A program made the translations under genes and the position numbers. From Clostridia bacterium (GTDB lineage: Bacteria; Bacillota; Clostridia; Peptostreptococcales; Anaerovoracaceae): DNA of 64,000 bases. Positions 1 through 64,000 of the stretch are shown one piece after another (positions within the stretch are counted from its first letter, which is position 1; each line of letters starts with the position of its first letter). The notes below the pieces were generated by a model. The model did not search any database. It was not told the origin of the DNA and worked only from the letters and a program-made list of their open reading frames with translations. Location: positions 18,632-82,631 of the forward strand of contig JAKSSK010000002.1 of NCBI GenBank assembly GCA_024403135.1, in the 5' to 3' direction.

Positions 1-1
1 T

Positions 2-31
2 ATGGACAAGGGCCTTTACAAGGGCATATAA
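2..31 (+). CDS. 3' end of an unidentified upstream gene (partial)
   Basis: An open frame running in from the left edge ends with MDKGLYKGI and a TAA stop, 7 bases before the next start codon. The close spacing suggests it is the previous gene of the same operon. Too little is visible to name it, and it could be chance. Confidence 0.35.
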   Translation: MDKGLYKGI

Positions 32-38
32 TTGAAAC

Positions 39-653
39 ATGGGTAAAATATATATATCTAAAAATGCATATGATGAGACTTTAGACTTCTTCCCTTCCAA
101 GGTAATCTTTGAGGGAGAAAAGGGATATGAAGCCATAAGAAATCACCCGGACATATATATGTGCCAGCTAGGTGATGAGATGTTCTACGGTGATCCAGAG
201 CTAATTGGAGATAGGTATCCTCTAGACATTAGGTACAACGCCTGCTGCACAGGAAAGTACTTCATACACAATCTGAAGTACACAGATAAGGAGCTTTTAA
301 AGTGTGCAGAAAAGTATATAAAGGTTGACGTACCTCAAGGATACACCAAGTGCAACGTGCTAGTGGTGGATGAGGACACCATCATAACATCGGATAGGGG
401 CATAAAGCATGATGGTTTAAACATAACGTACATACGCCCTGGTCACATACTGCTACCTGGTCAAAACTACGGCTTCATAGGTGGAGCATCTGGGCTAGTA
501 GAAGACACCATATATTTTAACGGGGATATTACCCTTCACCCAGACTACCAGATAATTAGAGATACCATTCTTTCAAGAGGAAAGAAGATAGAATATGTTA
601 GAAACAAACCACTTCTAGACATTGGAAGCATTCTAGAAGATAGGAGTAAATGA
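39..653 (+). CDS. DUF6873-like protein, possible GME/pentein fold
   Basis: 204-residue soluble protein with no signal peptide or membrane segment. It resembles the clostridial DUF6873 family, thought to have the five-bladed guanidino-group-modifying (GME/pentein) fold; this assignment is from memory of sequence style. Seen directly are a GDxxxxD-like stretch, several Gly/Asp-rich turns and a late GGASG turn. A catalytic Cys/His pair cannot be fixed with confidence. The stop overlaps the start of the radical SAM gene by one base (TGATG), so the two are translationally coupled and the function may be linked. The upstream ribosome site is weak (AAGGGC). Confidence 0.6.
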   Translation: MGKIYISKNAYDETLDFFPSKVIFEGEKGYEAIRNHPDIYMCQLGDEMFYGDPELIGDRYPLDIRYNACCTGKYFIHNLKYTDKELLKCAEKYIKVDVPQGYTKCNVLVVDEDTIITSDRGIKHDGLNITYIRPGHILLPGQNYGFIGGASGLVEDTIYFNGDITLHPDYQIIRDTILSRGKKIEYVRNKPLLDIGSILEDRSK

Positions 654-1648
654 TGAAAAGACATGCAATAATTCCAGTGTTCATACCTCACGAAGGCTGC
701 CCTAACGACTGCGTCTTCTGTAACCAAAAGAAGATCACAGCAAGGCAGGAGCCTGTTAACGTGATAAAGGAGATAGAGACCTACCTTTCAACCCTTAGGG
801 ATGCCGATCTAGACACCTTAGAGATAGCCTTCTTCGGCGGTAGCTTTACTGGAATTCCAATCGAAAAGCAAAGTGAATATCTTAAGATTGCAAAGGACTA
901 CAAGGATAAGGGAATTGTGGATAAGATTCACCTTTCCACAAGGCCAGACTACATAAACGAGGAGATTCTTGACAACCTGAAGAAGTATTCGGTGGATGTT
1001 ATTGAGCTGGGGGTTCAGTCCTTCGACGATGAGGTGCTGAAGTTATCCAATAGAGGGCACGATAGCAAAATAGTTTACGAGGCATCTAAACTAATAAAGG
1101 ACTATGGCTTTACCCTAGGCATTCAGCTGATGGTAGGCCTTCCAGGAGATACCCTGGAAAGGGATATATACTCTGCAAAGGAGACCGTAAAGATTTCCCC
1201 AAGCATCGCTAGAATCTACCCTACAGTTGTAATACAGGATACCGTCCTTTACGATATGGCAAAGAATGAAATATACACTCCTTTAAGCCAGGAGGATGCA
1301 ATCCAAAGAACTAGGAAGATGTATGAGATCTTAGATGATGCAGGTATAAACATTATCCGCGTTGGTTTAAAGAGTTCAGACATTATCTCTGATGAAGGAG
1401 ACATCTTAGGTGGTACCTTCCACCCTGCTTTTAGGCAGCTTGTTGAAGGTGAAATAGCTAAGGAAATCCTAGAGCCGCAGTTTGAAGATGGCAAGGACTA
1501 CGTAATCTACGGAAACAGCAAGTGGATAAACAACGCTGCAGGTAACAAGGGAAAGAACAGAAAGTACTGGCAAGAGAAATACCCACGCTCCACCTTTACC
1601 TTCAAGACAGATGACAACTTAAAAGATAAGGAATATGTAGTTGACTAA
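653..1648 (+). CDS. radical SAM protein, Elp3/coproporphyrinogen oxidase-like
   Basis: 331-residue radical SAM enzyme. The cluster-binding CxxxCxxC motif is in the first 25 residues (CPNDCVFC), followed by the AFFGGSF glycine motif and a LMVGLPGDT strand, the order seen in Elp3-type radical SAM domains. The substrate is unknown. The family is common in Clostridia, often near rnc/smc. An ATG three bases earlier (650) exists, but the AGGAG site at 642-646 is better spaced from 653, giving a TGATG overlap with the upstream stop. The C-terminal part (after about residue 270) is basic and family-specific. Function beyond radical SAM chemistry is not assigned. Confidence 0.8.
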   Translation: MKRHAIIPVFIPHEGCPNDCVFCNQKKITARQEPVNVIKEIETYLSTLRDADLDTLEIAFFGGSFTGIPIEKQSEYLKIAKDYKDKGIVDKIHLSTRPDYINEEILDNLKKYSVDVIELGVQSFDDEVLKLSNRGHDSKIVYEASKLIKDYGFTLGIQLMVGLPGDTLERDIYSAKETVKISPSIARIYPTVVIQDTVLYDMAKNEIYTPLSQEDAIQRTRKMYEILDDAGINIIRVGLKSSDIISDEGDILGGTFHPAFRQLVEGEIAKEILEPQFEDGKDYVIYGNSKWINNAAGNKGKNRKYWQEKYPRSTFTFKTDDNLKDKEYVVD

Positions 1649-1649
1649 T

Positions 1650-1710
1650 AGCGCTCCAGGAGTAAAATAAAAGTATCAAATGATACTTATTGTAAGGGGG
1701 GCGCTTTTTT
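1650..1710 (+). promoter_or_regulatory. hairpin enclosing operator and burying the ribosome site of the TA cassette
   Basis: Arms 1650-1657 (AGCGCTCC) and 1698-1705 (GGGGCGCT, one G-U pair) are followed by T6 and then directly by the ATG at 1711. The 3' arm contains part of the AAGGGGGG ribosome site. The loop holds a perfect 8-bp dyad, AAGTATCA-AA-TGATACTT (1671-1688), a likely operator for the HTH antitoxin downstream. The structure can act as terminator for the radical SAM gene and may also limit translation of 1711. Confidence 0.55.
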
Positions 1711-2132
1711 ATGGATGAGAGTTATAGAATTGAAACTGAGATTAATGTAAAAGACTTTTTGGATAAACTACACTATTCCCTAGACAATGGTGGTAAAGTC
1801 GTATTCCAAAAGTACCGCAAAGTAGATTCCCTTCGCGATGAAAAATACACAAATGAGTATACCGTTAACGCGCTGTTTCCTTTTGAAAATCTGGAAATTG
1901 CATTGTCGAAGGAATTAAAAACTTTGACAACTGAAAACTATATTAAGACAGTAAAAGATATTAGATTTTTGGAAAAGTATATAACGATGAAGATGTTTAT
2001 ATTAAGCTTCGCATGGAACTGCTTGATGGCAACGGCATGACTACAGTTTTTATTATGTCATTTCATTTTGCTGAAAAGCCATTCTCGCCAAAAGACTTCC
2101 CATATAAAAAGGAGGCTGGTACTCTATGTTAA
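1711..2132 (+). pseudogene. frameshifted partner gene of MqsA-like antitoxin
   Basis: The first frame stops at 2040 after 109 residues, but the last roughly 20 of these look non-coding. The neighbouring frame continues smoothly from about 1983 as NDEDVYIKLRMELLDGNG and onward to a TAA at 2130-2132, overlapping the next start by 7 bases. Adding one A near 1981-1985 (TATATAACG) would join both into a protein of about 140 residues. This is either a disrupted gene, a sequencing error, or a frameshift site. It sits in the position where a toxin or partner of an MqsA-family antitoxin is expected. The protein family is not recognised. Confidence 0.6.
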
Positions 2133-2686
2133 AAAATATTAAGGTATTAGATGAATCTACTATGCAATGCATCGCTTGTATGCAGACCCATAAGGTTCAG
2201 AGAATTGAGGGCCTGGATTGTACAACATATCTAGGAAAGAAAATTGAATATCCATGTGAATGCTATTACTGTGAAAATGAGGATACATATTTCGAAGATA
2301 GCAAGCAGCTTAACAAAAACTCACTAAGTTTGAAAGACAATTATCGTCTTTCCGTCGGTCTATATTCTTCAAAGGATATTATCAATCTTAGAAAGAAGTA
2401 CGATATAACTCAGCAGGATTTATGTAAGGTTTTAGGCTGGGGTGAAAAGACTATCAATAGATATGAAAACTGTGCAGTGCAAGATAAAGCACATGACCAC
2501 ATCTTAAAGAAATTAGATAAAGATCCCGAATGGTTTATGGACCTACTTAATGCTGGATCTAGCCAGATTAAAGAAGAAAGTTTCATAAAATCATACGATG
2601 CTGCAACTAGAGAATTTGTAAAAGAAAAAGATTCTTATAAGGCAAAGGCAGATAAGGCCGAAGAATTAGAGAAAACATTAAAATAG
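2126..2686 (+). CDS. MqsA/YgiT-type zinc-finger HTH antitoxin
   Basis: 186 residues. The N-terminal zinc module has Cys pairs at C15/C18 and C46/C49 (plus C32 and C44). A Cro/C1-type helix-turn-helix at about residues 85-125 (ITQQDLCKVLGWGEKTINRYE) follows. The lysine/glutamate-rich C-terminal tail is probably helical. This is the layout of MqsA-family antitoxins, which bind a toxin through the zinc domain and repress their own promoter. A perfect dyad operator lies just upstream of the cassette. The upstream partner is frameshifted here, so the unit may be an antitoxin remnant. The ribosome site is AAGGAGG, about 9 bases before the ATG. Confidence 0.75.
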   Translation: MLKNIKVLDESTMQCIACMQTHKVQRIEGLDCTTYLGKKIEYPCECYYCENEDTYFEDSKQLNKNSLSLKDNYRLSVGLYSSKDIINLRKKYDITQQDLCKVLGWGEKTINRYENCAVQDKAHDHILKKLDKDPEWFMDLLNAGSSQIKEESFIKSYDAATREFVKEKDSYKAKADKAEELEKTLK

Positions 2687-2710
2687 GCGAGAATTATCTC
2701 GCCTATTTTA
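2682..2710 (+). terminator. intrinsic terminator of the antitoxin gene
   Basis: Perfect 11-bp stem AATAGGCGAGA / TCTCGCCTATT with a 4-base loop and a short T run, overlapping the stop codon at 2684-2686. Confidence 0.9.
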
Positions 2711-2761
2711 GTATTCTCTTAAAATGTTTATCCTTATTTAATGCCTTGCTAAAAGCATCCT

Positions 2762-3697
2762 TTACTTATTGTATGCTTTTAAACCATATGCTGGTTTTGC
2801 TTCTTTTACCGCCCTGTTTATGGCCTTAGCCATAACCCTTTGAGCAAGTGTTCCAACCACGTCTATATTCGCTTTAACATCGCCAACAGACATAGCATAT
2901 ACGCTGTCTCCATCAGCCGTCGTATTAATTGGACAAATTACCTGTGGATAGCCGTTATGCGCCATCCTTGCAATCTTGGTCATCTGAGCCTTGTCGAAGG
3001 CCGCATTTGTAACCACAACCCCAATGGTTGTATTTCCTACGAATAGGTTTGCCTCATCCTGGAATGCGCTGTATAGGGCTTCCTCACATGATCCTAGGGT
3101 GTATCCAGCCAGCTTTTCCTTGGTGTCGTAGTCGAATACATCACCAAAGGCGTTTACTGCAACTACTGCTCCTACCTTTAGGTCTCCAATCTTTTCAGCG
3201 TAAATTCCAAGTCCAGATTTCATGGCGTACTCTACGCCTTTTATCTTTCCCACTGTAGCGCCCGTTCCTGCGCCCACGTTTCCTTCCTTTGGATCGTTCC
3301 TTTCAGCGTCCTGGCATGCAGCATAGGCCATAGCCTTGTCTGGACGAACATCTGCCTTTCCAACACCTAAGTCATATATGTCTGACTGGCATACTAGAGG
3401 TACCTTAGCCGCCCCTGTGTCGTAGCCAATTCCCCTTTCCTCCAGGTATTGCATTACGCCGCCAGCAGCATCAAGGCCAAAGGCACTTCCTCCTGCTAGC
3501 GCTACCCCGTGAATGAATTTTCCAGAGGATAGAGGGTCAAGAAGATTGGAGTCCCTTGATGCAGGTCCTCCTCCCATAACCGTAATTCCAGTAGGGGCAC
3601 CCTTTTCACAGATGACAACTGTAACTCCAGTTGCCGCCTCCAGGTCCTGAGCGCTTCCCACCTTAATATTTTCAATGTCTGTAATCTTAATTTCCAT
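2762..3697 (-). CDS. P1 (S58/DmpA) family peptidase
   Basis: 311 residues of the DmpA/NylC-type N-terminal nucleophile hydrolases, which self-cleave into two chains and release N-terminal residues from small peptides or hydrolyse amide oligomers. Seen: the glycine-rich GGGPASRDSN and LAGGSAFGLDAAGG segments, the GNVGAGTGATVGK segment, and GNTTIGVV at residues 221-228. There Asn222-Thr223 matches the Asn-Thr autocleavage site of NylC, with Thr as nucleophile in place of the Ser of DmpA. It is cytoplasmic with no signal peptide. It follows the DUF554 gene by 8 bases with AGGAGA as ribosome site, so they form one operon. The natural substrate is unknown. Confidence 0.88.
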   Translation of the reverse strand: MEIKITDIENIKVGSAQDLEAATGVTVVICEKGAPTGITVMGGGPASRDSNLLDPLSSGKFIHGVALAGGSAFGLDAAGGVMQYLEERGIGYDTGAAKVPLVCQSDIYDLGVGKADVRPDKAMAYAACQDAERNDPKEGNVGAGTGATVGKIKGVEYAMKSGLGIYAEKIGDLKVGAVVAVNAFGDVFDYDTKEKLAGYTLGSCEEALYSAFQDEANLFVGNTTIGVVVTNAAFDKAQMTKIARMAHNGYPQVICPINTTADGDSVYAMSVGDVKANIDVVGTLAQRVMAKAINRAVKEAKPAYGLKAYNK

Positions 3698-3705
3698 CTT
3701 TTCTC

Positions 3706-4371
3706 CTAGAATAAAATGAATGCAATAGGTATGAAGATGGCAGGAACCATATCCATCACCTTGATATTAGTAACCTTAAGCATGTTAAGGCCAATAGCTA
3801 TAATTAGTAGCGAACCTACGCAGGTCATATTTGCGATGATTACGTCAGTAAGTACAGGGCTTAAGAACTGAGCTAGCACCACTATTAGCCCTTGGAATAC
3901 AAGTACAAAGGCTGCCGAAAGCATAACCCCAATTCCCAGGCTAGATGCGAAGATTATTGAGGATATGAAGTCAAGGGATGACTTGGTAAACAGCATAGTG
4001 TTATCCCCTGTTAGCCCAGCCTGAAGAGAGCCAACTATGGTCATCGCGCCCACGCAGAAAAGAAGGCTTGCAGTAACAAAACCTTCAGCTAAGGACTGGC
4101 CACCAAACCTATCCTGCAGCCTGTTTCCCAGGTTGTTGATGTGATCGTCTAGCTTTAGGGCAAATCCAATGATGGAGCCAATAACCATGGAAATGATCAC
4201 AACAAGTACATCATCTCCCTTTAATGCTCCAGATATTCCAATATATATTACACATAAAGCTAGGGCGGTCATTACGAAATCTGCACACTTTCTAGGTATT
4301 ATCTTCTTGAAGAGAAGGCCTATGGTGCTTCCAGCTATTACCGCCGCTGTGTTTACTAAAACTCCTAACAT
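3706..4371 (-). CDS. DUF554 family membrane protein (YqgA-like)
   Basis: 221 residues with about six to seven hydrophobic segments and the conserved family start MLGVLVNTAAVIAGSTIGLL, plus GLxxG and CVGAMTIVGS motifs. DUF554 proteins are inner-membrane proteins of unknown function, proposed transporters. It is the first gene of a two-gene operon with the P1 peptidase, which might suggest handling of a peptide or amino-acid derivative. The ribosome site AAAGGAG is well placed, and a good promoter lies at 4393-4421. Confidence 0.88.
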   Translation of the reverse strand: MLGVLVNTAAVIAGSTIGLLFKKIIPRKCADFVMTALALCVIYIGISGALKGDDVLVVIISMVIGSIIGFALKLDDHINNLGNRLQDRFGGQSLAEGFVTASLLFCVGAMTIVGSLQAGLTGDNTMLFTKSSLDFISSIIFASSLGIGVMLSAAFVLVFQGLIVVLAQFLSPVLTDVIIANMTCVGSLLIIAIGLNMLKVTNIKVMDMVPAIFIPIAFILF

Positions 4372-4392
4372 TTTATCTCCTTTTCTAGAGTA

Positions 4393-4421
4393 ATATTACT
4401 ATTTTTCGCCAAGTTTTTCAA
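4393..4421 (-). promoter_or_regulatory. promoter of the DUF554-P1 peptidase operon
   Basis: On the minus strand: -35 TTGAAA (4416-4421), 17-base spacer, -10 TAATAT (4393-4398), about 20 bases before the DUF554 start. Confidence 0.7.
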
Positions 4422-4439
4422 CACAGGAAGGGCTTTTTT

Positions 4440-4448
4440 TGGTATACT
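4440..4448 (+). promoter_or_regulatory. extended -10 promoter of the PPC-domain gene
   Basis: TGGTATACT ends 9 bases before the ATG at 4458, so transcription would begin 1-3 bases before the start codon. AAGAGG lies between them, but would be at best partly in the transcript. No good -35 is visible. Confidence 0.5.
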
Positions 4449-4457
4449 AAAGAGGTT

Positions 4458-4853
4458 ATGAAGACTATTTGCATTAGATTAAAAAGAGGCTCAGACCTGT
4501 TAGAGTCAATAGAAGAAATCTGTAAAGAGAATGATGTTAAGGCTGGAGTAATCCTTAGCATGGTTGGCTGCGTTACAAAGGCAAGGGTTAGAGATGCCTC
4601 AGGAGTTACAATTAAAGAAGTTGACGAAGACTTAGAAATCGTATCAGGTACTGGAACAGTTTCAAAGGCTAGATGCCACGTGCATGTTTCCTTCTCAAAG
4701 GAAGACCTGTCCGTCATCGGTGGCCACCTGGTAAAGGGCTGCATAGTGAACACCACCTGCGAGCTGGTAATACTGGTTTTAGATGGAATTGAGTTTAGGG
4801 AAGAATTTGATCAAGAGACAGGATACGATGAACTAAAAGTATTGGAGATTTAG
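4458..4853 (+). CDS. PPC-domain (DUF296) putative DNA-binding protein
   Basis: 131 residues matching the plant and prokaryote conserved (PPC/DUF296) domain: MKTICIRLKRGSDLLESI start, GVILSMVGCVTKA strand, and HVHVSFSKEDLSVIGGHLVKGCIV core. Bacterial members are small trimeric proteins of uncertain role, often annotated as DNA-binding. The stop codon abuts the ATG of the lysozyme gene (TAGATG), so the two are probably co-transcribed. The start is supported by the family N-terminus. The promoter at 4440-4448 suggests an almost leaderless transcript. Confidence 0.85.
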   Translation: MKTICIRLKRGSDLLESIEEICKENDVKAGVILSMVGCVTKARVRDASGVTIKEVDEDLEIVSGTGTVSKARCHVHVSFSKEDLSVIGGHLVKGCIVNTTCELVILVLDGIEFREEFDQETGYDELKVLEI

Positions 4854-7151
4854 ATGAGGAAGATAATATTAATATTTTTAACTTTTGTCCTTTCAGCTAC
4901 CATAGCCTTTGCGGTGGAACCTACTGCTGGCTTTACCACCGACTACAGCAAGGACGGAAAGTTTTACCATAATGAGATGTTCGATAATGCCATAGTGGTG
5001 CAAGGGGTTGACCTTTCCACTTGGCAAAACCAGATATCCGTTTCAACCTTTAAAAAGATGAAGGCCCAAGGGGTGGACTTCGTAATTCTTAGGCTTGGCT
5101 ACACAGGCTCAGGAAACTTCAAGGCACAGCTAGATGACTGCTTTGAAGTGAACTACGCCAACGCCAAAGAGGCTGGCATGGAGGTAGGCGTTTACTACTA
5201 CTCCCTAGCTACAATGAAGATGAAGCCAGAGCATCCAAACGATCCTAGAAAGCAGCAGAGCGCTCAGGAAGAAGCTCAGTTCGTGCTAGAGCACATAAAG
5301 GATAAGGATATTACTTATCCAATATTCCTAGACGTGGAAGATCCAAACCACATGGCAAGCCGCTCAAAGGTACAACTAGCCAATATCTGCAACACCTTCT
5401 GCAGCATCATCAAGGAAGCTAATGAGGAGTACGTTCCAGGTGTCTACGCTTCACTATCCTGGTTTAACAACAAGATTGGAGATATTGATCCAAGCTACGT
5501 TAAGTGGGTAGCCCAGTACAACTACAGATGTCAGTACGAAGGCGAGTACATCATGTGGCAGTACGGCTCCACAGGAAAGGTTGAGGGCTTTGAAAAGAGG
5601 CTAGACGTAAACTACAGATATATTGACGATAGCGTTTCAAGTGGTAACTACTCCCTTTCAAAGGCAGACGTTACCTTAAGCTACGAAGAGACAAACTACT
5701 CCGGTTCCCAGAAGAAGCCAGAGGTTACAGTAAGGCTTAAGGGAAAGGCCCTTACACCTGAGACAGACTACCACCTGGCATACTACACAAATGTAAAAGC
5801 AGGAACAGCCTACGCCGTTATCACGGGTAAGGGCAAATACACAGATACAAAGATCACACCGTTTGTAATCAACCCGACCCCGCTAGATGGATACGAGATC
5901 AGGGACATTGCAGACGTAACATATTCTGGAAAGTCAAAGGTTCCTACCGTCAAGGTTCACAAGATTGGTAAGGAGACAAACATTGCATCTTCCAACTACA
6001 AGGTTAGCTACAAGAACAATGTAAACGCTGGAACTGCAACCGTTACCGTAAAGGGTAAGGGAAACTATACAGGAACATTAGAAAAAACATTTAAGATAAA
6101 GAAGCTTGCGCCTACCATCACGGCAAGCGATGCTACAAAGAGAGGAAGCATCACATTCAGCCTAAAGGCCCAGACAAACTCGGATGGAAAGCTAAAGTAT
6201 GCTTCAAGCGATGAAACCGTGGCAACAGTTTCAGAGGATGGCAAGGTTACCACAAAGGGATTTGGCTCATGCCAGATAACCATCACCTCACCTTCAACAA
6301 AGAACTGCAAGAAGGCTTCAGTAGATGTTACCGTTACAGTAACAGGCATAGTAAACGGCCTAGAAGCTACAAATATTAAGGACACATCTTGCACTCTAAG
6401 CTGGGATAAGTTAAAGATGGCAAAGAAGTACAGCGTGTATAGATATAACCCTGAGACGGGAAAATACAAACTTCTAAAGACCACTACAGCTACAAGTTAT
6501 ACAATGGAAGACCTTACTATGAATACCCAGTACAAGGTATATATCAAGGCCAAGGATGAAAAAGGTAGCTACGGCAAGAAGTGCGAGACCCTGCTACTAA
6601 CCACCCTTCTTCCAACCATTAAGAACTTCAAGGCTACAGAGATAGTAGCTGATGGAGCTACTCTAACATGGAAGAAAGTAGCTGGAGTTAGCCAGTACCA
6701 GGTACTAAAACTAAATCCAAAGACAAAGCTTTACGCAAACTACAAGAAGGTTAAGACAAATTCACTTCAGGTTAGCGGACTAGAACCTAACACCCAATAC
6801 TCATTTAAGGTACGCTGCCTAGCAGATGATGTTAAGGGACCACTAACCAAGCTTACATTCACCACAGGCCAGATAAAGCCAGTGATAAAGCAAGTTAAGG
6901 TTGTTGATGGAATTCTTCAAGTTGAAATTGAGGATGGAAACATCAAAGACTTCGAGATAATGTTTGCAGATAACGAAAAGTTTACAGCATCCGTAAAGAA
7001 GGTTGTAAAGGCTAAGAACAACAAGATAAGCATCGATGAACCTGAATGGGATGTAACATACATCAAGGTTAGAAGCTTTGTAAAAGGCGAAGATGGTGCC
7101 GTATACAGCAAGTGGAGTAAAGTCAAAAAATACGAGAAGCCCTTAGAATAG
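4854..7151 (+). CDS. secreted GH25 lysozyme with Ig-like and FN3 repeats
   Basis: 765 residues. A signal peptide (about residues 1-20, ending IAFA) is followed by a glycoside hydrolase family 25 domain (about 45-265). That domain shows the QGVDLSTWQ start with catalytic Asp53, the IFLDVED acidic motif, and the final RLDVNYRYID. Then come two MBG-like repeats (about 275-345 and 350-420, each ending GKGxYTxT), a bacterial Ig-like 2 domain (YASSDETVATVSEDGKVTT), and two to three fibronectin type III-like modules. It should cleave peptidoglycan between MurNAc and GlcNAc outside the cell. There is no LPxTG or choline-binding motif, so retention may be through the Ig/FN3 part. It is co-transcribed with the PPC gene. 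Confidence 0.92.
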   Translation: MRKIILIFLTFVLSATIAFAVEPTAGFTTDYSKDGKFYHNEMFDNAIVVQGVDLSTWQNQISVSTFKKMKAQGVDFVILRLGYTGSGNFKAQLDDCFEVNYANAKEAGMEVGVYYYSLATMKMKPEHPNDPRKQQSAQEEAQFVLEHIKDKDITYPIFLDVEDPNHMASRSKVQLANICNTFCSIIKEANEEYVPGVYASLSWFNNKIGDIDPSYVKWVAQYNYRCQYEGEYIMWQYGSTGKVEGFEKRLDVNYRYIDDSVSSGNYSLSKADVTLSYEETNYSGSQKKPEVTVRLKGKALTPETDYHLAYYTNVKAGTAYAVITGKGKYTDTKITPFVINPTPLDGYEIRDIADVTYSGKSKVPTVKVHKIGKETNIASSNYKVSYKNNVNAGTATVTVKGKGNYTGTLEKTFKIKKLAPTITASDATKRGSITFSLKAQTNSDGKLKYASSDETVATVSEDGKVTTKGFGSCQITITSPSTKNCKKASVDVTVTVTGIVNGLEATNIKDTSCTLSWDKLKMAKKYSVYRYNPETGKYKLLKTTTATSYTMEDLTMNTQYKVYIKAKDEKGSYGKKCETLLLTTLLPTIKNFKATEIVADGATLTWKKVAGVSQYQVLKLNPKTKLYANYKKVKTNSLQVSGLEPNTQYSFKVRCLADDVKGPLTKLTFTTGQIKPVIKQVKVVDGILQVEIEDGNIKDFEIMFADNEKFTASVKKVVKAKNNKISIDEPEWDVTYIKVRSFVKGEDGAVYSKWSKVKKYEKPLE

Positions 7152-7162
7152 GGCTTCTTTTA
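7135..7162. terminator. bidirectional terminator between lysozyme gene and pot operon
   Basis: AGAAGCCC / GGGCTTCT stem around an 8-base loop, flanked by T runs on both strands. It lies at the convergent ends of the two transcripts. Confidence 0.85.
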
Positions 7163-8212
7163 TATTGCTTTAAATTTTTTCCAGTACCTAGAGTACATCT
7201 TTCTTGTGTCAGCATCCAGTGTAACCAAGGTTTCACATCTTTCCAAGGTTTCATCGCTAGGGAAAAGCACTTCGTTGTTTAGGTACTCTTTATCCATCAT
7301 GCTGTACATACCAGTGTTAGGAATTGCATAGGTTAGATACTCAAAATTTGCCAGGGCGTTTTCTGGTCGCAGCATGAAGTTTATGAACTTCTCAGCATAC
7401 TCTTTGTTCTTTGTAGATTTGGTGATGGCCCAGCAGTCAGACCAAACCTCCGTACCCTCTTTTGGAATTACGTAATTCATGTGGTCGTTACAGTCCTGCA
7501 CATACAAAACTTCCCCAGAGGTTATTACCGCAATGTCTGCAGCATCCCCTATCATCAGGTCTCTAGTGGCATCATTGGCATATTTATATACCAAAGGTTT
7601 CTGGCTAATCAGTAGGTCCGTAGCCTTAGATACCTCTTCCTCACTTAAGGTGTTCTCAGAGCAGCCTAGTATTTTAAGAGGAATCATCATTGCATCACGA
7701 AGGGAGTCAAGCATGATGATCTGATTGGAATACTTTTCATTCCAAAGGTCCTTCCAGCTGGTTATCTCGCCTTTCTTAATGTGATCCGTGTTGTACAAAA
7801 TGCCGTAGGTTCCCCAGGTATGAGGAACAGCGTACTGGTTACCTTCATCTATTGACTCAAGCATCTTTAGATTCTTCTCATCTATATACTTTAGGTTAGG
7901 TATGTTTTCTTTATTAACTTTTTGAATTAAGTCCTCAGCTATCAGCTGGCTTATCATGTACTCGGAGCAGCAGATCAGGTCGTAGTCTGCAGTGCCGTTC
8001 TTTATTACCGGGTACATTTCCTCGTTGGTATCAAAGGAGTCTAAAACTACCATGATACCAGTTTCATCCTCAAACTTGTACATAAGCTCAGGGTCAAAGT
8101 AGTCCCCAAAGCAGTACACGTGAAGTTCACCTATGTATTCAGATGCCCTTCCGCAGGACGAAAAGGATAGGGCCATGATGGCTATTAGGACAAAGCTAAT
8201 TATCTTTTTCAT
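7160..8212 (-). CDS. potD: spermidine/putrescine ABC transporter substrate-binding lipoprotein
   Basis: 350 residues, last gene of the pot operon. A lipoprotein signal ends at the lipobox-like SFSSCG with Cys20. The mature protein is a class I periplasmic-binding fold of the PotD/PotF type: ELHVYCFGDYFDPELMYKFE start, YDLICCSEYMI, a VPHTWGTYGILYNTD segment and EYAEKFINFMLRPENA near the end. It binds polyamine outside the membrane and hands it to PotBC. Its start overlaps the potC stop (ATGA). The exact ligand cannot be told from sequence. Confidence 0.92.
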   Translation of the reverse strand: MKKIISFVLIAIMALSFSSCGRASEYIGELHVYCFGDYFDPELMYKFEDETGIMVVLDSFDTNEEMYPVIKNGTADYDLICCSEYMISQLIAEDLIQKVNKENIPNLKYIDEKNLKMLESIDEGNQYAVPHTWGTYGILYNTDHIKKGEITSWKDLWNEKYSNQIIMLDSLRDAMMIPLKILGCSENTLSEEEVSKATDLLISQKPLVYKYANDATRDLMIGDAADIAVITSGEVLYVQDCNDHMNYVIPKEGTEVWSDCWAITKSTKNKEYAEKFINFMLRPENALANFEYLTYAIPNTGMYSMMDKEYLNNEVLFPSDETLERCETLVTLDADTRKMYSRYWKKFKAI

Positions 8213-8979
8213 CTATTCTTCCTATTAGAAATTATGTTTGCTGTCACTAGAATTATTAGTACCAGCACGAATATTACAGTGGATAAGGCGTAAAGAGTCG
8301 GTCTAACCCCTACCTTAACTTGGCTGTAGATTAAAGTGGATATGGTATTTATGCCTGCGCCCCTTGTAAAGTGGGTTACTACGAAGTCGTCCACCGACAT
8401 GGTGAAGGCAAGTAGAAAGCCCGATACCACTCCTGGCATAAGGTCAGGAAGCATTACCTTGAAGAAGGCGTAAGGCTTTGATGCTCCTAGATCCAGTGCC
8501 GCCTCGTAGGTGCTGCTTGAAAGCTGCCTATACTTGGGCAGTATGGAAAGTATCACGTACGGTATGCAGAATGTGATGTGTGAAAACAGCACTGTCTCAT
8601 ACTTTAAGGATATTCCAAACATCAGGAAGGTAAGCATCAGGGAAATACCTATTACTATGTCCGCATTAAGAAGCGGAATATTGTTTAGTCCAAGCATGAT
8701 GTTCTTTGACCTATTTGACATGGCCTGAATGCCAATGCAGGCAAGTAGACCAATGATGGTCGCAACTACCGCAGCGGTTATGGCTATCATGAAGGTGTTG
8801 TAAAGAGCATCGACTATCATGCGGCTCTTGAACATTTCCTCGTACCAGTGAAGGGAAAAGCCTGTCCATGCTGCCATGGATCTTCCCTCGTTAAAGGATA
8901 GGACCATTAAAGTTCCTATTGGAAGGTATAGGAAAAGAAGGACTAAGCCAATATATATTCCTTTTAATCCTTTTCTCAT
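8209..8979 (-). CDS. potC: spermidine/putrescine ABC transporter permease
   Basis: 256 residues with six membrane segments and the ABC permease EAA loop (EAALDLGASKPYAFFKVMLPDLMPG). The start LKGIYIGLVLLFLYLPIGTLMVLSFN is typical of PotC. It pairs with PotB to form the channel. It overlaps potB by 4 bases and potD by 4 bases, with GGAGG upstream of its start. Confidence 0.93.
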   Translation of the reverse strand: MRKGLKGIYIGLVLLFLYLPIGTLMVLSFNEGRSMAAWTGFSLHWYEEMFKSRMIVDALYNTFMIAITAAVVATIIGLLACIGIQAMSNRSKNIMLGLNNIPLLNADIVIGISLMLTFLMFGISLKYETVLFSHITFCIPYVILSILPKYRQLSSSTYEAALDLGASKPYAFFKVMLPDLMPGVVSGFLLAFTMSVDDFVVTHFTRGAGINTISTLIYSQVKVGVRPTLYALSTVIFVLVLIILVTANIISNRKNR

Positions 8980-9791
8980 AATAGGCCTCCTTCCCCGTTC
9001 TTATCGAACTTGGCTATAAAGGCCATACTGATAACTATGAATATCATCATGACTAGGGATAGGCCCGCACCAAGGTTCCAGTTGTTGGTTACGGTGAATT
9101 CCTGCTCGATAATATTGCCTATTAAATTGATCTTTCCTCCGCCTAGCATGTTGGAAATTACAAAGGTTGTAAGGGATGGTACGAATACCATGGTTACACC
9201 AGAAACTATTCCAGGCACGCTAAGAGGAAGGATTACCTTGCTTAGAACCTTTAGCTTCGAAGCTCCCAGGTCGTAAGCCGCCTCTATCACGCTTTTATCC
9301 ATCTTAGAAAGCACGTTATATATTGGAAGCACCATAAACGGTAGGAAGTCGTAGACCATGCCTAGCACTACCGCATACGGTGTGTTCATTATCTCCACAA
9401 ATGGTATTCCCATGAAGTCCATCAGGCTGTTGAACAGGCCATTTCTTTCAAGCATGGTCTGCCAAGCCATAGTCCTCAGTAGGAAGTTCATCCACATAGG
9501 GATGATGAATATGAAGATTATGAAGCCCTTTTCTCCCAGCTTGCTATCCCTTAGAATCAGGCCTAAAGGATAGGCTATTAGAAAGCATATTATGGTACTT
9601 ACTGCAGCAAGAATCAGTGAAAGCTCCAGGGCCTTCAGGTGGTCTGGCTCAAATATGGCTAGCAGGTTTTCAAAGGTGAAGCCTCCCAGCTCATCTGTAA
9701 GTCCATAATATCCAATAGCGCACAGCGGTATGATGGTTCCAATTAGGATCATTACCATGAAAGGCGATGCTAACAGTTTTCTTTTATACAT
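8976..9791 (-). CDS. potB: spermidine/putrescine ABC transporter permease
   Basis: 271 residues, six membrane segments, EAA loop [25 protein letters not shown], and the [12 protein letters not shown] stretch typical of PotB. It is the partner permease of PotC. Its start overlaps the end of potA by 8 bases, so the whole cluster is one tightly coupled transcript. Confidence 0.93.
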
Positions 9792-10857
9792 CTAGCGCTA
9801 TTGCCTCCTCGTCGTGGGACTTAGGTTTATGCATTATCTGAATGTTATCTGGGTCCACCCTCATGCTAACCTTACTTCCTACAGGAAAGCTCTTTGTTGA
9901 CTGAACTAGCCACTCAAAGCCACCTGCTAAAACTTCCATCTCGTAGTGAACCCCGATGAATACGTTGTGAATTACCTCTCCATCCATGATGCCCTTTCCA
10001 GGCTTTGAAAGAATGATGTCCTCAGGCCTAATTACAACGTCAACAGGTTTGTTCTTTCCGAAGCCCTCATCGACACAGTCGAAGATGGTGCCGCAGATCT
10101 TTACAACCCTATCCTGCACCATGATGCCGTCTACTATGTTGCTATCTCCGATGAAGTCAGCAACAAAGGCGTTTTCAGGCTCGTTATATATCTCCTCAGG
10201 AGAACCCATCTGCTGTATACGTCCGTCGTTCATTACAACTACCTTGTCGGACATGGTCAGGGCTTCTTCCTGGTCGTGGGTAACATATATGAAGGTGATG
10301 CCTAGCTCGTTCTTTAGGCGAATAAGCTCGTACTGCATCTCCTGTCTAAGCTTTAGATCAAGTGCCCCAAGAGGCTCGTCAAGAAGCAGCACCTTTGGCT
10401 CGTTAACTATGGCTCTTGCCATTGCTATACGCTGCTGCTGGCCTCCTGAAAGGGAGTCAATCTTTCGCTTCTCGTAGCCTTCCAGGTTTACAAGCTTAAG
10501 GGCGTACTTCACCTTGTCCTTGATGTACGCGTCGCTCTTCTTGCTCACCTTTAGTCCAAAGGCGATGTTCTCCTCTATGGACATGTGTGGGAAAAGGGCA
10601 TACTTTTGAAACACCGTGTTTATGTGCCTCTTGTTAGGCGGAACCTGGGTGATGTCCCTTCCTTCGAAGATCACCTTTCCGCTATCTGGGGTTTCAAAGC
10701 CTCCAACTATTCGAAGTGTTGTAGTCTTTCCGCAGCCCGATGGGCCAAGAAGAGTGATGAACTCGTTTTCATTTACTGTTAAGTTGAAATTATCTAAAAC
10801 CAGATTGTCTCCAAATGCCTTGGAGATGTTCTCCAGTCTAATTAGCTCCTTTGCCAT
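9784..10857 (-). CDS. potA: spermidine/putrescine ABC transporter ATPase
   Basis: 357 residues. ABC domain with Walker [10 protein letters not shown], signature LSGGQQQR, Walker [12 protein letters not shown] and the switch His in [11 protein letters not shown]-terminal TOBE-like domain (about residues 250-345) is of the type that regulates such importers. It powers polyamine uptake on the cytoplasmic face. A strong ribosome site (AGAGGAGG) lies 11 bases after the regulator gene. Confidence 0.94.
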
Positions 10858-10868
10858 TTCGTCCTCCT

Positions 10869-11405
10869 CTAAAAGCTTGGTGGAGTGCTAACCCATATTA
10901 TTTCAGCCCCTGTCTTTGAGAAGATGTAGTGGGACTTGTCTGGTGTGTAGTAGAATGAATCACCGGCCTTAGCCTGGTACTTTTCCTTACCTAATACGAT
11001 GGTAATCTTTCCCTTAAGAACGTATCCGAATTCTTCCCCCTCGTGAGGATTGTCTGGATAGGTCCTTCCACCTGCTTCAAGCTTTAGGCGAATAGGCTCC
11101 ATCATGTTCTTTTGAGCGTTAGGAATAATCCACTCTATTGTATTTTGGCTTTCTGCATCTACCTTTTCGAAGTAGTCCTGGTCTGTAAAGACTATCTGCT
11201 CGTGCTCCTTCTCCTCTAGGAAGAATTCGCTTACGGTAGTTCCTAGGCACTGCAGTATGTCTTCAAGGGTTGAAATTGATGGAGATGTCAGGTCTCTCTC
11301 AAGCTGTGAAATGAAGCCCTTGGAAAGCTCTGATCTATCCGCCAGTTCCTCCTGTGTTAAGCCATTTAAAGTTCTAAGTTCCTTTATCTTACTTCCAATA
11401 TCCAT
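10869..11405 (-). CDS. XRE-cupin transcriptional regulator of the pot operon (PuuR-like)
   Basis: 178 residues. An N-terminal Cro/C1 helix-turn-helix (about 6-60, [23 protein letters not shown]) is followed by a cupin domain (about 105-175, [19 protein letters not shown]). Regulators of this build often sense polyamines and repress uptake or breakdown genes; PuuR of Escherichia coli is the model. First gene of the pot operon. A perfect 9-bp dyad between its promoter and start (11432-11454) is the probable autorepression site. Sensing of polyamine is inferred from context. Confidence 0.88.
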
Positions 11406-11431
11406 ATGTGAATTAATCCTTTCTTAAACTT

Positions 11432-11454
11432 CTTGTTTAGTATTTCTAAACAAG
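11432..11454. promoter_or_regulatory. operator of the pot operon
   Basis: Perfect inverted repeat CTTGTTTAG-TATTT-CTAAACAAG (9-bp arms, 5-base spacer). It lies just downstream of the expected transcription start and about 27 bases before the regulator start codon, a typical repressor site. Confidence 0.75.
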
Positions 11455-11465
11455 GGACGTGTTTA

Positions 11466-11494
11466 ATTATACTAAATTTTATGTTTACAGTCAA
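11466..11494 (-). promoter_or_regulatory. promoter of the pot operon
   Basis: On the minus strand: TTGACT (11489-11494), 17-base spacer, TATAAT (11466-11471). Confidence 0.85.
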
Positions 11495-11723
11495 TATGTT
11501 TGCGTTGCAAGATTTTGTGGTGTGTTTCATAAAAACGTGTGCTTCAAATCTACGTTTTGACGGGTATTTTCTGAGGGGTTTTCAAAAACTCGTCTGGATT
11601 TAGAAAATATGCCATATTTTTAGTCTTCCAAACGCGTTTTTGAAAATGTGGAAAGGTAAACACGTAGAAACGTTGGATTAGAACATAGGAATTTTCAATT
11701 CAGCCGTAGAAACCTTGCGGCGC
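11495..11723. other. gene-free stretch with a long inverted repeat
   Basis: No convincing reading frame is present. Arms TTTTCAAAAAC (11579-11589) and GTTTTTGAAAA (11636-11646) are perfectly complementary and enclose a second hairpin, AAAATATG / CATATTTT (11604-11620). The rest is AT-rich with repeated CGTTT and ACGT words. It may be an untranslated RNA or an old insertion remnant; nothing more can be supported. Confidence 0.4.
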
Positions 11724-11753
11724 AATAAAAAATGTAGGCCAAATGGCCTACAT
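11724..11753 (-). terminator. terminator of the cobalamin ECF operon
   Basis: ATGTAGGCC / GGCCTACAT stem with a 4-base loop and a T-rich tail (TTTTTTATT) on the minus strand. It overlaps the stop codon of the S-component gene. Confidence 0.88.
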
Positions 11754-12677
11754 ATATATTCCGTATTTAATTTTAACCCTCTCTATCTTCCTTATCATTG
11801 GATTTCCCACTATGAACATACATATTGAGGCTAATACCGCGTGGGTTAAGTCGTATGGGAAGCCTGAGATGTACAGGGCTCTAATGGTGTTAAAGCTTAG
11901 GTCATAGCCGCCAGGTATTCCGCTGGAATAGATCAGCATTGCGAAGTTCATAATTCCCCCATAGATGATCATGGTTCCTAAGAAGCAGAACACCGTAAGG
12001 GTTATGTCGTCGCATGGCAGCCTCTTCCTCTGGAGAAGGGCTCCAAGAAGTATGCCTATAGCTCCTGCCAGGTATACCCTCCAGCCTAGGAAGGTTCCAT
12101 CATCTCCTGGCACGAATAGGTATGTTATATATGCTAACGCTTCCACGAAGATTACCGCTACGATTGGGCCAAACACTGCCTTGAAGGTTCTAGACTTTGC
12201 CATCTCTGTCTTGGTCTTTACTCCTAGCTTTAGCATGTCCTTGCTTATCTTGTTAAAGCACATTCCTGCTAAGAAGCCCAGCAGACCCCAGCAAAACATC
12301 TGCCACGGTGTCCAAGGTCCCTGCCCTTCGTAGAAGTTTAAGATGAACCTGGAGATTGAGCCTACCAGGAATCCCGCTTCAGGTCCTAGGGCTACCCCTG
12401 ACACTATTACCAGTGCTGTACCTATCTGTATACCTCCAAACATCCTCATCAGAAGATGGCTGACTATGGTGATTGCAGATATGGTAGCTATAATTACTAT
12501 CTCTCTAGCCTTTGGCTTTCTCTTTTCAAATACCATGAAGAAAGGAACCATGGCGTAGATAACTACAAGAAGGCTCACTATCATGTACTTGGCGTTGTCA
12601 ATAAACAACACGCTTGCAGCAAGAGTAAGCGGCATTAGCACCCATACTATTAAGTTTGAAGCTAACTTTCTACTCAT
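11748..12677 (-). CDS. ECF transporter S component, probable cobalamin-specific (CbrT-like)
   Basis: 309 residues with about eight hydrophobic segments. The pattern of a small-residue-rich core (GTALVIVSGVALGPEAGFLVGSISRFILNFYEGQGPW) is that of ECF S components that bind vitamins in the membrane. It is the last gene of an operon with EcfT, a double ATPase and a cobalamin riboswitch, so B12 or a corrinoid is the expected cargo, as for CbrT of Lactobacillus. The ATG at 12677 follows GGAGG by 6 bases and overlaps the ATPase stop by 8 bases; an in-frame TTG sits just upstream. Specificity is inferred from the riboswitch, not from binding residues. Confidence 0.82.
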   Translation of the reverse strand: MSRKLASNLIVWVLMPLTLAASVLFIDNAKYMIVSLLVVIYAMVPFFMVFEKRKPKAREIVIIATISAITIVSHLLMRMFGGIQIGTALVIVSGVALGPEAGFLVGSISRFILNFYEGQGPWTPWQMFCWGLLGFLAGMCFNKISKDMLKLGVKTKTEMAKSRTFKAVFGPIVAVIFVEALAYITYLFVPGDDGTFLGWRVYLAGAIGILLGALLQRKRLPCDDITLTVFCFLGTMIIYGGIMNFAMLIYSSGIPGGYDLSFNTIRALYISGFPYDLTHAVLASICMFIVGNPMIRKIERVKIKYGIYM

Positions 12678-14358
12678 CAAGTGCCTCCACTACATCATCC
12701 CATGTTACAGCGCTTGGAAGCCACTTTCTAGCCATTCTGTTGGCGCTAGTCGTATAGAAGCTGTTTCCTGCGAAGAATGGCTTAGGTCTTCCAATAGATG
12801 CTACCTCTCCATCGAAGAACATGGCACATCTAGTTGCGTATTCTGCGCAGAACTCAATATCGTGGCTGACCATGAAGATGGTCACATCCCTATCCTGTAA
12901 CTTTTTCAATATTTCAGCTAAGGTTATCTTGAAGAATGGATCAAGTCCCTTGGTTGGCTCGTCAAGTAAAAGGACCTTCGGGTTAAGAAGGAGAATCTTG
13001 CCTAGGGCAAGTCTCTGCTGCTCACCTCCAGATAGATCGTAAGGGTGGCTTTCCCTTAGGTGCTCTATCTCCATAAGCTTCAGCATCTCGTTAACCTTTT
13101 CTTCCTTTTCAGCGTCTGTATAATCCAAGTAGTAGATGGCTTCTAAAAGCTCATCCTCTACGCATATTTCTGTAAAAAGTGCCTGTGGATTCTGAGGTAC
13201 CATAGCAATATGTCCCTTGAAAAGCTCCTGCATATTGCCTTTCTTTACCTGTATTCCATCCACAGTGATTGTGCCTTCCTGCGGGGTGCAAATACCTGCA
13301 ACTGTCTTCAAGGTTGTGCTCTTTCCTGCGCCGTTACCTCCAAGCAGGCAGAATAGCTCCCCTCTCATAACCTTTAGGTTAAGGCCTCTAAGGATTGGTT
13401 CCTTACCTCTTTCGTAGGTGAACCAAACTTCCTTCATATCTAAAGCTACCTCGCCCTTTACCTCTTCCTCTTCAAAGGTTACAGGGCCAAGTCCTCTATC
13501 TCCTAGGATTTCCTCTAGCCACAGTCTACCGTCTCTAATGGTAAGTGGCGCGTACTCTTCATTACCCTGCATGTATGGCTTCACTCCCTTTTTCCTTGAA
13601 GCTGAATATATCTTCATAACTGCAGGTAGTCCGTAGAACATTGGGTGCGGACCCTTAGCTAGGAAGTTACCGATGGTCCAAGGGCTATCGAAGGCAATTA
13701 CCTTTCCCTCATCCATTACCATAACCTTGTCTGCCATGGTGAAAAGTTCTTCCAGTCTGTGCTCAGAGATGATTACTGTTACTCCAAGCTCCCTGTTTAT
13801 TCTGTATACCACCTTTAAGAACTCTGAGGCTGCTATTGGGTCTAACTGGCTTGTAGGCTCATCTAGGATAAGCACCTTTGGCTGCATTGCCATTACTGAA
13901 GCCAGGTTAAGAAGCTGCTTTTGGCCTCCTGAAAGCTGTGATACATCCTTTCTAAACCATGTCTGGATATCGAAGAAGTTGGCCATCTCTGCCACCCTCC
14001 TCTTAATTGCCTGGTTGTCTAATCCAAGGGATTCTAGGCCAAAGGCTAGTTCGTGCCATACCTTGTCTGTAACCAGCTGGTTATCTGGATTTTGCTGTAC
14101 GAAACCGATCTGGGCTGTGCTAAGTGCATCGTCTAAATCCTCAACCTTTGTTCCTTCATACAGCACCTCACCTTCCCTATCTCCGAAAGGTGCTAGGTTC
14201 TTTTTTAACTGGCGAAGAAGAGTACTCTTTCCGCATCCGGACTTTCCGCAGATAACGACGAAGTCTGATTCTTCCACCACAAAATTGACCCCATCTAGGG
14301 CCTTCTTCTTACCGCCTGGGTATGTGAAGCTTAAATCTTTGACATCAATCGTTGCCAT
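12670..14358 (-). CDS. fused double ATPase of ECF transporter (EcfA-EcfA')
   Basis: 562 residues carrying two complete ABC ATPase domains. Domain 1 (about 1-235) has CGKSGCGKST, LSGGQKQLL and LILDEPTSQLD. Domain 2 (about 310-545) has GGNGAGKST, LSGGEQQRLALG and LLLDEPTKGLD. It fuses the two ATPase subunits that are usually separate EcfA1 and EcfA2 proteins. It energises the T/S complex on the cytoplasmic side. The start at 14358 follows AGGAG and gives the expected MATIDVKDLSFTYPGG N-terminus. It overlaps ecfT by 28 bases. Confidence 0.93.
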   Translation of the reverse strand: MATIDVKDLSFTYPGGKKKALDGVNFVVEESDFVVICGKSGCGKSTLLRQLKKNLAPFGDREGEVLYEGTKVEDLDDALSTAQIGFVQQNPDNQLVTDKVWHELAFGLESLGLDNQAIKRRVAEMANFFDIQTWFRKDVSQLSGGQKQLLNLASVMAMQPKVLILDEPTSQLDPIAASEFLKVVYRINRELGVTVIISEHRLEELFTMADKVMVMDEGKVIAFDSPWTIGNFLAKGPHPMFYGLPAVMKIYSASRKKGVKPYMQGNEEYAPLTIRDGRLWLEEILGDRGLGPVTFEEEEVKGEVALDMKEVWFTYERGKEPILRGLNLKVMRGELFCLLGGNGAGKSTTLKTVAGICTPQEGTITVDGIQVKKGNMQELFKGHIAMVPQNPQALFTEICVEDELLEAIYYLDYTDAEKEEKVNEMLKLMEIEHLRESHPYDLSGGEQQRLALGKILLLNPKVLLLDEPTKGLDPFFKITLAEILKKLQDRDVTIFMVSHDIEFCAEYATRCAMFFDGEVASIGRPKPFFAGNSFYTTSANRMARKWLPSAVTWDDVVEALDE

Positions 14359-15236
14359 CTCTTCTCTCCTAAAATATCTAAAACTATTGGTATTAACATT
14401 AGTGCGCTGTAGCACATAAGGGTTAGAAGCCTGATCATGCTAAACTCTGGCATGGTCACTTTAGGATAGTACTCAATGTTTGTATATCCTAGTACGCATC
14501 CTACGCTTGCCAAAACTCCAAAGAAGCATATTGCAGCTAGCAGCGTCTTGTCCTCTGCTGAAAGCTTGAACAGGTGAAAGCTGGTTCTATGTGGCAGGCC
14601 GTATCCCCTTGCTTCCATTGAATCCGATGTCTCTATGGATGCTTCTAGGGACCAGGAAATTAGAATTGAAATCTCCTTAGTTAGCTGCCTTATCCTGTGC
14701 ATCAGCTTACCTTCATTGCTCCTTCCCATACACTGCTGGCCCATCCTGATCTCCTTGAATCTTTCCTTTAGAAGTGGAATGAATCTGAAGATCATGGATA
14801 GTGTAAGCCCTAGCACTGGGGCTATCTTACCGAACATATATATTAGCTTATCTGAGCTCATTATCTCATTGAACGAAACAAACCACACGATAATCCCCGT
14901 AAACAAAGCCGCTGTCGCTATACCAAATACAAAGGCCTCTAGGGTTATCCTGTTGTTGTGTATAAAGAAAAGCACTGTCTGTCCGTTGTGGGTAAAGAAT
15001 GTGTTTACCACCACTGTAAACAGCAGCACTGGCAGTGCGAAGAACAGGTTTGTCCTATGCACCTTTCTACCTTTCAGTAAAGCAGAATAAGCCCAGGCAA
15101 AAATTAATGCCAGGGCTAAAATGTATGGATCCATGGAGAACATTAGGACCCCAATTACAAATCCATAGAATATTAAGTTGACCAGTGGGTGAGCCTGCTT
15201 AAATCTTGAGTCCTCACCTATGCCATCTTTAAACAT
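14331..15236 (-). CDS. ecfT: ECF transporter transmembrane T component
   Basis: 301 residues with about six membrane segments and the family coupling helices: RFIPLLKERFKEIRMGQQ and DSMEARGYGL (the Ala-Arg-Gly motif that contacts the ATPases). It couples ATP hydrolysis to toppling of the S component. The start follows the upstream stop directly (TAAATG), so translation is coupled. It is the first transporter gene after the two extracytoplasmic proteins of the operon. Confidence 0.93.
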   Translation of the reverse strand: MFKDGIGEDSRFKQAHPLVNLIFYGFVIGVLMFSMDPYILALALIFAWAYSALLKGRKVHRTNLFFALPVLLFTVVVNTFFTHNGQTVLFFIHNNRITLEAFVFGIATAALFTGIIVWFVSFNEIMSSDKLIYMFGKIAPVLGLTLSMIFRFIPLLKERFKEIRMGQQCMGRSNEGKLMHRIRQLTKEISILISWSLEASIETSDSMEARGYGLPHRTSFHLFKLSAEDKTLLAAICFFGVLASVGCVLGYTNIEYYPKVTMPEFSMIRLLTLMCYSALMLIPIVLDILGEKRWQRLMSKI

Positions 15237-16301
15237 TTACTTTACCTTTTTAACTGCGCTTACCTTTCCATATACCTTCTTGCCATCTACTAGTACATAT
15301 GGCTTTACCTTGGCATACAGGGCTTTGGATTTAGTAGATATGGTAAGCTTTTTTGCGCTTACGCTCTTCTTACCTTTAGTGAATTTCTTATCCTTTGCTA
15401 GCATCAGGGTGTATCCAGATGCCTTTACTCTCTTTCCGTCTACCCTTACGTAGGTTGTTCTAACCTTGCAGGTTATCTTGCCGTCCTTCTTTGTTACTGA
15501 CTTGATCTTTGCCTTTTCTGCTCCACCTTCTAGGTACATTCCTAGTGCGTAGAATCCTTGGACTGTAGCAAGGCCATCAATATTTCCATCTTTAATGTGC
15601 TTAAAGCCTACTGGTGTGTAAAACTCCATCAGCTGGTTTATTGCTTTATCTTCCTTAACTCCCCACTTCTTAAATGCGAAGGCTACCTGGGCTGCGCTCT
15701 CTGCGTTTACTGCCCCATATGATGAAAAACTCTTGCAATCCTTAAGTAGATCAAGTGCTCTATCGCATACCTTCTTTACCTTTTCGTCATTTCTAAATGG
15801 GTAAAGGGCGCATAGAACCATGGCTGTCATGTCCACGTCGTACTTTTCGGCACTACTTGAGAAGTTAAAGCCGCCGTCTTTCTTCTCAATACCTAGAAGG
15901 TAATCTACGTACCTATCCTCTACCTTATCCTTTACTCCGTAAAAGTCTAGGGCCATAAGTGCCCACACAGGTCCGTTCATTCCCTGGCTTTTGATGAAGT
16001 CGTAGTCTAAAAGCTTATCTACATACTTCGATGCATCCTGGCCTACTGCGCTAAGGGCAAGGACTGTCCTTGCGTAGTCTGTAGGGTTCTTTACGGATAT
16101 GTTTGCCTTAAAGCTTTTGATGGTGCTAGCCTTAACGTCGTATCCGCCTAGGCCCATTCCGTAGATTATCCAGTCTCCTGCGTTATCTTCATACTTCTTG
16201 GCAATCTTTGTATATGCGTCACTCTTGGTTATTGCAAAGCTTGTAAGGGTCATTGAAAACACTAAGCTTACTGCAACTAAGATGGATATTATCTTCTTCA
16301 T
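15237..16301 (-). CDS. secreted alpha/alpha-toroid protein, transcobalamin N-domain-like
   Basis: 354 residues. A signal peptide (about 1-28) is followed by a helical repeat region (about 30-265) of the terpene-cyclase/prenyltransferase toroid type. It has repeated pairs of helices and short motifs such as LLGIEKKDGGFNFSS, MTAMVLCALYPF and ATVQGFYALGMYL. A lysine-rich beta C-domain (about 268-354) ends it. The alpha6/alpha6 barrel is also the N-terminal domain of animal intrinsic factor and transcobalamin. The preceding gene encodes the other half of such proteins and the operon has a cobalamin riboswitch, so a role in extracellular corrinoid binding is inferred. ATG at 16301 follows GGGGAGG and overlaps the upstream stop by one base (TAATG). 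Confidence 0.75.
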   Translation of the reverse strand: MKKIISILVAVSLVFSMTLTSFAITKSDAYTKIAKKYEDNAGDWIIYGMGLGGYDVKASTIKSFKANISVKNPTDYARTVLALSAVGQDASKYVDKLLDYDFIKSQGMNGPVWALMALDFYGVKDKVEDRYVDYLLGIEKKDGGFNFSSSAEKYDVDMTAMVLCALYPFRNDEKVKKVCDRALDLLKDCKSFSSYGAVNAESAAQVAFAFKKWGVKEDKAINQLMEFYTPVGFKHIKDGNIDGLATVQGFYALGMYLEGGAEKAKIKSVTKKDGKITCKVRTTYVRVDGKRVKASGYTLMLAKDKKFTKGKKSVSAKKLTISTKSKALYAKVKPYVLVDGKKVYGKVSAVKKVK

Positions 16302-16912
16302 TACATTTCCTCCCCAGTACATGTATACTTCCAGACTATTACGTCTCCGTCATGTAGATAGTACGATGAGCAGCCGTAATTTGGAGACCAGCCGTTTACC
16401 GTATATATCCAGCCGGACATGTCTCCGTAGTCGAACTCGTAGATATATTGTATGCCCTCTACGTAGTAGGACTCGAACATCTGCTGGTATCTGTACTCTA
16501 TCTGGATATCGTTATTCCTACACAGTGTATTAAGTGCATCAAACACCGTGTTTTCAGTGGTGCCTGTGTAGGTTGTTGGGGCAAGTATTACTTCGCCTTC
16601 CTTACCTGGCACTTCATCACATCTAATTTCAAGGGTAACGGTAACCTTCTGTGCTTCCTTTGGCTTTAGCTTCACGTTACCTTCGTTTGATGCTGTAGGA
16701 TCCTTTGAATTATCTATCTTAACCTCTTTAGGGGTTACTTCCTCTTTTTCTACCTTCACCTTTTCCTGTTTAGGTGCTTCGTTTGGAAGCTTAGCGTCCT
16801 TTGGCTCTATGGTTGAAAGACTAGCAGCTACCATTCCTAAAACTGCAAGGCCAACCACAACAAGGGCTATCTTCCTCTTCCTATTTGTCTTTAGTTTTTC
16901 CTTGATTCCCAT
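16301..16912 (-). CDS. membrane-anchored DUF4430 (transcobalamin C-domain-like) protein
   Basis: 203 residues. A basic N-terminus and one hydrophobic anchor (about 13-32) are followed by a Lys/Glu/Pro-rich linker (about 35-85) and a DUF4430 domain (about 90-203). The domain shows NTVFDALNTLC, YYVEGIQYIYEFD, SGWIYTVNG and the closing DGDVIVWKYT. DUF4430 is the small beta domain that caps B12 in intrinsic factor and transcobalamin. Its place directly behind a cobalamin riboswitch supports corrinoid capture at the outer face of the membrane. ATG at 16912 directly follows the terminator T run and has no Shine-Dalgarno site, which is odd. The longer frame upstream would lie inside the riboswitch and is rejected. 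Confidence 0.85.
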   Translation of the reverse strand: MGIKEKLKTNRKRKIALVVVGLAVLGMVAASLSTIEPKDAKLPNEAPKQEKVKVEKEEVTPKEVKIDNSKDPTASNEGNVKLKPKEAQKVTVTLEIRCDEVPGKEGEVILAPTTYTGTTENTVFDALNTLCRNNDIQIEYRYQQMFESYYVEGIQYIYEFDYGDMSGWIYTVNGWSPNYGCSSYYLHDGDVIVWKYTCTGEEM

Positions 16913-16948
16913 AAAAAAATTAAAAGGACTGTGGATAAACCACAGTCC
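16913..16948 (-). terminator. riboswitch expression-platform terminator
   Basis: On the minus strand, GGACTGTGG / CCACAGTCC stem with a 5-base loop, then TTTTAATTTTTTT ending at the ATG. The 5' arm GGACT can instead pair with AGTCC inside the aptamer, a simple basis for switching. Confidence 0.85.
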
Positions 16949-17002
16949 GTATTTACTGATCTTGAGATATAACGTTTCATCGACGTAACTCATCTAATAT
17001 AT

Positions 17003-17092
17003 GCATGTATCTGGCTACAGGACTAACCCTTCACAGTGGCGGGACCGCAGAGGATTTTCACCTCTTTCCATCACATATATCTAGTATTTAAT
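17003..17092 (-). ncRNA. cobalamin riboswitch aptamer 1
   Basis: On the minus strand the order of conserved blocks fits the cobalamin riboswitch: GAGGTGAAAATCCTC, GCGGTCCCGCCACTGTGA, then TAGCCAGATACATGC. The ends can pair (ATATATG with CATATAT). It lies between a good promoter and a terminator in front of the DUF4430-toroid-ECF operon. Binding of B12 should favour termination. Confidence 0.9.
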
Positions 17093-17101
17093 TACTCGAT
17101 T

Positions 17102-17130
17102 ATTTTATCACAAAACCCCTAATTGTGCAA
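17102..17130 (-). promoter_or_regulatory. promoter of the cobalamin ECF operon
   Basis: On the minus strand: TTGCAC (17125-17130), 17-base spacer, TAAAAT (17102-17107) with an upstream TG. Confidence 0.75.
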
Positions 17131-17134
17131 ATAC

Positions 17135-17686
17135 CTATTTATTTGCTCCTACTAGCTTTCTAACTAGATCAAATGCACTTCCTAGGTACTCACCTAAAGT
17201 CTTATCTGAGTATTTAAACTTGATTGCATATCTAAGTTCTCCACCTGAGTAATCTGAGTTGTATGGGTTTTGAACTTGAATGATATCTGGCTTACCATCA
17301 TTTTTTCCATAAATAACCTTGCCTGGTTGTGAATAGTGATCCTCAAACACTGCATCTACAGCCACTCTAAGTCTCTTCACGCCTTTACCATCGTATTCAA
17401 AGTTTCCTGCAAGATAGTTACCTTGATCATCATAGTTATATGCGATTTGGCCCTTGGCAAATCTTAGTGTAACGTACTTTGTATTCTTTGGTACTGTTAC
17501 AACGTAAAGTGGCACCTTTACATTTTTTTCTGCCATAAAATCGTAGTATGTGTATCCATGGAAGTCCATAGTTACACCTACTGCTGGTGTTACTGTGCAT
17601 GGCATGATGCATGCTGATGCTGCAAGTGGCATTGCTGAGAAAGCAACTACAAGTGCAAGCACTAATCCAATAATTCTTTTCTTCAT
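17135..17686 (-). CDS. secreted protein of unknown family under a cobalamin riboswitch
   Basis: 183 residues. A clear signal peptide (about 1-25, ending AASA) is followed by a short CIMPC motif at the start of the mature chain. About 150 residues rich in Tyr, Asp, Gly and beta-like strands follow (VPLYVVTVPKNTKYVTLRF, AYNYDDQGNYLAGNF). The C-terminal helix is GEYLGSAFDLVRKLVG. No family is recognised. Its own leader carries a cobalamin riboswitch, so expression should rise when B12 is scarce. It lies beside the ECF operon with DUF4430 and toroid proteins, so a role in corrinoid scavenging is inferred. AAAGGAG lies 8 bases before the start. Confidence 0.7.
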   Translation of the reverse strand: MKKRIIGLVLALVVAFSAMPLAASACIMPCTVTPAVGVTMDFHGYTYYDFMAEKNVKVPLYVVTVPKNTKYVTLRFAKGQIAYNYDDQGNYLAGNFEYDGKGVKRLRVAVDAVFEDHYSQPGKVIYGKNDGKPDIIQVQNPYNSDYSGGELRYAIKFKYSDKTLGEYLGSAFDLVRKLVGANK

Positions 17687-17751
17687 TTAATTTCTCCTTT
17701 CAATATATATTTTTTTAAAGAATGAAAAGCTGTAATTAAATGAGTCTTCAT

Positions 17752-17776
17752 TAAAAAAGCACCCATTCTGGGTGCT
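17752..17776 (-). terminator. terminator of cobalamin riboswitch 2
   Basis: On the minus strand AGCACCCA / TGGGTGCT with a 3-base loop and T6, between the aptamer and the secreted-protein gene. Confidence 0.88.
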
Positions 17777-17829
17777 ATACTGGTGCAATAAAAAGATCGC
17801 GGTCTCACCTCAGAAGACTTTGTAATGAG

Positions 17830-17965
17830 CTAAACAGGTCTACCGACTTAATCTTTGTAACCTACTAGAGCGCCTTCCCAGTTTCCCAGTGGCATACTGC
17901 TCGTTCGTGGATAACACGGTTGCTGAGACACAGTACTGGAATCTAACCAGCTTCCGAATGTTGTC
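17830..17965 (-). ncRNA. cobalamin riboswitch aptamer 2 (divergent)
   Basis: On the minus strand: GAGCAGTATGCCACTGG, then ACTGGGAAGGCG, then AGTCGGTAGACCTG (17835-17848). These match the GCCACTG, GGGAAGG and AGTCAGGAGACCTG blocks of cobalamin riboswitches in the right order. The 5' part is more divergent than in aptamer 1. A consensus promoter precedes it and a terminator follows it. Together with these, it explains the 331-base gene-free stretch 17687-18017. Confidence 0.8.
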
Positions 17966-17992
17966 TAGCTGAACATATTTAATTACAGTTGA

Positions 17993-18021
17993 AGTATATT
18001 ACCAATTGATAAGTGTGTCAA
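17993..18021 (-). promoter_or_regulatory. promoter of riboswitch 2 transcript
   Basis: On the minus strand: TTGACA (18016-18021), 17-base spacer, TATACT (17993-17998). It overlaps the 3' end of the PBECR4 gene. Confidence 0.88.
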
Positions 18022-18596
18022 GAGAATGATTCTTGAAAATAAATGTCACCTGTCTTATCAATTATGGTTATTTGCCTTACTTTTATTGTCTTTTGTTTCC
18101 GTATATATGCGTTATCTTCTCTAATAAAAAAGGATTCAGCGTAATATTCTCCTTTATCATCTTGCCCTATCGAAAGGTGATAATATAAATCATCGTTGTT
18201 GTAAAATAACATGCACTTTGCTTTCAAAATGGAATTTACCACTTCAGAATTGAAATCTACTATTATATCCGTATAGATCAAAGTTTGAATAATATCATCA
18301 GAAAAGCAGTTATATCTTTCCTTAATGGAGTCAAATTCACAGCTGTTTATTATCTCCTCTTCTGTGATTTTCCCACTTTTTATCCAAGATATTATGTAGC
18401 CACTATTAACCACCTTGTCATTTGGATTATTGAATCGACGTATAATATCTATATCTTTCAACTTATGTAGGCCAATTAAATGTGGGAAATTTCTTCTTTG
18501 CAAAGAAAATTCTACCATATTTCCCGTTTCCAATTCATATCTTACAGTATAGCCACAAATGCTCTCGTAATTTAAATATTTCTCTAATAACCCCAT
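18018..18596 (-). CDS. PBECR4-type nuclease-domain protein
   Basis: 192 residues, no signal peptide. The segment VEFSLQRRNFPHLIGLHKLKDID (about residues 28-50) and the later FNSEVVNSILKAKCMLFYNNDD are hallmarks of the PBECR4 domain. PBECR4 belongs to the phage-barnase-EndoU-colicin E5/D-RelE-like nucleases, seen in phage and polymorphic toxin settings. RNase activity is expected for the superfamily, not shown. AGGGGT lies 5 bases before ATG 18596, and the upstream frame extension is rejected. It sits behind a 160-base structured leader ending in a 10-bp hairpin. No obvious protein antitoxin gene is adjacent. Confidence 0.72.
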   Translation of the reverse strand: MGLLEKYLNYESICGYTVRYELETGNMVEFSLQRRNFPHLIGLHKLKDIDIIRRFNNPNDKVVNSGYIISWIKSGKITEEEIINSCEFDSIKERYNCFSDDIIQTLIYTDIIVDFNSEVVNSILKAKCMLFYNNDDLYYHLSIGQDDKGEYYAESFFIREDNAYIRKQKTIKVRQITIIDKTGDIYFQESFS

Positions 18597-18757
18597 AAAT
18601 ACCCCTAATAAATGTATAGCCCTTGGTTGTACCAAGGGCTAAGTCATTTTCAAAAGTGGTTCTCTTTGCTTCGGAAACTCCTATCCGGGGTAAGTGAACC
18701 AAAACTTACGGAAAAACCTCTGCTTAGGAACCCGGAACATCCTAAGCTTCATCGGTC
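18597..18757 (-). ncRNA. structured leader RNA with two pseudoknots, unassigned
   Basis: Minus-strand RNA between a consensus promoter and the PBECR4 gene. Hairpin A: arms 18740-18746 and 18723-18729. Its loop CCGGG pairs with 18684-18689. Hairpin B: arms 18704-18709 and 18690-18695. Its loop (18696-18700, GAACC on the plus strand) pairs with 18658-18662. A perfect 10-bp hairpin (18618-18627/18631-18640, 3-base loop) follows just before the ribosome site. It could be a riboswitch or a type III-like RNA antitoxin. No known class was recognised. Confidence 0.6.
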
Positions 18758-18763
18758 AAATAT

Positions 18764-18792
18764 ATTATATTAAATAGTCAAGTATTTTTCAA
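18764..18792 (-). promoter_or_regulatory. promoter of the structured leader and PBECR4 gene
   Basis: On the minus strand: TTGAAA (18787-18792), 17-base spacer, TATAAT (18764-18769). Confidence 0.8.
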
Positions 18793-18818
18793 TAAAAACC
18801 TTTAGACAATTATCGACA

Positions 18819-19775
18819 CTAGAATGTTGCAACATCGTCCTCTAGTCCAGGACAAGGTTCAAATGTTTCAATGTGTAGCACAGGTCCATCCTCGCCGTAT
18901 GCTTCGTGCATCTCGTGCTTTACTGTGAACTGCACTATTGCCCAGTCTCCGTGGACTACCTGCTTTATCTTTTCTGGATCCCATACAGCTACAAGTCCTG
19001 CAAACTGAATGTCCTCAACGCAGCAGGTCATAACGTGTCTACCAAGTACCATGCTGTTCTTAGGTAGGCCTCCACCTACTAGTGTTCTGCCCTTAACCTT
19101 TACAGTCTTGCCATCCCACTTTAGAGGCTCCTCATTAATATCCCTATACCAGTAAGCATAGTCTAGGTCCTTAACTTCAACAATATCTGCATTAATATCG
19201 AATGGTAGTGGATCCTCGATATCGTCGAACTCCACGTTGTCCCTTTCGTATTCGTACATGATCTGACTGTTTCTGTTGGCTGTTCTAACCACCTTGTGGA
19301 AAGCCATTTTATCATATAGCTTGCTAAAGCGATTGAACACTACCATCTCAGCGCTCTTCAGTTTATCGAAGACCAGGTTACGCATGTTCTGGTTGTATGT
19401 AAGGAAAGTTGGCGAGTACGCAAAGAACATCTCCTGGTAAGTAATCCAGTGAGGTGGCATATTGCCATACATTGTGTCAAGAAGCCACATGCCGTTCCAC
19501 TCAACAACTATTCTATCGGGGTGATACTTGTTTTCAAGTCTTCCCAGGTGAAGCATGTTGAAGTCGGATTCTTCCTCGATCACCTCGATGTATACCTTGC
19601 CTTCAGCAAACTTCTCAGGTTCGTATTCAACCTCACCTTCCTCGCAGCATAAAAGCAGCGTAGTCTGGTCCTTTGAGTTGAACTCATCGCTTTCCAATGA
19701 TTCCTGGATAAATGAAGTTTTACCAGATTCTAAGAAGCCAGTAAAAAGATATACCGGCATTTCTTTTTTCATCAT
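18819..19775 (-). CDS. CobW/COG0523-like GTPase lacking the metal-binding CxCC motif
   Basis: 318 residues. The P-loop GFLESGKTSF near residues 12-21 and the CobW-like start (MPVYLFTGFLESGKT) place it in the COG0523 group. It lacks the CxCC metal motif and has an unusual FNRFSKL where NKxD would be. The C-terminal part (about 200-318) has the CobW C-terminal domain style (WDGKTVKVKGRTLVGGG). It probably works with the His-rich CobW protein encoded 9 bases upstream, as paired metallochaperone-like GTPases do in some Clostridia. The metal and client are unknown. Confidence 0.75.
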   Translation of the reverse strand: MMKKEMPVYLFTGFLESGKTSFIQESLESDEFNSKDQTTLLLCCEEGEVEYEPEKFAEGKVYIEVIEEESDFNMLHLGRLENKYHPDRIVVEWNGMWLLDTMYGNMPPHWITYQEMFFAYSPTFLTYNQNMRNLVFDKLKSAEMVVFNRFSKLYDKMAFHKVVRTANRNSQIMYEYERDNVEFDDIEDPLPFDINADIVEVKDLDYAYWYRDINEEPLKWDGKTVKVKGRTLVGGGLPKNSMVLGRHVMTCCVEDIQFAGLVAVWDPEKIKQVVHGDWAIVQFTVKHEMHEAYGEDGPVLHIETFEPCPGLEDDVATF

Positions 19776-19784
19776 ATCTATCTC

Positions 19785-20867
19785 CTAAATTCCAAATAAC
19801 TGTTTAATATTGTCTTCCTTGATTTCAGAACCAATTACGCATAGTCTTCCGATGATGCCTGCTGATCCTGTTCTAACATCTGGTTCACCAGGAACATAGT
19901 CGAAGTGAATCCACTTGCCGTCTTCACCTTCAACGATACCCTTAGCTCTTAATATGATGCCGTATTCATCCTCGTGGGATAGCTCATTAAGAGCATGTTC
20001 AATCTGCTGGATTGTGAACTTGTGTGTAGTTTCTTCACCAACTGATGCGAATATTTCATCTGCATGATGGTGATGATGGTGGTGATGGCACTCACAATCT
20101 GGATCATCGCATTCGTGATCGTGGTCATGGTGATGATGACATTCACATTCTTCATCGTGGTCATGATGGTGATGGTGATGTTCGTGACATTCACACTCTT
20201 CATCGTGGTCATGGTGATGATGGTGATGTTCATGCTCTAGATGCTCTAGCTCCATAGCAAGAGTATCCTTGTTTTCCATAGCCTCTAGAATCTTCTTACC
20301 GTCAAGTTCATCCCAGTCGGTTGCGATGATTGTAGCATGATCGTTGTGCTCCTTTAGAACCTTAACTGTCTCATCCAGCTTGTCCTGGCTAAGTCCCTTA
20401 GTGTGGCTTAAGATGATTGAGCTAGCGTGCTCAACCTGGTTATTGAAGAATTCGCCGAAGTTCTTCATGTACATCTTAGCCTTCTTAGCGTCTACTACTG
20501 TAGTGAAGCCGTTTAAAGCTACGTCTTCCATTTCAAGGTTTTCGACAGCAGTGATGATGTCGCTAAGCTTACCTACACCTGAAGGTTCAATTAGGATTCT
20601 CTCAGGATGGAATTCTTCCATTACCTTTTCAAGTGCTCTGCCGAAATCTCCAACTAGGCTGCAGCAGATACATCCTTGATTCATCTCATTGATCTTGATG
20701 CCTGCATCCTGAAGAAAACCTCCATCTATTCCAATTTCGCCAAATTCGTTTTCAATTAAAACGATTTGCTCTCCCTTGTATGCTTCCTCAATTAACTTCT
20801 TGATTAAAGTTGTCTTTCCTGCTCCTAAGAAGCCTGAAAAAATATCGATTTTTGTCATTTTCGTCAT
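19785..20867 (-). CDS. His-rich CobW-family (COG0523) metallochaperone GTPase
   Basis: 360 residues. Walker A GFLGAGKTT (12-20), IENEFGEIGIDG switch (38-49), and the GCICC metal motif with Cys66, Cys68 and Cys69. Residues about 208-268 are an extreme His/Asp/Glu/Cys-rich insert with a near-repeated HHHHHHDHDEECEC unit. The CobW C-terminal domain follows. COG0523 proteins deliver Zn, Co or related metals to client enzymes. The usual NKxD guanine motif reads SHTK (154-157), so nucleotide choice may differ. It is coded in one run with a second CobW-like GTPase and two unknown genes. It lies 3 kb from B12 import genes, so cobalt is possible but unproven. Confidence 0.88.
   Translation of the reverse strand: MTKMTKIDIFSGFLGAGKTTLIKKLIEEAYKGEQIVLIENEFGEIGIDGGFLQDAGIKINEMNQGCICCSLVGDFGRALEKVMEEFHPERILIEPSGVGKLSDIITAVENLEMEDVALNGFTTVVDAKKAKMYMKNFGEFFNNQVEHASSIILSHTKGLSQDKLDETVKVLKEHNDHATIIATDWDELDGKKILEAMENKDTLAMELEHLEHEHHHHHHDHDEECECHEHHHHHHDHDEECECHHHHDHDHECDDPDCECHHHHHHHHADEIFASVGEETTHKFTIQQIEHALNELSHEDEYGIILRAKGIVEGEDGKWIHFDYVPGEPDVRTGSAGIIGRLCVIGSEIKEDNIKQLFGI
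20072..20236. repeat. tandem repeat coding for His-rich metal-binding insert
   Basis: CATGGTGATGATGGTGATG-type units recur, alternating with CATTCACATTCTTCATCGTGG blocks. The two clearest copies lie near 20130-20175 and 20180-20235. They code for the repeated His6-Asp-His-Asp-Glu-Glu-Cys-Glu-Cys unit, and repeat number could vary by slippage. Confidence 0.8.
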
Positions 20868-20896
20868 CTCTTTCCTTTTGTATTTTAACTAACATA

Positions 20897-21202
20897 TTAT
20901 ATACCATTTTCATAGTATGGTCTAACGTGATCTGCAATTATTTTCATCACTTCATCCTGGCCAGACTCATACTGCCAGTCGTCGGCTATATATATCTTGA
21001 TTACGTTGTACAGCCAGTCCTCATAGTGGGCCATTGCCTTTTCAAAGTCCATTCCCTTGGCTATCAGGTTTTCCACATCCACCTTGGCGTACTCCGCCCT
21101 GATCTTGCAGCGCTTTCTTGGAGTGCCCTCTGTCATGTCGAATACGGTTATTGGCAGGTAGTTAAAGAATGGAACTTCAGGGGTAAGTCTAATCTTGTGC
21201 AT
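20897..21202 (-). CDS. conserved-looking small protein of unknown function
   Basis: 101 residues, soluble, with no recognised family. It begins MHKIRLTPEVPFFNYLPITVFD and ends with a helical WQYESGQDEVMKIIADHVRPYY. The start at 21202 is chosen because GGGAGG lies 8 bases upstream. It overlaps the preceding gene by 14 bases and lies 29 bases before the His-rich CobW gene, so it is probably part of the same transcript. The Trp/Tyr-rich middle (HYEDWLYNVIKIYIADDW) suggests a folded domain. Possible metal or CobW client link is context only. Confidence 0.6.
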   Translation of the reverse strand: MHKIRLTPEVPFFNYLPITVFDMTEGTPRKRCKIRAEYAKVDVENLIAKGMDFEKAMAHYEDWLYNVIKIYIADDWQYESGQDEVMKIIADHVRPYYENGI

Positions 21203-21905
21203 ACTTCTTACCTCCCGCTTCATATAGCATCTTAAGCTCATCATCCGTTAGCTTCATGGTCACCTTTAGCTTTTCAAGTAGCTCATCTGTAGGGACGTAG
21301 TTTTGGTTGTTACAGATTACTACAAACAGTGGCTTAGGAATGCCCAGCTTGCTAAAAGTTATATCCCCATCTTGAAGCTTTTTATCGTATAACTTTAGGA
21401 AGACCTTGGAAAAGGAAGTCTTCTCCGCATCCAGTATGTCCTTTCTCACAACAACGTAGTGAGGCTCATACTGATTTAAGTACCCCTGGCTGTGTTCTAG
21501 GATAGGGAAACCTTTTTCAATGTACTCATCTAGGAATTTTCTGAACTCCTTGTACTCAAAGGTAAAATGCCCTTCCCTAACCACGTCGTAAAGTTCCTGA
21601 AGGTTTTCCTCTAAAGCGGCGTAATCCCTTTCAGTGGATAAGCTTCTAGCAAGGATATCTTTAAGCTTTTCGATGGTCAGATTGCCCTCAGTAATGCCGT
21701 TAAGGTAGACCCTGTAGTATCCGCCACCTATGTCCTCGCATAGGTAAGACGCCTGATCCTTTAGGGCCTCTTTGTACTCCCTATCTATGTCAATTTCCTC
21801 ATCCATGCCAAAGGTGTGCTGATAGATTAGCTTTACAGCATCCTCCATATCCATGTTTGGATAAAGGCTAGTATTACGTTTTATGATTTCCTTTAAAGTT
21901 TCCAT
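21189..21905 (-). CDS. unknown protein heading the CobW operon
   Basis: 238 residues, soluble, not assigned to a family. The N-terminal half (NMDMEDAVKLIYQHTFGMDE, YYRVYLNGITEGN) and the helical C-terminus (DELLEKLKVTMKLTDDELKMLYEAGG) look well folded. The start at 21905 is fixed by an extended -10 box (TGATATAAT) ending 7 bases upstream; a longer frame would run through the divergent gene. There is no Shine-Dalgarno site, so the transcript is predicted to be leaderless. It likely leads the transcript that continues into the 101-residue gene and the CobW pair. Confidence 0.62.
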   Translation of the reverse strand: METLKEIIKRNTSLYPNMDMEDAVKLIYQHTFGMDEEIDIDREYKEALKDQASYLCEDIGGGYYRVYLNGITEGNLTIEKLKDILARSLSTERDYAALEENLQELYDVVREGHFTFEYKEFRKFLDEYIEKGFPILEHSQGYLNQYEPHYVVVRKDILDAEKTSFSKVFLKLYDKKLQDGDITFSKLGIPKPLFVVICNNQNYVPTDELLEKLKVTMKLTDDELKMLYEAGGKKYAQD

Positions 21906-21908
21906 ACA

Positions 21909-21936
21909 TTGTATTATATCACAAATATGGTATACT
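21909..21936 (+). promoter_or_regulatory. promoter of the ferredoxin-type aldo/keto reductase (leaderless)
   Basis: TTGTAT (21909-21914), 16-base spacer, extended TGG-TATACT (21931-21936). The -10 ends 6 bases before ATG 21943. A divergent extended -10 (TGATATAAT on the minus strand, hexamer 21913-21918) overlaps it. Confidence 0.7.
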
Positions 21937-21942
21937 TTTGGT

Positions 21943-22860
21943 ATGAAAAAGATTAAACTTGGAAAAACAAAAATTGAGGTTTCAGAAATTGGCTTCGGTG
22001 TTTCACCTATGGGTCCACACCAGGTAGGTTTAAGTGTTGAGGAGGGATCTAAGGTCCTTTCCCACGCCCTGGACAGGGGCATATCCTTCCTGGATACGGC
22101 ACAGTTTTACCAGACCTATCCACACATCAAGGAAGCCCTAAAAGGAAGAAGACCGGTCATATCTTCAAAGTCCCTGGCAGAGGACTATGAGGGAATGAAG
22201 ATGGCCGTAGAAGAAGCCCTGCATTGCTTCGGCTACGTAGACATCTTCCTTCTTCACGAGGTTAGAACGGGGGACTTTGAAAAGAGACAAGGAGCCTGGA
22301 AGTACCTGGTTGAAGCAAAGGAAAAAGGCCTGGTTAGAGCCATCGGAGTATCCACCCACCACGTGGACGTGGTTGAAGAAATGGAAAAGGTGAATGAGCT
22401 AGATATTATCTTCCCACTGGTTAACTACGCAGGACTAGGCATTAGAAGAGGAGATGAACCTGGTAAGCTGGAGGATATGGAGAAGGCTATCAGGGAAAGT
22501 AAAAAAGGCATCTACACCATGAAGGCCTTTGGAGGAGGACCTCTAATTCATGAATACAAGAAATGTCTTGACTACAACAGAAGCCTAGGCGCTACCGTTA
22601 TCGGCTTTACCAGCATAAAGGATGTGGACGACCTGTTCGACTATCTTGATGGTAAGGACGTTAAGGTGGATACCTCAAAGAAGATAATGCGCATATCAAG
22701 GGATTCCTGCCTGGGATGCGGAAGATGCATTGAAAAGTGTAACAACAAGGCTATCTCCTTCTCAAGGGAAGATGGACTAGCTATAATAGATACGGATAAA
22801 TGCATGACCTGCGGCTACTGCACTCCAGTATGCCCTGTTAGAGCAATCGTCTTATATTAA
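21943..22860 (+). CDS. aldo/keto reductase with two 4Fe-4S ferredoxin motifs
   Basis: 305 residues. An aldo/keto reductase barrel (about 1-245) has the catalytic DTAQFY (Asp...Tyr), the SSKS lysine region and the LLHEV histidine region. A C-terminal bacterial ferredoxin domain has CLGCGRCIEKC and CMTCGYCTPVCP, ligating two 4Fe-4S clusters. Such fusions are common in anaerobes and probably link ferredoxin to carbonyl reduction; the substrate is unknown. The start at ATG 21943 matches the family N-terminus (MKKIKLGKTKIEVSEIGFG) and follows a -10 box by 6 bases with no ribosome site. A second, longer member lies at 46068. Confidence 0.88.
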   Translation: MKKIKLGKTKIEVSEIGFGVSPMGPHQVGLSVEEGSKVLSHALDRGISFLDTAQFYQTYPHIKEALKGRRPVISSKSLAEDYEGMKMAVEEALHCFGYVDIFLLHEVRTGDFEKRQGAWKYLVEAKEKGLVRAIGVSTHHVDVVEEMEKVNELDIIFPLVNYAGLGIRRGDEPGKLEDMEKAIRESKKGIYTMKAFGGGPLIHEYKKCLDYNRSLGATVIGFTSIKDVDDLFDYLDGKDVKVDTSKKIMRISRDSCLGCGRCIEKCNNKAISFSREDGLAIIDTDKCMTCGYCTPVCPVRAIVLY

Positions 22861-22865
22861 AACTA

Positions 22866-22892
22866 AAACCCACTCAGCCGAGTGGGTTTCTC
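22866..22892 (+). terminator. terminator between aldo/keto reductase and LuxR genes
   Basis: AAACCCACTC / GAGTGGGTTT with a 4-base loop and a T-rich tail. It can serve the plus-strand gene; the minus strand tail is A/T-rich too. Confidence 0.8.
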
Positions 22893-22924
22893 TATGTATA
22901 TATATTATCTTTAGATGAAAGTTA

Positions 22925-23860
22925 TCAATTGGAGCCATCCCCATCGTCACCTTTCATTTTTTCCTTTACAAGGACAATAATATCTGTTTTCTTATTTAAC
23001 TCCATCTTGTTTAAGATGTTGTGTATGTGTGTCTTAACTGTAGCTCCACCTATGTAAAGTGCATCTGCTATCTCAGTGTTAGACATTCCTTTAAGTATTA
23101 GAGCTATAAGCTCTGTCTCTCTATCTGTTAAAGAGTATTCACTCTTAAGTTCAGCAATTACTTCTTCTTCAATATATATATTCTTGCTTAACCCTTTGCC
23201 TCTTTCTTTTATGAGCTTGCTTTCCTTCATGACCGCATACATGATTAAGATTGATGAAAATGCCCATATTACAGCGTAGAAGTTTCCTATTCCCTCGTTA
23301 TATGTGTCACTAAACATTTCGTATATGCCCTCAATTGCAAGGGCAAGTGAAATAAGGGTCATAGGGATTGTAAATGTGTTGCCTGTTTTAAAGTGTACTT
23401 CCGATATGCCAAGTGCTGTGCAAACCAGAAGAAGCATGGTGATGATGGCATTAAAAGCGTATAGAATTGGGTCATACATGTCTGGAATGAAGGCAAGCAA
23501 TATCATTCCTGAAGTTATGTATGAAATGATTAAAGCGTTGTTAATCTTCTTTACAATCTTTCCTTTTATTCCAGTAAGGAATCTAGATACAACCACAATC
23601 CATAGGAATGAATAGCAAATGCAAAGCGCGTGCCATCCTACGTCGTAGACGATCTTATCGAAGTGGATGTTGAAAAAGGCATAGTTGTTGTATAAGGGCA
23701 TGTCAATTATTGACGCTGTAAGCATAGCAAACAGGAATACTTCTACTGAGATGTAAACCCTGCCCAGATCTCCCGTTTGTCGCATTAAAATGACGGACAC
23801 TAGGGATGCCACTACGATTGCCAATATTAATATGTGTATCAATGCCATTATATAGTCCAT
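22925..23860 (-). CDS. membrane-bound LuxR-type transcriptional regulator
   Basis: 311 residues. About seven hydrophobic segments fill the first 220 residues. A short Lys/Glu linker is followed by a C-terminal LuxR/GerE helix-turn-helix (about 240-300: LTDRETELIALILKGMSNTEIADALYIGGATVKTHI). There is no receiver or kinase domain, so signal and output are in one chain anchored to the membrane. Targets and signal are unknown. The ribosome site is weak (GATGAGATGG). It lies downstream of nhaC but behind a terminator at 23926-23957, so it has its own transcript. Confidence 0.87.
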   Translation of the reverse strand: MDYIMALIHILILAIVVASLVSVILMRQTGDLGRVYISVEVFLFAMLTASIIDMPLYNNYAFFNIHFDKIVYDVGWHALCICYSFLWIVVVSRFLTGIKGKIVKKINNALIISYITSGMILLAFIPDMYDPILYAFNAIITMLLLVCTALGISEVHFKTGNTFTIPMTLISLALAIEGIYEMFSDTYNEGIGNFYAVIWAFSSILIMYAVMKESKLIKERGKGLSKNIYIEEEVIAELKSEYSLTDRETELIALILKGMSNTEIADALYIGGATVKTHIHNILNKMELNKKTDIIVLVKEKMKGDDGDGSN

Positions 23861-23925
23861 ACTGCCATCTCATCTTTCATTTTAGAAAGTATATAACTAT
23901 TCTAGGTAATAATCAAATGTATAAG

Positions 23926-23957
23926 CCAAAATACCGGGAATCCCCCCGGTATTTTGA
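23926..23957 (-). terminator. terminator of nhaC
   Basis: AAAATACCGGG / CCCGGTATTTT, 11-bp perfect stem with a 6-base loop, directly after nhaC on the minus strand. Confidence 0.85.
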
Positions 23958-24013
23958 CATTTTTCAAAGCTTATATATTAAGAGGATTGAACCTCAAATA
24001 TATCTTGTTTTGA

Positions 24014-25534
24014 TTAAGCTTCAAGAGCAGCCATAGCTTGCTTCTTTTCTTCTTCTCTTTGTTCTAAGATCTTTGCATATTCTTCATCAGTTAACTTAGT
24101 CATTGTGATACCAGTGTATCCGAATGTTACTGATACTACAGGGTTTAACCAGTTAAGAATTGCATATGGAATGTAGCTTGAATCTGGTAATCCTAAGAAT
24201 GATCTCATAGTAGCACCGCAAGTGTTCCATGGGAAGAAGTTTGAAGTGATTGTACCACAGTCTTCTAGTGCTCTTGATAAGTTTTCTGGACGAAGCTTCA
24301 TATCTTCGAATTTTTCCTTGAACATTCTACCAGGAATTACTAGAGCTAAGTATTGGTCGCAGCAAGTAGCGTTTACGAATAAGCACATTAATTCTGTTGC
24401 TAATACTAAGCCGCCTCTGCCCTTTGCAACCTTTAATAGTAATCCAGCGAAAGTACCCATTACGCCTGTGCAGTCTACGATACCGCCGAAGCACATTGCG
24501 GATAGGATGATTGAAATTGTCCAGAACATACCTTGCATACCTGAGCCTGATAATAGACCTGATAATTCGCCAAGAACGCCTTCAATTTCTTCACTACCGT
24601 TAGCGATAACAGCGATTTGATCTTCGTTACCCATTGAGATACCGTTGTTAAGAGTATTGAAGATGTTGTGAACGATTCCGTCGTCGTAAACTCTGTTAAG
24701 AGCATCTTCGTTTAACCAGAATAGAGGTACGCCGATGAATACACCACCGATTAGTGAAGGGATAGCTGGAAGCTTGCAAGCTACAGCTACGATTACGAAT
24801 ACTGGTGGGATTAGAGTAACAACGCCAATGTATGATGATGCTGTAATGAAATCAGTGATAGCGTTGATTACTGATAAGTCAGGTGTTGAGTTTGAAGCAT
24901 GCATGAAGCCCATTACTGTGAATGCTACTAGTGCGATTACTAGTGAAGTACCAGTAGTGTAAACCATGTGCTTAATGTGTCCGAATAAAGTAGCGCCTGC
25001 CATAGCTGGAGCTAGGTTAGTTGTATCTGACATTGGTGACATCTTGTCGCCGAAGTAAGCACCTGAAATTACTGCACCTGCAGTCATAGGGACAGGGAAT
25101 CCTAAAGCTGTACCTACACCGATTAGAGCTACACCCATTGAACCAGCTGTTGACCATGATGATCCAGTAGCTAGTGAAACGATTGAGCATAGAACTGCTG
25201 CAGTTAATAGGAATACCTTAGGTGAGATGATCTTGATGCCATAGTACATCATTGATGGAATACATCCGCAAGCCATCCATGAAGCGATCATACAACCTAC
25301 TACTGAAAGAATCAGGCAAGCTTGCATTGATCTATTGATAGCTGCTAACATACCTTGTTCTAGGTATGCCCATTTCCATCCATTTAGGCATGCTAGGATA
25401 CCAGCAAATGATGCTGCTAAGATAAGTGCGATATGTGGTTCACCACCGTTATCCATTAAGATTGACCACATTAATAGGCCGATCATAACTAGGATAATTA
25501 AAATGCACTGCCATAGTGGAATTTTTTTACCCAT
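24014..25534 (-). CDS. nhaC: NhaC-family Na+/H+ antiporter
   Basis: 506 residues with about twelve membrane segments. It has the NhaC motifs GSSWSTAGSMGVALIGVG, GAYFGDKMSPMSDTTNLAPA and NATCCDQYLALVIPGRMF. Proteins of this family exchange sodium (or organic acids such as malate for lactate) for protons. Strong ribosome site AAGGAGG; adapted codon use suggests high expression. The leader holds a dyad over the -10 box and a long hairpin further upstream. Transport substrate other than Na+ cannot be excluded. Confidence 0.9.
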   Translation of the reverse strand: MGKKIPLWQCILIILVMIGLLMWSILMDNGGEPHIALILAASFAGILACLNGWKWAYLEQGMLAAINRSMQACLILSVVGCMIASWMACGCIPSMMYYGIKIISPKVFLLTAAVLCSIVSLATGSSWSTAGSMGVALIGVGTALGFPVPMTAGAVISGAYFGDKMSPMSDTTNLAPAMAGATLFGHIKHMVYTTGTSLVIALVAFTVMGFMHASNSTPDLSVINAITDFITASSYIGVVTLIPPVFVIVAVACKLPAIPSLIGGVFIGVPLFWLNEDALNRVYDDGIVHNIFNTLNNGISMGNEDQIAVIANGSEEIEGVLGELSGLLSGSGMQGMFWTISIILSAMCFGGIVDCTGVMGTFAGLLLKVAKGRGGLVLATELMCLFVNATCCDQYLALVIPGRMFKEKFEDMKLRPENLSRALEDCGTITSNFFPWNTCGATMRSFLGLPDSSYIPYAILNWLNPVVSVTFGYTGITMTKLTDEEYAKILEQREEEKKQAMAALEA

Positions 25535-25573
25535 AATAAATCCTCCTTCTTTATGGATTAAAATAAATTATTT

Positions 25574-25592
25574 TTGTCGCATTATACGACAA
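25574..25592. promoter_or_regulatory. dyad centred on the nhaC -10 box
   Basis: TTGTCG-CATTATA-CGACAA: 6-bp arms around a minus-strand TATAAT (25581-25586). A protein bound here would block the promoter. No good -35 is visible. Confidence 0.45.
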
Positions 25593-25619
25593 CTATAATT
25601 TATATATATATGTATTAAT

Positions 25620-25686
25620 ATACAATCGCCCCTAGGGTTGATATTGGTTTACAACCCCATCAACCTTTAGGGTTAGAGCCTTGTAT
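25620..25686. other. long hairpin upstream of nhaC
   Basis: Outer arms ATACAA (25620-25625) / TTGTAT (25681-25686). An inner stem CCCTAGGGTTGAT / ATCAACCTTTAGGG has a single bulge, and a terminal GGTT-TAC-AACC sits inside. It lies between the terminator of the ABC genes and the nhaC start. Could be a cis-acting RNA or a protein site. Confidence 0.4.
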
Positions 25687-25702
25687 TTCCAATGCATAAG
25701 AA

Positions 25703-25736
25703 AACTGACCGCCAAATAATTATGACGGTCAGCCTC
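25703..25736 (-). terminator. terminator of the GntR-ABC operon
   Basis: On the minus strand CTGACCGTCA / TGGCGGTCAG (one mismatch) followed by TTTTCTT, about 40 bases after the permease gene. Confidence 0.75.
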
Positions 25737-25772
25737 TCTTTTTGATAATATATTTTGAAAGTTACTAAAAAG

Positions 25773-26612
25773 CTATGCTAGGTTCAGTTTCTTCTTTAAT
25801 AGAAGAAGGTTTAAAACATATACAATGGCCGCTACTACCGCAAGCACCGCTATCATTACGATAAGAAGTGTGCTTATTGCGTGGTTAGCCTGCATTATAT
25901 CTGCGCTGTAAATATCCAATAGCTGCTTTCCTCCAAAAATGCTGGAGAAGATGCTAAATGCTGTGCAGATTACGAAGTATACTCCAATACCTGCAAGAAG
26001 TTTGTTCTTCTTAGCTATGATTGAACCTATAGTAATTGAAATGTATCCTAGCTCAAGGTTGAAGATGCAGCCTACTAGAAGTAGGACGATAGCTTCAACG
26101 ATGAAGATAACTGCGTAGTCTCCATTTTCAGTGAAGAAGATGTTTACTACCTCTTTCATTCCTTCCTTAAACTCTTCCCAGTTGTTTGAGAAGTATCTCA
26201 CTGCTGCTAGGCCTCCTGTTAATCCAAGAGCTGCTGCAGTGCAAGCTGTAATCACGTACCATACGAAGCCTGAAATTGACTTTGATAGTAACACCTGGTT
26301 TTCAGTTACAGGTAATGTGAAAGTAAGGTAACCTTCATCTGTAAACATGTTCTTGTAGTATCTATATTGAACTACAAGCTCAATGATTAATACGTATGCG
26401 ATGATAACCAAAACGAAGGCTATTATTCCCGCTACGCTAAGTCCATCAACTATTCCCTTTGTTGCAGTAGGAAGCAGTGTATCCGACTGATCACCTAGGA
26501 TAGTTCTCTTGATGGATAATACGCCGATTAAAGTTGAAAATGCGGCTATTAGTAAAGTTGGCCACCAAATACGCCAAGTGTATTTAAAATCGTATTTTAG
26601 TAAATTGCGCAT
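25773..26612 (-). CDS. ABC transporter permease (exporter type)
   Basis: 279 residues with about six membrane segments and the start LLKYDFKYTWRIWWPTLLIAA seen in ABC-2-type permeases next to GntR regulators in Clostridia. It follows its ATPase gene with a 16-base overlap and a GGGAGG ribosome site. The GntR(YtrA)-ATPase-permease order resembles the ytr operon of Bacillus, which responds to cell-wall antibiotics. Substrate not known. Confidence 0.82.
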   Translation of the reverse strand: MRNLLKYDFKYTWRIWWPTLLIAAFSTLIGVLSIKRTILGDQSDTLLPTATKGIVDGLSVAGIIAFVLVIIAYVLIIELVVQYRYYKNMFTDEGYLTFTLPVTENQVLLSKSISGFVWYVITACTAAALGLTGGLAAVRYFSNNWEEFKEGMKEVVNIFFTENGDYAVIFIVEAIVLLLVGCIFNLELGYISITIGSIIAKKNKLLAGIGVYFVICTAFSIFSSIFGGKQLLDIYSADIMQANHAISTLLIVMIAVLAVVAAIVYVLNLLLLKKKLNLA

Positions 26613-27307
26613 CTGAACACCTCCCTGAATAACTCGTCAAGGGTCTTGCCTGACTCTGCTCTAGCATCGTCTGCATTTCCTGACTTTAAAATCTTTCCTC
26701 CAAATCCCATGAAAGCGAATTCGTCTAGCGCAGGCTCTACATCGTGAATCAGGTGAGTAGTGATAAGCACTGCTGAATCAGGGCTGTAGTTACCTATGAT
26801 AGTGTTAAGTATGTACTCTCTTGACGCTGGATCAACGCCTCCAATTGGTTCATCAAGTAGGTAAAGCTTGGCATCCCTTGCCATTACCATGATAAGCTGA
26901 ACCTTTTCCTTAGTTCCTTTTGACAAAGTTTTCAACTGCGATTTTTCTGAGATTCCCAGTTCCTTTAGCATCTGTCTTGCTACATCAGGTCTGAAATCTT
27001 CATAGAATTCTGTAAAGAACTGGATAAGTTCCCCAACCTTCATCCAGTTGCTGAAATATGTTCTCTCTGGTAAGTATGAAACTAGTGCCTTAGTCTTTTC
27101 TGAGATTGGCTGGCCGCATACCAAAACCTCCCCTTGGCTTGGCTTAAGTAGGCCTGCAATCATCTTGATCAATGTAGACTTTCCGCATCCGTTAGGTCCA
27201 AGTAGTCCGTAGATCTTTCCGCCTTCAAGCTCGAAGTCTAGCCCGTCTAGTACCATGGTCTTTGAATCGTATGCCTTAGAAAGTTTCTTACATTCTAATA
27301 TCTTCAT
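26597..27307 (-). CDS. ABC transporter ATPase, GntR-linked
   Basis: 236 residues: Walker A GPNGCGKST, Walker B YLLDEPIGGVD, switch His in TTHLIHD. The signature is LSKGTKEK, the variant common in YtrB/CcmA-type exporters. It pairs with the permease downstream and overlaps the GntR gene by 4 bases (ATGA). Confidence 0.9.
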   Translation of the reverse strand: MKILECKKLSKAYDSKTMVLDGLDFELEGGKIYGLLGPNGCGKSTLIKMIAGLLKPSQGEVLVCGQPISEKTKALVSYLPERTYFSNWMKVGELIQFFTEFYEDFRPDVARQMLKELGISEKSQLKTLSKGTKEKVQLIMVMARDAKLYLLDEPIGGVDPASREYILNTIIGNYSPDSAVLITTHLIHDVEPALDEFAFMGFGGKILKSGNADDARAESGKTLDELFREVFRCAIY

Positions 27308-27672
27308 TTATCCCATCCCTCACTTTCCTTTACTAATTTTAGGATTTCTTCCTTTGAAAGCTGTAAGCGCTTTGCCCCAGCAATCATTGTATCAATAACC
27401 TCTTTGGCTTCCTCGTCCTTCATCTTCTTTAAGATCTTCTCATCTTGAGTGACGAATCTGCCTGAGGTTCTCCTGCTCTCCAGTATGCCAGCTGTCTCTA
27501 GCTCCGCCAGCGCTCTTTGAACAGTATTAGGATTCACTCCAGCCTCAACGGCAAGCTGTCTTACCGATGGGATTTGTTCTTCCACCTTGTATACGCCGTT
27601 TATTATGTCGCACTTTATATGCCTTTCAATCTGCACGTATACGGGAAGCTCACTTGTGAATTTCCAGCTCAT
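27304..27672 (-). CDS. GntR-family regulator, YtrA subfamily
   Basis: 122 residues: a winged-helix GntR domain (about 10-75, EEQIPSVRQLAVEAGVNPNTVQRALAELE) with only a short C-terminal helical tail, as in YtrA-type repressors. First gene of an operon with an ABC ATPase and permease. A perfect ACTGTA-N12-TACAGT dyad overlaps its own -10 box, so it probably represses itself. Confidence 0.9.
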   Translation of the reverse strand: MSWKFTSELPVYVQIERHIKCDIINGVYKVEEQIPSVRQLAVEAGVNPNTVQRALAELETAGILESRRTSGRFVTQDEKILKKMKDEEAKEVIDTMIAGAKRLQLSKEEILKLVKESEGWDK

Positions 27673-27692
27673 GGCTTTCTCCTTTCTGTGTC

Positions 27693-27716
27693 ACTGTACT
27701 AACATACTAATACAGT
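27693..27716. promoter_or_regulatory. GntR/YtrA operator
   Basis: ACTGTA-N12-TACAGT perfect inverted repeat covering the -10 box of the operon promoter. Confidence 0.7.
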
Positions 27717-27732
27717 AATACAATGTTGTCAA
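27704..27732 (-). promoter_or_regulatory. promoter of the GntR-ABC operon
   Basis: On the minus strand: TTGACA (27727-27732), 17-base spacer, TAGTAT (27704-27709). Confidence 0.8.
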
Positions 27733-27741
27733 TAGGAAAAT

Positions 27742-27768
27742 TAAAAAAACCTGCAGATTATCTGCAGG
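27742..27768 (-). terminator. terminator of the ABC exporter gene
   Basis: On the minus strand CCTGCAGA-TAA-TCTGCAGG followed by T7; the loop TAA is the stop codon of the exporter gene. Confidence 0.85.
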
Positions 27769-29500
27769 CATTTTGTGTTTCATATAGTTTGGCGTACATT
27801 CCGCCCTTTTCTAGAAGCTCTTTGTGGCTTCCCTCTTCAACTATCTTACCCTTATCTATTACTATTATATGTCCCGCCTTTCTAATGGTTGAAAGCCTAT
27901 GGGCTATAATAATTGTAGTCCTTCCTTCAGATAGGCTGTCGAAGGCACTCTGTATCTTAGCTTCAGTTACAGAGTCTAGGGCTGATGTTGCTTCATCTAG
28001 TATTAGTATTGCCGGGTCTTTAAGTATGGTCCTTGCGATGGATATTCTCTGCTTTTGACCTCCAGAAAGAAGGGTACCCCTTTCACCTACGTAGGTGTCG
28101 AAGCCATCTGGCATATCCAAAATGTCATCGAAGATCTCCGCAAGCTTAGCCGCCTTTATTACCTCTTCATCTGTAGCATCAGGTCTACCGTAGCGGATGT
28201 TCTCCATGATGGTATCTGCAAACAGGAATACGTCCTGCTGCACTATGCCGATGTTGCTTCTAAGATCGGTTAGCTTAATATTCTTTACGTTTGTGCCGTC
28301 TATTAATATCTCGCCCTTATCCACATCATAAAATCTTGGAATCAGGTGGCACATTGTGGTCTTTCCTCCGCCTGAAGGTCCAACCAGTGCAATGGTCTTA
28401 CCTGGGGTAACCTTAAAGCTTACGTCCTCTAGTATTCCCTCTTCATCGTACTTAAATGAGACGTTCTTTACCTCTACAAGGCCAGTTGCCTTTTCCATGG
28501 AAATGGCATTTTCAGAATCTGTGATTGTAGGCTCAGTTCTCATAATCTCGCCAAACCTCTTTAGGCCAGCAAAGCCAGACATGAATATTTCAGCAAAGTT
28601 TGCAAGCCTTCTAACTGGGTTGATGAAGGCCGCTATGTAAAGACTGAAGGTGATCAAATCTATATAGTTCATGGACCCCTTCATGATCATAAGGCCGCCC
28701 ACTGCAATTACTGCTACCTGCATTATGCTGGTAAAGAATTCCTGGGCACCGTTAAACTTGCCCATCTCGTTATAGAAGCCGGTCTTGGAGTTCCTATAGA
28801 TGTCGTTATATACGTTGAACTTGTCGTAGTCTATGTCCTCGTTGGCAAAGGCCTGGGAAGTCTTCATGCCAGATAGCCCAGACTCTATCTCCCCATTTAT
28901 TAAGGCCATCTTTTCCTTTACCTTCATGGACGCCGCCATCATCCTTCTTCTAAGTGCCATCACAACCAATACGAAGATAGGTATTAGAAGTGATACCACG
29001 ATGGCAAGTCTCCACTCTATGGTGAACATAACTATAAGAGAGCCTACTATTGTTACAAAGGAAATAAGTACGTCCTCTGGACCGTGGTGAGCAAGCTCAG
29101 TCACCTCGAAAAGGTCTCCCGTCATCCTGTTCATCAGCTGACCTGTAATGTGCTTATCGTAGTAGTCGTAGCCCAGCTTTTGAAAGTGTGCAAACAGGTC
29201 CTTTCTGATGTCCGCTTCAACCCTAATTCCAAACATGTGGCCGTAATATGTGATGATGTACATCAAAACCGACTTTAGTAGGAATGCCACAACAACGATG
29301 GTGATCAAGGTGAAGAAGGCTCTGTATGCGTTGTTTGGCAGATAGTCGTACATGGCGATCCTTGAAACCAGCGGAAACGCCACGTCGATTATTGCTGCTA
29401 AAAATGCACAGCTCATGTCTAGAGCAAACAGCCCCTTATGTCCCTTAAAATATTGGAAAAATCTTTTTATGTCTTTCATTCTACTTTCCGTATTTTTCAA
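27758..29500 (-). CDS. ABC exporter, membrane-ATPase fusion (MsbA/multidrug type)
   Basis: 580 residues. A six-helix type IV exporter membrane domain (about 15-310) precedes an ATPase domain (about 335-575) with GPSGGGKTT, LSGGQKQRISIAR, LILDEATSALD and the switch AHRLST. It acts as a dimer. The cargo (drug, lipid or peptide) is not told by sequence. The first codons overlap the acetyltransferase gene by 20 bases, so the two are co-transcribed. Confidence 0.92.
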   Translation of the reverse strand: MKNTESRMKDIKRFFQYFKGHKGLFALDMSCAFLAAIIDVAFPLVSRIAMYDYLPNNAYRAFFTLITIVVVAFLLKSVLMYIITYYGHMFGIRVEADIRKDLFAHFQKLGYDYYDKHITGQLMNRMTGDLFEVTELAHHGPEDVLISFVTIVGSLIVMFTIEWRLAIVVSLLIPIFVLVVMALRRRMMAASMKVKEKMALINGEIESGLSGMKTSQAFANEDIDYDKFNVYNDIYRNSKTGFYNEMGKFNGAQEFFTSIMQVAVIAVGGLMIMKGSMNYIDLITFSLYIAAFINPVRRLANFAEIFMSGFAGLKRFGEIMRTEPTITDSENAISMEKATGLVEVKNVSFKYDEEGILEDVSFKVTPGKTIALVGPSGGGKTTMCHLIPRFYDVDKGEILIDGTNVKNIKLTDLRSNIGIVQQDVFLFADTIMENIRYGRPDATDEEVIKAAKLAEIFDDILDMPDGFDTYVGERGTLLSGGQKQRISIARTILKDPAILILDEATSALDSVTEAKIQSAFDSLSEGRTTIIIAHRLSTIRKAGHIIVIDKGKIVEEGSHKELLEKGGMYAKLYETQNACR

Positions 29501-30008
29501 AATATTCGTCCCTTAACATGCTCATTAAGTGAACGTCATATAGCTTTCCGTTCTTTCTGCAGTTATCTCTAAGCACTCCCTCATACTTAAATCCTAAGGA
29601 TAGGTAAAGGAATGATGCAGGATTTCCTGTATAGTGGTCAAGGTATAGCCTTGCCATGTTCCACTGATTAAAGGCTAGGTCCATCATGGCTAGCATTGCC
29701 TGCTTTCCGTAGCCCTTTCCTCTAAGGTCTACCTCTCCAATATATATTCTCCAGATTTCGCACTTCCAGCCCATGATGATGTCGCCCATTACGATTCTTC
29801 CTATTGGCTTTCCATCCTTTAGGCAGATGGTGTACTGTCTTTGAGCCTCGTCCTCGTCATCGTGGACAAACTTTCTTACTACGTCGTCTCTAGTCTGATC
29901 GTCTGCGATGCTGAAAAACTGGGTAACCCTAGGGTCCTTTTCCCATCTATCAAAGTAGTCAATATCCTCAAATGTGGATTCTCTAATTATTAAATCTTTT
30001 GTTTCCAT
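29481..30008 (-). CDS. GNAT N-acetyltransferase (RimJ/RimL type)
   Basis: 175 residues with the GNAT fold: IRESTFEDIDYFDRWEKD start, the acetyl-CoA loop RGKGYGKQAM, and LYLDHYTGNPASFLYLSLGFKYEG near the end. It transfers acetyl groups to a protein N-terminus or small molecule. ATG 30008 is chosen for the AAAGGAG site 8 bases upstream; the longer frame is rejected. It precedes and overlaps the exporter gene, so a resistance pair is possible. Confidence 0.87.
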   Translation of the reverse strand: METKDLIIRESTFEDIDYFDRWEKDPRVTQFFSIADDQTRDDVVRKFVHDDEDEAQRQYTICLKDGKPIGRIVMGDIIMGWKCEIWRIYIGEVDLRGKGYGKQAMLAMMDLAFNQWNMARLYLDHYTGNPASFLYLSLGFKYEGVLRDNCRKNGKLYDVHLMSMLRDEYFEKYGK

Positions 30009-30064
30009 AATCTTTCTCCTTTTTACGTGTATATTATACCACAATTTTTTTGAAAAAAAATTAA

Positions 30065-30076
30065 GAACATTTGTTT
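30065..30076. promoter_or_regulatory. LexA box (SOS operator)
   Basis: GAAC-ATTT-GTTT, close to the Gram-positive LexA site GAACN4GTTC/T. It overlaps the -35 (TTTACT, 30074-30079) of the lexA promoter, whose extended -10 is TGGTAAACT ending at 30102. Autoregulation is expected. Confidence 0.75.
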
Positions 30077-30131
30077 ACTTTTTGTTCGCATTGTGGTAAA
30101 CTAACCCTATCTAAGAAAAGGAGATAAAGCT

Positions 30132-30776
30132 ATGGCTAACGTTAGAGAACGTCAAATGAAGATATTAGCTTTCATGAAGGAAGCTATTAAGACTAAGGGA
30201 TATCCCCCTACTATCAGGGAGATATGCGAGGCAATGCACGTAAAATCCACATCAACAGTCCACAAGGATATTGAAAGCCTAGTAAAGGAAGGCTATCTAA
30301 AGAAGGACCCTTCAAAGCCTAGAGCTTTAATGGTTGTAGACTCACCTATGGATGCTTCTCATGCATCAAATTTAGATGTGGCAAATCAGAATACTATAGA
30401 GATTCCTGTAGTAGGAAGAGTTGCCGCTGGACTTCCTATCTTAGCTGAGCAGAACATAGATGATTCATTCCCTGTTCCTGCAAGATTCGTAAACGGCGGA
30501 ACAAACTTCATGCTTACCGTAAAGGGTGAAAGTATGGTGGAAGCTGGAATCTTCGATGGAGACTACATCCTGGTTGAACAGACCAACGAAGCTCACAACG
30601 GCGAAATCGTAGTTGCTCTAGTTGATGGTTTTGAAACAGAAGCTACAGTTAAGACCTTCTACAAGGAAGACGATCACATCAGGCTTCAACCTGAAAACAA
30701 AACTATGAGTCCTATCATTGTAGAAAACGCTCGCATAGTTGGAAAAGTAAAAGGAGTATTCAGATACTTTAACTAA
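30132..30776 (+). CDS. lexA: LexA SOS repressor
   Basis: 214 residues. A winged-helix DNA-binding domain (1-70, GYPPTIREICEAMHVKSTSTVHKDI) and an S24 peptidase domain. The Ala99-Gly100 cleavage site is in GRVAAGLP. The catalytic pair is Ser134 (GESMV) and Lys174 (ATVKTF). It represses DNA-repair genes and self-cleaves with RecA on DNA damage. Ribosome site AAAGGAG. An SOS box lies in its own promoter. Confidence 0.97.
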   Translation: MANVRERQMKILAFMKEAIKTKGYPPTIREICEAMHVKSTSTVHKDIESLVKEGYLKKDPSKPRALMVVDSPMDASHASNLDVANQNTIEIPVVGRVAAGLPILAEQNIDDSFPVPARFVNGGTNFMLTVKGESMVEAGIFDGDYILVEQTNEAHNGEIVVALVDGFETEATVKTFYKEDDHIRLQPENKTMSPIIVENARIVGKVKGVFRYFN

Positions 30777-30801
30777 CCTCTCTACCCAGAGAGGTTTTTT
30801 T
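30775..30801 (+). terminator. lexA terminator
   Basis: AACCTCTC / GAGAGGTT with a 6-base loop and T7, starting inside the stop codon. The next promoter begins directly after the T run. Confidence 0.9.
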
Positions 30802-30802
30802 A

Positions 30803-30811
30803 TGCTATACT
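30803..30811 (+). promoter_or_regulatory. extended -10 promoter of the EamA transporter gene (leaderless)
   Basis: TGCTATACT ends 6 bases before ATG 30818, with no ribosome site between. No clear -35; the usual position falls in the lexA terminator stem. Confidence 0.55.
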
Positions 30812-30817
30812 ACCTTC

Positions 30818-31711
30818 ATGAGACTTGAAAAGGAAGAGATTAAAACTAAAAATGTATTGCTGCTGTTAAGCTGCTATATTATCTGGGGATTTCAGCCTCT
30901 ATACTTCAATCAGATGGACGTGGAGGCCATGTTCCTGCTTACCTCTAGAATGCTCTTAGGTGGAATAGTTCTATTCATCTACCTGCTTATTAGAGGAAGA
31001 AAGGATGAGCTTATTGCAGCATTTAAGGATAAGGATTTGATGCTAAAGCACCTGATTCCAGGAGCCATATTCCTGTTCCTTGACTGGGGAATATATACCT
31101 GGGCGGTTATGAACGAGCACATCATGGATTCATCCATGGGATACTACGTATCTCCTCTAGTAACTTGCTTCCTGGGAATTATCCTCTTTAAGGAAAGGTT
31201 TGGCTGGGAGGTCATAGCTGGCATCGCCTTGATAGCAACGGGCATCCTGGTGTCTGGAAACGGATTTAGCAACGCTCCTTTCGTATCCATAAGCTTGATG
31301 TTCTGTGCCCCTCTGTACAACGCCTTTATGAAGAAGGTTAATATAGACGGCATGATATCCACAGCTGTGCAGCTACTATGTGCAAGCCCATTCTGCGTAG
31401 CTTTCATCCTGATAGCAAGGCACGGAGAAAACGGTCTAGGTTCTATGGACCTAACCCAGTTCATGTTCCTGTTTGGAGCAGGCCTTGCAACCATGATTCC
31501 AATAGTGTTCCTGGCTGTAAGCATCAGGTTCCTGCCACTTACCCTGGTAGGCTTCATGCAGTACTTAAGCCCAACCTTCAGTATCCTATGCGGATATCTT
31601 CTAGGTCAGAGCATATCCCACGACCAGCTGATAAGCTACATATTCATCTGGGTCGGCGTAATAATATATACAACTGTTACAACCGTTAGATCAAAAAAGG
31701 AAGCTAGCTAG
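30818..31711 (+). CDS. EamA/RarD-type drug-metabolite transporter
   Basis: 297 residues with ten hydrophobic segments in two EamA repeats. The start LLLLSCYIIWGFQPLYF and MDSSMGYYVSPLVTCFLGIILFKERF are typical of the RarD branch. It is an inner-membrane carrier of unknown metabolite. The start codon follows the -10 box by 6 bases, so the mRNA is predicted leaderless. Confidence 0.87.
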   Translation: MRLEKEEIKTKNVLLLLSCYIIWGFQPLYFNQMDVEAMFLLTSRMLLGGIVLFIYLLIRGRKDELIAAFKDKDLMLKHLIPGAIFLFLDWGIYTWAVMNEHIMDSSMGYYVSPLVTCFLGIILFKERFGWEVIAGIALIATGILVSGNGFSNAPFVSISLMFCAPLYNAFMKKVNIDGMISTAVQLLCASPFCVAFILIARHGENGLGSMDLTQFMFLFGAGLATMIPIVFLAVSIRFLPLTLVGFMQYLSPTFSILCGYLLGQSISHDQLISYIFIWVGVIIYTTVTTVRSKKEAS

Positions 31712-31721
31712 CTTCCTTTTC
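31695..31721. terminator. bidirectional terminator between EamA and lysO genes
   Basis: The perfect palindrome GGAAGCTAGCTAGCTTCC flanked by A and T runs includes the EamA stop codon. The lysO gene ends just beyond it. Confidence 0.85.
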
Positions 31722-31722
31722 T

Positions 31723-32742
31723 TTATCCCATAAGTGCGGGTACTAATATTGAAGTTGTGATGCACATGAAGAAGCCGGTTACGAATCCGTATACAACGGT
31801 TTCCTCTCGGCAGGATCTTTCGATGATCGGCATGCATACGTCCATGTCCGCCATACCTGCTATGCCAAGGCTTTCCATATATCCTATGGTCTTAGCAGCA
31901 AGAGGTATGAATATTATTCCTAAGGTTTCCCTTATTACGTTTGTCATAAAGCATACTGCACTTGCCACCGCATGGCCTGCTCCTGCTGAGCTCATCATGA
32001 TAGGTGCATATGAGTACCATCCGAAGGCTCCTGCTATTGCTAGGCTATCCTTCATATCGTAGCCGAAGATTGCTCCGCCTATTGCTCCAAAGATAAGGCC
32101 ACCTACTATCATGGCAAATGGAAATGCAAATACCTTTAGGCCTACCTTCTTGATGTTTCCTGCAACTGTACCTGAAAATCCCAGGTCGCTTCCTACGAAT
32201 ACCAGCATCAGGCATAGTCCGTAGACTATTCCGTTTGATGTGGCTTCATCGAAGGCCTTAAGATCATCGGTAAACTGAGGAACTACGAAGTGGCCAACTA
32301 TCATGCCTAGGCCTACCAGTGTGATGGTGACGACAGTCATAACCAGGGTGTGCTTGCTCTCAGGTGAAAGCTTTCCAGCTTCCTTTCCTTCGTGCTTTTC
32401 TCTTTCCATCTTCTTGATGGCTTCAACCTCAGCTGGTGTAAGTTTCTTAACTACATCCCCGTATCTATTAATTCCAAGAAGTTTTCTTGTAACGTAGATT
32501 GAGAACATAGTCCCTATAATAATTATTAGGCATAGGGCTAGTGATTCCAGACCAAGGGTTCCTAAGTTAAGGATGATCTCATCGTTTATTCCCATCCTTA
32601 CTCCCATTACAAATACAACTATGTAGATGAACCACATCATTGCAGTTCCCATCCAGCTGAACTTGTCCTTGTACTGCCTGAACCTACTTGAAAGCAGGTA
32701 GAACACCAACATTATGCTCCAGTATAGAATTAATATTTTCAT
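31723..32742 (-). CDS. lysO: LysO-family lysine exporter (copy 1)
   Basis: 339 residues, about eight to ten membrane segments. It has the LysO/DUF340 features GxRMGxxxE/D (GVRMGINDEII), LVFVGSDLGFSG and GAFGWYSYAPIMM. A charged cytoplasmic loop (about 100-135) separates the N-terminal module from the transport core. LysO of Escherichia coli exports lysine. It is translated after a second, related gene (10-base gap), so the pair may form a heteromer. Confidence 0.85.
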   Translation of the reverse strand: MKILILYWSIMLVFYLLSSRFRQYKDKFSWMGTAMMWFIYIVVFVMGVRMGINDEIILNLGTLGLESLALCLIIIIGTMFSIYVTRKLLGINRYGDVVKKLTPAEVEAIKKMEREKHEGKEAGKLSPESKHTLVMTVVTITLVGLGMIVGHFVVPQFTDDLKAFDEATSNGIVYGLCLMLVFVGSDLGFSGTVAGNIKKVGLKVFAFPFAMIVGGLIFGAIGGAIFGYDMKDSLAIAGAFGWYSYAPIMMSSAGAGHAVASAVCFMTNVIRETLGIIFIPLAAKTIGYMESLGIAGMADMDVCMPIIERSCREETVVYGFVTGFFMCITTSILVPALMG

Positions 32743-32752
32743 AAGCGCCTCC

Positions 32753-33724
32753 CTACAGGCTGATCATAATTGGAACTAGTATTGGTACTAGGAAGCTTAA
32801 AATTACTCCTGAGATAAAGGAGTATACGGCAACGTCAGAAGATGTTGCACGCTCTACTATTGGTAGGCATACGTCCATTGCGGCCGCTCCAGGCATGCCT
32901 GTTGTCTCGACGTATCCAACCTTTCTAGCGATTAGTGGTATTAATAGTATGGAGAAAAGCTCTCTCATTACATTGTGCATAAAGGATATGGCGCTTGCCG
33001 TAATGAAGTTATGCTCCATAATGATTACAGGTGCCAGTGAATACCAGCCAAAGCCTGCTGCTATGGCTAGCCCTTCCTTCAGGCTAAATGGCATGAACAA
33101 GGTGCATATTACACCTGCAAGAAGTGACATCACTATGGTTACCACAGGGAAGATGAAGATCCTTGCTCCCACCTTCTTGAAGTTTTCCACTACCGTGCCT
33201 TCCATTCCTATGTCTATTCCTACGAATAGAAGAAGTACGCATAGTCCAACGTTTATTGCAAGGCCGGCAAAGTTATTGAACACTTCATAGTTTGTGCTAA
33301 ACATTGGCCTGATCACCGTGTATCCTAGGATCATTCCTACAGCTACGCCGCATACGATGAAGATGGTCATCTTGCTTACCCTTGGCTTTTCATCTACCTC
33401 AGACTTATCTTCTAGTTCTTTGCCATCGCCTATCATCCTGCCGTACTTATCTATCTTAACTATCTTTCTTGCCACATATATTCCAATAACTACAAGGGCA
33501 AGGGTTACTACAGTCATGATAAATGCGTATAGGCCGATGGAACCAAGGTTATCTATTACCTCTTCATTGGAGCCCATTCTAAGTCCCATGGTTAGAACTA
33601 GACATGTTATTGCAACAGTCTGAAACGGCCCAGTGAACTTAAGCTCCATATTCTTTTTTCTTGCTTTTGATCCGAGAAAAGCACCTACTGCGGCAAATCC
33701 CAGATAAAGTAGTAAGTCTGACAT
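32753..33724 (-). CDS. lysO: LysO-family lysine exporter (copy 2)
   Basis: 323 residues, same layout as the next gene: [23 protein letters not shown] and [17 protein letters not shown]. First gene of the tandem pair, with a good promoter at 33760-33788. The overall identity to copy 1 looks moderate, so this is an old duplication. Lysine export is the family role; in a fermenter it could also balance lysine or diamine pools. Confidence 0.85.
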
Positions 33725-33759
33725 CTCAATACCTTTCTATCTCATAAAAATCCACTTTA

Positions 33760-33788
33760 ATTATATATGTCGCCTTGACATTAAGCAA
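33760..33788 (-). promoter_or_regulatory. promoter of the lysO pair
   Basis: On the minus strand: TTGCTT (33783-33788), 17-base spacer, TATAAT (33760-33765). It overlaps the divergent pyrR promoter. Confidence 0.7.
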
Positions 33789-33803
33789 GGCATAATATAT
33801 GAT
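33775..33803 (+). promoter_or_regulatory. pyrR promoter, near consensus
   Basis: TTGACA (33775-33780), 17-base spacer, TATGAT (33798-33803). The ATG at 33810 is 6 bases after the -10 box, so the expected first base of the transcript is the A of ATG or very near it. Confidence 0.88.
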
Positions 33804-33809
33804 TTTCCT

Positions 33810-34343
33810 ATGGAATTCAAATCACTATTAATGGATGAAGAACAAATGAATAGAGCCCTAAAGAGGATTGCTCACCAGATCATCGAAGGTAACGATGGCA
33901 GTAGCAGCCTAGTATTTTTGGGCATAAAAAGACGCGGCCTTCCGCTGGCTCACAAACTAGCAGCATACATCAAGGAGTTCGAAGGCGTGGATATTCCTGT
34001 AGGAGAGCTAGACATCACCCTTTATAGGGACGACCTTTCAGAGCTTAGCGATACCCCTGTGGTAAATAAAAAACCTGAGGTAGAGGTTAAGGGAAAGACC
34101 GTAGTCTTGGTAGACGATGTAATCTATACAGGTAGAACTGTTAGAGCTGCCCTAGATGCCACATCAAGCATGGGTAGACCTAGCCAGATAAAGCTTGCTG
34201 TCCTTGTGGATAGAGGCCATAGAGAGCTACCTATTAGAGCAGACTACGTAGGAAAGAACGTTCCTACATCAAAGAGTGAAGTGATAAAAGTACAGGTGCC
34301 AGAGATAGATGGAAAGGCACAGGTTGAAATATTTGGAATTTAA
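33810..34343 (+). CDS. pyrR: PyrR bifunctional pyrimidine regulator/uracil phosphoribosyltransferase
   Basis: 177 residues. Phosphoribosyltransferase fold with the PRPP loop [20 protein letters not shown], the [10 protein letters not shown] region and DITLYRDDL hood. PyrR binds UMP and then an RNA hairpin in pyrimidine leaders, causing termination. A likely PyrR-type leader is present upstream of the uracil permease on the other strand. The pyrR gene itself has no leader: its start codon is at the predicted transcription start and there is no Shine-Dalgarno site. Confidence 0.95.
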
Positions 34344-34344
34344 A

Positions 34345-34380
34345 AAAGGGAGAAGCTTGCTTCTCCCTTTAGTATTTTTT
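34345..34380. terminator. bidirectional terminator between pyrR and uracil permease
   Basis: AAAGGGAGAAGC / GCTTCTCCCTTT, 12-bp stem with 2-base apex, T-rich on both sides, between convergent genes. Confidence 0.85.
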
Positions 34381-34383
34381 GTC

Positions 34384-35670
34384 TTATGCTTCTTGTTGTT
34401 CTTCTGTATCGTTTGCCCAACCAAGCTTATCGATTGCGAACATTACTAGTCCGATTACGATACCAACGATTGTTGCAAGACACATACCAGTAAGTTGAAC
34501 TTCACCGATGTTGATTGAAGCACCTGATAGACCTGTTACGAAGATTACGCTAGTCATAGCTAGGTTTCTAGGTCTTGAGTAGTCTACCTTCTTGTCTACG
34601 ATTAGTCTAATACCTGATGCTGCGATCATTCCGTAAAGTAGGAAGCTGATTCCGCCCATTACTGGAGCTGGGATAGCGTTGATTAATGCACTTACTTGAT
34701 CGAAGAATGATAGTAGGATTGAGAATACTGCAGCTCCTCCGATTACCCATACTGAGTAAACCTTAGTTACAGCCATAACGCCGATGTTTTCGCCGTATGT
34801 AGTTGTAGGAACAGCTCCGCAGAAACCTGATAGCATTGTTGAAACACCATCAGCAAGTAGTGATCTGTGAAGACCAGGATCTCTGATTAAGTCCTTATCT
34901 ACGATTTCTCCAGTTACAATCTGGTGAGAAATGTGTTCTGAAATGATTGTTAGTGATGCAGGTATGATCATTATGATTGATGCAAAGTCGAACTTAGGAC
35001 CACAGAATGCTGGAAGTGCTAAGATGCTTGCTTCCTTTACTCCTGAGAAATCTACTAAGCCCATGAATCCTGCTAGTGCGTATCCAACGATGATTGCGAT
35101 TAGAATAGCGATTGCTGCTGCAAATCCTCTGAATACTACCTGTCCAATTACTGCAAGGGCAAGAGTGAAGATGAATACGAATACTACCTTTGGATCTAGT
35201 GGTGAGCCATCAACTGATACGATACTTGATGCTGCAGTTCCTGCAAGTTCAAGACCGATTAGTGCAACGATAGGTCCCATTGCTGCTGGAGGAAGTACTG
35301 CGTCGATCCAGTTAACTCCAACAAACTTAATTAGTATTGCTACAACAGCGAATATTGCACCCATTACTACGAAGCCGCCCAGTGCGTATGAGTAGTCTCC
35401 GCCGTGGCTAGCAATTACTAGTCCTGCTGGTGCTAAGATGGCAAAGCTGGAACCCAGATAAGCTGGAGCCTTACCCTGTGTAATTAAGATGAATAAAAGT
35501 GTTCCGATACCGTTCATTAGAAGTACGATTGAAGGTGGTAATCCTAAGATTACTGGTACTACTACTGAAGCTGAGAACATTGCGAATGTGTGCTGAATGC
35601 TTAGTGGAATCCATTGACCAATTGGTGGTCTTTCTTGAATTCCGATTAGTTTTCTGCCTTTCTTTTCCAT
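34384..35670 (-). CDS. uraA: uracil/xanthine permease (NCS2), probable uracil permease
   Basis: 428 residues with about fourteen membrane segments. The UraA-type start IGIQERPPIGQWIPLSIQHTFAMF and the NCS2 motifs GSSFAILAPAGLV, AGLELAGTAASS and TTTYGENIGVMAVTKVYS are present. It imports uracil with protons. A PyrR-type attenuator lies in its leader, which supports a pyrimidine as cargo. Strong ribosome site AGGAGG. Confidence 0.93.
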   Translation of the reverse strand: MEKKGRKLIGIQERPPIGQWIPLSIQHTFAMFSASVVVPVILGLPPSIVLLMNGIGTLLFILITQGKAPAYLGSSFAILAPAGLVIASHGGDYSYALGGFVVMGAIFAVVAILIKFVGVNWIDAVLPPAAMGPIVALIGLELAGTAASSIVSVDGSPLDPKVVFVFIFTLALAVIGQVVFRGFAAAIAILIAIIVGYALAGFMGLVDFSGVKEASILALPAFCGPKFDFASIIMIIPASLTIISEHISHQIVTGEIVDKDLIRDPGLHRSLLADGVSTMLSGFCGAVPTTTYGENIGVMAVTKVYSVWVIGGAAVFSILLSFFDQVSALINAIPAPVMGGISFLLYGMIAASGIRLIVDKKVDYSRPRNLAMTSVIFVTGLSGASINIGEVQLTGMCLATIVGIVIGLVMFAIDKLGWANDTEEQQEA

Positions 35671-35710
35671 AAAATCCTCCTAAAATAAATCATATAAGAG
35701 CATCTTTCAT

Positions 35711-35739
35711 AAAAAAATTCCTATCGCATCTTCGATAGG
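35711..35739 (-). terminator. attenuator terminator of the uracil permease
   Basis: On the minus strand CCTATCG-AAGATG-CGATAGG then AATTTTTTT, about 40 bases before the gene start. Confidence 0.88.
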
Positions 35740-35822
35740 ATTTCTAGCGCAGTCCTCCCCTAGAGCACTGCAATATATGAAATCTTGATGGTCTCTCTGT
35801 ACCACCTTAAAGATGCCTTTTC
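35740..35822 (-). promoter_or_regulatory. PyrR-binding leader of the uracil permease
   Basis: On the minus strand, the hairpin GGTGGT-ACAGAGAG-ACCATC (about 35787-35806) resembles the PyrR-binding loop (CAGAGAG). A second hairpin GCAGT...ACTGC (35749-35772) and the terminator follow. GCATCTTT at the 5' end can pair with AAAGATGC just after the terminator. PyrR with UMP would lock the first hairpin and let the terminator form. Confidence 0.72.
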
Positions 35823-35831
35823 CAAGAATTA

Positions 35832-35860
35832 ATTATACATATATGTAGTATGCTAGTCAA
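35832..35860 (-). promoter_or_regulatory. promoter of the uracil permease leader
   Basis: On the minus strand: TTGACT (35855-35860), 17-base spacer, TATAAT (35832-35837). Confidence 0.85.
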
Positions 35861-35872
35861 TATTAATAAACA

Positions 35873-35900
35873 AAAAATCCCCAAATTATTGGGGATTTTT
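35873..35900 (-). terminator. terminator of the secreted lysozyme-like gene
   Basis: AAAAATCCCC / GGGGATTTTT, 10-bp stem with an 8-base loop, immediately after the gene on the minus strand. Confidence 0.85.
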
Positions 35901-35901
35901 C

Positions 35902-38145
35902 TTACTTAACCGTAAATTTTTTCTTTAATAATACTTTCGCCTTCTTAGGGTCCTTGGCATATACCTTGTAGGTGTATGTGCCCTTCTTTAAAGTACCGAA
36001 TTTCAGGCTCTTATCCAAGTTTTGAAGGCTGTATGAGTAAGCATTAGGCTCTGCCTCCACTTTCATCTTTACGTTGCCCTTAGAGTCGATTATGGACACT
36101 CTCACAAGCTTTAGCTTGTAGTTTGACTTAACCGTTCCTGTAACGGTGAAGCCCTTCTTTACCTTTAGGCTCTTTGGGTAAGTTGCTCCTGTGATCTTTA
36201 GAGTTGATGGAGCGTATGCCTTAAAGCTTTCCTTAATTAAAACCTTAGTTCCCACCTGATCGGTAGCAGTTACCTTGTATGTGTAGGTTCCCTTCTTGCA
36301 CTTTGAAAAGTCTAGGCTCTTGTTAAGCTTTGAAAGGTCGTACTTGAGCTTTTCAGGTGTAGCCTTAGCGCTTGTTACAACTTTGGAATTTGCATCCAGT
36401 ACCTTTACCTGAACCGATGTTAGCTCTAGATCAGATGTAACCTTTCCCTGGATCTCAAAGTCCTTACCTGCTTCAATGCTCTCAGGCAGGTTAAAGTCCT
36501 TGATGGCCTTGGATTCAACACCAAACTCCTGCTTTAACAGGTAGCTGGTCTTCATGTAGTCCTTGGCATAGATGAAGTATGTGTACTTACCTCCAGCCAG
36601 GGTGGATAGATCTGGAGCTATAACATCAACCGCCTTTTCCTCTGGCTTGGTGGTGTTCTTCAAAATGGTCTTTCCATCCTGATCCTTAACTCCTACTGTA
36701 AGCTGAGATATATCGTAGTTTGAAGTAACCTTACCTGTGCTTACAAACTCCTCACCTTTTACATACTTCTTAGGGTAGTTAGCATCTGTTAGCGCTAGCT
36801 CTGAAGGGTTAAGTATCTTGGTATAGTAGGAGGTCTTGGTGCTTGTTCCTACGGTGAAATCCTTGCTAAAGGATATGACCTTTCCGTTTACGTCCGTTAC
36901 CTCTACAGAATATGTGTAGTTTCCTTCCTCGGTGATCTTGCTGAAAAGAATTGTGTCATCTACGCTCTTACCCTTCTTGTTTTCTGAAGCGGTAAAGCTG
37001 TAGTACATTGGCTTCTTCTCTTCCTTTGATCTATCGTCTAAGAAGTGGTATTCCTGTGGACCTGTAACGTCCACCTTAACCTTGTCTATTCCCTTATTTG
37101 AAACCACGTAGCCGTAGCAAATCATTGATCCTGCTATCTTTGTAGGATACTGAACTGCACATAGTCCAAAGTAGTAGTTCTTGGAAATGTCCGACTTCAC
37201 GTCGCTTCTCTCATCCCAGAAGCTTTCAAGGCAGGTCTTTCCTCTAGCTATAGCTGTCTTCTCTGTATTTGATGGAGATTCAAAGTTTCCGCACATAACG
37301 GCTGCTGCCATGTATGCACCTATCTCGTTATTTGGAACCTGCTTTAGCATGCTGTATGTCGCAGGATAGCTTTCAGTTATTTCCTGCTTAAAGAATTCTA
37401 GCTGCATGGTAAGATCAGCAATGTTGAATCCTTCTTTAAAGTATTCCTTAGCAAAGTTATATAGGCTTCCTCTTCTTCCACCTGTCCACTGGCATAGGCC
37501 GTAGCCACCGTCATCCTTCTTGAAGTTTCTCTCACCCTTGTTTACAGCCTTGGTGTATTCACTATCTGTCATATCCAGTGACTTATTCACCGTGTTTTCC
37601 AGGTTGTTTGGAAGTAGTCCGCTTTCGTTATACATGTTTGCTAAAACTCCGCAGGCTGCTGCCATGTTAAGCCCCATATCTTCTGTTAAGAACTGGTATA
37701 TGGCTTCCTCATTTTTAGCATCAGAAGCGTAAGCATATATGCCTAAATCCGCGAAAACGGTATCCTCTTCAGGAACAGTAACTCCATCAGCCTCTCTAAA
37801 GGCGATGATGTATGGGCTATCCATATCTAGGTCTATACCGTCAGCCACTTCATAACCGTCTAAAACTGGAACGAATACGAAGGAATAGTGATCGTACCTA
37901 TCGTATGCTTCTAGTGGCTTCCAGCTGACAGAGATTCTCTGCCTAGTATCTCCCATTCTAACGTCTATGGTCTTTGGGAAACTCTTGGTTAGCTCATCAA
38001 GGGTAGGATTACCCTTAAATGTATATATGTTATCCTCTATCATTTCAAAGCCAGTTATTACCCCGCTAAAAGCGTAGCTCATGAAAGGTATCATGGTCAT
38101 TACTAGTGATAGGGATATTAATATTGTCAGTAGTTTTTTCTTCAT
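35902..38145 (-). CDS. secreted phage-tail-lysozyme-like protein with Ig-like repeats
   Basis: 747 residues. A signal peptide (about 1-26, ending SYA) precedes an N-terminal module of about 100 residues. A phage tail-tip lysozyme-like domain (about 120-290) carries AACGVLANMYNESGLLPNN with the likely catalytic Glu, and DGGYGLCQWTGGRR. Four to five Ig-like repeats follow, each ending in a GTYTYKVxAxD-like strand. It probably cuts or remodels cell-wall peptidoglycan. Start 38145 follows AAGGAG; the longer frame runs into the upstream gene and is rejected. No sortase motif; the Ig repeats may attach it to the wall. Confidence 0.82.
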   Translation of the reverse strand: MKKKLLTILISLSLVMTMIPFMSYAFSGVITGFEMIEDNIYTFKGNPTLDELTKSFPKTIDVRMGDTRQRISVSWKPLEAYDRYDHYSFVFVPVLDGYEVADGIDLDMDSPYIIAFREADGVTVPEEDTVFADLGIYAYASDAKNEEAIYQFLTEDMGLNMAAACGVLANMYNESGLLPNNLENTVNKSLDMTDSEYTKAVNKGERNFKKDDGGYGLCQWTGGRRGSLYNFAKEYFKEGFNIADLTMQLEFFKQEITESYPATYSMLKQVPNNEIGAYMAAAVMCGNFESPSNTEKTAIARGKTCLESFWDERSDVKSDISKNYYFGLCAVQYPTKIAGSMICYGYVVSNKGIDKVKVDVTGPQEYHFLDDRSKEEKKPMYYSFTASENKKGKSVDDTILFSKITEEGNYTYSVEVTDVNGKVISFSKDFTVGTSTKTSYYTKILNPSELALTDANYPKKYVKGEEFVSTGKVTSNYDISQLTVGVKDQDGKTILKNTTKPEEKAVDVIAPDLSTLAGGKYTYFIYAKDYMKTSYLLKQEFGVESKAIKDFNLPESIEAGKDFEIQGKVTSDLELTSVQVKVLDANSKVVTSAKATPEKLKYDLSKLNKSLDFSKCKKGTYTYKVTATDQVGTKVLIKESFKAYAPSTLKITGATYPKSLKVKKGFTVTGTVKSNYKLKLVRVSIIDSKGNVKMKVEAEPNAYSYSLQNLDKSLKFGTLKKGTYTYKVYAKDPKKAKVLLKKKFTVK

Positions 38146-38153
38146 ATTTCTCC

Positions 38154-38609
38154 TTAGATTGCAAGTGCAGCCCCATAAGTTACAAATGCTACAATTGCTG
38201 CCGCAATTACTACTCCAAGTGCTATGGCTGGCATAGCTCTCTTTATCTGCATATCCATCATAGCTGCAACCAGTCCTCCCGTCCAAGCTCCTGTGCCTGG
38301 AAGTGGAATGGCAACTAAAATTACAAGTCCCCAGAACTCGTACTTCATTACCTGTGCCTTCTTGGACTCAGCCTTAGCCTCTAGCTTTTCTACAAGCCTA
38401 TCTAGCTTTCCGCTCTTTTCCCTCATCCACTTAAATATCTTTCTTATGAAGATTATGATAAATGGAATTGGAAGAAGGTTTCCCAGTATGGAAACTATGA
38501 CAGCTGTAGGAAAATCTAGGCCGCTAGCAACCCCAATAGGCAGAGCTCCTCTAAGCTCTATTACAGGTACCATGGCTATGAAAAATGTATATGCAATCTT
38601 TGAAAACAT
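38154..38609 (-). CDS. small multi-drug export family protein (COG2426)
   Basis: 151 residues with about four membrane segments. The family features are the N-terminal VPVIELRGALPIG and the re-entrant IPLPGTGAWTGGLVAAM. A charged loop (about 60-90) lies between. COG2426 proteins are called small multi-drug exporters, but evidence for that role is thin. It is followed at 8 bases by the secreted lysozyme-like gene. Confidence 0.87.
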   Translation of the reverse strand: MFSKIAYTFFIAMVPVIELRGALPIGVASGLDFPTAVIVSILGNLLPIPFIIIFIRKIFKWMREKSGKLDRLVEKLEAKAESKKAQVMKYEFWGLVILVAIPLPGTGAWTGGLVAAMMDMQIKRAMPAIALGVVIAAAIVAFVTYGAALAI

Positions 38610-38635
38610 ATTCTTCTTTCCTATCTAATCAAGTG

Positions 38636-38664
38636 AAAAGCAAAGGGCCTAGGCTCTTTGCTTA
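38636..38664 (-). terminator. terminator after glyS
   Basis: On the minus strand AAGCAAAG(A)GCC / GGC(C)CTTTGCTT with T4, just after the glyS stop. Confidence 0.8.
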
Positions 38665-38670
38665 TCTATT

Positions 38671-40065
38671 TTAGAACTTTAATCTTTCTTCGATGTAATC
38701 CTTTACATCCTCAACTTTGATACGAATCTGGTCCATTGTGTCTCTATCTCTGATGGTTACGCAGCCATCAACTTCAGTATCGAAGTCAACGCAGATGCAG
38801 AATGGAGTACCGATTTCGTCTTCTCTTCTATATCTCTTTCCGATTGAACCTGCTTCGTCGTAGTCTACGCTGAAGTACTTTGAAAGTTCTTCGTAGATTT
38901 CCTCAGCCTTAGGTCCAAGTTTCTTCTTGTTAAGAGGAAGTACTGCAGCCTTGAAAGGTGCAAGTGCTGGGTGAAGCTTAAGCACGATTCTAGTGTCGTT
39001 TTCGCCTACTTCTTCTTCGTTATATGCATCGCACAGGAATGCTAGAGTAACTCTATCTGCTCCTAGTGATGGTTCAATTACGTATGGAACGTACTTTTCG
39101 TTTGTTTCAGGATCCACATAGCTTAGGTCTTGGCCTGAGTGTTCCATGTGTCTTGAAAGGTCGAAGTCTGTTCTTGAAGCAACGCCCCAAAGTTCGCCCC
39201 ATCCAAATGGGAATAGGTATTCGAAGTCTGTAGTAGCATTGCTGTAGTGTGAAAGTTCTTCCTTGGAGTGGTCTCTCATTCTGATGGATTCCATATCCAT
39301 GCCTAGGCTTTCTAGGAACTTTCTGCAATATTCCTTCCAGTATGCGAACCATTCTAGTTCTGTACCTGGCTTGCAGAAGAATTCAAGTTCCATCTGTTCG
39401 AATTCTCTGATTCTGAAGATGAAGTTACCTGGTGTAATTTCATTTCTAAATGACTTACCCACCTGTGCAATACCAAAAGGTACTTTCTTTCTAGAAGTTC
39501 TCTGCACGTTTCTAAAGTTTACAAAGATACCCTGTGCAGTTTCTGGTCTTAAATATATTTCAGATTTTGAGTCTTCAGTAACGCCTTGGAAAGTCTTGTA
39601 CATTAAGTTGAACTGTCTGATGCCTGTAAAGTTAGCCTTGCCGCATTCAGGACACTTTATTCCCTTCTCCTTAACGTATTCTTCTAACTTTTCGTTTGAC
39701 CATCCATCAACGATGATGTCCTCTAGACCGTTTTCCTTGTGGAAGTCCTCGATAAGTTTATCTGCTCTAAATCTAGCCTTACATTCCTTGCAGTCGATTA
39801 AAGGATCGCTGAAGCCGCCTACGTGACCTGATGCTACCCAAGTTTGAGGGTTCATCAGAATAGCTGCGTCAAGTCCTACGTTGTACTTGGATTCCTGAAC
39901 GAACTTCTTCCACCAAGCCTTCTTAACGTTGTTCTTGAATTCAACTCCGATAGGACCATAGTCCCATGAGTTAGCTAGTCCGCCGTAGATCTCTGAACCT
40001 GGATAAACGAATCCTCTGTTCTTAGCAAGTGCGACTATTTTTTCCATTGTTACTTCTTTACTCAT
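38671..40065 (-). CDS. glyS: glycine-tRNA ligase (single-chain type)
   Basis: 464 residues, class II synthetase of the eukaryote/archaeal-like dimeric type. Motif 1 region [20 protein letters not shown]; motif 2 region [25 protein letters not shown]; motif 3 [10 protein letters not shown]; a zinc-like CKEC...CPEC pair near residues 70-130; and a C-terminal anticodon domain (about 360-460). It charges tRNA-Gly. AAGGAG ribosome site. It follows the DUF4342 gene by 3 bases and so belongs to the conserved run from phoH to glyS. No T-box leader is seen directly upstream. Confidence 0.96.
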
Positions 40066-40068
40066 TTG

Positions 40069-40767
40069 TTACTCCTTAATGTTAAGTTCCTCTTTTATTT
40101 CTTTTTCTACGTCTTCGATCTGTTCTTCGATGTCGTCGATTACGATTTCAATTTCTTCTTCAGCCTTTGCAAACTTTTCAGCTGCTTTGTCCTTTACGTT
40201 GTAGAAGATGTCCTTGCCCTTTCCATATACTTCTGGAGCCTTTTCCTTTACTACTTCGTAAGCGTCTTGGCCTTTTTCCTTTAATGCTTCGTATACTTCT
40301 GGAGCCTTTTCCTGTAGTTCTTCGTATACGTCCATACCTTTTTCCTTAACTACTTCGTAGTATTCTCCAGCCTTTGAAGTAAGGTCGATGCTGCTTCCGT
40401 CTTCCTTTACGAATTCAACTACGCAGTTAAATCCGAATGAAGCGATTGCTCCTGCAAGAACTCCCCATGGTGCAAGGATAGCGCCAACGATACCTGCGTT
40501 AAGTGGTAGGTTAAGCATTACTTCCTCATCCCTCTTAACTAGGATTCTTGAAACGTTTCCTCTCCCAACGATTTCCTTTATCTTTCCAAGAAGTTCTTCG
40601 CCTCTTTCGCCTGGCTTAAAGCCCTTCTTTTCGTTTACTGTTTCTTCTAGTCTGATGATGGCATCAACTACGTTGCCTTCAGTCATCTCTAAAGCTTCCT
40701 TAGCTTCCTTGTATGTTACTCCTGTTCTGTCCTTAACTAGTTCGATTTTTTCTAAAGTAATTTCCAT
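40069..40767 (-). CDS. UBA-like/DUF4342 protein with amphipathic helical repeats
   Basis: 232 residues. A UBA/TS-N-like three-helix domain (about 1-45, TGVTYKEAKEALEMTEGNVVDAI) and a DUF4342 segment (about 55-110, with the hydrophobic LPLNAGIVGAILAPWGVLAGA) come first. About 110 residues of charged 11/22-mer repeats follow (YEVVKEKGMDVYEELQEKAPEVYEAL and similar), like LEA or apolipoprotein helices. The very acidic tail may be a coiled coil. Function unknown; membrane-surface binding is possible. It lies between recO and glyS. Confidence 0.8.
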   Translation of the reverse strand: MEITLEKIELVKDRTGVTYKEAKEALEMTEGNVVDAIIRLEETVNEKKGFKPGERGEELLGKIKEIVGRGNVSRILVKRDEEVMLNLPLNAGIVGAILAPWGVLAGAIASFGFNCVVEFVKEDGSSIDLTSKAGEYYEVVKEKGMDVYEELQEKAPEVYEALKEKGQDAYEVVKEKAPEVYGKGKDIFYNVKDKAAEKFAKAEEEIEIVIDDIEEQIEDVEKEIKEELNIKE

Positions 40768-40777
40768 GTTCTACCTC

Positions 40778-41530
40778 CTAAATCATGCCTACTAAAAAGT
40801 CTTCGCTCTTTAGCTTCCCAATATCCATATGATACTCCGCGTACTTTTTAATTATCTGAAGCAGCGGTCTTAAAACATCCTGCTCTAGGGCTAACTTTTC
40901 CATGGCCCTAAGAGGATTATTAACAATATATTTTAACACTTCTACTATATCAAAGTTCGTGTCATAAATCAATGTTTGCCCTTCTTCTAAAAGGGTATCT
41001 TTACACTTTTCGCAGACCATGCCTCCGCTTTCGATGCTAAAGGATTTAACCTCTTTACTTCCGCATGCGCTGCACTGGTCAAGCACAGGCATATATCCCA
41101 GTAACTGCAAGGCCTTTACCTGATAAGCTAACACCAGGGTTCCGTAGGCCTTCTTCCTATCCTCCATAAGGGTTAGAAAGTCTATAAGCAGGTTTAGTAG
41201 CGGCACATTGGCCACCTGCTCAGGCAGCACTTTTTCGGTCCACTCCAGTATGTATGATGAAGCCATGTACTTATCCACGTTCTCACCGATCTGGTAAAAA
41301 CTCTTCAACGTGTCAGCCCCATTGATATTAAAGGAGTCCCTCCCTTTATATATCTCATACTTTCCCAGTGTGAAGGGGTGCATTGCTAGGGTTGACTTAC
41401 TCTTACCCTTTTCGGATATGCTGGTTCCTGCGCTTATCTTTCCATATTTTCTTGAAAACAAAAGTATCATCCTTCGCCCTTGGGCGGTTTTTGTCTGTCT
41501 AAGAATGATCCCTTCAGTATCTAGATACAT
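40778..41530 (-). CDS. recO: DNA repair protein RecO
   Basis: 250 residues. An N-terminal OB fold (1-80, DTEGIILRQTKTAQGRRMILLFSRKYG), a helical domain, and a C-terminal zinc site CSACGSKE...GGMVCEKC. It loads RecA and anneals ssDNA with RecF/RecR. AAGGAG ribosome site, 3 bases after era. Confidence 0.95.
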   Translation of the reverse strand: MYLDTEGIILRQTKTAQGRRMILLFSRKYGKISAGTSISEKGKSKSTLAMHPFTLGKYEIYKGRDSFNINGADTLKSFYQIGENVDKYMASSYILEWTEKVLPEQVANVPLLNLLIDFLTLMEDRKKAYGTLVLAYQVKALQLLGYMPVLDQCSACGSKEVKSFSIESGGMVCEKCKDTLLEEGQTLIYDTNFDIVEVLKYIVNNPLRAMEKLALEQDVLRPLLQIIKKYAEYHMDIGKLKSEDFLVGMI

Positions 41531-41533
41531 GCT

Positions 41534-42415
41534 CTACTCCTTATATCCAAAGTTGGATAGGGCAAAGTCTGAATCTCTCCAGTTTTCCTTTACCTTTACC
41601 CATAGCTCCAGGTACACCTTGGTGCCTAGAAGGGCCTCGATTTCCATTCTAGCCCCTTTTCCGATGCCCTTAAGCTTCTTGCCCTGCTTTCCTATGATTA
41701 TGCCCTTGTGGGACTTTCTCTCGCAATATATTACGGCTCCGATCTTAGTAAGGGTATCGCCCTCTTCAAAGCTTTCTATCTCTACCGCTACGCCGTGCGG
41801 CACTTCATCCTCCAGGTAAAGCAGTAGCTTTTCTCTAATGATCTCGCTTACTATGAACCTTTCAGGGTGGTCTGTAACCATATCCTCAGGAAAGTACATA
41901 GGTCCTTCTTCAAGGTATCCCTCTAAGTGGTCAATTAGGTCGTCCACGTTCTTTCCCTCTAGGGCGCTGGTTCCAAAGATGGCATCGAATACGTCCATCT
42001 TCTCGTACTCTTCATAGATTTCCCTAAACACCTCAGGGTCCATCTTGTCTATCTTGTTAATGACTAAGACCTTTGGCGTATCTATGTCCTTGATCATGTT
42101 TAGGATGTACCTATCTCCAGGTCCATCTGTAATCTTTCCGTCTACTAGAAACAGAATGGTATCCACTTCCTTGAAGGTGTTTATTGCAGCCTCTGTCATG
42201 AAGTTTCCCAGCTTGTTTCTAGGCTTATGTATTCCAGGTGTGTCGATGAAGATCATCTGGCATTCATCTTCCCTGGTATATATTCCTCTTATGCTGTTTC
42301 TGGTGGTCTGAGGCTTGTCCGTAGTGATTGCAATCTTCTCTCCCAGTATGGAGTTTAAAAGGGTGGACTTACCTACGTTTGGCCTTCCAATTATTCCAAT
42401 GAATCCTGACTTCAT
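41534..42415 (-). CDS. era: GTPase Era
   Basis: 293 residues. GTPase domain with GRPNVGKST (G1), DTPG (G3), NKID (G4) and a C-terminal KH domain (GIIIGKQGKKLKGIG). It binds the 3' end of 16S rRNA and helps 30S assembly. It overlaps cdd by 4 bases (ATGA). Confidence 0.97.
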   Translation of the reverse strand: MKSGFIGIIGRPNVGKSTLLNSILGEKIAITTDKPQTTRNSIRGIYTREDECQMIFIDTPGIHKPRNKLGNFMTEAAINTFKEVDTILFLVDGKITDGPGDRYILNMIKDIDTPKVLVINKIDKMDPEVFREIYEEYEKMDVFDAIFGTSALEGKNVDDLIDHLEGYLEEGPMYFPEDMVTDHPERFIVSEIIREKLLLYLEDEVPHGVAVEIESFEEGDTLTKIGAVIYCERKSHKGIIIGKQGKKLKGIGKGARMEIEALLGTKVYLELWVKVKENWRDSDFALSNFGYKE

Positions 42416-42792
42416 AACTTAAAACCTCTAGGTAGTATTTCCTTTAGAGTAAGAACTTCTAAAGAATTTTCATCATCTCCAGATATTATCTGAAAGTCGT
42501 CATCGCAAAACTCCATCATAAACTGACGGCACATTCCGCAAGGCCATGCCTTTCCTCCTGAAGATGCTATCACTATCTTCTCAAACTTTGTATATCCTTC
42601 TGAGATTGCCTTTGAAAAGGCTGTTCTCTCAGCGCATATTGTTACAGGGTATGAGGCGTTTTCAATGTTGCAGCCTGTGAACACCTTGCCGTCCTTTGTT
42701 ACCAGGGCTGCCCCTACGTGAAACTTGCTGTATGGCACGTAGGCCTTATCCATCATTTCCTCTGCTATCTTAAAAAGCTGTCTATTATCCAT
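42412..42792 (-). CDS. cdd: cytidine deaminase
   Basis: 126 residues with zinc motifs CAERTA and PCGMCRQ and the substrate loop GCNIENASYP. It deaminates cytidine and deoxycytidine for pyrimidine salvage. It lies 1 base after ybeY with an AAGGAG site. Confidence 0.96.
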   Translation of the reverse strand: MDNRQLFKIAEEMMDKAYVPYSKFHVGAALVTKDGKVFTGCNIENASYPVTICAERTAFSKAISEGYTKFEKIVIASSGGKAWPCGMCRQFMMEFCDDDFQIISGDDENSLEVLTLKEILPRGFKL

Positions 42793-42793
42793 C

Positions 42794-43246
42794 TTATCTC
42801 CTTAGGTCTAGGTAGGCCATTATTTCCTCTTCTCTCTTCCGCATTACCTTCTTCTCATCTTCCTGCATATGGTCGTATCCAAGAAGGTGAAGTATGCTGT
42901 GGGTGAAAAGGTAAAGTATTTCTCTATCCACAGAGTGTCCGAATTCCTCTGCTTGCTCTTTTGCTTTATCTAGGCAGATTACCACGTCTCCCAGGGCTAT
43001 CTCCCCAAACTCAGGCAGGTCTTCAAAGTCTTCAAACTGTGGAAAGGATAGTACGTCTGTAACCTTATCCATATCTCTAAACTGACCGTTAATTTCCTTT
43101 ATCTCTTCCTTTGATACGAAGGTTACGGAAATCTCTATTCTCTCGTCGTCTATTTCTTCCAGTTCAAGGGCCTTTTCTGCTGCCCTTTCCATCATGGAAA
43201 GGATCTCTTCCTTTACCTCTTGTCCCTCTTCAAAAATTATATTCAT
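42794..43246 (-). CDS. ybeY: endoribonuclease YbeY (rRNA maturation)
   Basis: 150 residues with the metal motif HSILHLLGYDH and the DVLSFPQF core. It matures 16S rRNA and takes part in ribosome quality control. Start overlaps the phoH stop (TAATG). Confidence 0.96.
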   Translation of the reverse strand: MNIIFEEGQEVKEEILSMMERAAEKALELEEIDDERIEISVTFVSKEEIKEINGQFRDMDKVTDVLSFPQFEDFEDLPEFGEIALGDVVICLDKAKEQAEEFGHSVDREILYLFTHSILHLLGYDHMQEDEKKVMRKREEEIMAYLDLRR

Positions 43247-44214
43247 TATTCTCCTACCTCTTCAGGGTGTGATTTATAGAAGGCGTCGTATGCCCCTATT
43301 ATCTCCTTAACCAATTTATGTCTTACTACGTCTACGTCCTTTAGGTGACAGAAGTCTATGTCCTTAACGTCCCTAAGAACTCTCTCTGCTTCCACCAGCC
43401 CTGACTTTTTTCCTCTTGGTAAATCTATCTGGGTGATGTCTCCTGTCACCACCACCTTTGAGCCAAAGCCCATTCTAGTAAGGAACATCTTCATCTGCTC
43501 CCTGGTGGTGTTCTGTGCTTCATCCAGTATGATAAACGAGTTATCTAAGGTTCTACCTCTCATGTATGCTAAAGGTACCACCTCTATTACTTCCTTTTCC
43601 TTCAGCCTCAGTGCTGTATCTCTACCTAGGATTTCATAAAGGGCATCGTATAGAGGTCTTAGATATGGGTCAACCTTTTCCTGAAGGTCGCCTGGTAAGA
43701 AGCCTAGCCTTTCTCCTGCCTCTACTGCAGGTCTAGCAAGGATAAGCTTTTGAACCTCCTTGTTCTTCAATGCGTTAATTGCCATGGCTACTGCAAGGTA
43801 GGTCTTTCCTGTTCCTGCAGGTCCTATGCCAAATACCACGTCCTTCTTTCTCATGCTCTGGATGTATTCCTTTTGGCCTATGGTCTTAGCCTTGATTGGC
43901 TTTCCGTGGCAGGTAAAGCATACTATGTCCTTTGAAAGGTTGCTTCCTGTATATGACTGGCCCTGCTTCTTCATCTCGATGATGTAGCTTACCTTCTGCT
44001 CATCTAAGCTTTCGCCCTTTTCAGCAGCTATAGTAAGCTCACTTAAGATGGCTTCAGCAAGGGCAACGTCTTCGCCCTTTAAAACTAGGCCGTCATCCCT
44101 TTGGAATATTTCAACTGAAGTGGCATCTTGGATAAGCTTTAGATTAAGATCTAGGTTTCCAAAGATTTCCCTTCTGTCTATGTTTTCACTTATGCTAATA
44201 TTCTTTGTTTCCAT
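43246..44214 (-). CDS. phoH: PhoH family protein (YbeZ-like ATPase)
   Basis: 322 residues. Walker A GIGPAGTGKTYLA, Walker B SFIILDEAQN, and the TGDITQIDLP motif. An N-terminal KH-like segment lies before. It typically acts with YbeY in rRNA processing, in line with the gene order phoH-ybeY-cdd-era-recO, a standard Firmicutes cluster. Confidence 0.95.
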   Translation of the reverse strand: METKNISISENIDRREIFGNLDLNLKLIQDATSVEIFQRDDGLVLKGEDVALAEAILSELTIAAEKGESLDEQKVSYIIEMKKQGQSYTGSNLSKDIVCFTCHGKPIKAKTIGQKEYIQSMRKKDVVFGIGPAGTGKTYLAVAMAINALKNKEVQKLILARPAVEAGERLGFLPGDLQEKVDPYLRPLYDALYEILGRDTALRLKEKEVIEVVPLAYMRGRTLDNSFIILDEAQNTTREQMKMFLTRMGFGSKVVVTGDITQIDLPRGKKSGLVEAERVLRDVKDIDFCHLKDVDVVRHKLVKEIIGAYDAFYKSHPEEVGE

Positions 44215-44223
44215 CTATTACCT

Positions 44224-45165
44224 CTAATACAAAAGCGTTACGAAATATGCGGCGTATGCCAGTACGAACAGGGCTCCTGTCTTTCTTCCTAAGATTCCCT
44301 TTCTTCCAAGTGGGATCAATGCTGCAGCTGCAAATAGGGCAATGGCCGAGTCAATTACAAACTGGCTGTTAAACGGTATTGGTGTAATTAATGCCGTGAT
44401 TCCGCAAACGAATAGGATGTTGAAAATGTTACTTCCAACGATGTTACCGATAGCTATATCGCTGTTACCCTTCATGGCTGCTACTACTGAAGTCGCAAGC
44501 TCAGGAAGTGATGTTCCAAAAGCTACGATGGTAAGACCTATGAACCTTTGGCTTACTCCCATAATTACTGCAAGCTCTGTTGCGCTATCTACCGCTAGCT
44601 GGCTACCTATGATTATCATCGCAAGTCCAACTACAATCAGGATGATATCCTTTGGCATACTTCTTACGATGTTCTTTTCTTCAATTACGTCAGGTTCGTC
44701 TGGAATCTCAGTCACCTTTGAATCCCTAACCAGCATTGAAAGAAATGCGATGAATAGGGCTGACAATACTATTCCACCTAATAGCCCGATTTCACCATAC
44801 ATTCCAAATCCCATGAAGGCCACGGAAATCAGCGAAAGTATCTGTATCTGCTTCTTCATCTCAGCATACTTGATGACAAGTGGGCTGACCATGGCGGTAA
44901 AGCCTAAGATCATAAGTATGTTGAAGATGTTACTTCCTACAACGTTTCCTATGGTGATGTCTGGAATTCCCTTTAGCGCAGAGGATATGCTGACTGCAGC
45001 TTCAGGTGCGCTAGTTCCCATGGACACAATTGTAAGGCCGATGATAAGGTGCGGAATGCCGAACCTTTGAGCAACACCTATTGATCCATCTACGAAGAAA
45101 TCCGCTCCCTTGATTAGAATGACAAATCCTGCAATTAGTATCAAGATGTTAGTTAATATTTCCAT
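44224..45165 (-). CDS. calcium/sodium (CaCA) antiporter, YrbG-like
   Basis: 313 residues with ten to eleven membrane segments and two alpha repeats: GMGTSAPEAAVSISSALKG...GNVVGSNIFNILMILG and AFGTSLPELATSVVAAMKG...GNIVGSNIFNILFVCG. It exchanges Ca2+ or K+ for Na+ across the membrane. The start at 45165 follows AGGGGGA; an in-frame TTG upstream is rejected. Confidence 0.92.
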   Translation of the reverse strand: MEILTNILILIAGFVILIKGADFFVDGSIGVAQRFGIPHLIIGLTIVSMGTSAPEAAVSISSALKGIPDITIGNVVGSNIFNILMILGFTAMVSPLVIKYAEMKKQIQILSLISVAFMGFGMYGEIGLLGGIVLSALFIAFLSMLVRDSKVTEIPDEPDVIEEKNIVRSMPKDIILIVVGLAMIIIGSQLAVDSATELAVIMGVSQRFIGLTIVAFGTSLPELATSVVAAMKGNSDIAIGNIVGSNIFNILFVCGITALITPIPFNSQFVIDSAIALFAAAALIPLGRKGILGRKTGALFVLAYAAYFVTLLY

Positions 45166-45175
45166 AATTTTCCCC

Positions 45176-45961
45176 CTAAATTTCAAATGTCTCCAAATCT
45201 TCTGGTACCAATACGTTCCCCTTAAAGTTTTCCTTTGCTTCTAAGGTATACATCTCTTTTCTCTCATCTAGATGGTCGTCCTCAGTGTGGTAAAGGATTA
45301 GGTTTTCTACCTCAAGCTCAGAAGCAAGCTTACCTGCATCAAGTGCTGTCGAGTGATGCTTTTCGTAAGGCTGGTAGATGTCCTTCATGCTGTATAGGCA
45401 GAAGGCTTCGTGCATAAGGTACTTAGCTCCTCTAGCGTACTTTTCGCACTTAGCATTGTATGGCTCATCTCCTAGGCAGCAAAGGTCACCCATTTTAAAG
45501 CCAAACTGCTTTGCCTTTGTAGAGTAGATATCGAAGAAGGTTACCTCTCTTCCAAGGATTTCCTTCCTATCTCCGTCCTTAACTTCGATCAGGTGGAACC
45601 TGTCATCAAGGAACTTAACCTGCTTTGGCTGAAGAAGTTTTTCTGCCATGTCCCTTAGAATCTCTATTACTTCTCCGTGGGCGTAAAGGTTCACTTCCCC
45701 TTTGAATTTATCTTTACCCATATTCTGGCAAATTATCCTGATAATCCAGATAATTCCTAGGATATGGTCCACGTGCTTATGTGTTACGAAGATGTCATGA
45801 ATGTTGTGGAAATCTATGCCAGCCTTTTCCAGCTGTGAAAGGATTGTATTTCCACCTCCAGCGTCTACCAAAAAGGCATTTCCTTCATCTTCTAAACAGA
45901 AGCAAGTATTGTATACTTTTGTTGCAAAAGCATTTCCCGTTCCAAGGATTGTAAGCTTCAT
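45176..45961 (-). CDS. metallo-beta-lactamase fold hydrolase, RNase Z-like
   Basis: 261 residues: MKLTILGTGNAFATKVYNTC start, the metal motif THKHVDH, later LMHEAF and HHSTALDAGKLA, and LYHTEDDHLDER. The arrangement resembles the ribonuclease Z/ElaC group but is not a full match to tRNase Z. It could be a phosphodiesterase. It has its own good promoter at 45999-46027. Confidence 0.83.
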   Translation of the reverse strand: MKLTILGTGNAFATKVYNTCFCLEDEGNAFLVDAGGGNTILSQLEKAGIDFHNIHDIFVTHKHVDHILGIIWIIRIICQNMGKDKFKGEVNLYAHGEVIEILRDMAEKLLQPKQVKFLDDRFHLIEVKDGDRKEILGREVTFFDIYSTKAKQFGFKMGDLCCLGDEPYNAKCEKYARGAKYLMHEAFCLYSMKDIYQPYEKHHSTALDAGKLASELEVENLILYHTEDDHLDERKEMYTLEAKENFKGNVLVPEDLETFEI

Positions 45962-45998
45962 TTTTCAACCTCTTTAAAAAAATATATACCTAGTTTAT

Positions 45999-46027
45999 AT
46001 TATATTTCATTTCTTGATTTTTTTCAA
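45999..46027 (-). promoter_or_regulatory. promoter of the MBL hydrolase gene
   Basis: On the minus strand: TTGAAA (46022-46027), 17-base spacer, TATAAT (45999-46004). Confidence 0.8.
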
Positions 46028-46042
46028 TTTTTATCGGATAAT
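46014..46042 (+). promoter_or_regulatory. promoter of the second aldo/keto reductase
   Basis: TTGATT (46014-46019), 17-base spacer, GATAAT (46037-46042). It overlaps the divergent promoter of the MBL gene. A GAGGTG ribosome site follows, so this transcript has a leader. Confidence 0.65.
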
Positions 46043-46067
46043 ATATGGAGAAAAAATGAGGTGAATT

Positions 46068-47081
46068 ATGAAGGAAATTACACTGGGAAAAAGTAAAATA
46101 ACTACATGCCAAAACGCCTTCGGCGCCCTACCTATTCAGAGGGTTTCCGATGTGGAGGCTGTTAAGATACTACATAGAGCCTATGAAGGCGGAATGAGGT
46201 TCTTCGATACGGCTAGAGACTATACAGATTCAGAGCACAAGGTGGGCCTAGCATTTAGCCATATGCGAGATAAGGTGTTCATCGCATCTAAGACCATAGC
46301 TAAAACTCCTGAGAAATTCTGGGAAGATTTAGAGACTTCCCTTTCGATGCTAAAGACAGACTACCTAGACCTGTACCAGCTTCACTGCGTGGATAAGTGC
46401 TATCGCGAGGATGACGACCTTTATCAGTGCCTTTTAGAGGCTAAAAGACAGGGTAAGATTAGACATATCGGTATAACAGCCCATAAACTTGGAGTTGCAG
46501 AGGAGATCGCAGAAAGTGGTCTTTATGAAGTGCTTCAGTATCCTTTCAGCTATCTATCCAGCGATAGAGAAATTGAGCTTGTAAAGACCTGCGAAAAGAA
46601 CGATGTGGGCTTTCTTGCAATGAAGGGACTGGCAGGAGGTCTAATCACAAACTCAAAGGCTGCTATGGCCTTTATGACAGATTACAACGTGCTTCCAATT
46701 TGGGGAGTTCAGAGGATGTCCGAGCTTGAAGAATGGCTTTCATACATGGAGGATACCCCTACCATGGATGAGGAAATTACAGAGTTCATTGAAGAAGAGA
46801 GAAAAGCCCTTGATGGGGAGTTTTGCAGAGGCTGTGGCTACTGCATGCCTTGCCCTATGGGAATACAGATAAATCAGTGCGCTAGAATCCACCTGATGAT
46901 AAGGCGTGCTCCAGCAGAAGGCTGGCTAGGAGAGTACTGGCAAAAGGAAATGGAAAATACAAAGAACTGCACAGGATGCGGTCAGTGCATAGAAAAATGT
47001 CCTTACTCATTACCTGTACCAGATCTTCTTAAGGAAAATTACGAAGACTATATCGACGTACTAAAAGGAGCGGCTAAATAG
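46068..47081 (+). CDS. aldo/keto reductase with C-terminal 4Fe-4S motifs
   Basis: 337 residues. The aldo/keto reductase barrel (about 1-225) shows the active-site DTARDY and LYQLHCVD. A C-terminal helical ferredoxin-like domain has CRGCGYCMPCPMG and CTGCGQCIEKCPYSLP. Unlike the gene at 21943, the first cluster motif is of the CPMGI type seen in the larger subgroup. It probably reduces an unknown carbonyl with ferredoxin or NAD(P)H. Divergent from the MBL gene. Confidence 0.88.
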   Translation: MKEITLGKSKITTCQNAFGALPIQRVSDVEAVKILHRAYEGGMRFFDTARDYTDSEHKVGLAFSHMRDKVFIASKTIAKTPEKFWEDLETSLSMLKTDYLDLYQLHCVDKCYREDDDLYQCLLEAKRQGKIRHIGITAHKLGVAEEIAESGLYEVLQYPFSYLSSDREIELVKTCEKNDVGFLAMKGLAGGLITNSKAAMAFMTDYNVLPIWGVQRMSELEEWLSYMEDTPTMDEEITEFIEEERKALDGEFCRGCGYCMPCPMGIQINQCARIHLMIRRAPAEGWLGEYWQKEMENTKNCTGCGQCIEKCPYSLPVPDLLKENYEDYIDVLKGAAK

Positions 47082-47095
47082 CCGCTCTGTTTTAA
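47068..47095. terminator. terminator after the aldo/keto reductase
   Basis: GAGCGGCT-AAAT-AGCCGCTC, 8-bp stem followed by TGTTTT; the stop codon is in the hairpin. Confidence 0.8.
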
Positions 47096-48672
47096 ATCTT
47101 CTTTGCTTTTGTTAGCATCATCTTAAGTAGTTCAAGGGTTGTACCCTTTTTCTTTACCCATGGCTTTCCGCCATAGTACGTCTTTTCAGGTCTAAAGGAT
47201 ACCACCTCTTCAGGTTTAAGTTTAAAGAAGTCCTTTTCTGCTACGAAGAAGTCCGCTACCTTTCCCTCTTCAAGGGTTCCGTAGTCCCCCTCTTCTAGGA
47301 TTGCCTTTGCTGCATTTTTGGTGTAGCAGGTCAAAGCTTCAAAAGGTGTGATGGACTCAAGAGGGTTATAGAACTGGGTCATTCCTAGCATCTGAAGGTA
47401 TGGATCCATGTCCTGAACCGGTGAATCAGATGAGCCGCATAATACCACCCCTGCATCATACAGGGACTTAAACTTCATCCTGTCCACAATGTCCTTTGGA
47501 AGGTACTGGGTGTATGTGTTTAAATACCTCTTATCTATCCAGGCGTAACCTGGCTGCATCATCACAGCGTACTTTCCTTCCTTTAGCTTTTCAAAGCTTT
47601 CATCGTCATGGAACTCGCAGTGCTCTATTCTGTGAAGCTTTCCTGACTTGGTCTTATCTAAAGCCTCTATGATCCTTTCGATGGCAAGCTCCCCTATGGC
47701 GTGGCTTGCTATCTGGTAGCCTTCAGTATCTGCTCTAGCGCATAGATTGTCTACAAACTGCTGGCTATAGTAGCAAGGGCTGGTCTTTCCTGTGTCGTTA
47801 AAAGGCACTATAAAGGCAGCACTGTGTGAGCCAGTAGCTCCGTCCATCTCCCAGTCTCCGCAGCCTCCTACTCTAGGATTCTTCATCCACTTTTTAAAAG
47901 GCTTTACTCTATCTAAATCGGTGTACTGTAGGTACAGCCTAACCCCTATATCCATGTGCCTTGAAAGTCTAGCTATTAGATGGGTTGTAACATCCTTTTC
48001 GCTATCTCCGTTTCCTTCCAGTGCGCCAACTATGTTTATGCCATACTCTGCGCAGTAGTTCTGAAAGTTTGCTACTCCCTTGGCTAATGTAGGAATGGAT
48101 ATGGAGCCTCCCACCGTATCTATGATTCTTCCCTGGGTTCTCTCGTTTTCTTCTCCCTGAAGTATGCCGTTATGGCATCTAGGATCAATTCCAACCAGCT
48201 TAAGCATAGCTGTGGATAGGGCCGTGCTATGGCCGTCAATGTTATATATCACAACTGGCCTACCAGAGCCAGCTATATCCAGCTCTTCCTTTGTAGGCAT
48301 TCTTCTTTCGTCGATTGCTGTAAGGATGTAGTTGTTGCAGGCGATGATGGCATCTTTCTTTTGCTTATCTGCGTACTCCTTAAGCCTTGCTAGCGCCCCT
48401 TCTACGGTGCTAGGCTTAACTCCATCTTCTGTGATCTCGCAGATGTTAAAGCCCATGGCCATAACTGCAACCGTAAGAAGAAGGTGTACGTGCCCGTCAA
48501 TAAGGCAAGGATACACGTGCTTTCCCTTAAGGTCTATGCCATCTCCCTTAAACTCTTCCTTCGTCCTATAAATTTTCTTTATTCTACCTTCTTCCACATC
48601 CATGGCATAGAAGCTATCTTCTTCATTTACCATGGTATGGAATATTCCGTTAAAAAAAGTTTCTTTACTCAT
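47092..48672 (-). CDS. amidohydrolase (YtcJ/imidazolonepropionase-like)
   Basis: 526 residues, metal-dependent hydrolase: the DGHVHL metal motif, ALEGNGDSEKD, QIASHAIGELA, HRIEHCEF and the late GSSDSPV Asp motif. It is of the large YtcJ type that hydrolyses amide or similar bonds in small molecules. It follows the amino-acid permease gene by 4 bases, so the permease may import its substrate. The ribosome site is weak (translation probably coupled). Exact substrate unknown. Confidence 0.87.
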   Translation of the reverse strand: MSKETFFNGIFHTMVNEEDSFYAMDVEEGRIKKIYRTKEEFKGDGIDLKGKHVYPCLIDGHVHLLLTVAVMAMGFNICEITEDGVKPSTVEGALARLKEYADKQKKDAIIACNNYILTAIDERRMPTKEELDIAGSGRPVVIYNIDGHSTALSTAMLKLVGIDPRCHNGILQGEENERTQGRIIDTVGGSISIPTLAKGVANFQNYCAEYGINIVGALEGNGDSEKDVTTHLIARLSRHMDIGVRLYLQYTDLDRVKPFKKWMKNPRVGGCGDWEMDGATGSHSAAFIVPFNDTGKTSPCYYSQQFVDNLCARADTEGYQIASHAIGELAIERIIEALDKTKSGKLHRIEHCEFHDDESFEKLKEGKYAVMMQPGYAWIDKRYLNTYTQYLPKDIVDRMKFKSLYDAGVVLCGSSDSPVQDMDPYLQMLGMTQFYNPLESITPFEALTCYTKNAAKAILEEGDYGTLEEGKVADFFVAEKDFFKLKPEEVVSFRPEKTYYGGKPWVKKKGTTLELLKMMLTKAKKI

Positions 48673-48676
48673 AACT

Positions 48677-49819
48677 CTAATATGGCACTACGTTACCTAC
48701 TCCCATAAGCACGTAGGCTAAAATAATCAATATGCACACCAGATTTCCGTTCTTCTTTAAGATGGAACCTTCCACCTCATTTCTTGCATTGATGAAGGCT
48801 GGAATTACCATTACCGCAATGATGATGGAGATTAGGCCTCCTGCAAGTCTCATAAAGTCCATGAATCCGCCTAAGTTAAACAGGGCAAGGATTAGTGATG
48901 GAAGTGTGGCAATTAGCCATGCCATCCTGTGCTGCAATTTTGTTGTCTCCCTTACAATATCTGCTAGTGCTAGGGATAGTGACCAGTATGTTGTAAGCAT
49001 TGCAAGCACCGTAAACAGGCTACCAATGATCTGAGCCCATAGACCAATTCCTTGGGACCATCCTACCATGGCAACTTCTGTAACTTCCTTTGAAGCATAT
49101 ACGCTGCAGAAGCAGATAACTAGGATAATGATGAAGTTGTTTAAAAAGCCTAAGAATATGGCCTTTCTAATCTTGGCATTATCTCCTTCCAGTCCTTCTA
49201 CTGCCTGTGGCACTGAGAAGAATGCTGCTAGTGAAAACATTGCAAGTCCAAAGAATGCTAGTACTCTGTTAAATGAAATATCTCCTAAGTTTACCATTGG
49301 AACAGGGTTACCATCTCCGAAGAATGATGCAACTGCAAGGACTCCTATCAAGGCAAATATTACTACCATAGCTATCTTTTCAGATACGCCTACAGCCTTA
49401 AGTCCAAATAGGACTACTGCCGCTGCAACCACGTAGAATATTAGCTTTGCCACAAGATCTGAAATTGGAAGAAGCTCTACCAAGATCTCCTGCGCACCAG
49501 AGATATAGCTGGTCAGATTTGTGCATAGTATTGCAAGCATCAGAACGAAGAATGAAATTGTAAGTACATTCTTTAGCTTTCCTCTAAACAGGAACTGGGA
49601 TAGGCAGGAAATTATCTGGCCTCCCTCGTTATTCTTAAGTGCAAGGTCTGCAATCATAAGGTGAAGCACATAGCTTGCAACAAAGGCTACCATCAGAATC
49701 AGCATTGTAATTAAAAAGCCGTTCTTTTCAGCTAGATATGGAAGGGCCATTACCCCTCCACCTATGCCGTAGCCAGTGATTATGCAGGCTGCTTCCCAGG
49801 TTGTAAGTTTCTTGTTCAT
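48677..49819 (-). CDS. aromatic amino acid permease (HAAAP family)-like
   Basis: 380 residues with eleven membrane segments. The start TWEAACIITGYGIGGGVMALPYLAEKNG is that of the hydroxy/aromatic amino acid permease family (tryptophan/tyrosine transporters). A proton symporter is expected. It precedes the amidohydrolase gene, which suggests import of an aromatic or modified amino acid for hydrolysis. Ribosome site AAGGGGTG. Confidence 0.85.
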   Translation of the reverse strand: MNKKLTTWEAACIITGYGIGGGVMALPYLAEKNGFLITMLILMVAFVASYVLHLMIADLALKNNEGGQIISCLSQFLFRGKLKNVLTISFFVLMLAILCTNLTSYISGAQEILVELLPISDLVAKLIFYVVAAAVVLFGLKAVGVSEKIAMVVIFALIGVLAVASFFGDGNPVPMVNLGDISFNRVLAFFGLAMFSLAAFFSVPQAVEGLEGDNAKIRKAIFLGFLNNFIIILVICFCSVYASKEVTEVAMVGWSQGIGLWAQIIGSLFTVLAMLTTYWSLSLALADIVRETTKLQHRMAWLIATLPSLILALFNLGGFMDFMRLAGGLISIIIAVMVIPAFINARNEVEGSILKKNGNLVCILIILAYVLMGVGNVVPY

Positions 49820-49829
49820 AAGTCACCCC

Positions 49830-51287
49830 TTATTTAGTCTTAACCTTAAGTACCTTTGACCACTTGGAATAAAGTGTCTTTTTTCCGCTCTGCTTGTAAG
49901 CTCTTACCTTTACGTAGTATGTCTTCTTAGCCTTTAGCTTAGAAACCGTAGTCTTTAAGTATTTAGCTTTAACTGTCTTTGTCTTGTAAGTCTTGAAAGT
50001 GCTGCTTGTGCTGTATCTAACCTTGTATCCTGTAGCTGATGTAGCCTTCTTCCAAGTTGCTGTAAATCCCTTCTTTTGTGCCTTAACAGATGAAAGGGTG
50101 AAGGTCTTCTTAGCAATGGTTCTTTCTGCTGATCTAACGTCGCCGCAGTCTAGGCAAATCTTAAATGCTGTATTTCCTGCTGCAAAGTATGTAGCTGCCT
50201 TTGCCTTCTTTACTGTCTGTACGTAGCCGTGTGCGCAGTTTAGATTAACGTATGCGTCTCTCTTGTATACAGCGCTGTATGTGTACTTGTTGTTTGTTGA
50301 AGCTTCCCAGCCTTCTGGAAGTTCCTTTGCCTGAGCCTTTATAAGCTTAAATGCTAGGCTTCCTTCAATCTGGTAACCTTCATAGATATCGTATACTGCA
50401 CCCTTGAATACGTCGTCACGGATTAGATACCATGCGTTAGCGTAGTGAGTTTCGCTGTCCTTTGTGTAAACCCCTACCTCAACACTTTCGTCTGTAAGTA
50501 GGTTTGTCTTAACGGTGCCTTCAGCTTCTTCAAAGTCCTCTAAGCTAGCGTCTAACTTCTTAGCGTAGTTTTCTTCTAGCTGGTAAACTACCTCGCCATC
50601 AGCTGCATAGGAGTTTGGATACATTTCAGCATCTAAAGGAGTAAGGTTCTTTAATGTTACAGACGCTAAAAGCTTACCTACTGCTGTAATTGTCTTATGG
50701 TCTCTATCTGACGCTACGTCCACGTTCTTTTCGTATGGAAGAGCAAATGTTGGGCTTTCGCTAGCTCCAGTTATTACCATGGCTTCCTTTGTCTGAGCCT
50801 TTGAGTATGCATAAACGTTGGTCTTAGGGTCCATCTTTAGTGTTCCCTTTGTGTTATCACATATTACTTCAATTGCGTGATCAGACAGTCTATTCTCGTT
50901 TAGATAGATGTCTCCAAGCCCTGTAATTTCAAGGTAAGCCGCCTTATTCTGAGCCTTTGAACCCATCAGGATGATGCCCTGAAGATAGTTCTTTCCTGCT
51001 ACCTTGATTGAGAAGCTGCTTCCCATATTCTTAATTACAAGCTTTTCTGTTTTGTTTGAATATCCAGTAAGTACAAGCACGTTATCCTCTTTGACGTATT
51101 CCACTCCAGTTACCTTTGAAGCCTTGATGGAATCGTCGGATGAATAGATGTACTTTCCTGTGCTTCCGTTATCTAGCACTATGGAAGCTGCTTCTACTGT
51201 GCCTTGATCTTCTGCAAAGATTGGTGTAGGCACTACCATGCTAATGGCTACCATCAGTGCAAGTAAAAGTGTTAACCCTTTCTTCAT
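49830..51287 (-). CDS. secreted protein with C-terminal fibronectin type III domain
   Basis: 485 residues. A signal peptide (about 1-25, ending IFA) is followed by about 370 residues of beta-rich sequence without a recognised family. It includes GTLKMDPKTNVYAYSK and a CAHGY...CLDCGD Cys/His pair that could bind a metal. A C-terminal FN3 module (about 400-485, ATGYKVRYSTSSTFK, KTYYVKVRAYK) ends with the lysine-rich KWSKVLKVKTK seen also in the GH25 protein. It may be a wall or surface protein. The start overlaps the flavoprotein stop by 4 bases. Confidence 0.75.
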   Translation of the reverse strand: MKKGLTLLLALMVAISMVVPTPIFAEDQGTVEAASIVLDNGSTGKYIYSSDDSIKASKVTGVEYVKEDNVLVLTGYSNKTEKLVIKNMGSSFSIKVAGKNYLQGIILMGSKAQNKAAYLEITGLGDIYLNENRLSDHAIEVICDNTKGTLKMDPKTNVYAYSKAQTKEAMVITGASESPTFALPYEKNVDVASDRDHKTITAVGKLLASVTLKNLTPLDAEMYPNSYAADGEVVYQLEENYAKKLDASLEDFEEAEGTVKTNLLTDESVEVGVYTKDSETHYANAWYLIRDDVFKGAVYDIYEGYQIEGSLAFKLIKAQAKELPEGWEASTNNKYTYSAVYKRDAYVNLNCAHGYVQTVKKAKAATYFAAGNTAFKICLDCGDVRSAERTIAKKTFTLSSVKAQKKGFTATWKKATSATGYKVRYSTSSTFKTYKTKTVKAKYLKTTVSKLKAKKTYYVKVRAYKQSGKKTLYSKWSKVLKVKTK

Positions 51288-51781
51288 AACAATCCTCCTA
51301 ACTCTCTAATTGAATCCTCATTCTTTTCTAAATCGCCTATGGCTGAAGCTGAATGCTTTGAATAGAAAAGCATCTTCCAGTCTAGGTACTGGGATATTAG
51401 TTCAAACTGTCTCTTGATTAGATCGTACTGCTCGCTTTCTACGCCGTCTCCGCCTACCACGATTACGCCTATCTCTTTACCTTTTAGGTGTGCGCCTTTG
51501 CAGTAGCACTTATCTATGATGGTCTTTAGCTGAGCTGTAACTCCCCACCAGTATACAGGTGTTGCAAATATGATTCTATCTGCCTCTACTATCTTATCTA
51601 TTACTTCATTGCTATCGTCCTTTGCTATGCAGCCATTTGTCATGGTGCAAGCTCCGCATCCCTTGCAAGGTGAAACGTCTACCTTATCTGCATAAATTAT
51701 CTCGGCATCTATGTTAAGCGCTTTGATGGCAGCTAAGGTATTTCCCTTTCTAGGGCTTCCGTTGATTATTACCGTCTTCAT
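51284..51781 (-). CDS. iron-sulfur flavoprotein-like NAD(P)H-dependent reductase
   Basis: 165 residues with the flavodoxin-like start MKTVIINGSPRKGNT, FATPVYWWG and GVIVVGGDG. A compact Cys motif CKGCGACTMTNGC near residues 39-51 is like that of Isf iron-sulfur flavoproteins. It probably moves electrons from ferredoxin or NAD(P)H to an unknown acceptor using FMN. Transcribed with the GNAT and DUF6125 genes. Confidence 0.85.
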   Translation of the reverse strand: MKTVIINGSPRKGNTLAAIKALNIDAEIIYADKVDVSPCKGCGACTMTNGCIAKDDSNEVIDKIVEADRIIFATPVYWWGVTAQLKTIIDKCYCKGAHLKGKEIGVIVVGGDGVESEQYDLIKRQFELISQYLDWKMLFYSKHSASAIGDLEKNEDSIRELGGLL

Positions 51782-51782
51782 G

Positions 51783-52253
51783 CTAAATCTCCTTTATTAA
51801 AAAAGTATCCATAGCTGAGTGCTGTACGAAGTCTGGCTTTTCCATCTTCACATATCCCAGCCTATCGTATAGGATAAGGGCCTTATCTAGCTTTGAGTGA
51901 GTCTCAATATATACTCTCTCGTAGCCCTGTCTCTTTGCTTCCTCTTCAATTACCTGTGCCAGCTTTCTGCCATATCCCTTTCCCTTAACGCTATCGTCTA
52001 TGTATAGCTTTTGTAGCTCTACACAGCATGGTATATCCTTAAAAGGTCCTAGGCCGCAGCCACCGTGAACCTTGTCATCGTCGTCTACAAGTACGAAATA
52101 TTTTCCATTTGTTTCGTAGTACTGAGCTAGGGTGTCTAGCTGCGGGTCAAAGTATGCCGTGCCAGGAATCACCAAATCGTAGCTTTCAAAGTTATCCCTT
52201 ATGATCTTGGCCATCTGTGCATTATCCTTTATCTCTATTGGTCTAATCTTCAA
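51783..52253 (-). CDS. GNAT N-acetyltransferase
   Basis: 156 residues: MKIRPIEIKDNAQMAKII start, GGCGLGPFKDIP, the acetyl-CoA loop KGKGYGRKLAQ, and YIETHSKLDKALILYDRLGYVK. The start codon is TTG at 52253, supported by a strong GTGGAGG seven bases upstream and an 11-base overlap with DUF6125. Substrate unknown. Confidence 0.85.
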   Translation of the reverse strand: MKIRPIEIKDNAQMAKIIRDNFESYDLVIPGTAYFDPQLDTLAQYYETNGKYFVLVDDDDKVHGGCGLGPFKDIPCCVELQKLYIDDSVKGKGYGRKLAQVIEEEAKRQGYERVYIETHSKLDKALILYDRLGYVKMEKPDFVQHSAMDTFLIKEI

Positions 52254-52764
52254 TATAAAACCTCCACTTGCAGCTGCAGGTGTTATCTGTAATATCTGGA
52301 TAGCAGCTTACGCAGCTGGTCTTAATTCTCTCGTCTATGGTCTTTGCAAAGCCTGCATATTCCACTTCGCCTACTGGCTTACAAGGGTGAAGCTCCATAC
52401 CTTTAGCTTCCCTTGCGTGCTGAACTCTGCACTTTGTTACGGTGTAGATTAAAGCGCCTGTTTCATCGTATTCGATGAAGTTTTCGTTTAGGTTTGCGTA
52501 GAACCTAAGCATTAAGGCTTTCTCAAGTCCTTTTAGGCCAGGTCTTTCCTCTAGACCTAAGAATTTCTTAATTTTCTTTGCTTCAATTACGGTGAACTTC
52601 TTCCATATTTCAACATCGTGAAACATTGCTTCATCCATGCCGAACTTTCCCTCTACTGACTGAAACCATACGCCGTCCATGGCTAGCCAGTTCTTGGAAT
52701 ATATGTCGATGAGCTCAATTAGCTCTTCCTTTGAATACTTCATTAAATTTTCGTGACTATTCAT
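52243..52764 (-). CDS. DUF6125-like protein
   Basis: 173 residues with several Cys: KCRVQHAREAKGM, then TSCVSCYPDITDNTCSCKW near the end, which may bind an Fe-S cluster or metal. It resembles DUF6125/L-2-amino-thiazoline-4-carboxylate hydrolase-like proteins, common in anaerobes. ATG 52764 is chosen for the AGGAGG site; an upstream extension would begin inside the palindrome at 52788-52832. Function unknown. Confidence 0.75.
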   Translation of the reverse strand: MNSHENLMKYSKEELIELIDIYSKNWLAMDGVWFQSVEGKFGMDEAMFHDVEIWKKFTVIEAKKIKKFLGLEERPGLKGLEKALMLRFYANLNENFIEYDETGALIYTVTKCRVQHAREAKGMELHPCKPVGEVEYAGFAKTIDERIKTSCVSCYPDITDNTCSCKWRFYIED

Positions 52765-52787
52765 AGCTTTTCCTCCTGTGTTAACGG

Positions 52788-52832
52788 GGGACGGTTCTTT
52801 TTTCACCTATTTTGAGAAAAAAGAACCGTCCC
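52788..52832. repeat. REP-like palindrome fused to the 3' end of rlmD
   Basis: Perfect 17-bp arms GGGACGGTTCTTTTTTC (52788-52804) and its complement (52816-52832) around an 11-base loop. The same type of GACGGTTCTTTTTTC palindrome is known to me as a dispersed repeat in Clostridia and related Firmicutes. Here it supplies the last eight codons and stop of rlmD. Confidence 0.8.
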
Positions 52833-54075
52833 TTTTTATTAAGGCCACGCACTCCACGTGGGTGGTGTGGCAGAATTGATCTACGGGTGTTGCTTCTATG
52901 AACTCGTACCCTCTTTCCATCAGGTACTTAATGTCTCTAGCCTGGGTTGCTGCGTCGCAGGATACGTACACTATCCTATCTACGTCTATGGCATCTAGAA
53001 GATCCTTTTCACACCCTGCCCTAGGTGGATCAAGGATTGCAACATCGTATTTATCTTCAATCTTTTTAAGTTCTTCTTCAGCTTTGCCGCATATGTATGT
53101 AGCGTTTACTATGCCGTTTATTACTGCATTTCTGTTGGCATCAATTACCGCTCCCTTTACCACCTCTATGCCTAGGACTTCCTTGGCATCTTTAGCGCAT
53201 AGAAGGCCTATGGTTCCTACTCCGCAGTAAAGGTCTAGCACCTTTTCCTTACCTGTAAGAGCTGCATACTTTATGGCGATGTCATAAAGCTTTTCCATCT
53301 GAACTGTATTTACCTGGTAAAAGGCTAGAGGAGATATTTCAAAGTCTAGTCCTGAGAATGAATCTAGAATTGTCCTCTTTCCTGCTAGGTAGGTAAGCTT
53401 TTCATTTTGATTTAGCACTACGCTTTCCAGGTCATAGCCTGCCTCATAGATCCTATCGTCTAGGTCCTCTATGAAGCCTTCCATTTCAGGTATGTCCTTC
53501 TTGTCTGTGGCTAAAACTACCATCACCTCTTTTGTGTGCATGGAAGTCTTTACCACCATACCTGAGAACATATTGTTAAATCTGAAGTTTCTTAAGGCCT
53601 CTGCTGCTGCCATAGCTGGTGCAGATTGAAGCAGGCAGTCATCCACGTCTACTACCCTGTGAGACTTCTCTTCTTTAAAGCCTACCTTGCCCTTATCTAC
53701 GGCAAACTGCGCCTTGTTTCTGTATCTAAAAGGATCGCCCATGGAAACTATTGGATTCACCTTTGGATTGTCTATTCCTGCAAGCCTAGTAAGTTTATCC
53801 CTTACCTGCTTTTCCTTTAGCTTTAGCTGGCCTTGGTATGAAAGGCCCTTTAGGCTGCAGCCTCCGCACTTGTTGCAAAAGCTTTCTATCCTGTATGGGG
53901 ATGGCTCTATTACTTCCGTCATCTCTGCAAAGGAGTAGTTCTTCTTTTCCTTGGTGATACTTGCCTTAACCTTATCTCCAAGGACTGCTCCCTTTACGAA
54001 TATGGCCTTGCCTTCAGCTTTCCCTATTCCCTGTCCTTCAAAGGACATATCCTCTATTAGTATCTCTTTTTCCAT
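52807..54075 (-). CDS. rlmD: 23S rRNA (uracil-C5)-methyltransferase, RlmD/TrmA family
   Basis: 422 residues. N-terminal TRAM domain (about 1-60), the Fe-S motif CNKCGGCSLKGLSYQ, a Rossmann domain with LDLYCGVGTIGL and the DPPRAGCEKDLL motif, and catalytic SCDAATQARD (Cys of motif X). It methylates uracil in 23S rRNA (or tRNA). The last eight residues, RDGSFFSK, come from the palindrome repeat and are likely not native. TGATG overlap with whiA. Confidence 0.92.
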   Translation of the reverse strand: MEKEILIEDMSFEGQGIGKAEGKAIFVKGAVLGDKVKASITKEKKNYSFAEMTEVIEPSPYRIESFCNKCGGCSLKGLSYQGQLKLKEKQVRDKLTRLAGIDNPKVNPIVSMGDPFRYRNKAQFAVDKGKVGFKEEKSHRVVDVDDCLLQSAPAMAAAEALRNFRFNNMFSGMVVKTSMHTKEVMVVLATDKKDIPEMEGFIEDLDDRIYEAGYDLESVVLNQNEKLTYLAGKRTILDSFSGLDFEISPLAFYQVNTVQMEKLYDIAIKYAALTGKEKVLDLYCGVGTIGLLCAKDAKEVLGIEVVKGAVIDANRNAVINGIVNATYICGKAEEELKKIEDKYDVAILDPPRAGCEKDLLDAIDVDRIVYVSCDAATQARDIKYLMERGYEFIEATPVDQFCHTTHVECVALIKRDGSFFSK

Positions 54076-55004
54076 CAGTATCTCTCTGCTATTTCAATTA
54101 TCTTATTCATGCGCTTATATACCCCAGACTTGTTTATCTTAGGGTCGCACATTTCGCCTATCTGAGTAAGGCTTGCCTCTGGGTTCTCCAGCCTTAGCCT
54201 TGCCACCTGCTCAAGCTTTGCAGGCAGTATGTTTAAATCTATCTTCTTTATGGCTTCCATCTGCTTTAGGGCTGCATCCATGGTTCTATCTATGTTTGCG
54301 CTATCCACGTTTACCATCCTGATGGCCTTGCTGATGGACTCCTTTTGAATCTTTGTGTTCTGAAGTGTAAGCACCTGGCTGTGAGCGCCCATTGCAGTAA
54401 GGGTATCCACTACACCATCGAAGTTCTTGATGTACACCACGTGCTTTCCCTTTCTAGGGTTTATCTTTGCGTTTACATCGTAGGCCGATGCCATAAGCTT
54501 TTTAAGGTCCTGAGCTAGTCTCTCAGATCCGCAGACTATCTCAAGGCTGTATCCCTTTTCCGGATTGTTTATTGTACCTGTTCCAAGGAACATACCCTTT
54601 AGGTACGCCTTCTTGCAGCACTTCTTCTTCGTTATCTGGTCATATATTCCATCTGTTAGGATATCGTAGCCTTCCTTTACCTGAAGGATGCCAGTTTCTC
54701 TAAGAATCTGCTCGCTCTTGTTATCTGGCTCTATGATGATGGAATATTGGTTGGACTTATCGAAGGCTGTGCTCTTAGCTACCTCTAGGTTTGTCTGGAT
54801 ATCGAAGTAGTCTCCTATTAGCGCCTTGATGTGCCTTGCCGATGCTGGGTTTTCCGTGGTAACTATGATTCTGAACTTTCCTAGCCCCTTTAAAGATATG
54901 CTTCCAGACACGCGAATAAAGCCTGCAATCTCTGCAAGCTGGCAGCACTTCTTATCTATTTGACCGTGAGCTAGTTCAGTCTTTATTTCGTTTGCAAATG
55001 ACAT
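54075..55004 (-). CDS. whiA: WhiA sporulation/division regulator
   Basis: 309 residues. A LAGLIDADG-like N-terminal domain (KCCKKAYLKGMFLGTGTINNPEKGYSLEI) and a C-terminal HTH (ASLTQIGEMCDPKINKSGVYKRMNKI). WhiA regulates division and sporulation genes in Gram-positive bacteria. It has its own leader with AAAGGAAAG. It is usually next to rapZ and yvcK; here kce is interposed and yvcK is absent. Confidence 0.95.
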   Translation of the reverse strand: MSFANEIKTELAHGQIDKKCCQLAEIAGFIRVSGSISLKGLGKFRIIVTTENPASARHIKALIGDYFDIQTNLEVAKSTAFDKSNQYSIIIEPDNKSEQILRETGILQVKEGYDILTDGIYDQITKKKCCKKAYLKGMFLGTGTINNPEKGYSLEIVCGSERLAQDLKKLMASAYDVNAKINPRKGKHVVYIKNFDGVVDTLTAMGAHSQVLTLQNTKIQKESISKAIRMVNVDSANIDRTMDAALKQMEAIKKIDLNILPAKLEQVARLRLENPEASLTQIGEMCDPKINKSGVYKRMNKIIEIAERY

Positions 55005-55073
55005 AGTCTTTCCTTTCCACGCTTCCCAGCGTTTCCTAACTTCATTGTATATCTAAAGGTGATTTTGGGCAAG

Positions 55074-55096
55074 AAAAAACTGGCCCTAAGGCCAGT
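55074..55096 (-). terminator. terminator after kce
   Basis: On the minus strand ACTGGCC-TTAG-GGCCAGT then T6, about 12 bases after the kce stop. Confidence 0.85.
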
Positions 55097-55107
55097 TCAT
55101 ATATCCT

Positions 55108-55938
55108 TTATTTTAATGGCTTTAATCCTAAGATTTCTCTTGCTTCTGCTGGAGTAGCAACTTCTCTTCCTAATAACTTAGCAAGTTCAACTGCCTTAGC
55201 AACCATCTGTCCGTTTGATTCAGCTAAAACGCCCTTTTCCATGTATAGGTTGTCTTCGAAACCAACTCTTACGTGTCCGCCCATAGCGATTGTAGCTGCA
55301 GCGATTGACCAAGCGTTCTTACCAATACCTGTAGCAGTCCAAGTTGAACCTGCAGGAATTGAATCTACCATGAAGCAAAGGTCTCTGATTGTAGCTGTCA
55401 TTTGTACGCCTAGTACGAAGTCCCAGTGAATTGGAGTGTTTAGGTAACCCTTCTTGTAAGCTGTCTTCATTGCTGTATCGATCATACCCTTGTCGAATAC
55501 TTCACATTCAGGCTTGATGCCTCTTTCTTGAAGAATCTTAGCGAAGTTGATGATTGTGTTGTCTGTGTTTGTGAAGATTTCATCTCCACCGAAGTTGCAA
55601 GTACCGCAGTCTAATGTTGCCATTTCTGGAGTAGGTTGAACTTCTGTTGATTGTAATCTTTCAAGGTCTGTCATACCAGCTGCACCACCTGTTGAAGGTT
55701 GAATAATTACGTCTGGACATTCCTTTCTGATTGCGTCGATACATTCTTGGAATCTACCCTTATCTTGAGTTGGAGTACCATCATCCCATCTTACGTGTAA
55801 GTGGATTAATGCAGCACCAGCTTCATAAGCTGACTTAGCTTCTCTTACTACTTCTTCTACAGTGTAAGGTACGTTAGGGTTTTGTTCCTTTGTTACTTCT
55901 GCTCCGCAAATGCAAGCACTAATGATTAATTTTTCCAT
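55108..55938 (-). CDS. kce: 3-keto-5-aminohexanoate cleavage enzyme (BKACE/Kce)
   Basis: 276 residues of the beta-keto acid cleavage family: MEKLIISACICGAEV start, ALIHLHVRWDDG, IQPSTGGAAGMT, STWTATGIG and HVRVGFEDN. Kce joins 3-keto-5-aminohexanoate and acetyl-CoA into acetoacetate and 3-aminobutyryl-CoA in lysine fermentation; other family members take other keto acids, so the substrate is likely but not certain. No other lysine-fermentation gene (kamA, kdd, kal) is in the window. Codon use is strongly biased (GTA, CAA, GCA/GCT), which suggests high expression. Own promoter region and terminator. Confidence 0.85.
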   Translation of the reverse strand: MEKLIISACICGAEVTKEQNPNVPYTVEEVVREAKSAYEAGAALIHLHVRWDDGTPTQDKGRFQECIDAIRKECPDVIIQPSTGGAAGMTDLERLQSTEVQPTPEMATLDCGTCNFGGDEIFTNTDNTIINFAKILQERGIKPECEVFDKGMIDTAMKTAYKKGYLNTPIHWDFVLGVQMTATIRDLCFMVDSIPAGSTWTATGIGKNAWSIAAATIAMGGHVRVGFEDNLYMEKGVLAESNGQMVAKAVELAKLLGREVATPAEAREILGLKPLK

Positions 55939-55992
55939 TTTTAACTCCTTTTATATAAACTAAAATTATATACCAATCGATTTATTATACCA

Positions 55993-56823
55993 TTAAAGGT
56001 CTCTATGTTCAAGTGTTACCCTGTAGCCTTCTTCCTCCAAAATCCTTGCCATTTCGTTGGCCATAGCTACAGATCTGTGGTGGCCTCCCGTGCATCCAAA
56101 GGCAATTGTTAGGCTGTACTTTCCCTCGTGCATATAGCATGGGATTATCTGGCGAATGGTATCCATGGTGTTCTCAATGAACTGCTTAGATATGTCATGC
56201 TTTAACACGTACTGAGAAACCTTCTGGTTGTTACCTGTAAGCTTCTTTAGGCTAGGCACATAGAAAGGATTAGGTATGAACCTCATATCAAGCACCCAGT
56301 CACTTTCAATAGGGATGCCGTACTTGTATCCAAAGGAAAGAACATTTACAGTGAACTTCTGGTCCTTGTTTTCAGTAAAGAGCCTATCCATCTCTATCAT
56401 AAGGTCGCTGGTCTTTAGCTTTGAAGTGTCTATGATGTAGTCAGCGTGATCCCTTAAAGCCTTAAGTTTTTTCCTCTCCTCATCTATTACCTCTTTCGTT
56501 GTAGCAGAAAGGGTTAGAGGGTGATGCCTTCTGGTCTCATTGTACCTTCTGATCAAGGTCTCATCTGAGGCCTCTAGGAAAATGATCTTGCAGTCTATGT
56601 TCTTTATTGTACTCTCTAGATCCTCTAGGAATTCCCCTCCTCTAATATCCACTACGAAAGCAGCTTCATCAATCTTCTTTTCTCCTAGTGAGCTTATCTC
56701 TATGAAGTTTTTAATTAGAGCAGGTGGCATGTTGTCCACCACGTAGTAGCCCTTGTCCTCGAACCAGTCTGCCGCCTTGGTCTTTCCTGCGCCAGATAGG
56801 CCTGTTACGATTACAACTTTCAT
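55993..56823 (-). CDS. rapZ: RapZ/YvcJ family nucleotide-binding RNase adapter
   Basis: 276 residues. Walker A GLSGAGKT at the start and a C-terminal GCTGGHHRSV motif, with DTSKLKTSDL in between. In Gram-negatives it binds small RNAs for cell-wall control; in Firmicutes (YvcJ) it binds GTP/ATP. Order murB-PHP-rapZ is conserved. Confidence 0.93.
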   Translation of the reverse strand: MKVVIVTGLSGAGKTKAADWFEDKGYYVVDNMPPALIKNFIEISSLGEKKIDEAAFVVDIRGGEFLEDLESTIKNIDCKIIFLEASDETLIRRYNETRRHHPLTLSATTKEVIDEERKKLKALRDHADYIIDTSKLKTSDLMIEMDRLFTENKDQKFTVNVLSFGYKYGIPIESDWVLDMRFIPNPFYVPSLKKLTGNNQKVSQYVLKHDISKQFIENTMDTIRQIIPCYMHEGKYSLTIAFGCTGGHHRSVAMANEMARILEEEGYRVTLEHRDL

Positions 56824-57548
56824 TTGATGTTCACTATCCTTTCTGGATCTATTCCAGCCTCTAAAGCTCTTGCAAGGCCGTCTAGGTAGTCTCCCACCTT
56901 GCCTGGTCTATGGGCATCGCTGGATAAGATAAACTTGTTATCTGTATTTCTTAAAAGCTTTAATTCCTCAAGATTTAGGTGGCTGTGGTGAGTGCTTATC
57001 TCCATAAGCGTTCCTCTATCCTGACAAGCTTTAGCTATTGCTAGGATATCGAAAGGGGCCTTGTCTCCTGGATGGGTCAGTATCTTGATGTCGTTTTCGT
57101 AGATGGCGTTAATCACCATGGCGGTGTTTACCATCCTCATCTCATCCTTTTTAACCTTAAACCAGTTTTTAAGGCAGTAGCCATCCTTTACCCCGTAGTG
57201 GTAGCCGCAGATTACAAAGTCGTAGTCCTTAAACTCCTCCTTTGAAACATCTAGGCCATTACCAGTTGACACTACGTTAGCCTCAACTCCAAGATATATG
57301 TCTATGGGATATATCTTTCTTAGCCTTTCTATCTCCTGCCTCATCTTAGGAATATCCGCTCTCTTAATTCCGTAGGTAAGATGGCCTGGACCGTGGTCGG
57401 TAATTGCAATAGCTTTAAGTCCTCTTTCTACTGCAGCCTTTACATTGTCCTCGATGGTTCCCTTGCCGTGGGAAAAGATGGTATGGGTGTGGTAGTCATA
57501 GGTCATCACATATTTTTTTGCTTCTTCAAGGTACCTATTTGTCTCCAA
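56820..57548 (-). CDS. PHP-domain phosphoesterase
   Basis: 242 residues with the PHP metal motifs YDYHTHTIFSHGKG, AITDHGPG, ILTHPGDKAP and SSDAHRPGKVG. It is probably a trinuclear-metal phosphatase. It lies between murB and rapZ, overlapping both, as in many Clostridia. Confidence 0.9.
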   Translation of the reverse strand: METNRYLEEAKKYVMTYDYHTHTIFSHGKGTIEDNVKAAVERGLKAIAITDHGPGHLTYGIKRADIPKMRQEIERLRKIYPIDIYLGVEANVVSTGNGLDVSKEEFKDYDFVICGYHYGVKDGYCLKNWFKVKKDEMRMVNTAMVINAIYENDIKILTHPGDKAPFDILAIAKACQDRGTLMEISTHHSHLNLEELKLLRNTDNKFILSSDAHRPGKVGDYLDGLARALEAGIDPERIVNIK

Positions 57549-58452
57549 CTATCCTTACCTCCGGTTCTAAATCCACTCCGAATTTATCCTTAACCGTATT
57601 CTGAACTAGGTGCATCAGGTCTGTAATATCCTGTTCAGTTGCACCACCAATATTTATTACAAATCCGCTGTGAAGCTTTGAAACCTGAGCTCCACCTACT
57701 GTCAGTCCCTTTAGGCCTGCATCCTCTATTAGCTTTCCTGCAAAGTATCCTGTAGGTCTCTTAAAGAAACTGCCTGCGCTAGGATAGTTTACAGGCTGCT
57801 TTTCGTTTCTCCTAGCAGTGTAGTCCTTCATCCTAGCAAGGATTTCATCCTTGTCATCTTCTTTTAATTCCATAGTAACTGAAACGGCGATGTAGCCGTT
57901 GTCCTCTAGGGCGCTATGCCTGTATCCTAGGTCCATTTCCTCAAGGGAAAAGTCCCTTTCGTCTCTTCCATCCTTGGATACGGCGTGTACAGAAACTACT
58001 ACGTCCTTCATCTCTCCGCCGTATGCTCCTGCATTCATGAAGCAGGCTCCGCCTAAAGATCCTGGAATGCCAGACATTGGCTCAAAGCCAGATAGGCCTT
58101 TAGCTGCTACAGCCTTTGCAAAGGTACTCATGAGTACTGCAGTTCCTGCAACTGCCTTAGTACCTTCTATGGATATATCTAAAAATTCTCCTATAGATGG
58201 GTTTAGCTTTACCACTACTCCTGTATATCCCTTGTCCCTAAACAATGTGTTAGAACCGTTTCCTAGGAATATGTGGCCAACATTTTCTTCATCCAAAAGT
58301 GTTAGCAGTTCTCTAAGCTTCGATATGGTCCTTGGCATAGCAAGATAGCTTGCCTTTCCACCTGCTTTAAATGAGGTGTACTTTGACATGTCCGCATCTA
58401 CTATGAGATCCTCTCCTAATATTTCTTTGAGTCTTTCCTCTAATTGAATCAC
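57535..58452 (-). CDS. murB: UDP-N-acetylenolpyruvoylglucosamine reductase
   Basis: 305 residues, FAD-linked oxidase. GNGSNTLFRDKGY, GIPGSLGGACFMNAGAYGGE, the catalytic YPSAGSFFKRP Ser, and GKLIEDAGLKG are all present. It makes UDP-MurNAc for peptidoglycan. Overlaps the AI-2E-family and PHP genes. Confidence 0.96.
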   Translation of the reverse strand: MIQLEERLKEILGEDLIVDADMSKYTSFKAGGKASYLAMPRTISKLRELLTLLDEENVGHIFLGNGSNTLFRDKGYTGVVVKLNPSIGEFLDISIEGTKAVAGTAVLMSTFAKAVAAKGLSGFEPMSGIPGSLGGACFMNAGAYGGEMKDVVVSVHAVSKDGRDERDFSLEEMDLGYRHSALEDNGYIAVSVTMELKEDDKDEILARMKDYTARRNEKQPVNYPSAGSFFKRPTGYFAGKLIEDAGLKGLTVGGAQVSKLHSGFVINIGGATEQDITDLMHLVQNTVKDKFGVDLEPEVRIVGDK

Positions 58453-59690
58453 TTCTGTAATTCCTCCTTATCGGATATGCCTAGCTTGTCGTAGCGCATA
58501 TATTCCTCGGTAGTGAACGGTAAGTTCTTCTTTCTAAGCTTGCCGTGGAAGTACTTTCCAAGGTATGTGTAGACAAGGGCGAAGATTGGTACGCCTACTA
58601 CCATTCCTATGAAGCCGAACATACCGCCAAATACGATGATGGCGAACATTACCCAAAAGCTGGCAAGTCCAGTTGTGTTTCCTAAGATCTTTGGTCCGAT
58701 GATGTTTCCGTCAACCTGCTGAAGTGCAAGTATCATGATAGCAAAGTAAAGGGCCTTTAGTGGGTCCACTATCAGGATCAGTAGGAATGATGGAATTGCT
58801 CCGATGAATGGTCCAAAGAATGGAATGATATTTGTTACGCCAACTATTACACTGATAAATACCGCATAAGGCATGTTCAGTATTGCCATCAGTATGTAGC
58901 AAATAACTCCGATGATGAAGGAGTCGATGATCTTTCCGTTGATGAATCCACCGAATGTTGCATTTGTTCTTCTTCCTAGCTCGAAGATGCCTGCTGCCCT
59001 TTCCTCTGAGAAAGTTGCAAGTACCATCTGCTTAGCCTGTGCTCTGAAAAGCTCCTTGCTGTTAAGGAAGTATATGCAAAGGATTAGTCCAATCAGGAAG
59101 TTAAGTGCGAATCTAAGCACTCCAACTACTCCTGCTGAGATGTTGCTCATGATGGATCCTGCCTGTGGAAGGAAGTCCGTTTGAGCCCAGTTCACGAAGG
59201 TGTCCTTTGCGTCTCCTACAGCGTCTGTAAAGAAGCTTAGGATTACAGGGTTATTAGCTATATGTTTTTCCATCCAGTTTATTAGTGAGTTTGCTGTGGA
59301 TGGAAGAGTCTTTACTAAAGAACTGATTGTATCTATTAAGTTAGGAATTACTAGGGCTATGAAACCTGCAATTACCCCAGTTAGAACTACCATGGAAATT
59401 ATAGTGCTTATTGCCTTTGAAGCCGCTAAGGCCTTCCTGTTTGTCTTTGTCTTTCCCTTTAATCTAGGGTAGATACTCCTAACCCCCAGGTTATATATTG
59501 GACACATAAGATATGCCATTACTCCGCCAAGGATGAAAGGCGATAGAATGGTCGTTATAGTGCCTAGGGCGTTGGATACCTTTGAAGTATTGAATAAAAG
59601 ATAATACATCAAAAGTATGCCGCATCCTGCAATGAATATGGCAAGTGTAAGTCTTACAAATGGATTTTTTGTACTAAGTTTTCTCTGCAT
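58449..59690 (-). CDS. AI-2E transporter family membrane protein
   Basis: 413 residues with about eight membrane segments: LSPFILGGVMAYLMCPIYNLGV, LNFLIGLILCIYFLNSKE, GVTNIIPFFGPFIGAIPSFLLI and GMVVGVPIFALVYTYL. Family members export autoinducer-2 or move ions; the role here is unknown. Follows the Fic-like gene at 11 bases and overlaps murB by 4. Confidence 0.9.
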   Translation of the reverse strand: MQRKLSTKNPFVRLTLAIFIAGCGILLMYYLLFNTSKVSNALGTITTILSPFILGGVMAYLMCPIYNLGVRSIYPRLKGKTKTNRKALAASKAISTIISMVVLTGVIAGFIALVIPNLIDTISSLVKTLPSTANSLINWMEKHIANNPVILSFFTDAVGDAKDTFVNWAQTDFLPQAGSIMSNISAGVVGVLRFALNFLIGLILCIYFLNSKELFRAQAKQMVLATFSEERAAGIFELGRRTNATFGGFINGKIIDSFIIGVICYILMAILNMPYAVFISVIVGVTNIIPFFGPFIGAIPSFLLILIVDPLKALYFAIMILALQQVDGNIIGPKILGNTTGLASFWVMFAIIVFGGMFGFIGMVVGVPIFALVYTYLGKYFHGKLRKKNLPFTTEEYMRYDKLGISDKEELQK

Positions 59691-59701
59691 CTTTTCCCTC
59701 T

Positions 59702-60415
59702 CTACCTATAGTCCATAGTTAGGTTGTCCATAATATTTAACATCTCTAAGGTTCCCTTTACCACCGGTGTGTAAAGGCCGCTTTCCTCGTAGCCTCTGTT
59801 TAGCTCCCTTGAAAGCACCCCGTTGTATTCTTCTTCTTTAATATCTATATACCCTATTGGCATTTCCTTTGTCATCAAATGGTAGACCATTATGGCCCTT
59901 GCCACCATCTGGTTAAATTCGTCGAATGGGTAAATTTTAATAAACATATTGTGTAAATCTACCGCCTGCTTTACGAAGTCGAAGGTCTCTTCCTTGCTAA
60001 AGGAAATTAGCTCATCTATCTTGCCCTCAATATCCTCTGAAAGCATAGGCACGTAGCTAAGCTCTATGACGGTAGGTGATGACTTCCTTATCCTTGGCTC
60101 GCTACCTGAAAGGATGGAATATATATTGCCAAACATCCTTCTTGAAAGAGGCGCTTTCTCCTTTGCCCAGCCCTTCATGGCATCTAAAAGGTCCTCCAGA
60201 TTTCTGAATAGCATCATGTCCTCTAGTGGTAGATTTACCATCTCCTCTGAGAGAATTGCCTGAATATTTTCCATGGAAATATTGCTTCCTTCAAGGCGCA
60301 TATTAAAAAATATCCAGTTCTTCTTTTCTATTAGGTGTATTAAGTTTTCTGCGTCCTTTTTAAACGGTTTTCTCCTTGAAAGTATGACCGTTTTTTTGCG
60401 TATTTCTCGAAACAT
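59702..60415 (-). CDS. degenerate Fic-like domain protein
   Basis: 237 residues. The Fic N-terminal pattern MRLEGSNISMENIQAIL corresponds to the SxxIEGN element. In the core, LHNMFIKIYPFDEFNQMVARAI aligns with the Fic HPFxDGNGRxxR motif. The catalytic His is Tyr, both glycines are gone, and the first Arg is Met; only Asn and the final Arg remain. It is probably inactive for AMP transfer and may act as a scaffold or use another chemistry. ATG 60415 sits 5 bases after GGGGGAG. First gene before the AI-2E-family protein. Confidence 0.68.
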   Translation of the reverse strand: MFREIRKKTVILSRRKPFKKDAENLIHLIEKKNWIFFNMRLEGSNISMENIQAILSEEMVNLPLEDMMLFRNLEDLLDAMKGWAKEKAPLSRRMFGNIYSILSGSEPRIRKSSPTVIELSYVPMLSEDIEGKIDELISFSKEETFDFVKQAVDLHNMFIKIYPFDEFNQMVARAIMVYHLMTKEMPIGYIDIKEEEYNGVLSRELNRGYEESGLYTPVVKGTLEMLNIMDNLTMDYR

Positions 60416-60458
60416 CATTACTCCCCCAATATACATATAATTTTAACATATATTGTGA

Positions 60459-60464
60459 TATAAT
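60459..60464 (+). promoter_or_regulatory. extended -10 promoter of the phosphoesterase gene
   Basis: TGATATAAT with no clear -35, followed by AAAGGAG and a normal leader of about 25 bases. Confidence 0.55.
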
Positions 60465-60493
60465 GTAAACATTCCAAAGGCAAAGGAGACAAA

Positions 60494-61024
60494 ATGAAAA
60501 TATTTGTAATATCGGATACTCACCACAGTATTCAAAAGGCAATTGAGGTATATAAAAGGCATCAGGATATAGACATGATCATCCACTGCGGAGACTATGT
60601 AGATGACGCCTTAGATTTTCAAAAGGCGGTAGGTAAAAGAATGGTCTACGTCAAGGGAAACTGCGATAGATCCTTTGATGAAAACGACTACGCCATCCTG
60701 GAAACTGAGGCCGGAGATATTCTGGTTCTTCACGGCCACATGCAGGATACTCAGCGCATCTACTACATGGCCTGTGAAAAGGGCTGCGTTGCTGCAGTCT
60801 ATGGCCACACCCACATACCTGTTAACACCCACTGGGATGGCATTCATCTAATAAATCCAGGCAGCATTACAAAGCCTAGGGATAATTCCTCTGGCTCCTA
60901 TGCCATCATAAATACCACCGAAGATGGCCTTAGCTGCCAGATTCACTACTACGATGAACCTACCAAACCTAAGGTTACTGGTGGCTACCTAAAGGGGCTA
61001 TTAAACTACAGCGATAGATTCTAA
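60494..61024 (+). CDS. YfcE/MJ0936-type metallophosphoesterase
   Basis: 176 residues with SDTHHS, HCGDYVDD, KGNCDRS, LVLHGH and YGHTHIP metal motifs. It hydrolyses phosphodiesters; natural substrate unknown. Ribosome site AAAGGAG. Confidence 0.92.
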   Translation: MKIFVISDTHHSIQKAIEVYKRHQDIDMIIHCGDYVDDALDFQKAVGKRMVYVKGNCDRSFDENDYAILETEAGDILVLHGHMQDTQRIYYMACEKGCVAAVYGHTHIPVNTHWDGIHLINPGSITKPRDNSSGSYAIINTTEDGLSCQIHYYDEPTKPKVTGGYLKGLLNYSDRF

Positions 61025-61025
61025 G

Positions 61026-61052
61026 GAAAAAGGGCTATAAGCCCTTTTCTTT
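61026..61052. terminator. bidirectional terminator between phosphoesterase and thioesterase genes
   Basis: AAAAGGGCT-ATA-AGCCCTTTT between convergent genes. Confidence 0.85.
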
Positions 61053-61493
61053 CATTGTGTCAATATTCATATATACGGAAGTTGCTGTTGAAATTAGCTT
61101 TCCTGTTTTGCTGCTTACGGCCTCTGCGTAAAGCTGGGTTATTCTCTTTCCAGCTGCCTTTGCATCCACTGTAACTACAAGTGTATCTCCTACCTGTCCA
61201 GGTCTTACGAACTTCACCTCAATACCTACTGTAGGTGCCCAGTTTGCCTGTGCAACGTATCTAGCCATATTTCCCATGGCAAGGTCAAAGACCGCTGTAA
61301 TTGCACCTCCGTGCATTACTCCTACCCTGTTTCCTTCCCATGGCAGAATTGGAAACTCCATGACCAGCCTATTTGTCTCTGGATCACAGTCCACCAGCCT
61401 TCCCTTTAGCATGCCGTTAATTACGTCCTTTTGTCTTACGTTGGCATCCTCTACCTGGCCTTCCATAAATGTATACATCTCTTCTTTAGTCAT
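61035..61493 (-). CDS. PaaI-type hotdog thioesterase
   Basis: 152 residues: NRVGVMHGGAITAVFDLAMG with the HGG loop and the Asp of the active site, then GIEVKFVRPGQVGDTL. It cleaves acyl-CoA thioesters. The start at 61493 follows AGAGGAAAG and overlaps the dsdA stop by 8 bases (ATGACTAA); the longer frame is rejected. The pairing with dsdA is unexplained. Confidence 0.88.
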   Translation of the reverse strand: MTKEEMYTFMEGQVEDANVRQKDVINGMLKGRLVDCDPETNRLVMEFPILPWEGNRVGVMHGGAITAVFDLAMGNMARYVAQANWAPTVGIEVKFVRPGQVGDTLVVTVDAKAAGKRITQLYAEAVSSKTGKLISTATSVYMNIDTMKEKGL

Positions 61494-62745
61494 TTTTCTT
61501 TCCTCTTTCGTAGTAAGCCCTTGCTTCATCTTCTGGAACCATGCTTCCTCCTGTAGCCCATAGAATGTGAGTAGCATTTGTCATATCGTACTTGCCGCAC
61601 TTTTCAACCAGCTCAGGTCCTGGGAAGCTGGCGCAGGATGATGGCTCTATGAACAGTCCATCCAGGTCCTTTAATTTTGCAAGGTATGGGAATAGCTTAT
61701 CATCTTCGATGGTATAGGCACCATCTAAAAGGGTGGTCATCACATCGCCAACCAGATATGAGGCTCTTCCTACTGCAAGGCCATCTGCCTGTGTCTTTCC
61801 ATCAAGACCAATGTCTGAAACTGCAATCTTTTCGTTAAGCCCAGTTATAAGTCCTAAGGTCATGCAAGGTGCCTTAGTTGGCTCTGCAAAGAATATGTGA
61901 ATGTTCTTTCCAAAGAGCGTCTTTAGTCCGAAGGCTACTCCACCTGGTGCACCGCCTACTCCACAAGGAATGTATACGAACACAGGGTGCTCATCATCGC
62001 ACTTAATGCCGTTTTCTTCAAACTGTTTTACGATTCTCTTTGCTGCTACTGAATATCCTAAGAATAGGTCCTTTGAACCCTCGTCATCTACGAAGTGGCA
62101 TGTAGGATCTTTTGCTGCTTCCTTTCTACCTTCAGCTACTGCCTTCTGGTAGTCGTCTGGGTATTCAACCACCTTAACGCCCTTTGATCTAAGCAGGTCC
62201 TTCTTCCACTGCCTTGCATCTGCTGACATATGCACTGTAACGTCAAAGCCTAGCTTTGCAGAGATTATTCCTATGCTTAGTCCCAGGTTTCCTGTGGAGC
62301 CTACTGCTACCTTGTACCTAGAGAAAAGCTCTTTATACCTATCCTCTGTAAGTACGCCGTAGTCATCCTCTTCCTTTAGGCCTGCCACTTCCTCTGCGAA
62401 CTTTAATACCTCGTAGATTCCGCCTCTAGCCTTGATGGAGCCAGATACTGCAAGGTCTGAATCCCTCTTAACATATACATCGCCCTTTACACCAAGGTAT
62501 TCCTTTATGCCAGGTGTCCTTGTTAAAGGTGATTCAATGATTCCCTTAGTTACCTCTGTCTCAGGAAAGGCCTTCATGATGTATGAGCTAAAGCGATCTA
62601 GTCTAGCCTGTGCATCTTCAATATCTGCTATGCTAAAGGATAGCTCTCTTTCCTCGCCCAATCTAGGATTAAGCCAAAAGATTTCCTTCTCATCTGCCAT
62701 TTCCTTAACCTGCGGAAATTCTTCATATATCTTTTTAATATCCAT
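61486..62745 (-). CDS. dsdA: D-serine ammonia-lyase
   Basis: 419 residues, fold-type II PLP enzyme. The PLP lysine Lys105 is in SGSIKARGG. GSTGNLGLSIGI binds phosphate, and PCGVGGAPGG and WATGGSMVPE are conserved. It converts D-serine to pyruvate and ammonia. It gives a fermenter a simple carbon source and removes D-serine. The ribosome site is AGAGGT. Confidence 0.94.
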   Translation of the reverse strand: MDIKKIYEEFPQVKEMADEKEIFWLNPRLGEERELSFSIADIEDAQARLDRFSSYIMKAFPETEVTKGIIESPLTRTPGIKEYLGVKGDVYVKRDSDLAVSGSIKARGGIYEVLKFAEEVAGLKEEDDYGVLTEDRYKELFSRYKVAVGSTGNLGLSIGIISAKLGFDVTVHMSADARQWKKDLLRSKGVKVVEYPDDYQKAVAEGRKEAAKDPTCHFVDDEGSKDLFLGYSVAAKRIVKQFEENGIKCDDEHPVFVYIPCGVGGAPGGVAFGLKTLFGKNIHIFFAEPTKAPCMTLGLITGLNEKIAVSDIGLDGKTQADGLAVGRASYLVGDVMTTLLDGAYTIEDDKLFPYLAKLKDLDGLFIEPSSCASFPGPELVEKCGKYDMTNATHILWATGGSMVPEDEARAYYERGKKND

Positions 62746-62794
62746 AACTTACCTCTCTAATATGTTACGCATATTATATCTTATTTCAGGCAAT

Positions 62795-62822
62795 AAAAAA
62801 ACTGGGCGAACCCAGTTTTTTT
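62795..62822 (-). terminator. terminator of the Ala-rich secreted protein gene
   Basis: AAAACTGGG-CGAA-CCCAGTTTT with T8, just after the gene on the minus strand. Confidence 0.9.
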
Positions 62823-62830
62823 TATCTTAA

Positions 62831-63790
62831 TTATTTAAGCTTTCTGTTACCATACTTACAGTTGTCAAGAGCTGTTTCAGCTACAACTACGCCATCAGCA
62901 TCAGTGATAGTAAGTTCAGCCTTGTAGAAGTACATTTGACCCTTAACGCCCTTGTCGTTGAAGTACTTACCAGTCTTTGAAGTGAAGATGTAACCGTAAT
63001 CTGCGTTCTTTTCACTTCTGTAGAACTTGTATTCAGCCTTGTAACCAGCATCTAATAGAGTTTGTAGATCGCCTTCTGTTACAGTTGTGTAAACTTCTGT
63101 GCAATCTTTGTGCTTAATTGTGTTGCAACGAATTACAACTGCTTGAGCCATTTCGTCTAATTTAGCCTTTTCGATAGCAGGTAAAATCTTATCTACTGCT
63201 TCTTGTGCTGCAACTAATGCTGCTTCGCAAGATTCAGCTGCTGCTACTGCAACGTGTCCGTCTTCAGCTAATGCAAGAGGTACTTCATAAGTAATTCCTG
63301 CTACTGCTTGATCGATCATTTCATCTGCTTGCTTTTTAGCTGCGATGATAGCTTCGATAGCTTCGATAGTTTCCTTCTTAATCTTTTCTACGCAAACAAC
63401 TGATTTAGCCTTTGCTACCTTATCTAGTCCTTGGTCGAATAATAGGCCAACAACAACATCTGTGTTTCCACCTGCTGCGTCTGCGATATCAATCTTAGCT
63501 TCTGAAATAGCCTTAGCAAGTTTAACCTTATCTACAGCCTTCTTAGTCTTTACAGTCTTGTCAACTACTACTGCAGTCTTAACTACTGCCTTAGTTGCTT
63601 CTACTTCGTAACCTAACTTAAGAGCCTTGCCTACAAGAGTGTCGTTATAGAACCAGTGAACACCTGCTGCAACCTTAACTAAATCACCATAAACATTATG
63701 CTCATCATTTGGTGCTGCTAATGCTGTCATAGGCATCATAGCTACTGCGATTACTGTTGCAAGTAAGATGCTAAGTATTCTCTTCTTCAT
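62831..63790 (-). CDS. secreted Ala/Lys/Val-rich helical protein
   Basis: 319 residues. A signal peptide (about 1-24, ending ALA) precedes a long helical region (about 45-225), rich in Ala, Lys, Val and Glu, probably coiled coil (KAVDKVKLAKAISEAKIDIADAAGG, EAIEAIIAAKKQADEMIDQA). A C-terminal beta module (about 235-319) holds one Cys pair (RCNTIKHKDC) and KFYRSEKNADYGYIFTSKTGKYF. No family recognised. Strong AAAGGAG site and biased codons suggest high expression. ATG 63790 is chosen because of the signal peptide. Confidence 0.75.
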   Translation of the reverse strand: MKKRILSILLATVIAVAMMPMTALAAPNDEHNVYGDLVKVAAGVHWFYNDTLVGKALKLGYEVEATKAVVKTAVVVDKTVKTKKAVDKVKLAKAISEAKIDIADAAGGNTDVVVGLLFDQGLDKVAKAKSVVCVEKIKKETIEAIEAIIAAKKQADEMIDQAVAGITYEVPLALAEDGHVAVAAAESCEAALVAAQEAVDKILPAIEKAKLDEMAQAVVIRCNTIKHKDCTEVYTTVTEGDLQTLLDAGYKAEYKFYRSEKNADYGYIFTSKTGKYFNDKGVKGQMYFYKAELTITDADGVVVAETALDNCKYGNRKLK

Positions 63791-63885
63791 AGAAATATAT
63801 CTCCTTTCAAATAAATCACTATACACATATATATTAACACCTTTTACCCATGGGTACAAGGGAATATATTGTCTATTTTTGTAAA

Positions 63886-63921
63886 AAAGAAAAAACCGTT
63901 AGAACTTTAAATTCCAACGGT
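63886..63921 (-). terminator. terminator of tRNA-Arg
   Basis: On the minus strand ACCGTT / AACGGT with inner GAA/TTC pairs and T6, 4 bases after the tRNA 3' end. Confidence 0.85.
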
Positions 63922-63924
63922 CTT

Positions 63925-64000
63925 TGGTGAGGGTGACAGGAGTCGAACCTGCAACCAACGCATTCGTAGTGCGGTACTCTATCCATTGAGCTACACCCCC
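63925..64000 (-). tRNA. tRNA-Arg(ACG)
   Basis: 76 bases including an encoded CCA. Acceptor GGGGGTG pairs with CACCCTC, D arm AGCTCAATGGATAGAGT, anticodon loop CTACGAA (anticodon ACG), T arm GCAGGTTCGACTCCTGT. The first base is the last base of the window, so the 5' flank is not visible. Confidence 0.95.

Follow-up and report, generated by a model that had tools for sequence, protein, structure and literature searches.

The operon described here probably encodes a transcobalamin-like system for corrinoid capture, with its domains divided between separate genes, that feeds an importer of the ECF-CbrT type. It lies in the window, by which we mean the whole 64,000-nucleotide stretch of DNA analysed, and all positions given below are positions in that window. 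The initial annotation had read the locus as a B12 capture system in two halves, one tethered and one secreted, joined to an ECF transporter; the halves, their tethering and secretion and the B12 type of the transporter have stood, whereas a second riboswitch and a third piece, a gene for a 183-aa protein (P183), had been overlooked.

Organization of the locus

All parts of the locus are on the minus strand. Listed from the upstream end they are:

17816..17997 (-): riboswitch 1, a cobalamin riboswitch upstream of the 183-aa gene (RF00174, 45.9 bits, cut-off 31.5)
17758..17776 (-): intrinsic terminator-like hairpin between riboswitch 1 and the P183 gene, 8 pairs followed by a T run
17135..17686 (-): P183, a secreted 183-aa protein; its domain stands alone here, but is found elsewhere in one ORF with the toroid and/or DUF4430
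16960..17093 (-): riboswitch 2, an AdoCbl riboswitch forming the leader of the capture and transport operon (RF01482, 66.2 bits, cut-off 50)
16926..16948 (-): intrinsic terminator-like hairpin directly 3' of riboswitch 2, a 9-pair stem and a T run
16301..16912 (-): membrane-anchored DUF4430 protein, a beta-grasp of the transcobalamin C-terminal type (PF14478, 68.3 bits, cut-off 23.8)
15237..16301 (-): secreted alpha/alpha-toroid protein with a C-terminal beta domain (from an AlphaFold2 model, fold search and the N-terminus)
14331..15236 (-): EcfT, a CbiQ-like transmembrane coupling protein (PF02361, CbiQ, 46.8 bits, cut-off 25)
12670..14358 (-): fused EcfA-EcfA' with two ABC ATPase domains (TIGR04520, 368 bits over two stretches)
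11748..12680 (-): S component related to CbrT, its N-terminus carrying extra hydrophobic segment(s) (PF07155, 47.6 bits)
11732..11753 (-): intrinsic terminator-like hairpin closing the operon, 9 pairs followed by a T run

The gene order first proposed (riboswitch, DUF4430 protein, toroid protein, EcfT, fused EcfA-EcfA' and S component) was recovered in all six parts, but the single cobalamin riboswitch of that proposal proved to be one of two, riboswitch 1 lying before the P183 gene and beyond the stretch then considered. The match of riboswitch 2 to RF01482 spans the whole model (1-149). The DUF4430 ORF (16301-16993) opens at 16993, inside the aptamer, and the gene likely starts at the ATG at 16912; the toroid ORF (15237-16322) opens at 16322, its likely start being the ATG at 16301, which is preceded by GGGGAGG. 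With these starts the toroid start and the DUF4430 stop codon would overlap by one base. Both ABC domains of EcfA-EcfA' fall within one ORF of 581 aa (12670-14415), for which relatives such as that at locus L101 suggest a start at 14358.

Relationship of the putative capture proteins to transcobalamin

Sequence comparison and modelling support a correspondence between the toroid and DUF4430 proteins of the window and the two halves of transcobalamin, as had been supposed from the outset. In relatives at loci L135, L155, L159, L161 and L179, toroid and DUF4430 are parts of a single protein; the domain order is that of transcobalamin, and the next gene detected is EcfT. The toroid and beta-grasp that occupy two genes in the window are one chain in some relatives, L155 and L161 among them. 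A model of a fused relative (the L163 fragment; pLDDT 87, pTM 0.73) gave as its 15 best PDB matches nothing but transcobalamin, haptocorrin and intrinsic factor (E 1.1e-10 to 6.1e-7), the next best following at 1.8e-5. This match to both domains was obtained on the fused relative rather than on the window pair, and the superposition on transcobalamin-type chains (TM 0.50-0.62, rmsd 6.8-9.9 Å) leaves the relative placing of the domains in the model unconfirmed. By sequence, transcobalamin was absent up to E 10 from the searches with all three profiles, namely toroid (A1), DUF4430 (A2) and a mixed profile (A6) whose DUF4430-only rows were trimmed after some 13-17 residues per row had fallen in toroid columns (alignment A4); the DUF4430 profile retrieved nothing significant, and the toroid and mixed profiles reached terpene cyclases. 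The link to transcobalamin is visible in the fold search of the fused relative, where transcobalamin comes top, and not in the sequence profiles.

The DUF4430 protein of the window has one N-terminal hydrophobic helix and the toroid protein a signal-peptide-like N-terminus, features which, as far as sequence can tell, support the proposed tethering of one half and secretion of the other. Both a toroid fold and a DUF4430 match, either of whose absence would have counted against the initial annotation, were found: the toroid protein falls under the Pfam threshold by sequence (PF00432, 16.2 bits, cut-off 26.5), and its AlphaFold2 model is a toroid, mostly helical and predicted with confidence (pLDDT 80-98 for blocks within residues 21-230), that matches solved alpha/alpha toroids.

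The association of the DUF4430 protein with the transporter recurs among relatives. DUF4430 and EcfT ORFs lay on one strand and no more than 1.5 kb apart at 60 of the 80 loci fetched with the DUF4430 profile, a figure inflated by the query, 18 of whose 20 rows came from ECF operons, and at 24 of 40 loci (36 genomes) picked for a toroid or DUF4430 match. The counts take in ORFs of 70 aa or more and are affected by where contigs end, and the profiles for EcfT, EcfA and S behind them were built from matches in L061-L100 themselves; L080 and L085 had yielded nothing in the single-sequence scan, and with the profiles all 40 loci have at least one match. The genome G001, of the same genus, has DUF4430 and toroid, with no EcfT or EcfA within the 19 kb read.

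These data also bear on whether the two proteins act together. The operon could serve corrinoid uptake without any two-sided clamp, toroid and DUF4430 each binding on its own or having different targets; the DUF4430 protein might, for example, bind corrinoid and the toroid hold the cell wall or another surface protein. Such an arrangement would fit the ECF-adjacent DUF4430 loci that have no toroid in the sequence available (19/60 and 6/24, i.e. 25/84, with contigs often ending nearby), the several DUF4430 matches present in many genomes and the additional C-terminal beta domain that the model shows on the window toroid. We nevertheless regard it as unlikely, since the same two domains have repeatedly been joined or separated: in the toroid tree this state changes at least 5 times on starred branches and 12 times by parsimony, where "fused" denotes any DUF4430 in the same ORF, very large ORFs included, and "split" includes ORFs cut by contig ends. 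Against independent action also stand the transcobalamin domain order and the fold match across both domains in the fused relative, the one-base overlap of the window genes at their inferred starts and the near confinement of toroids to DUF4430 genomes. A toroid match was present in 30 of 61 genomes, 29 of which also have DUF4430, and in the sole exception (G049) the match covers residues 4-63 only; in the single-sequence search 13 of 42 DUF4430 genomes gave no toroid match, a toroid being seen in at least one of them (G044).

The importer and the B12 economy of the host

The EcfT and two EcfA ATPases that characterize ECF-CbrT are both present in the window. As a single query its S component found nothing, unlike a profile of 20 S components, which matched 6fnp_A at 5.7e-16, compared with 7.7e-4 for RibU (3p5n) and 0.15 for FolT (5d3m). 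The 6FNP entry shows ECF-CbrT, the transporter for vitamin B12 from Lactobacillus delbrueckii (PMC5997447), and its chain A (182 aa, 'Membrane protein') would by size and name be CbrT. The profile match supports assignment of the importer to the ECF-CbrT type, with putative uptake of cobalamin, and agrees with the B12 import proposed in the initial annotation.

Judging by the closest relatives, the host is probably an anaerobe of the Clostridia type. Its genome encodes four proteins with B12-binding domains; OraE (1167 bits) and the lysine 5,6-aminomutase beta subunit (374 bits) score over their cut-offs, and there are also a radical SAM protein that binds B12 and a protein of the MetH type. 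CbiD is specific to the anaerobic route of B12 synthesis. Neither CbiD, the sole marker enzyme of B12 synthesis checked, nor a FecCD (BtuC-family) permease was matched in this genome, which is 95.8% complete, so that these absences are not final; the host seems to lack B12 synthesis.

The compound transported could still be something other than complete B12, namely cobinamide, pseudo-B12, alpha-ribazole or cobalt. B12 riboswitches are described as preceding some cobalt transporters too (PMC2667541), EcfT belongs to the CbiQ family, and CbrT itself is reported to take in cobinamide besides cobalamin (PMC5997447). The S component, however, is CbrT-like and gave no CbiM-type Pfam match, and a cell without CbiD would gain little from cobalt alone in making B12, so that we give this alternative a low probability. 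Wherever the compound is a corrinoid, it overlaps with the capture system that we favour.

The toroid as a possible enzyme

In the fold search with the window toroid alone, farnesyltransferases, terpene cyclases, complement and transcobalamin match about equally well, transcobalamin standing at rank 23. In the toroid tree it forms a long branch of odd composition (1.88). The DXDD motif is the catalytic motif of class II cyclases. Despite the best PDB match of the toroid profile being squalene-hopene cyclase (1.9e-19) and the best fold match of the window model a diterpene cyclase (1.6e-4), it is very improbable that the toroid merely happens to lie in the operon and is an enzyme like the prenyltransferases or terpene cyclases, or a protein that modifies the wall, as DXDD is missing from it and found in only 1 of 58 toroids, there apparently incidentally, as the protein is probably secreted, making prenyl substrates unlikely, and as toroids are repeatedly fused to DUF4430.

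Proposed riboswitch control and mechanism

Both cobalamin riboswitches have a terminator-like hairpin downstream. A survey of gene order together with cobalamin riboswitches, proposed earlier as a check, revealed such a riboswitch at 19 of 24 relative loci, a raw count over the relatives' loci alone; the 24 were a non-random choice from the 120 loci L061-L180, and as L062 and L105 are the same contig the figure equals 18 of 23 distinct loci. At L189, scanned in addition, the RNA-family scan found none. The position of the riboswitch in relatives varies and is not always just upstream, the one found at L173 sitting downstream of the operon. A promoter-like TTGACA-17-TATACT occurs at 18021-17993, near riboswitch 1, promoter-like sites in the region being at chance level overall.

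The P183 protein gave no Pfam match above cut-off and no NCBIfam match. No relative was found among the ORFs first fetched, so whole genomes were searched; in 7 of the 15 other ORFs its domain shares the ORF with toroid and/or DUF4430. This suggests that P183 may take part in corrinoid capture, and the domain would constitute a new B12-regulated family for characterization.

From these components we infer the following mechanism. When coenzyme B12 is scarce, transcription would run past the terminators of both riboswitches, one transcription unit yielding the small secreted P183 and the other the DUF4430 protein, held in the membrane by one helix, the secreted toroid protein and a complete ECF transporter. 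At the cell surface a single corrinoid, either B12 or a closely related compound, would most probably be enclosed between toroid and DUF4430 and handed on to the CbrT-like S component, which would import it using the ATP-driven EcfT/EcfAA' module. A more tentative extension, which we think possible but doubtful, is a transcobalamin in three separately made pieces, the tethered beta-grasp, the free toroid and P183 under its own riboswitch, that assemble round a corrinoid at the surface and dock on the transporter. The S component is generally regarded as the only part of an ECF importer that binds the vitamin; the three-piece arrangement, if true, would provide such an importer with a dedicated extracellular capture complex.

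Comparison with known systems

Bacterial B12 scavengers of the SLBB-plus-toroid kind in CbiO/CbiQ operons were predicted by Burroughs et al. 2007 (PMC1796856), and the present locus is a variant of what was predicted there. Shared features are a transcobalamin-type beta-grasp and an alpha/alpha toroid, secreted or surface-bound, operons with a CbiO-like ATPase and a CbiQ-like membrane protein, and a proposed role in B12 scavenging; the hosts are described as usually lacking B12 synthesis. The passages of that work on these proteins deal with toroid-SLBB fusions and stand-alone SLBB proteins, whereas the toroid here has its own gene, and they mention no CbrT S component, riboswitches or P183 domain, all three of which occur in the window. 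What the window adds is the division into separate genes and, as a third domain, the so far unnamed one of P183. Animal transcobalamin, intrinsic factor and haptocorrin likewise consist of toroid plus beta-grasp and provide the best PDB matches of the fused bacterial relative, but they are one chain with no ECF partner, in contrast to two genes, one product being membrane-anchored, and no similarity to the window proteins was detected with the toroid, DUF4430 or mixed profiles.

The transporter resembles ECF-CbrT of L. delbrueckii (PMC5997447) and CbrUVT (PMC6593275) in its CbrT-type S component, EcfT and EcfA/EcfA'. In the relevant passages of these accounts the CbrT cluster is nrdJ-cbrS-cbrT-pduO with a shared general ECF module and no extracellular binder is described, whereas the window operon has its own EcfT and capture proteins; its EcfA-EcfA' is moreover one chain, unlike the ECF-CbrT described there. 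An extra lipoprotein has also been tied to a cobalamin ECF transporter in Lacticaseibacillus rhamnosus, annotated as 'Additional lipoprotein component of putative cobalamin ECF transporter' (PMC9963975); the passages on it name no toroid partner or mechanism.

If our interpretation is correct, these proteins would be working bacterial counterparts of the animal B12 carriers, and the proposal of Burroughs et al. 2007 that animals acquired transcobalamin from bacteria (PMC1796856) would become testable with defined proteins. The locus would also show an ECF importer working with binding proteins outside the cell to take up its vitamin. Of the 80 records retrieved with the DUF4430 profile, many come from rumen, gut and faeces, which gives the system a bearing on B12 competition among gut bacteria.

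Organization of the window locus

Burroughs et al. (2007; PMC1796856) had already predicted bacterial SLBB/toroid proteins that scavenge B12 and are encoded in operons with CbiO-like and CbiQ-like genes, so the window operon is a variant of an already proposed type of system; what the present analysis adds is the separate genes, the link to CbrT, the paired riboswitches and the domain of P183, our name for a secreted 183-aa protein. The gene order proposed in the initial annotation, a riboswitch followed by DUF4430 protein, toroid protein, EcfT, fused EcfA-EcfA' and S component, is present on the minus strand:

18021-17993, minus strand: promoter-like site
17997-17816, minus strand: cobalamin riboswitch 1
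17776-17758, minus strand: terminator-like hairpin between riboswitch 1 and the P183 gene
17686-17135, minus strand: P183 gene, secreted 183-aa protein
17093-16960, minus strand: cobalamin riboswitch 2
16948-16926, minus strand: terminator-like hairpin after riboswitch 2
then 5' to 3', minus strand: DUF4430 protein, toroid protein, EcfT, fused EcfA-EcfA', S component
11753-11732, minus strand: terminator-like hairpin after the S component

Between 11400 and 18200 there are 15 terminator-like sites against 4.9 expected (sd 2.5), while promoter-like sites are at chance level (11 against 12.9), so that the promoter at 18021-17993 is only suggestive. The DUF4430 ORF opens at 16993, within the aptamer of riboswitch 2; we infer ATG 16912, directly 3' of the terminator, as the start of the gene, whereas the toroid gene probably begins at 16301, behind a GGGGAGG sequence and sharing one base with the DUF4430 stop codon. 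The DUF4430 protein has one N-terminal hydrophobic helix, and the toroid protein and P183 each carry a single signal-peptide-like N-terminal hydrophobic segment.

Immediately upstream of riboswitch 1 lies a gene for a PBECR4-domain protein (18018-18635, minus strand; 51.5 bits, cut-off 27). Two adjacent CobW-family GTPases, perhaps metal chaperones, are encoded at 18819-20867 (minus strand); one is very His-rich (CobW 127 bits) and the second has a DUF1980_C (57.5 bits) or TIGR03943-like (66 bits, below the model cut-off) C-terminus.

Probable corrinoid uptake and the transporter

Corrinoid uptake by the window operon is well supported. A single-sequence search of the PDB with the window S component gave no match up to E 10; a profile built on 20 S components of such operons matched 6fnp_A at 5.7e-16, followed by RibU 3p5n (7.7e-4), 4hzu (2.4e-3) and FolT 5d3m (0.15). 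6FNP is the vitamin B12 transporter ECF-CbrT, for which import of cobalamin and cobinamide has been demonstrated (PMC5997447), and the length and name of 6fnp_A, a 182-aa chain called ‘Membrane protein’, suggest that it is CbrT itself.

The window genome (1.16 Mb, 95.8% complete) encodes four proteins with B12-binding domains: a MetH-type protein, of which the locus edge left 618 aa for the scan (382 bits, under the cut-off set for the full length), D-ornithine 4,5-aminomutase OraE (1167 bits) and lysine 5,6-aminomutase beta (374 bits), both above cut-off, and a radical SAM protein. At this completeness neither FecCD, the permease family of BtuC, nor CbiD was matched. It holds two CbiQ-family EcfT genes, one inside the window, and its matches to the toroid protein (one), DUF4430 (one) and RF00174 (two) all lie inside the window.

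Transcobalamin-like folds and their fusions

Pfam gives DUF4430 at 68.3 bits and the toroid at 16.2 bits, below cut-off; when modelled with AlphaFold2 from 47 sequences, the 333-aa toroid protein (mean pLDDT 86.5) forms a helical toroid with a beta domain behind it. Foldseek against the PDB lists terpene cyclases and prenyltransferase subunits first, with transcobalamin 8ixt at rank 23 (1.3e-3) and intrinsic factor 3kq4 at rank 25 (1.4e-3); the toroid fold is therefore sound, but these matches do not reveal its ligand. Vertebrate TCN proteins end in a C-terminal DUF4430 domain (PMC4350170), and a table in PMC9963975 has the entry ‘additional lipoprotein component of putative cobalamin ECF transporter’.

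Relatives join the two domains. In five loci (L135, L155, L159, L161, L179) one ORF encodes toroid then DUF4430 and the next gene detected is EcfT; all but L135 show, by eye, hydrophobic stretches between the domains. For a 436-aa fragment of a fused protein of Bacillus ndiopicus (L163:5482-6789; 98 rows, both domains in 8) the model reached pLDDT 87 and pTM 0.73, with 92-99 in the toroid blocks, 52-91 in the DUF4430 blocks and values down to 35 in the linker. Transcobalamin, haptocorrin and intrinsic factor take all of its top 15 places in the PDB (E 1.1e-10 to 6.1e-7), ahead of squalene-hopene cyclase (1.8e-5); the overlays (TM-score 0.50-0.62, rmsd 6.8-9.9 Å) show a match for each domain but do not confirm how the two are arranged. 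In a quick tree built from 58 toroids, of which 20 are fused (both domains in one ORF) and 38 split (separate ORFs, including those cut by contig ends), at least five changes of state fall on starred branches, and parsimony requires 12 against about 17 with shuffled labels; the state is therefore partly clustered, yet not of single origin. As far as folds and fusions go, transcobalamin-like capture is well supported, and the toroid and DUF4430 proteins may jointly clamp the corrinoid and then hand it over.

Proteins of about 2000-3100 aa with toroid and DUF4430 adjoin operons at L069:8166-17480 (minus), L073:4881-13196 (plus) and L163:1810-7944 (plus), the last also containing three SLH stretches, its gene opening with a cobalamin riboswitch; these are possible wall-bound corrinoid catchers.

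Gene order in relatives

Among 61 related genomes, the window genome included, 30 have a toroid-protein match, 42 DUF4430 and 50 cobalamin riboswitches. DUF4430 occurs in 29 of the 30 with a toroid match against 13 of the remaining 31; the exception, G049, has a match over residues 4-63 only, and in G005 and G006 the match is confined to the C-terminal beta domain.

A DUF4430 profile scan of GTDB contigs matched at least 597 stretches; 580 of those listed encode a relative, and the best 80 were kept. EcfT lies within 1.5 kb of the DUF4430 ORF, on the same strand, in 60 of these 80 loci, a share biased upwards because 18 of the 20 query rows came from loci with ECF genes (exceptions L077, L095). 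In those 60 the toroid is a separate adjacent ORF in 26, in the same ORF in six (one, L128, with reversed domain order), elsewhere in the locus in nine and not seen in the available DNA in 19. In the 40 loci (36 genomes) chosen for a toroid or DUF4430 match, DUF4430 is near EcfT in 24 (toroid adjacent in eight, same ORF in two, elsewhere in eight, none in six). Of 24 relative loci scanned, 19 contain a cobalamin riboswitch (8/8, 5/7, 6/9), a count taken in relative loci only, with L062 and L105 being one contig. The riboswitch is not always directly upstream of the DUF4430, toroid or ECF genes.

The best 80 records include Lachnospiraceae, Oscillospiraceae, Ruminococcus bromii, Blautia parvula, Lacticaseibacillus sharpeae and Bacillus ndiopicus. 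The same operon type appears on contigs from metagenome bins labelled archaeon, Actinomycetes or Coriobacteriales (L162, L130, L135, L180), possibly through mis-binning or transfer. The same-genus genome G001 encodes, at L061:7062-10295 (plus strand), two cobalamin riboswitches, an unassigned membrane protein of 186 aa, a DUF4430 protein in which a Cys stands, by eye, at a lipobox-like position, and a toroid; neither EcfT nor EcfA was found within the 19 kb read, and G001 may use a shared ECF module.

P183, a third piece

P183 has nothing above cut-off in Pfam (weak matches only) and nothing in NCBIfam. Across the 61 genomes a single-sequence search found one relative outside its own genome, in G016 (8.5e-11): a 797-aa ORF in which profiles read P183, toroid (27.1 bits) and DUF4430 (24.2 bits) and which ends, by eye, in SLH-like repeats. 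A two-row P183 profile matched 19 places in 12 of 296 family genomes, its own and the training row counted in. Seven of the 15 P183 ORFs outside the window contain toroid and/or DUF4430 (L189, L210, L212, L214, L215, L216, L217), four adjoin a toroid or DUF4430 gene or an ECF operon (L211, L219, a second L210 ORF, and L221 with weak DUF4430), and four have neither in the DNA read (L213, L218, L220, L222). The three window genes are therefore counterparts of three domains that are joined in a single protein elsewhere. The alignment has conserved LYTVTVPAGT-, YNY- and QVQTPYD-like motifs, a pattern from which we guess a possible surface Ig-like module; P183 could also be a third ligand contact. 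Most genomes that have toroid and DUF4430 lack P183, which is thus not a required part.

Among the papers listed by our searches of open-access PMC we recognised none on the toroid as a separate gene, on the riboswitch-driven three-gene set or on P183, and none with an experiment on these bacterial proteins.

Elsewhere the window encodes, at 35905-38286 (minus) and 4854-7148 (plus), a phage tail lysozyme domain protein (88.4 bits) and a GH25 protein that also carries fn3 repeats (78.2, 63.6 bits), and an MqsA-antitoxin-like domain protein at 2126-2683 (plus; 34.7 bits, cut-off 30).
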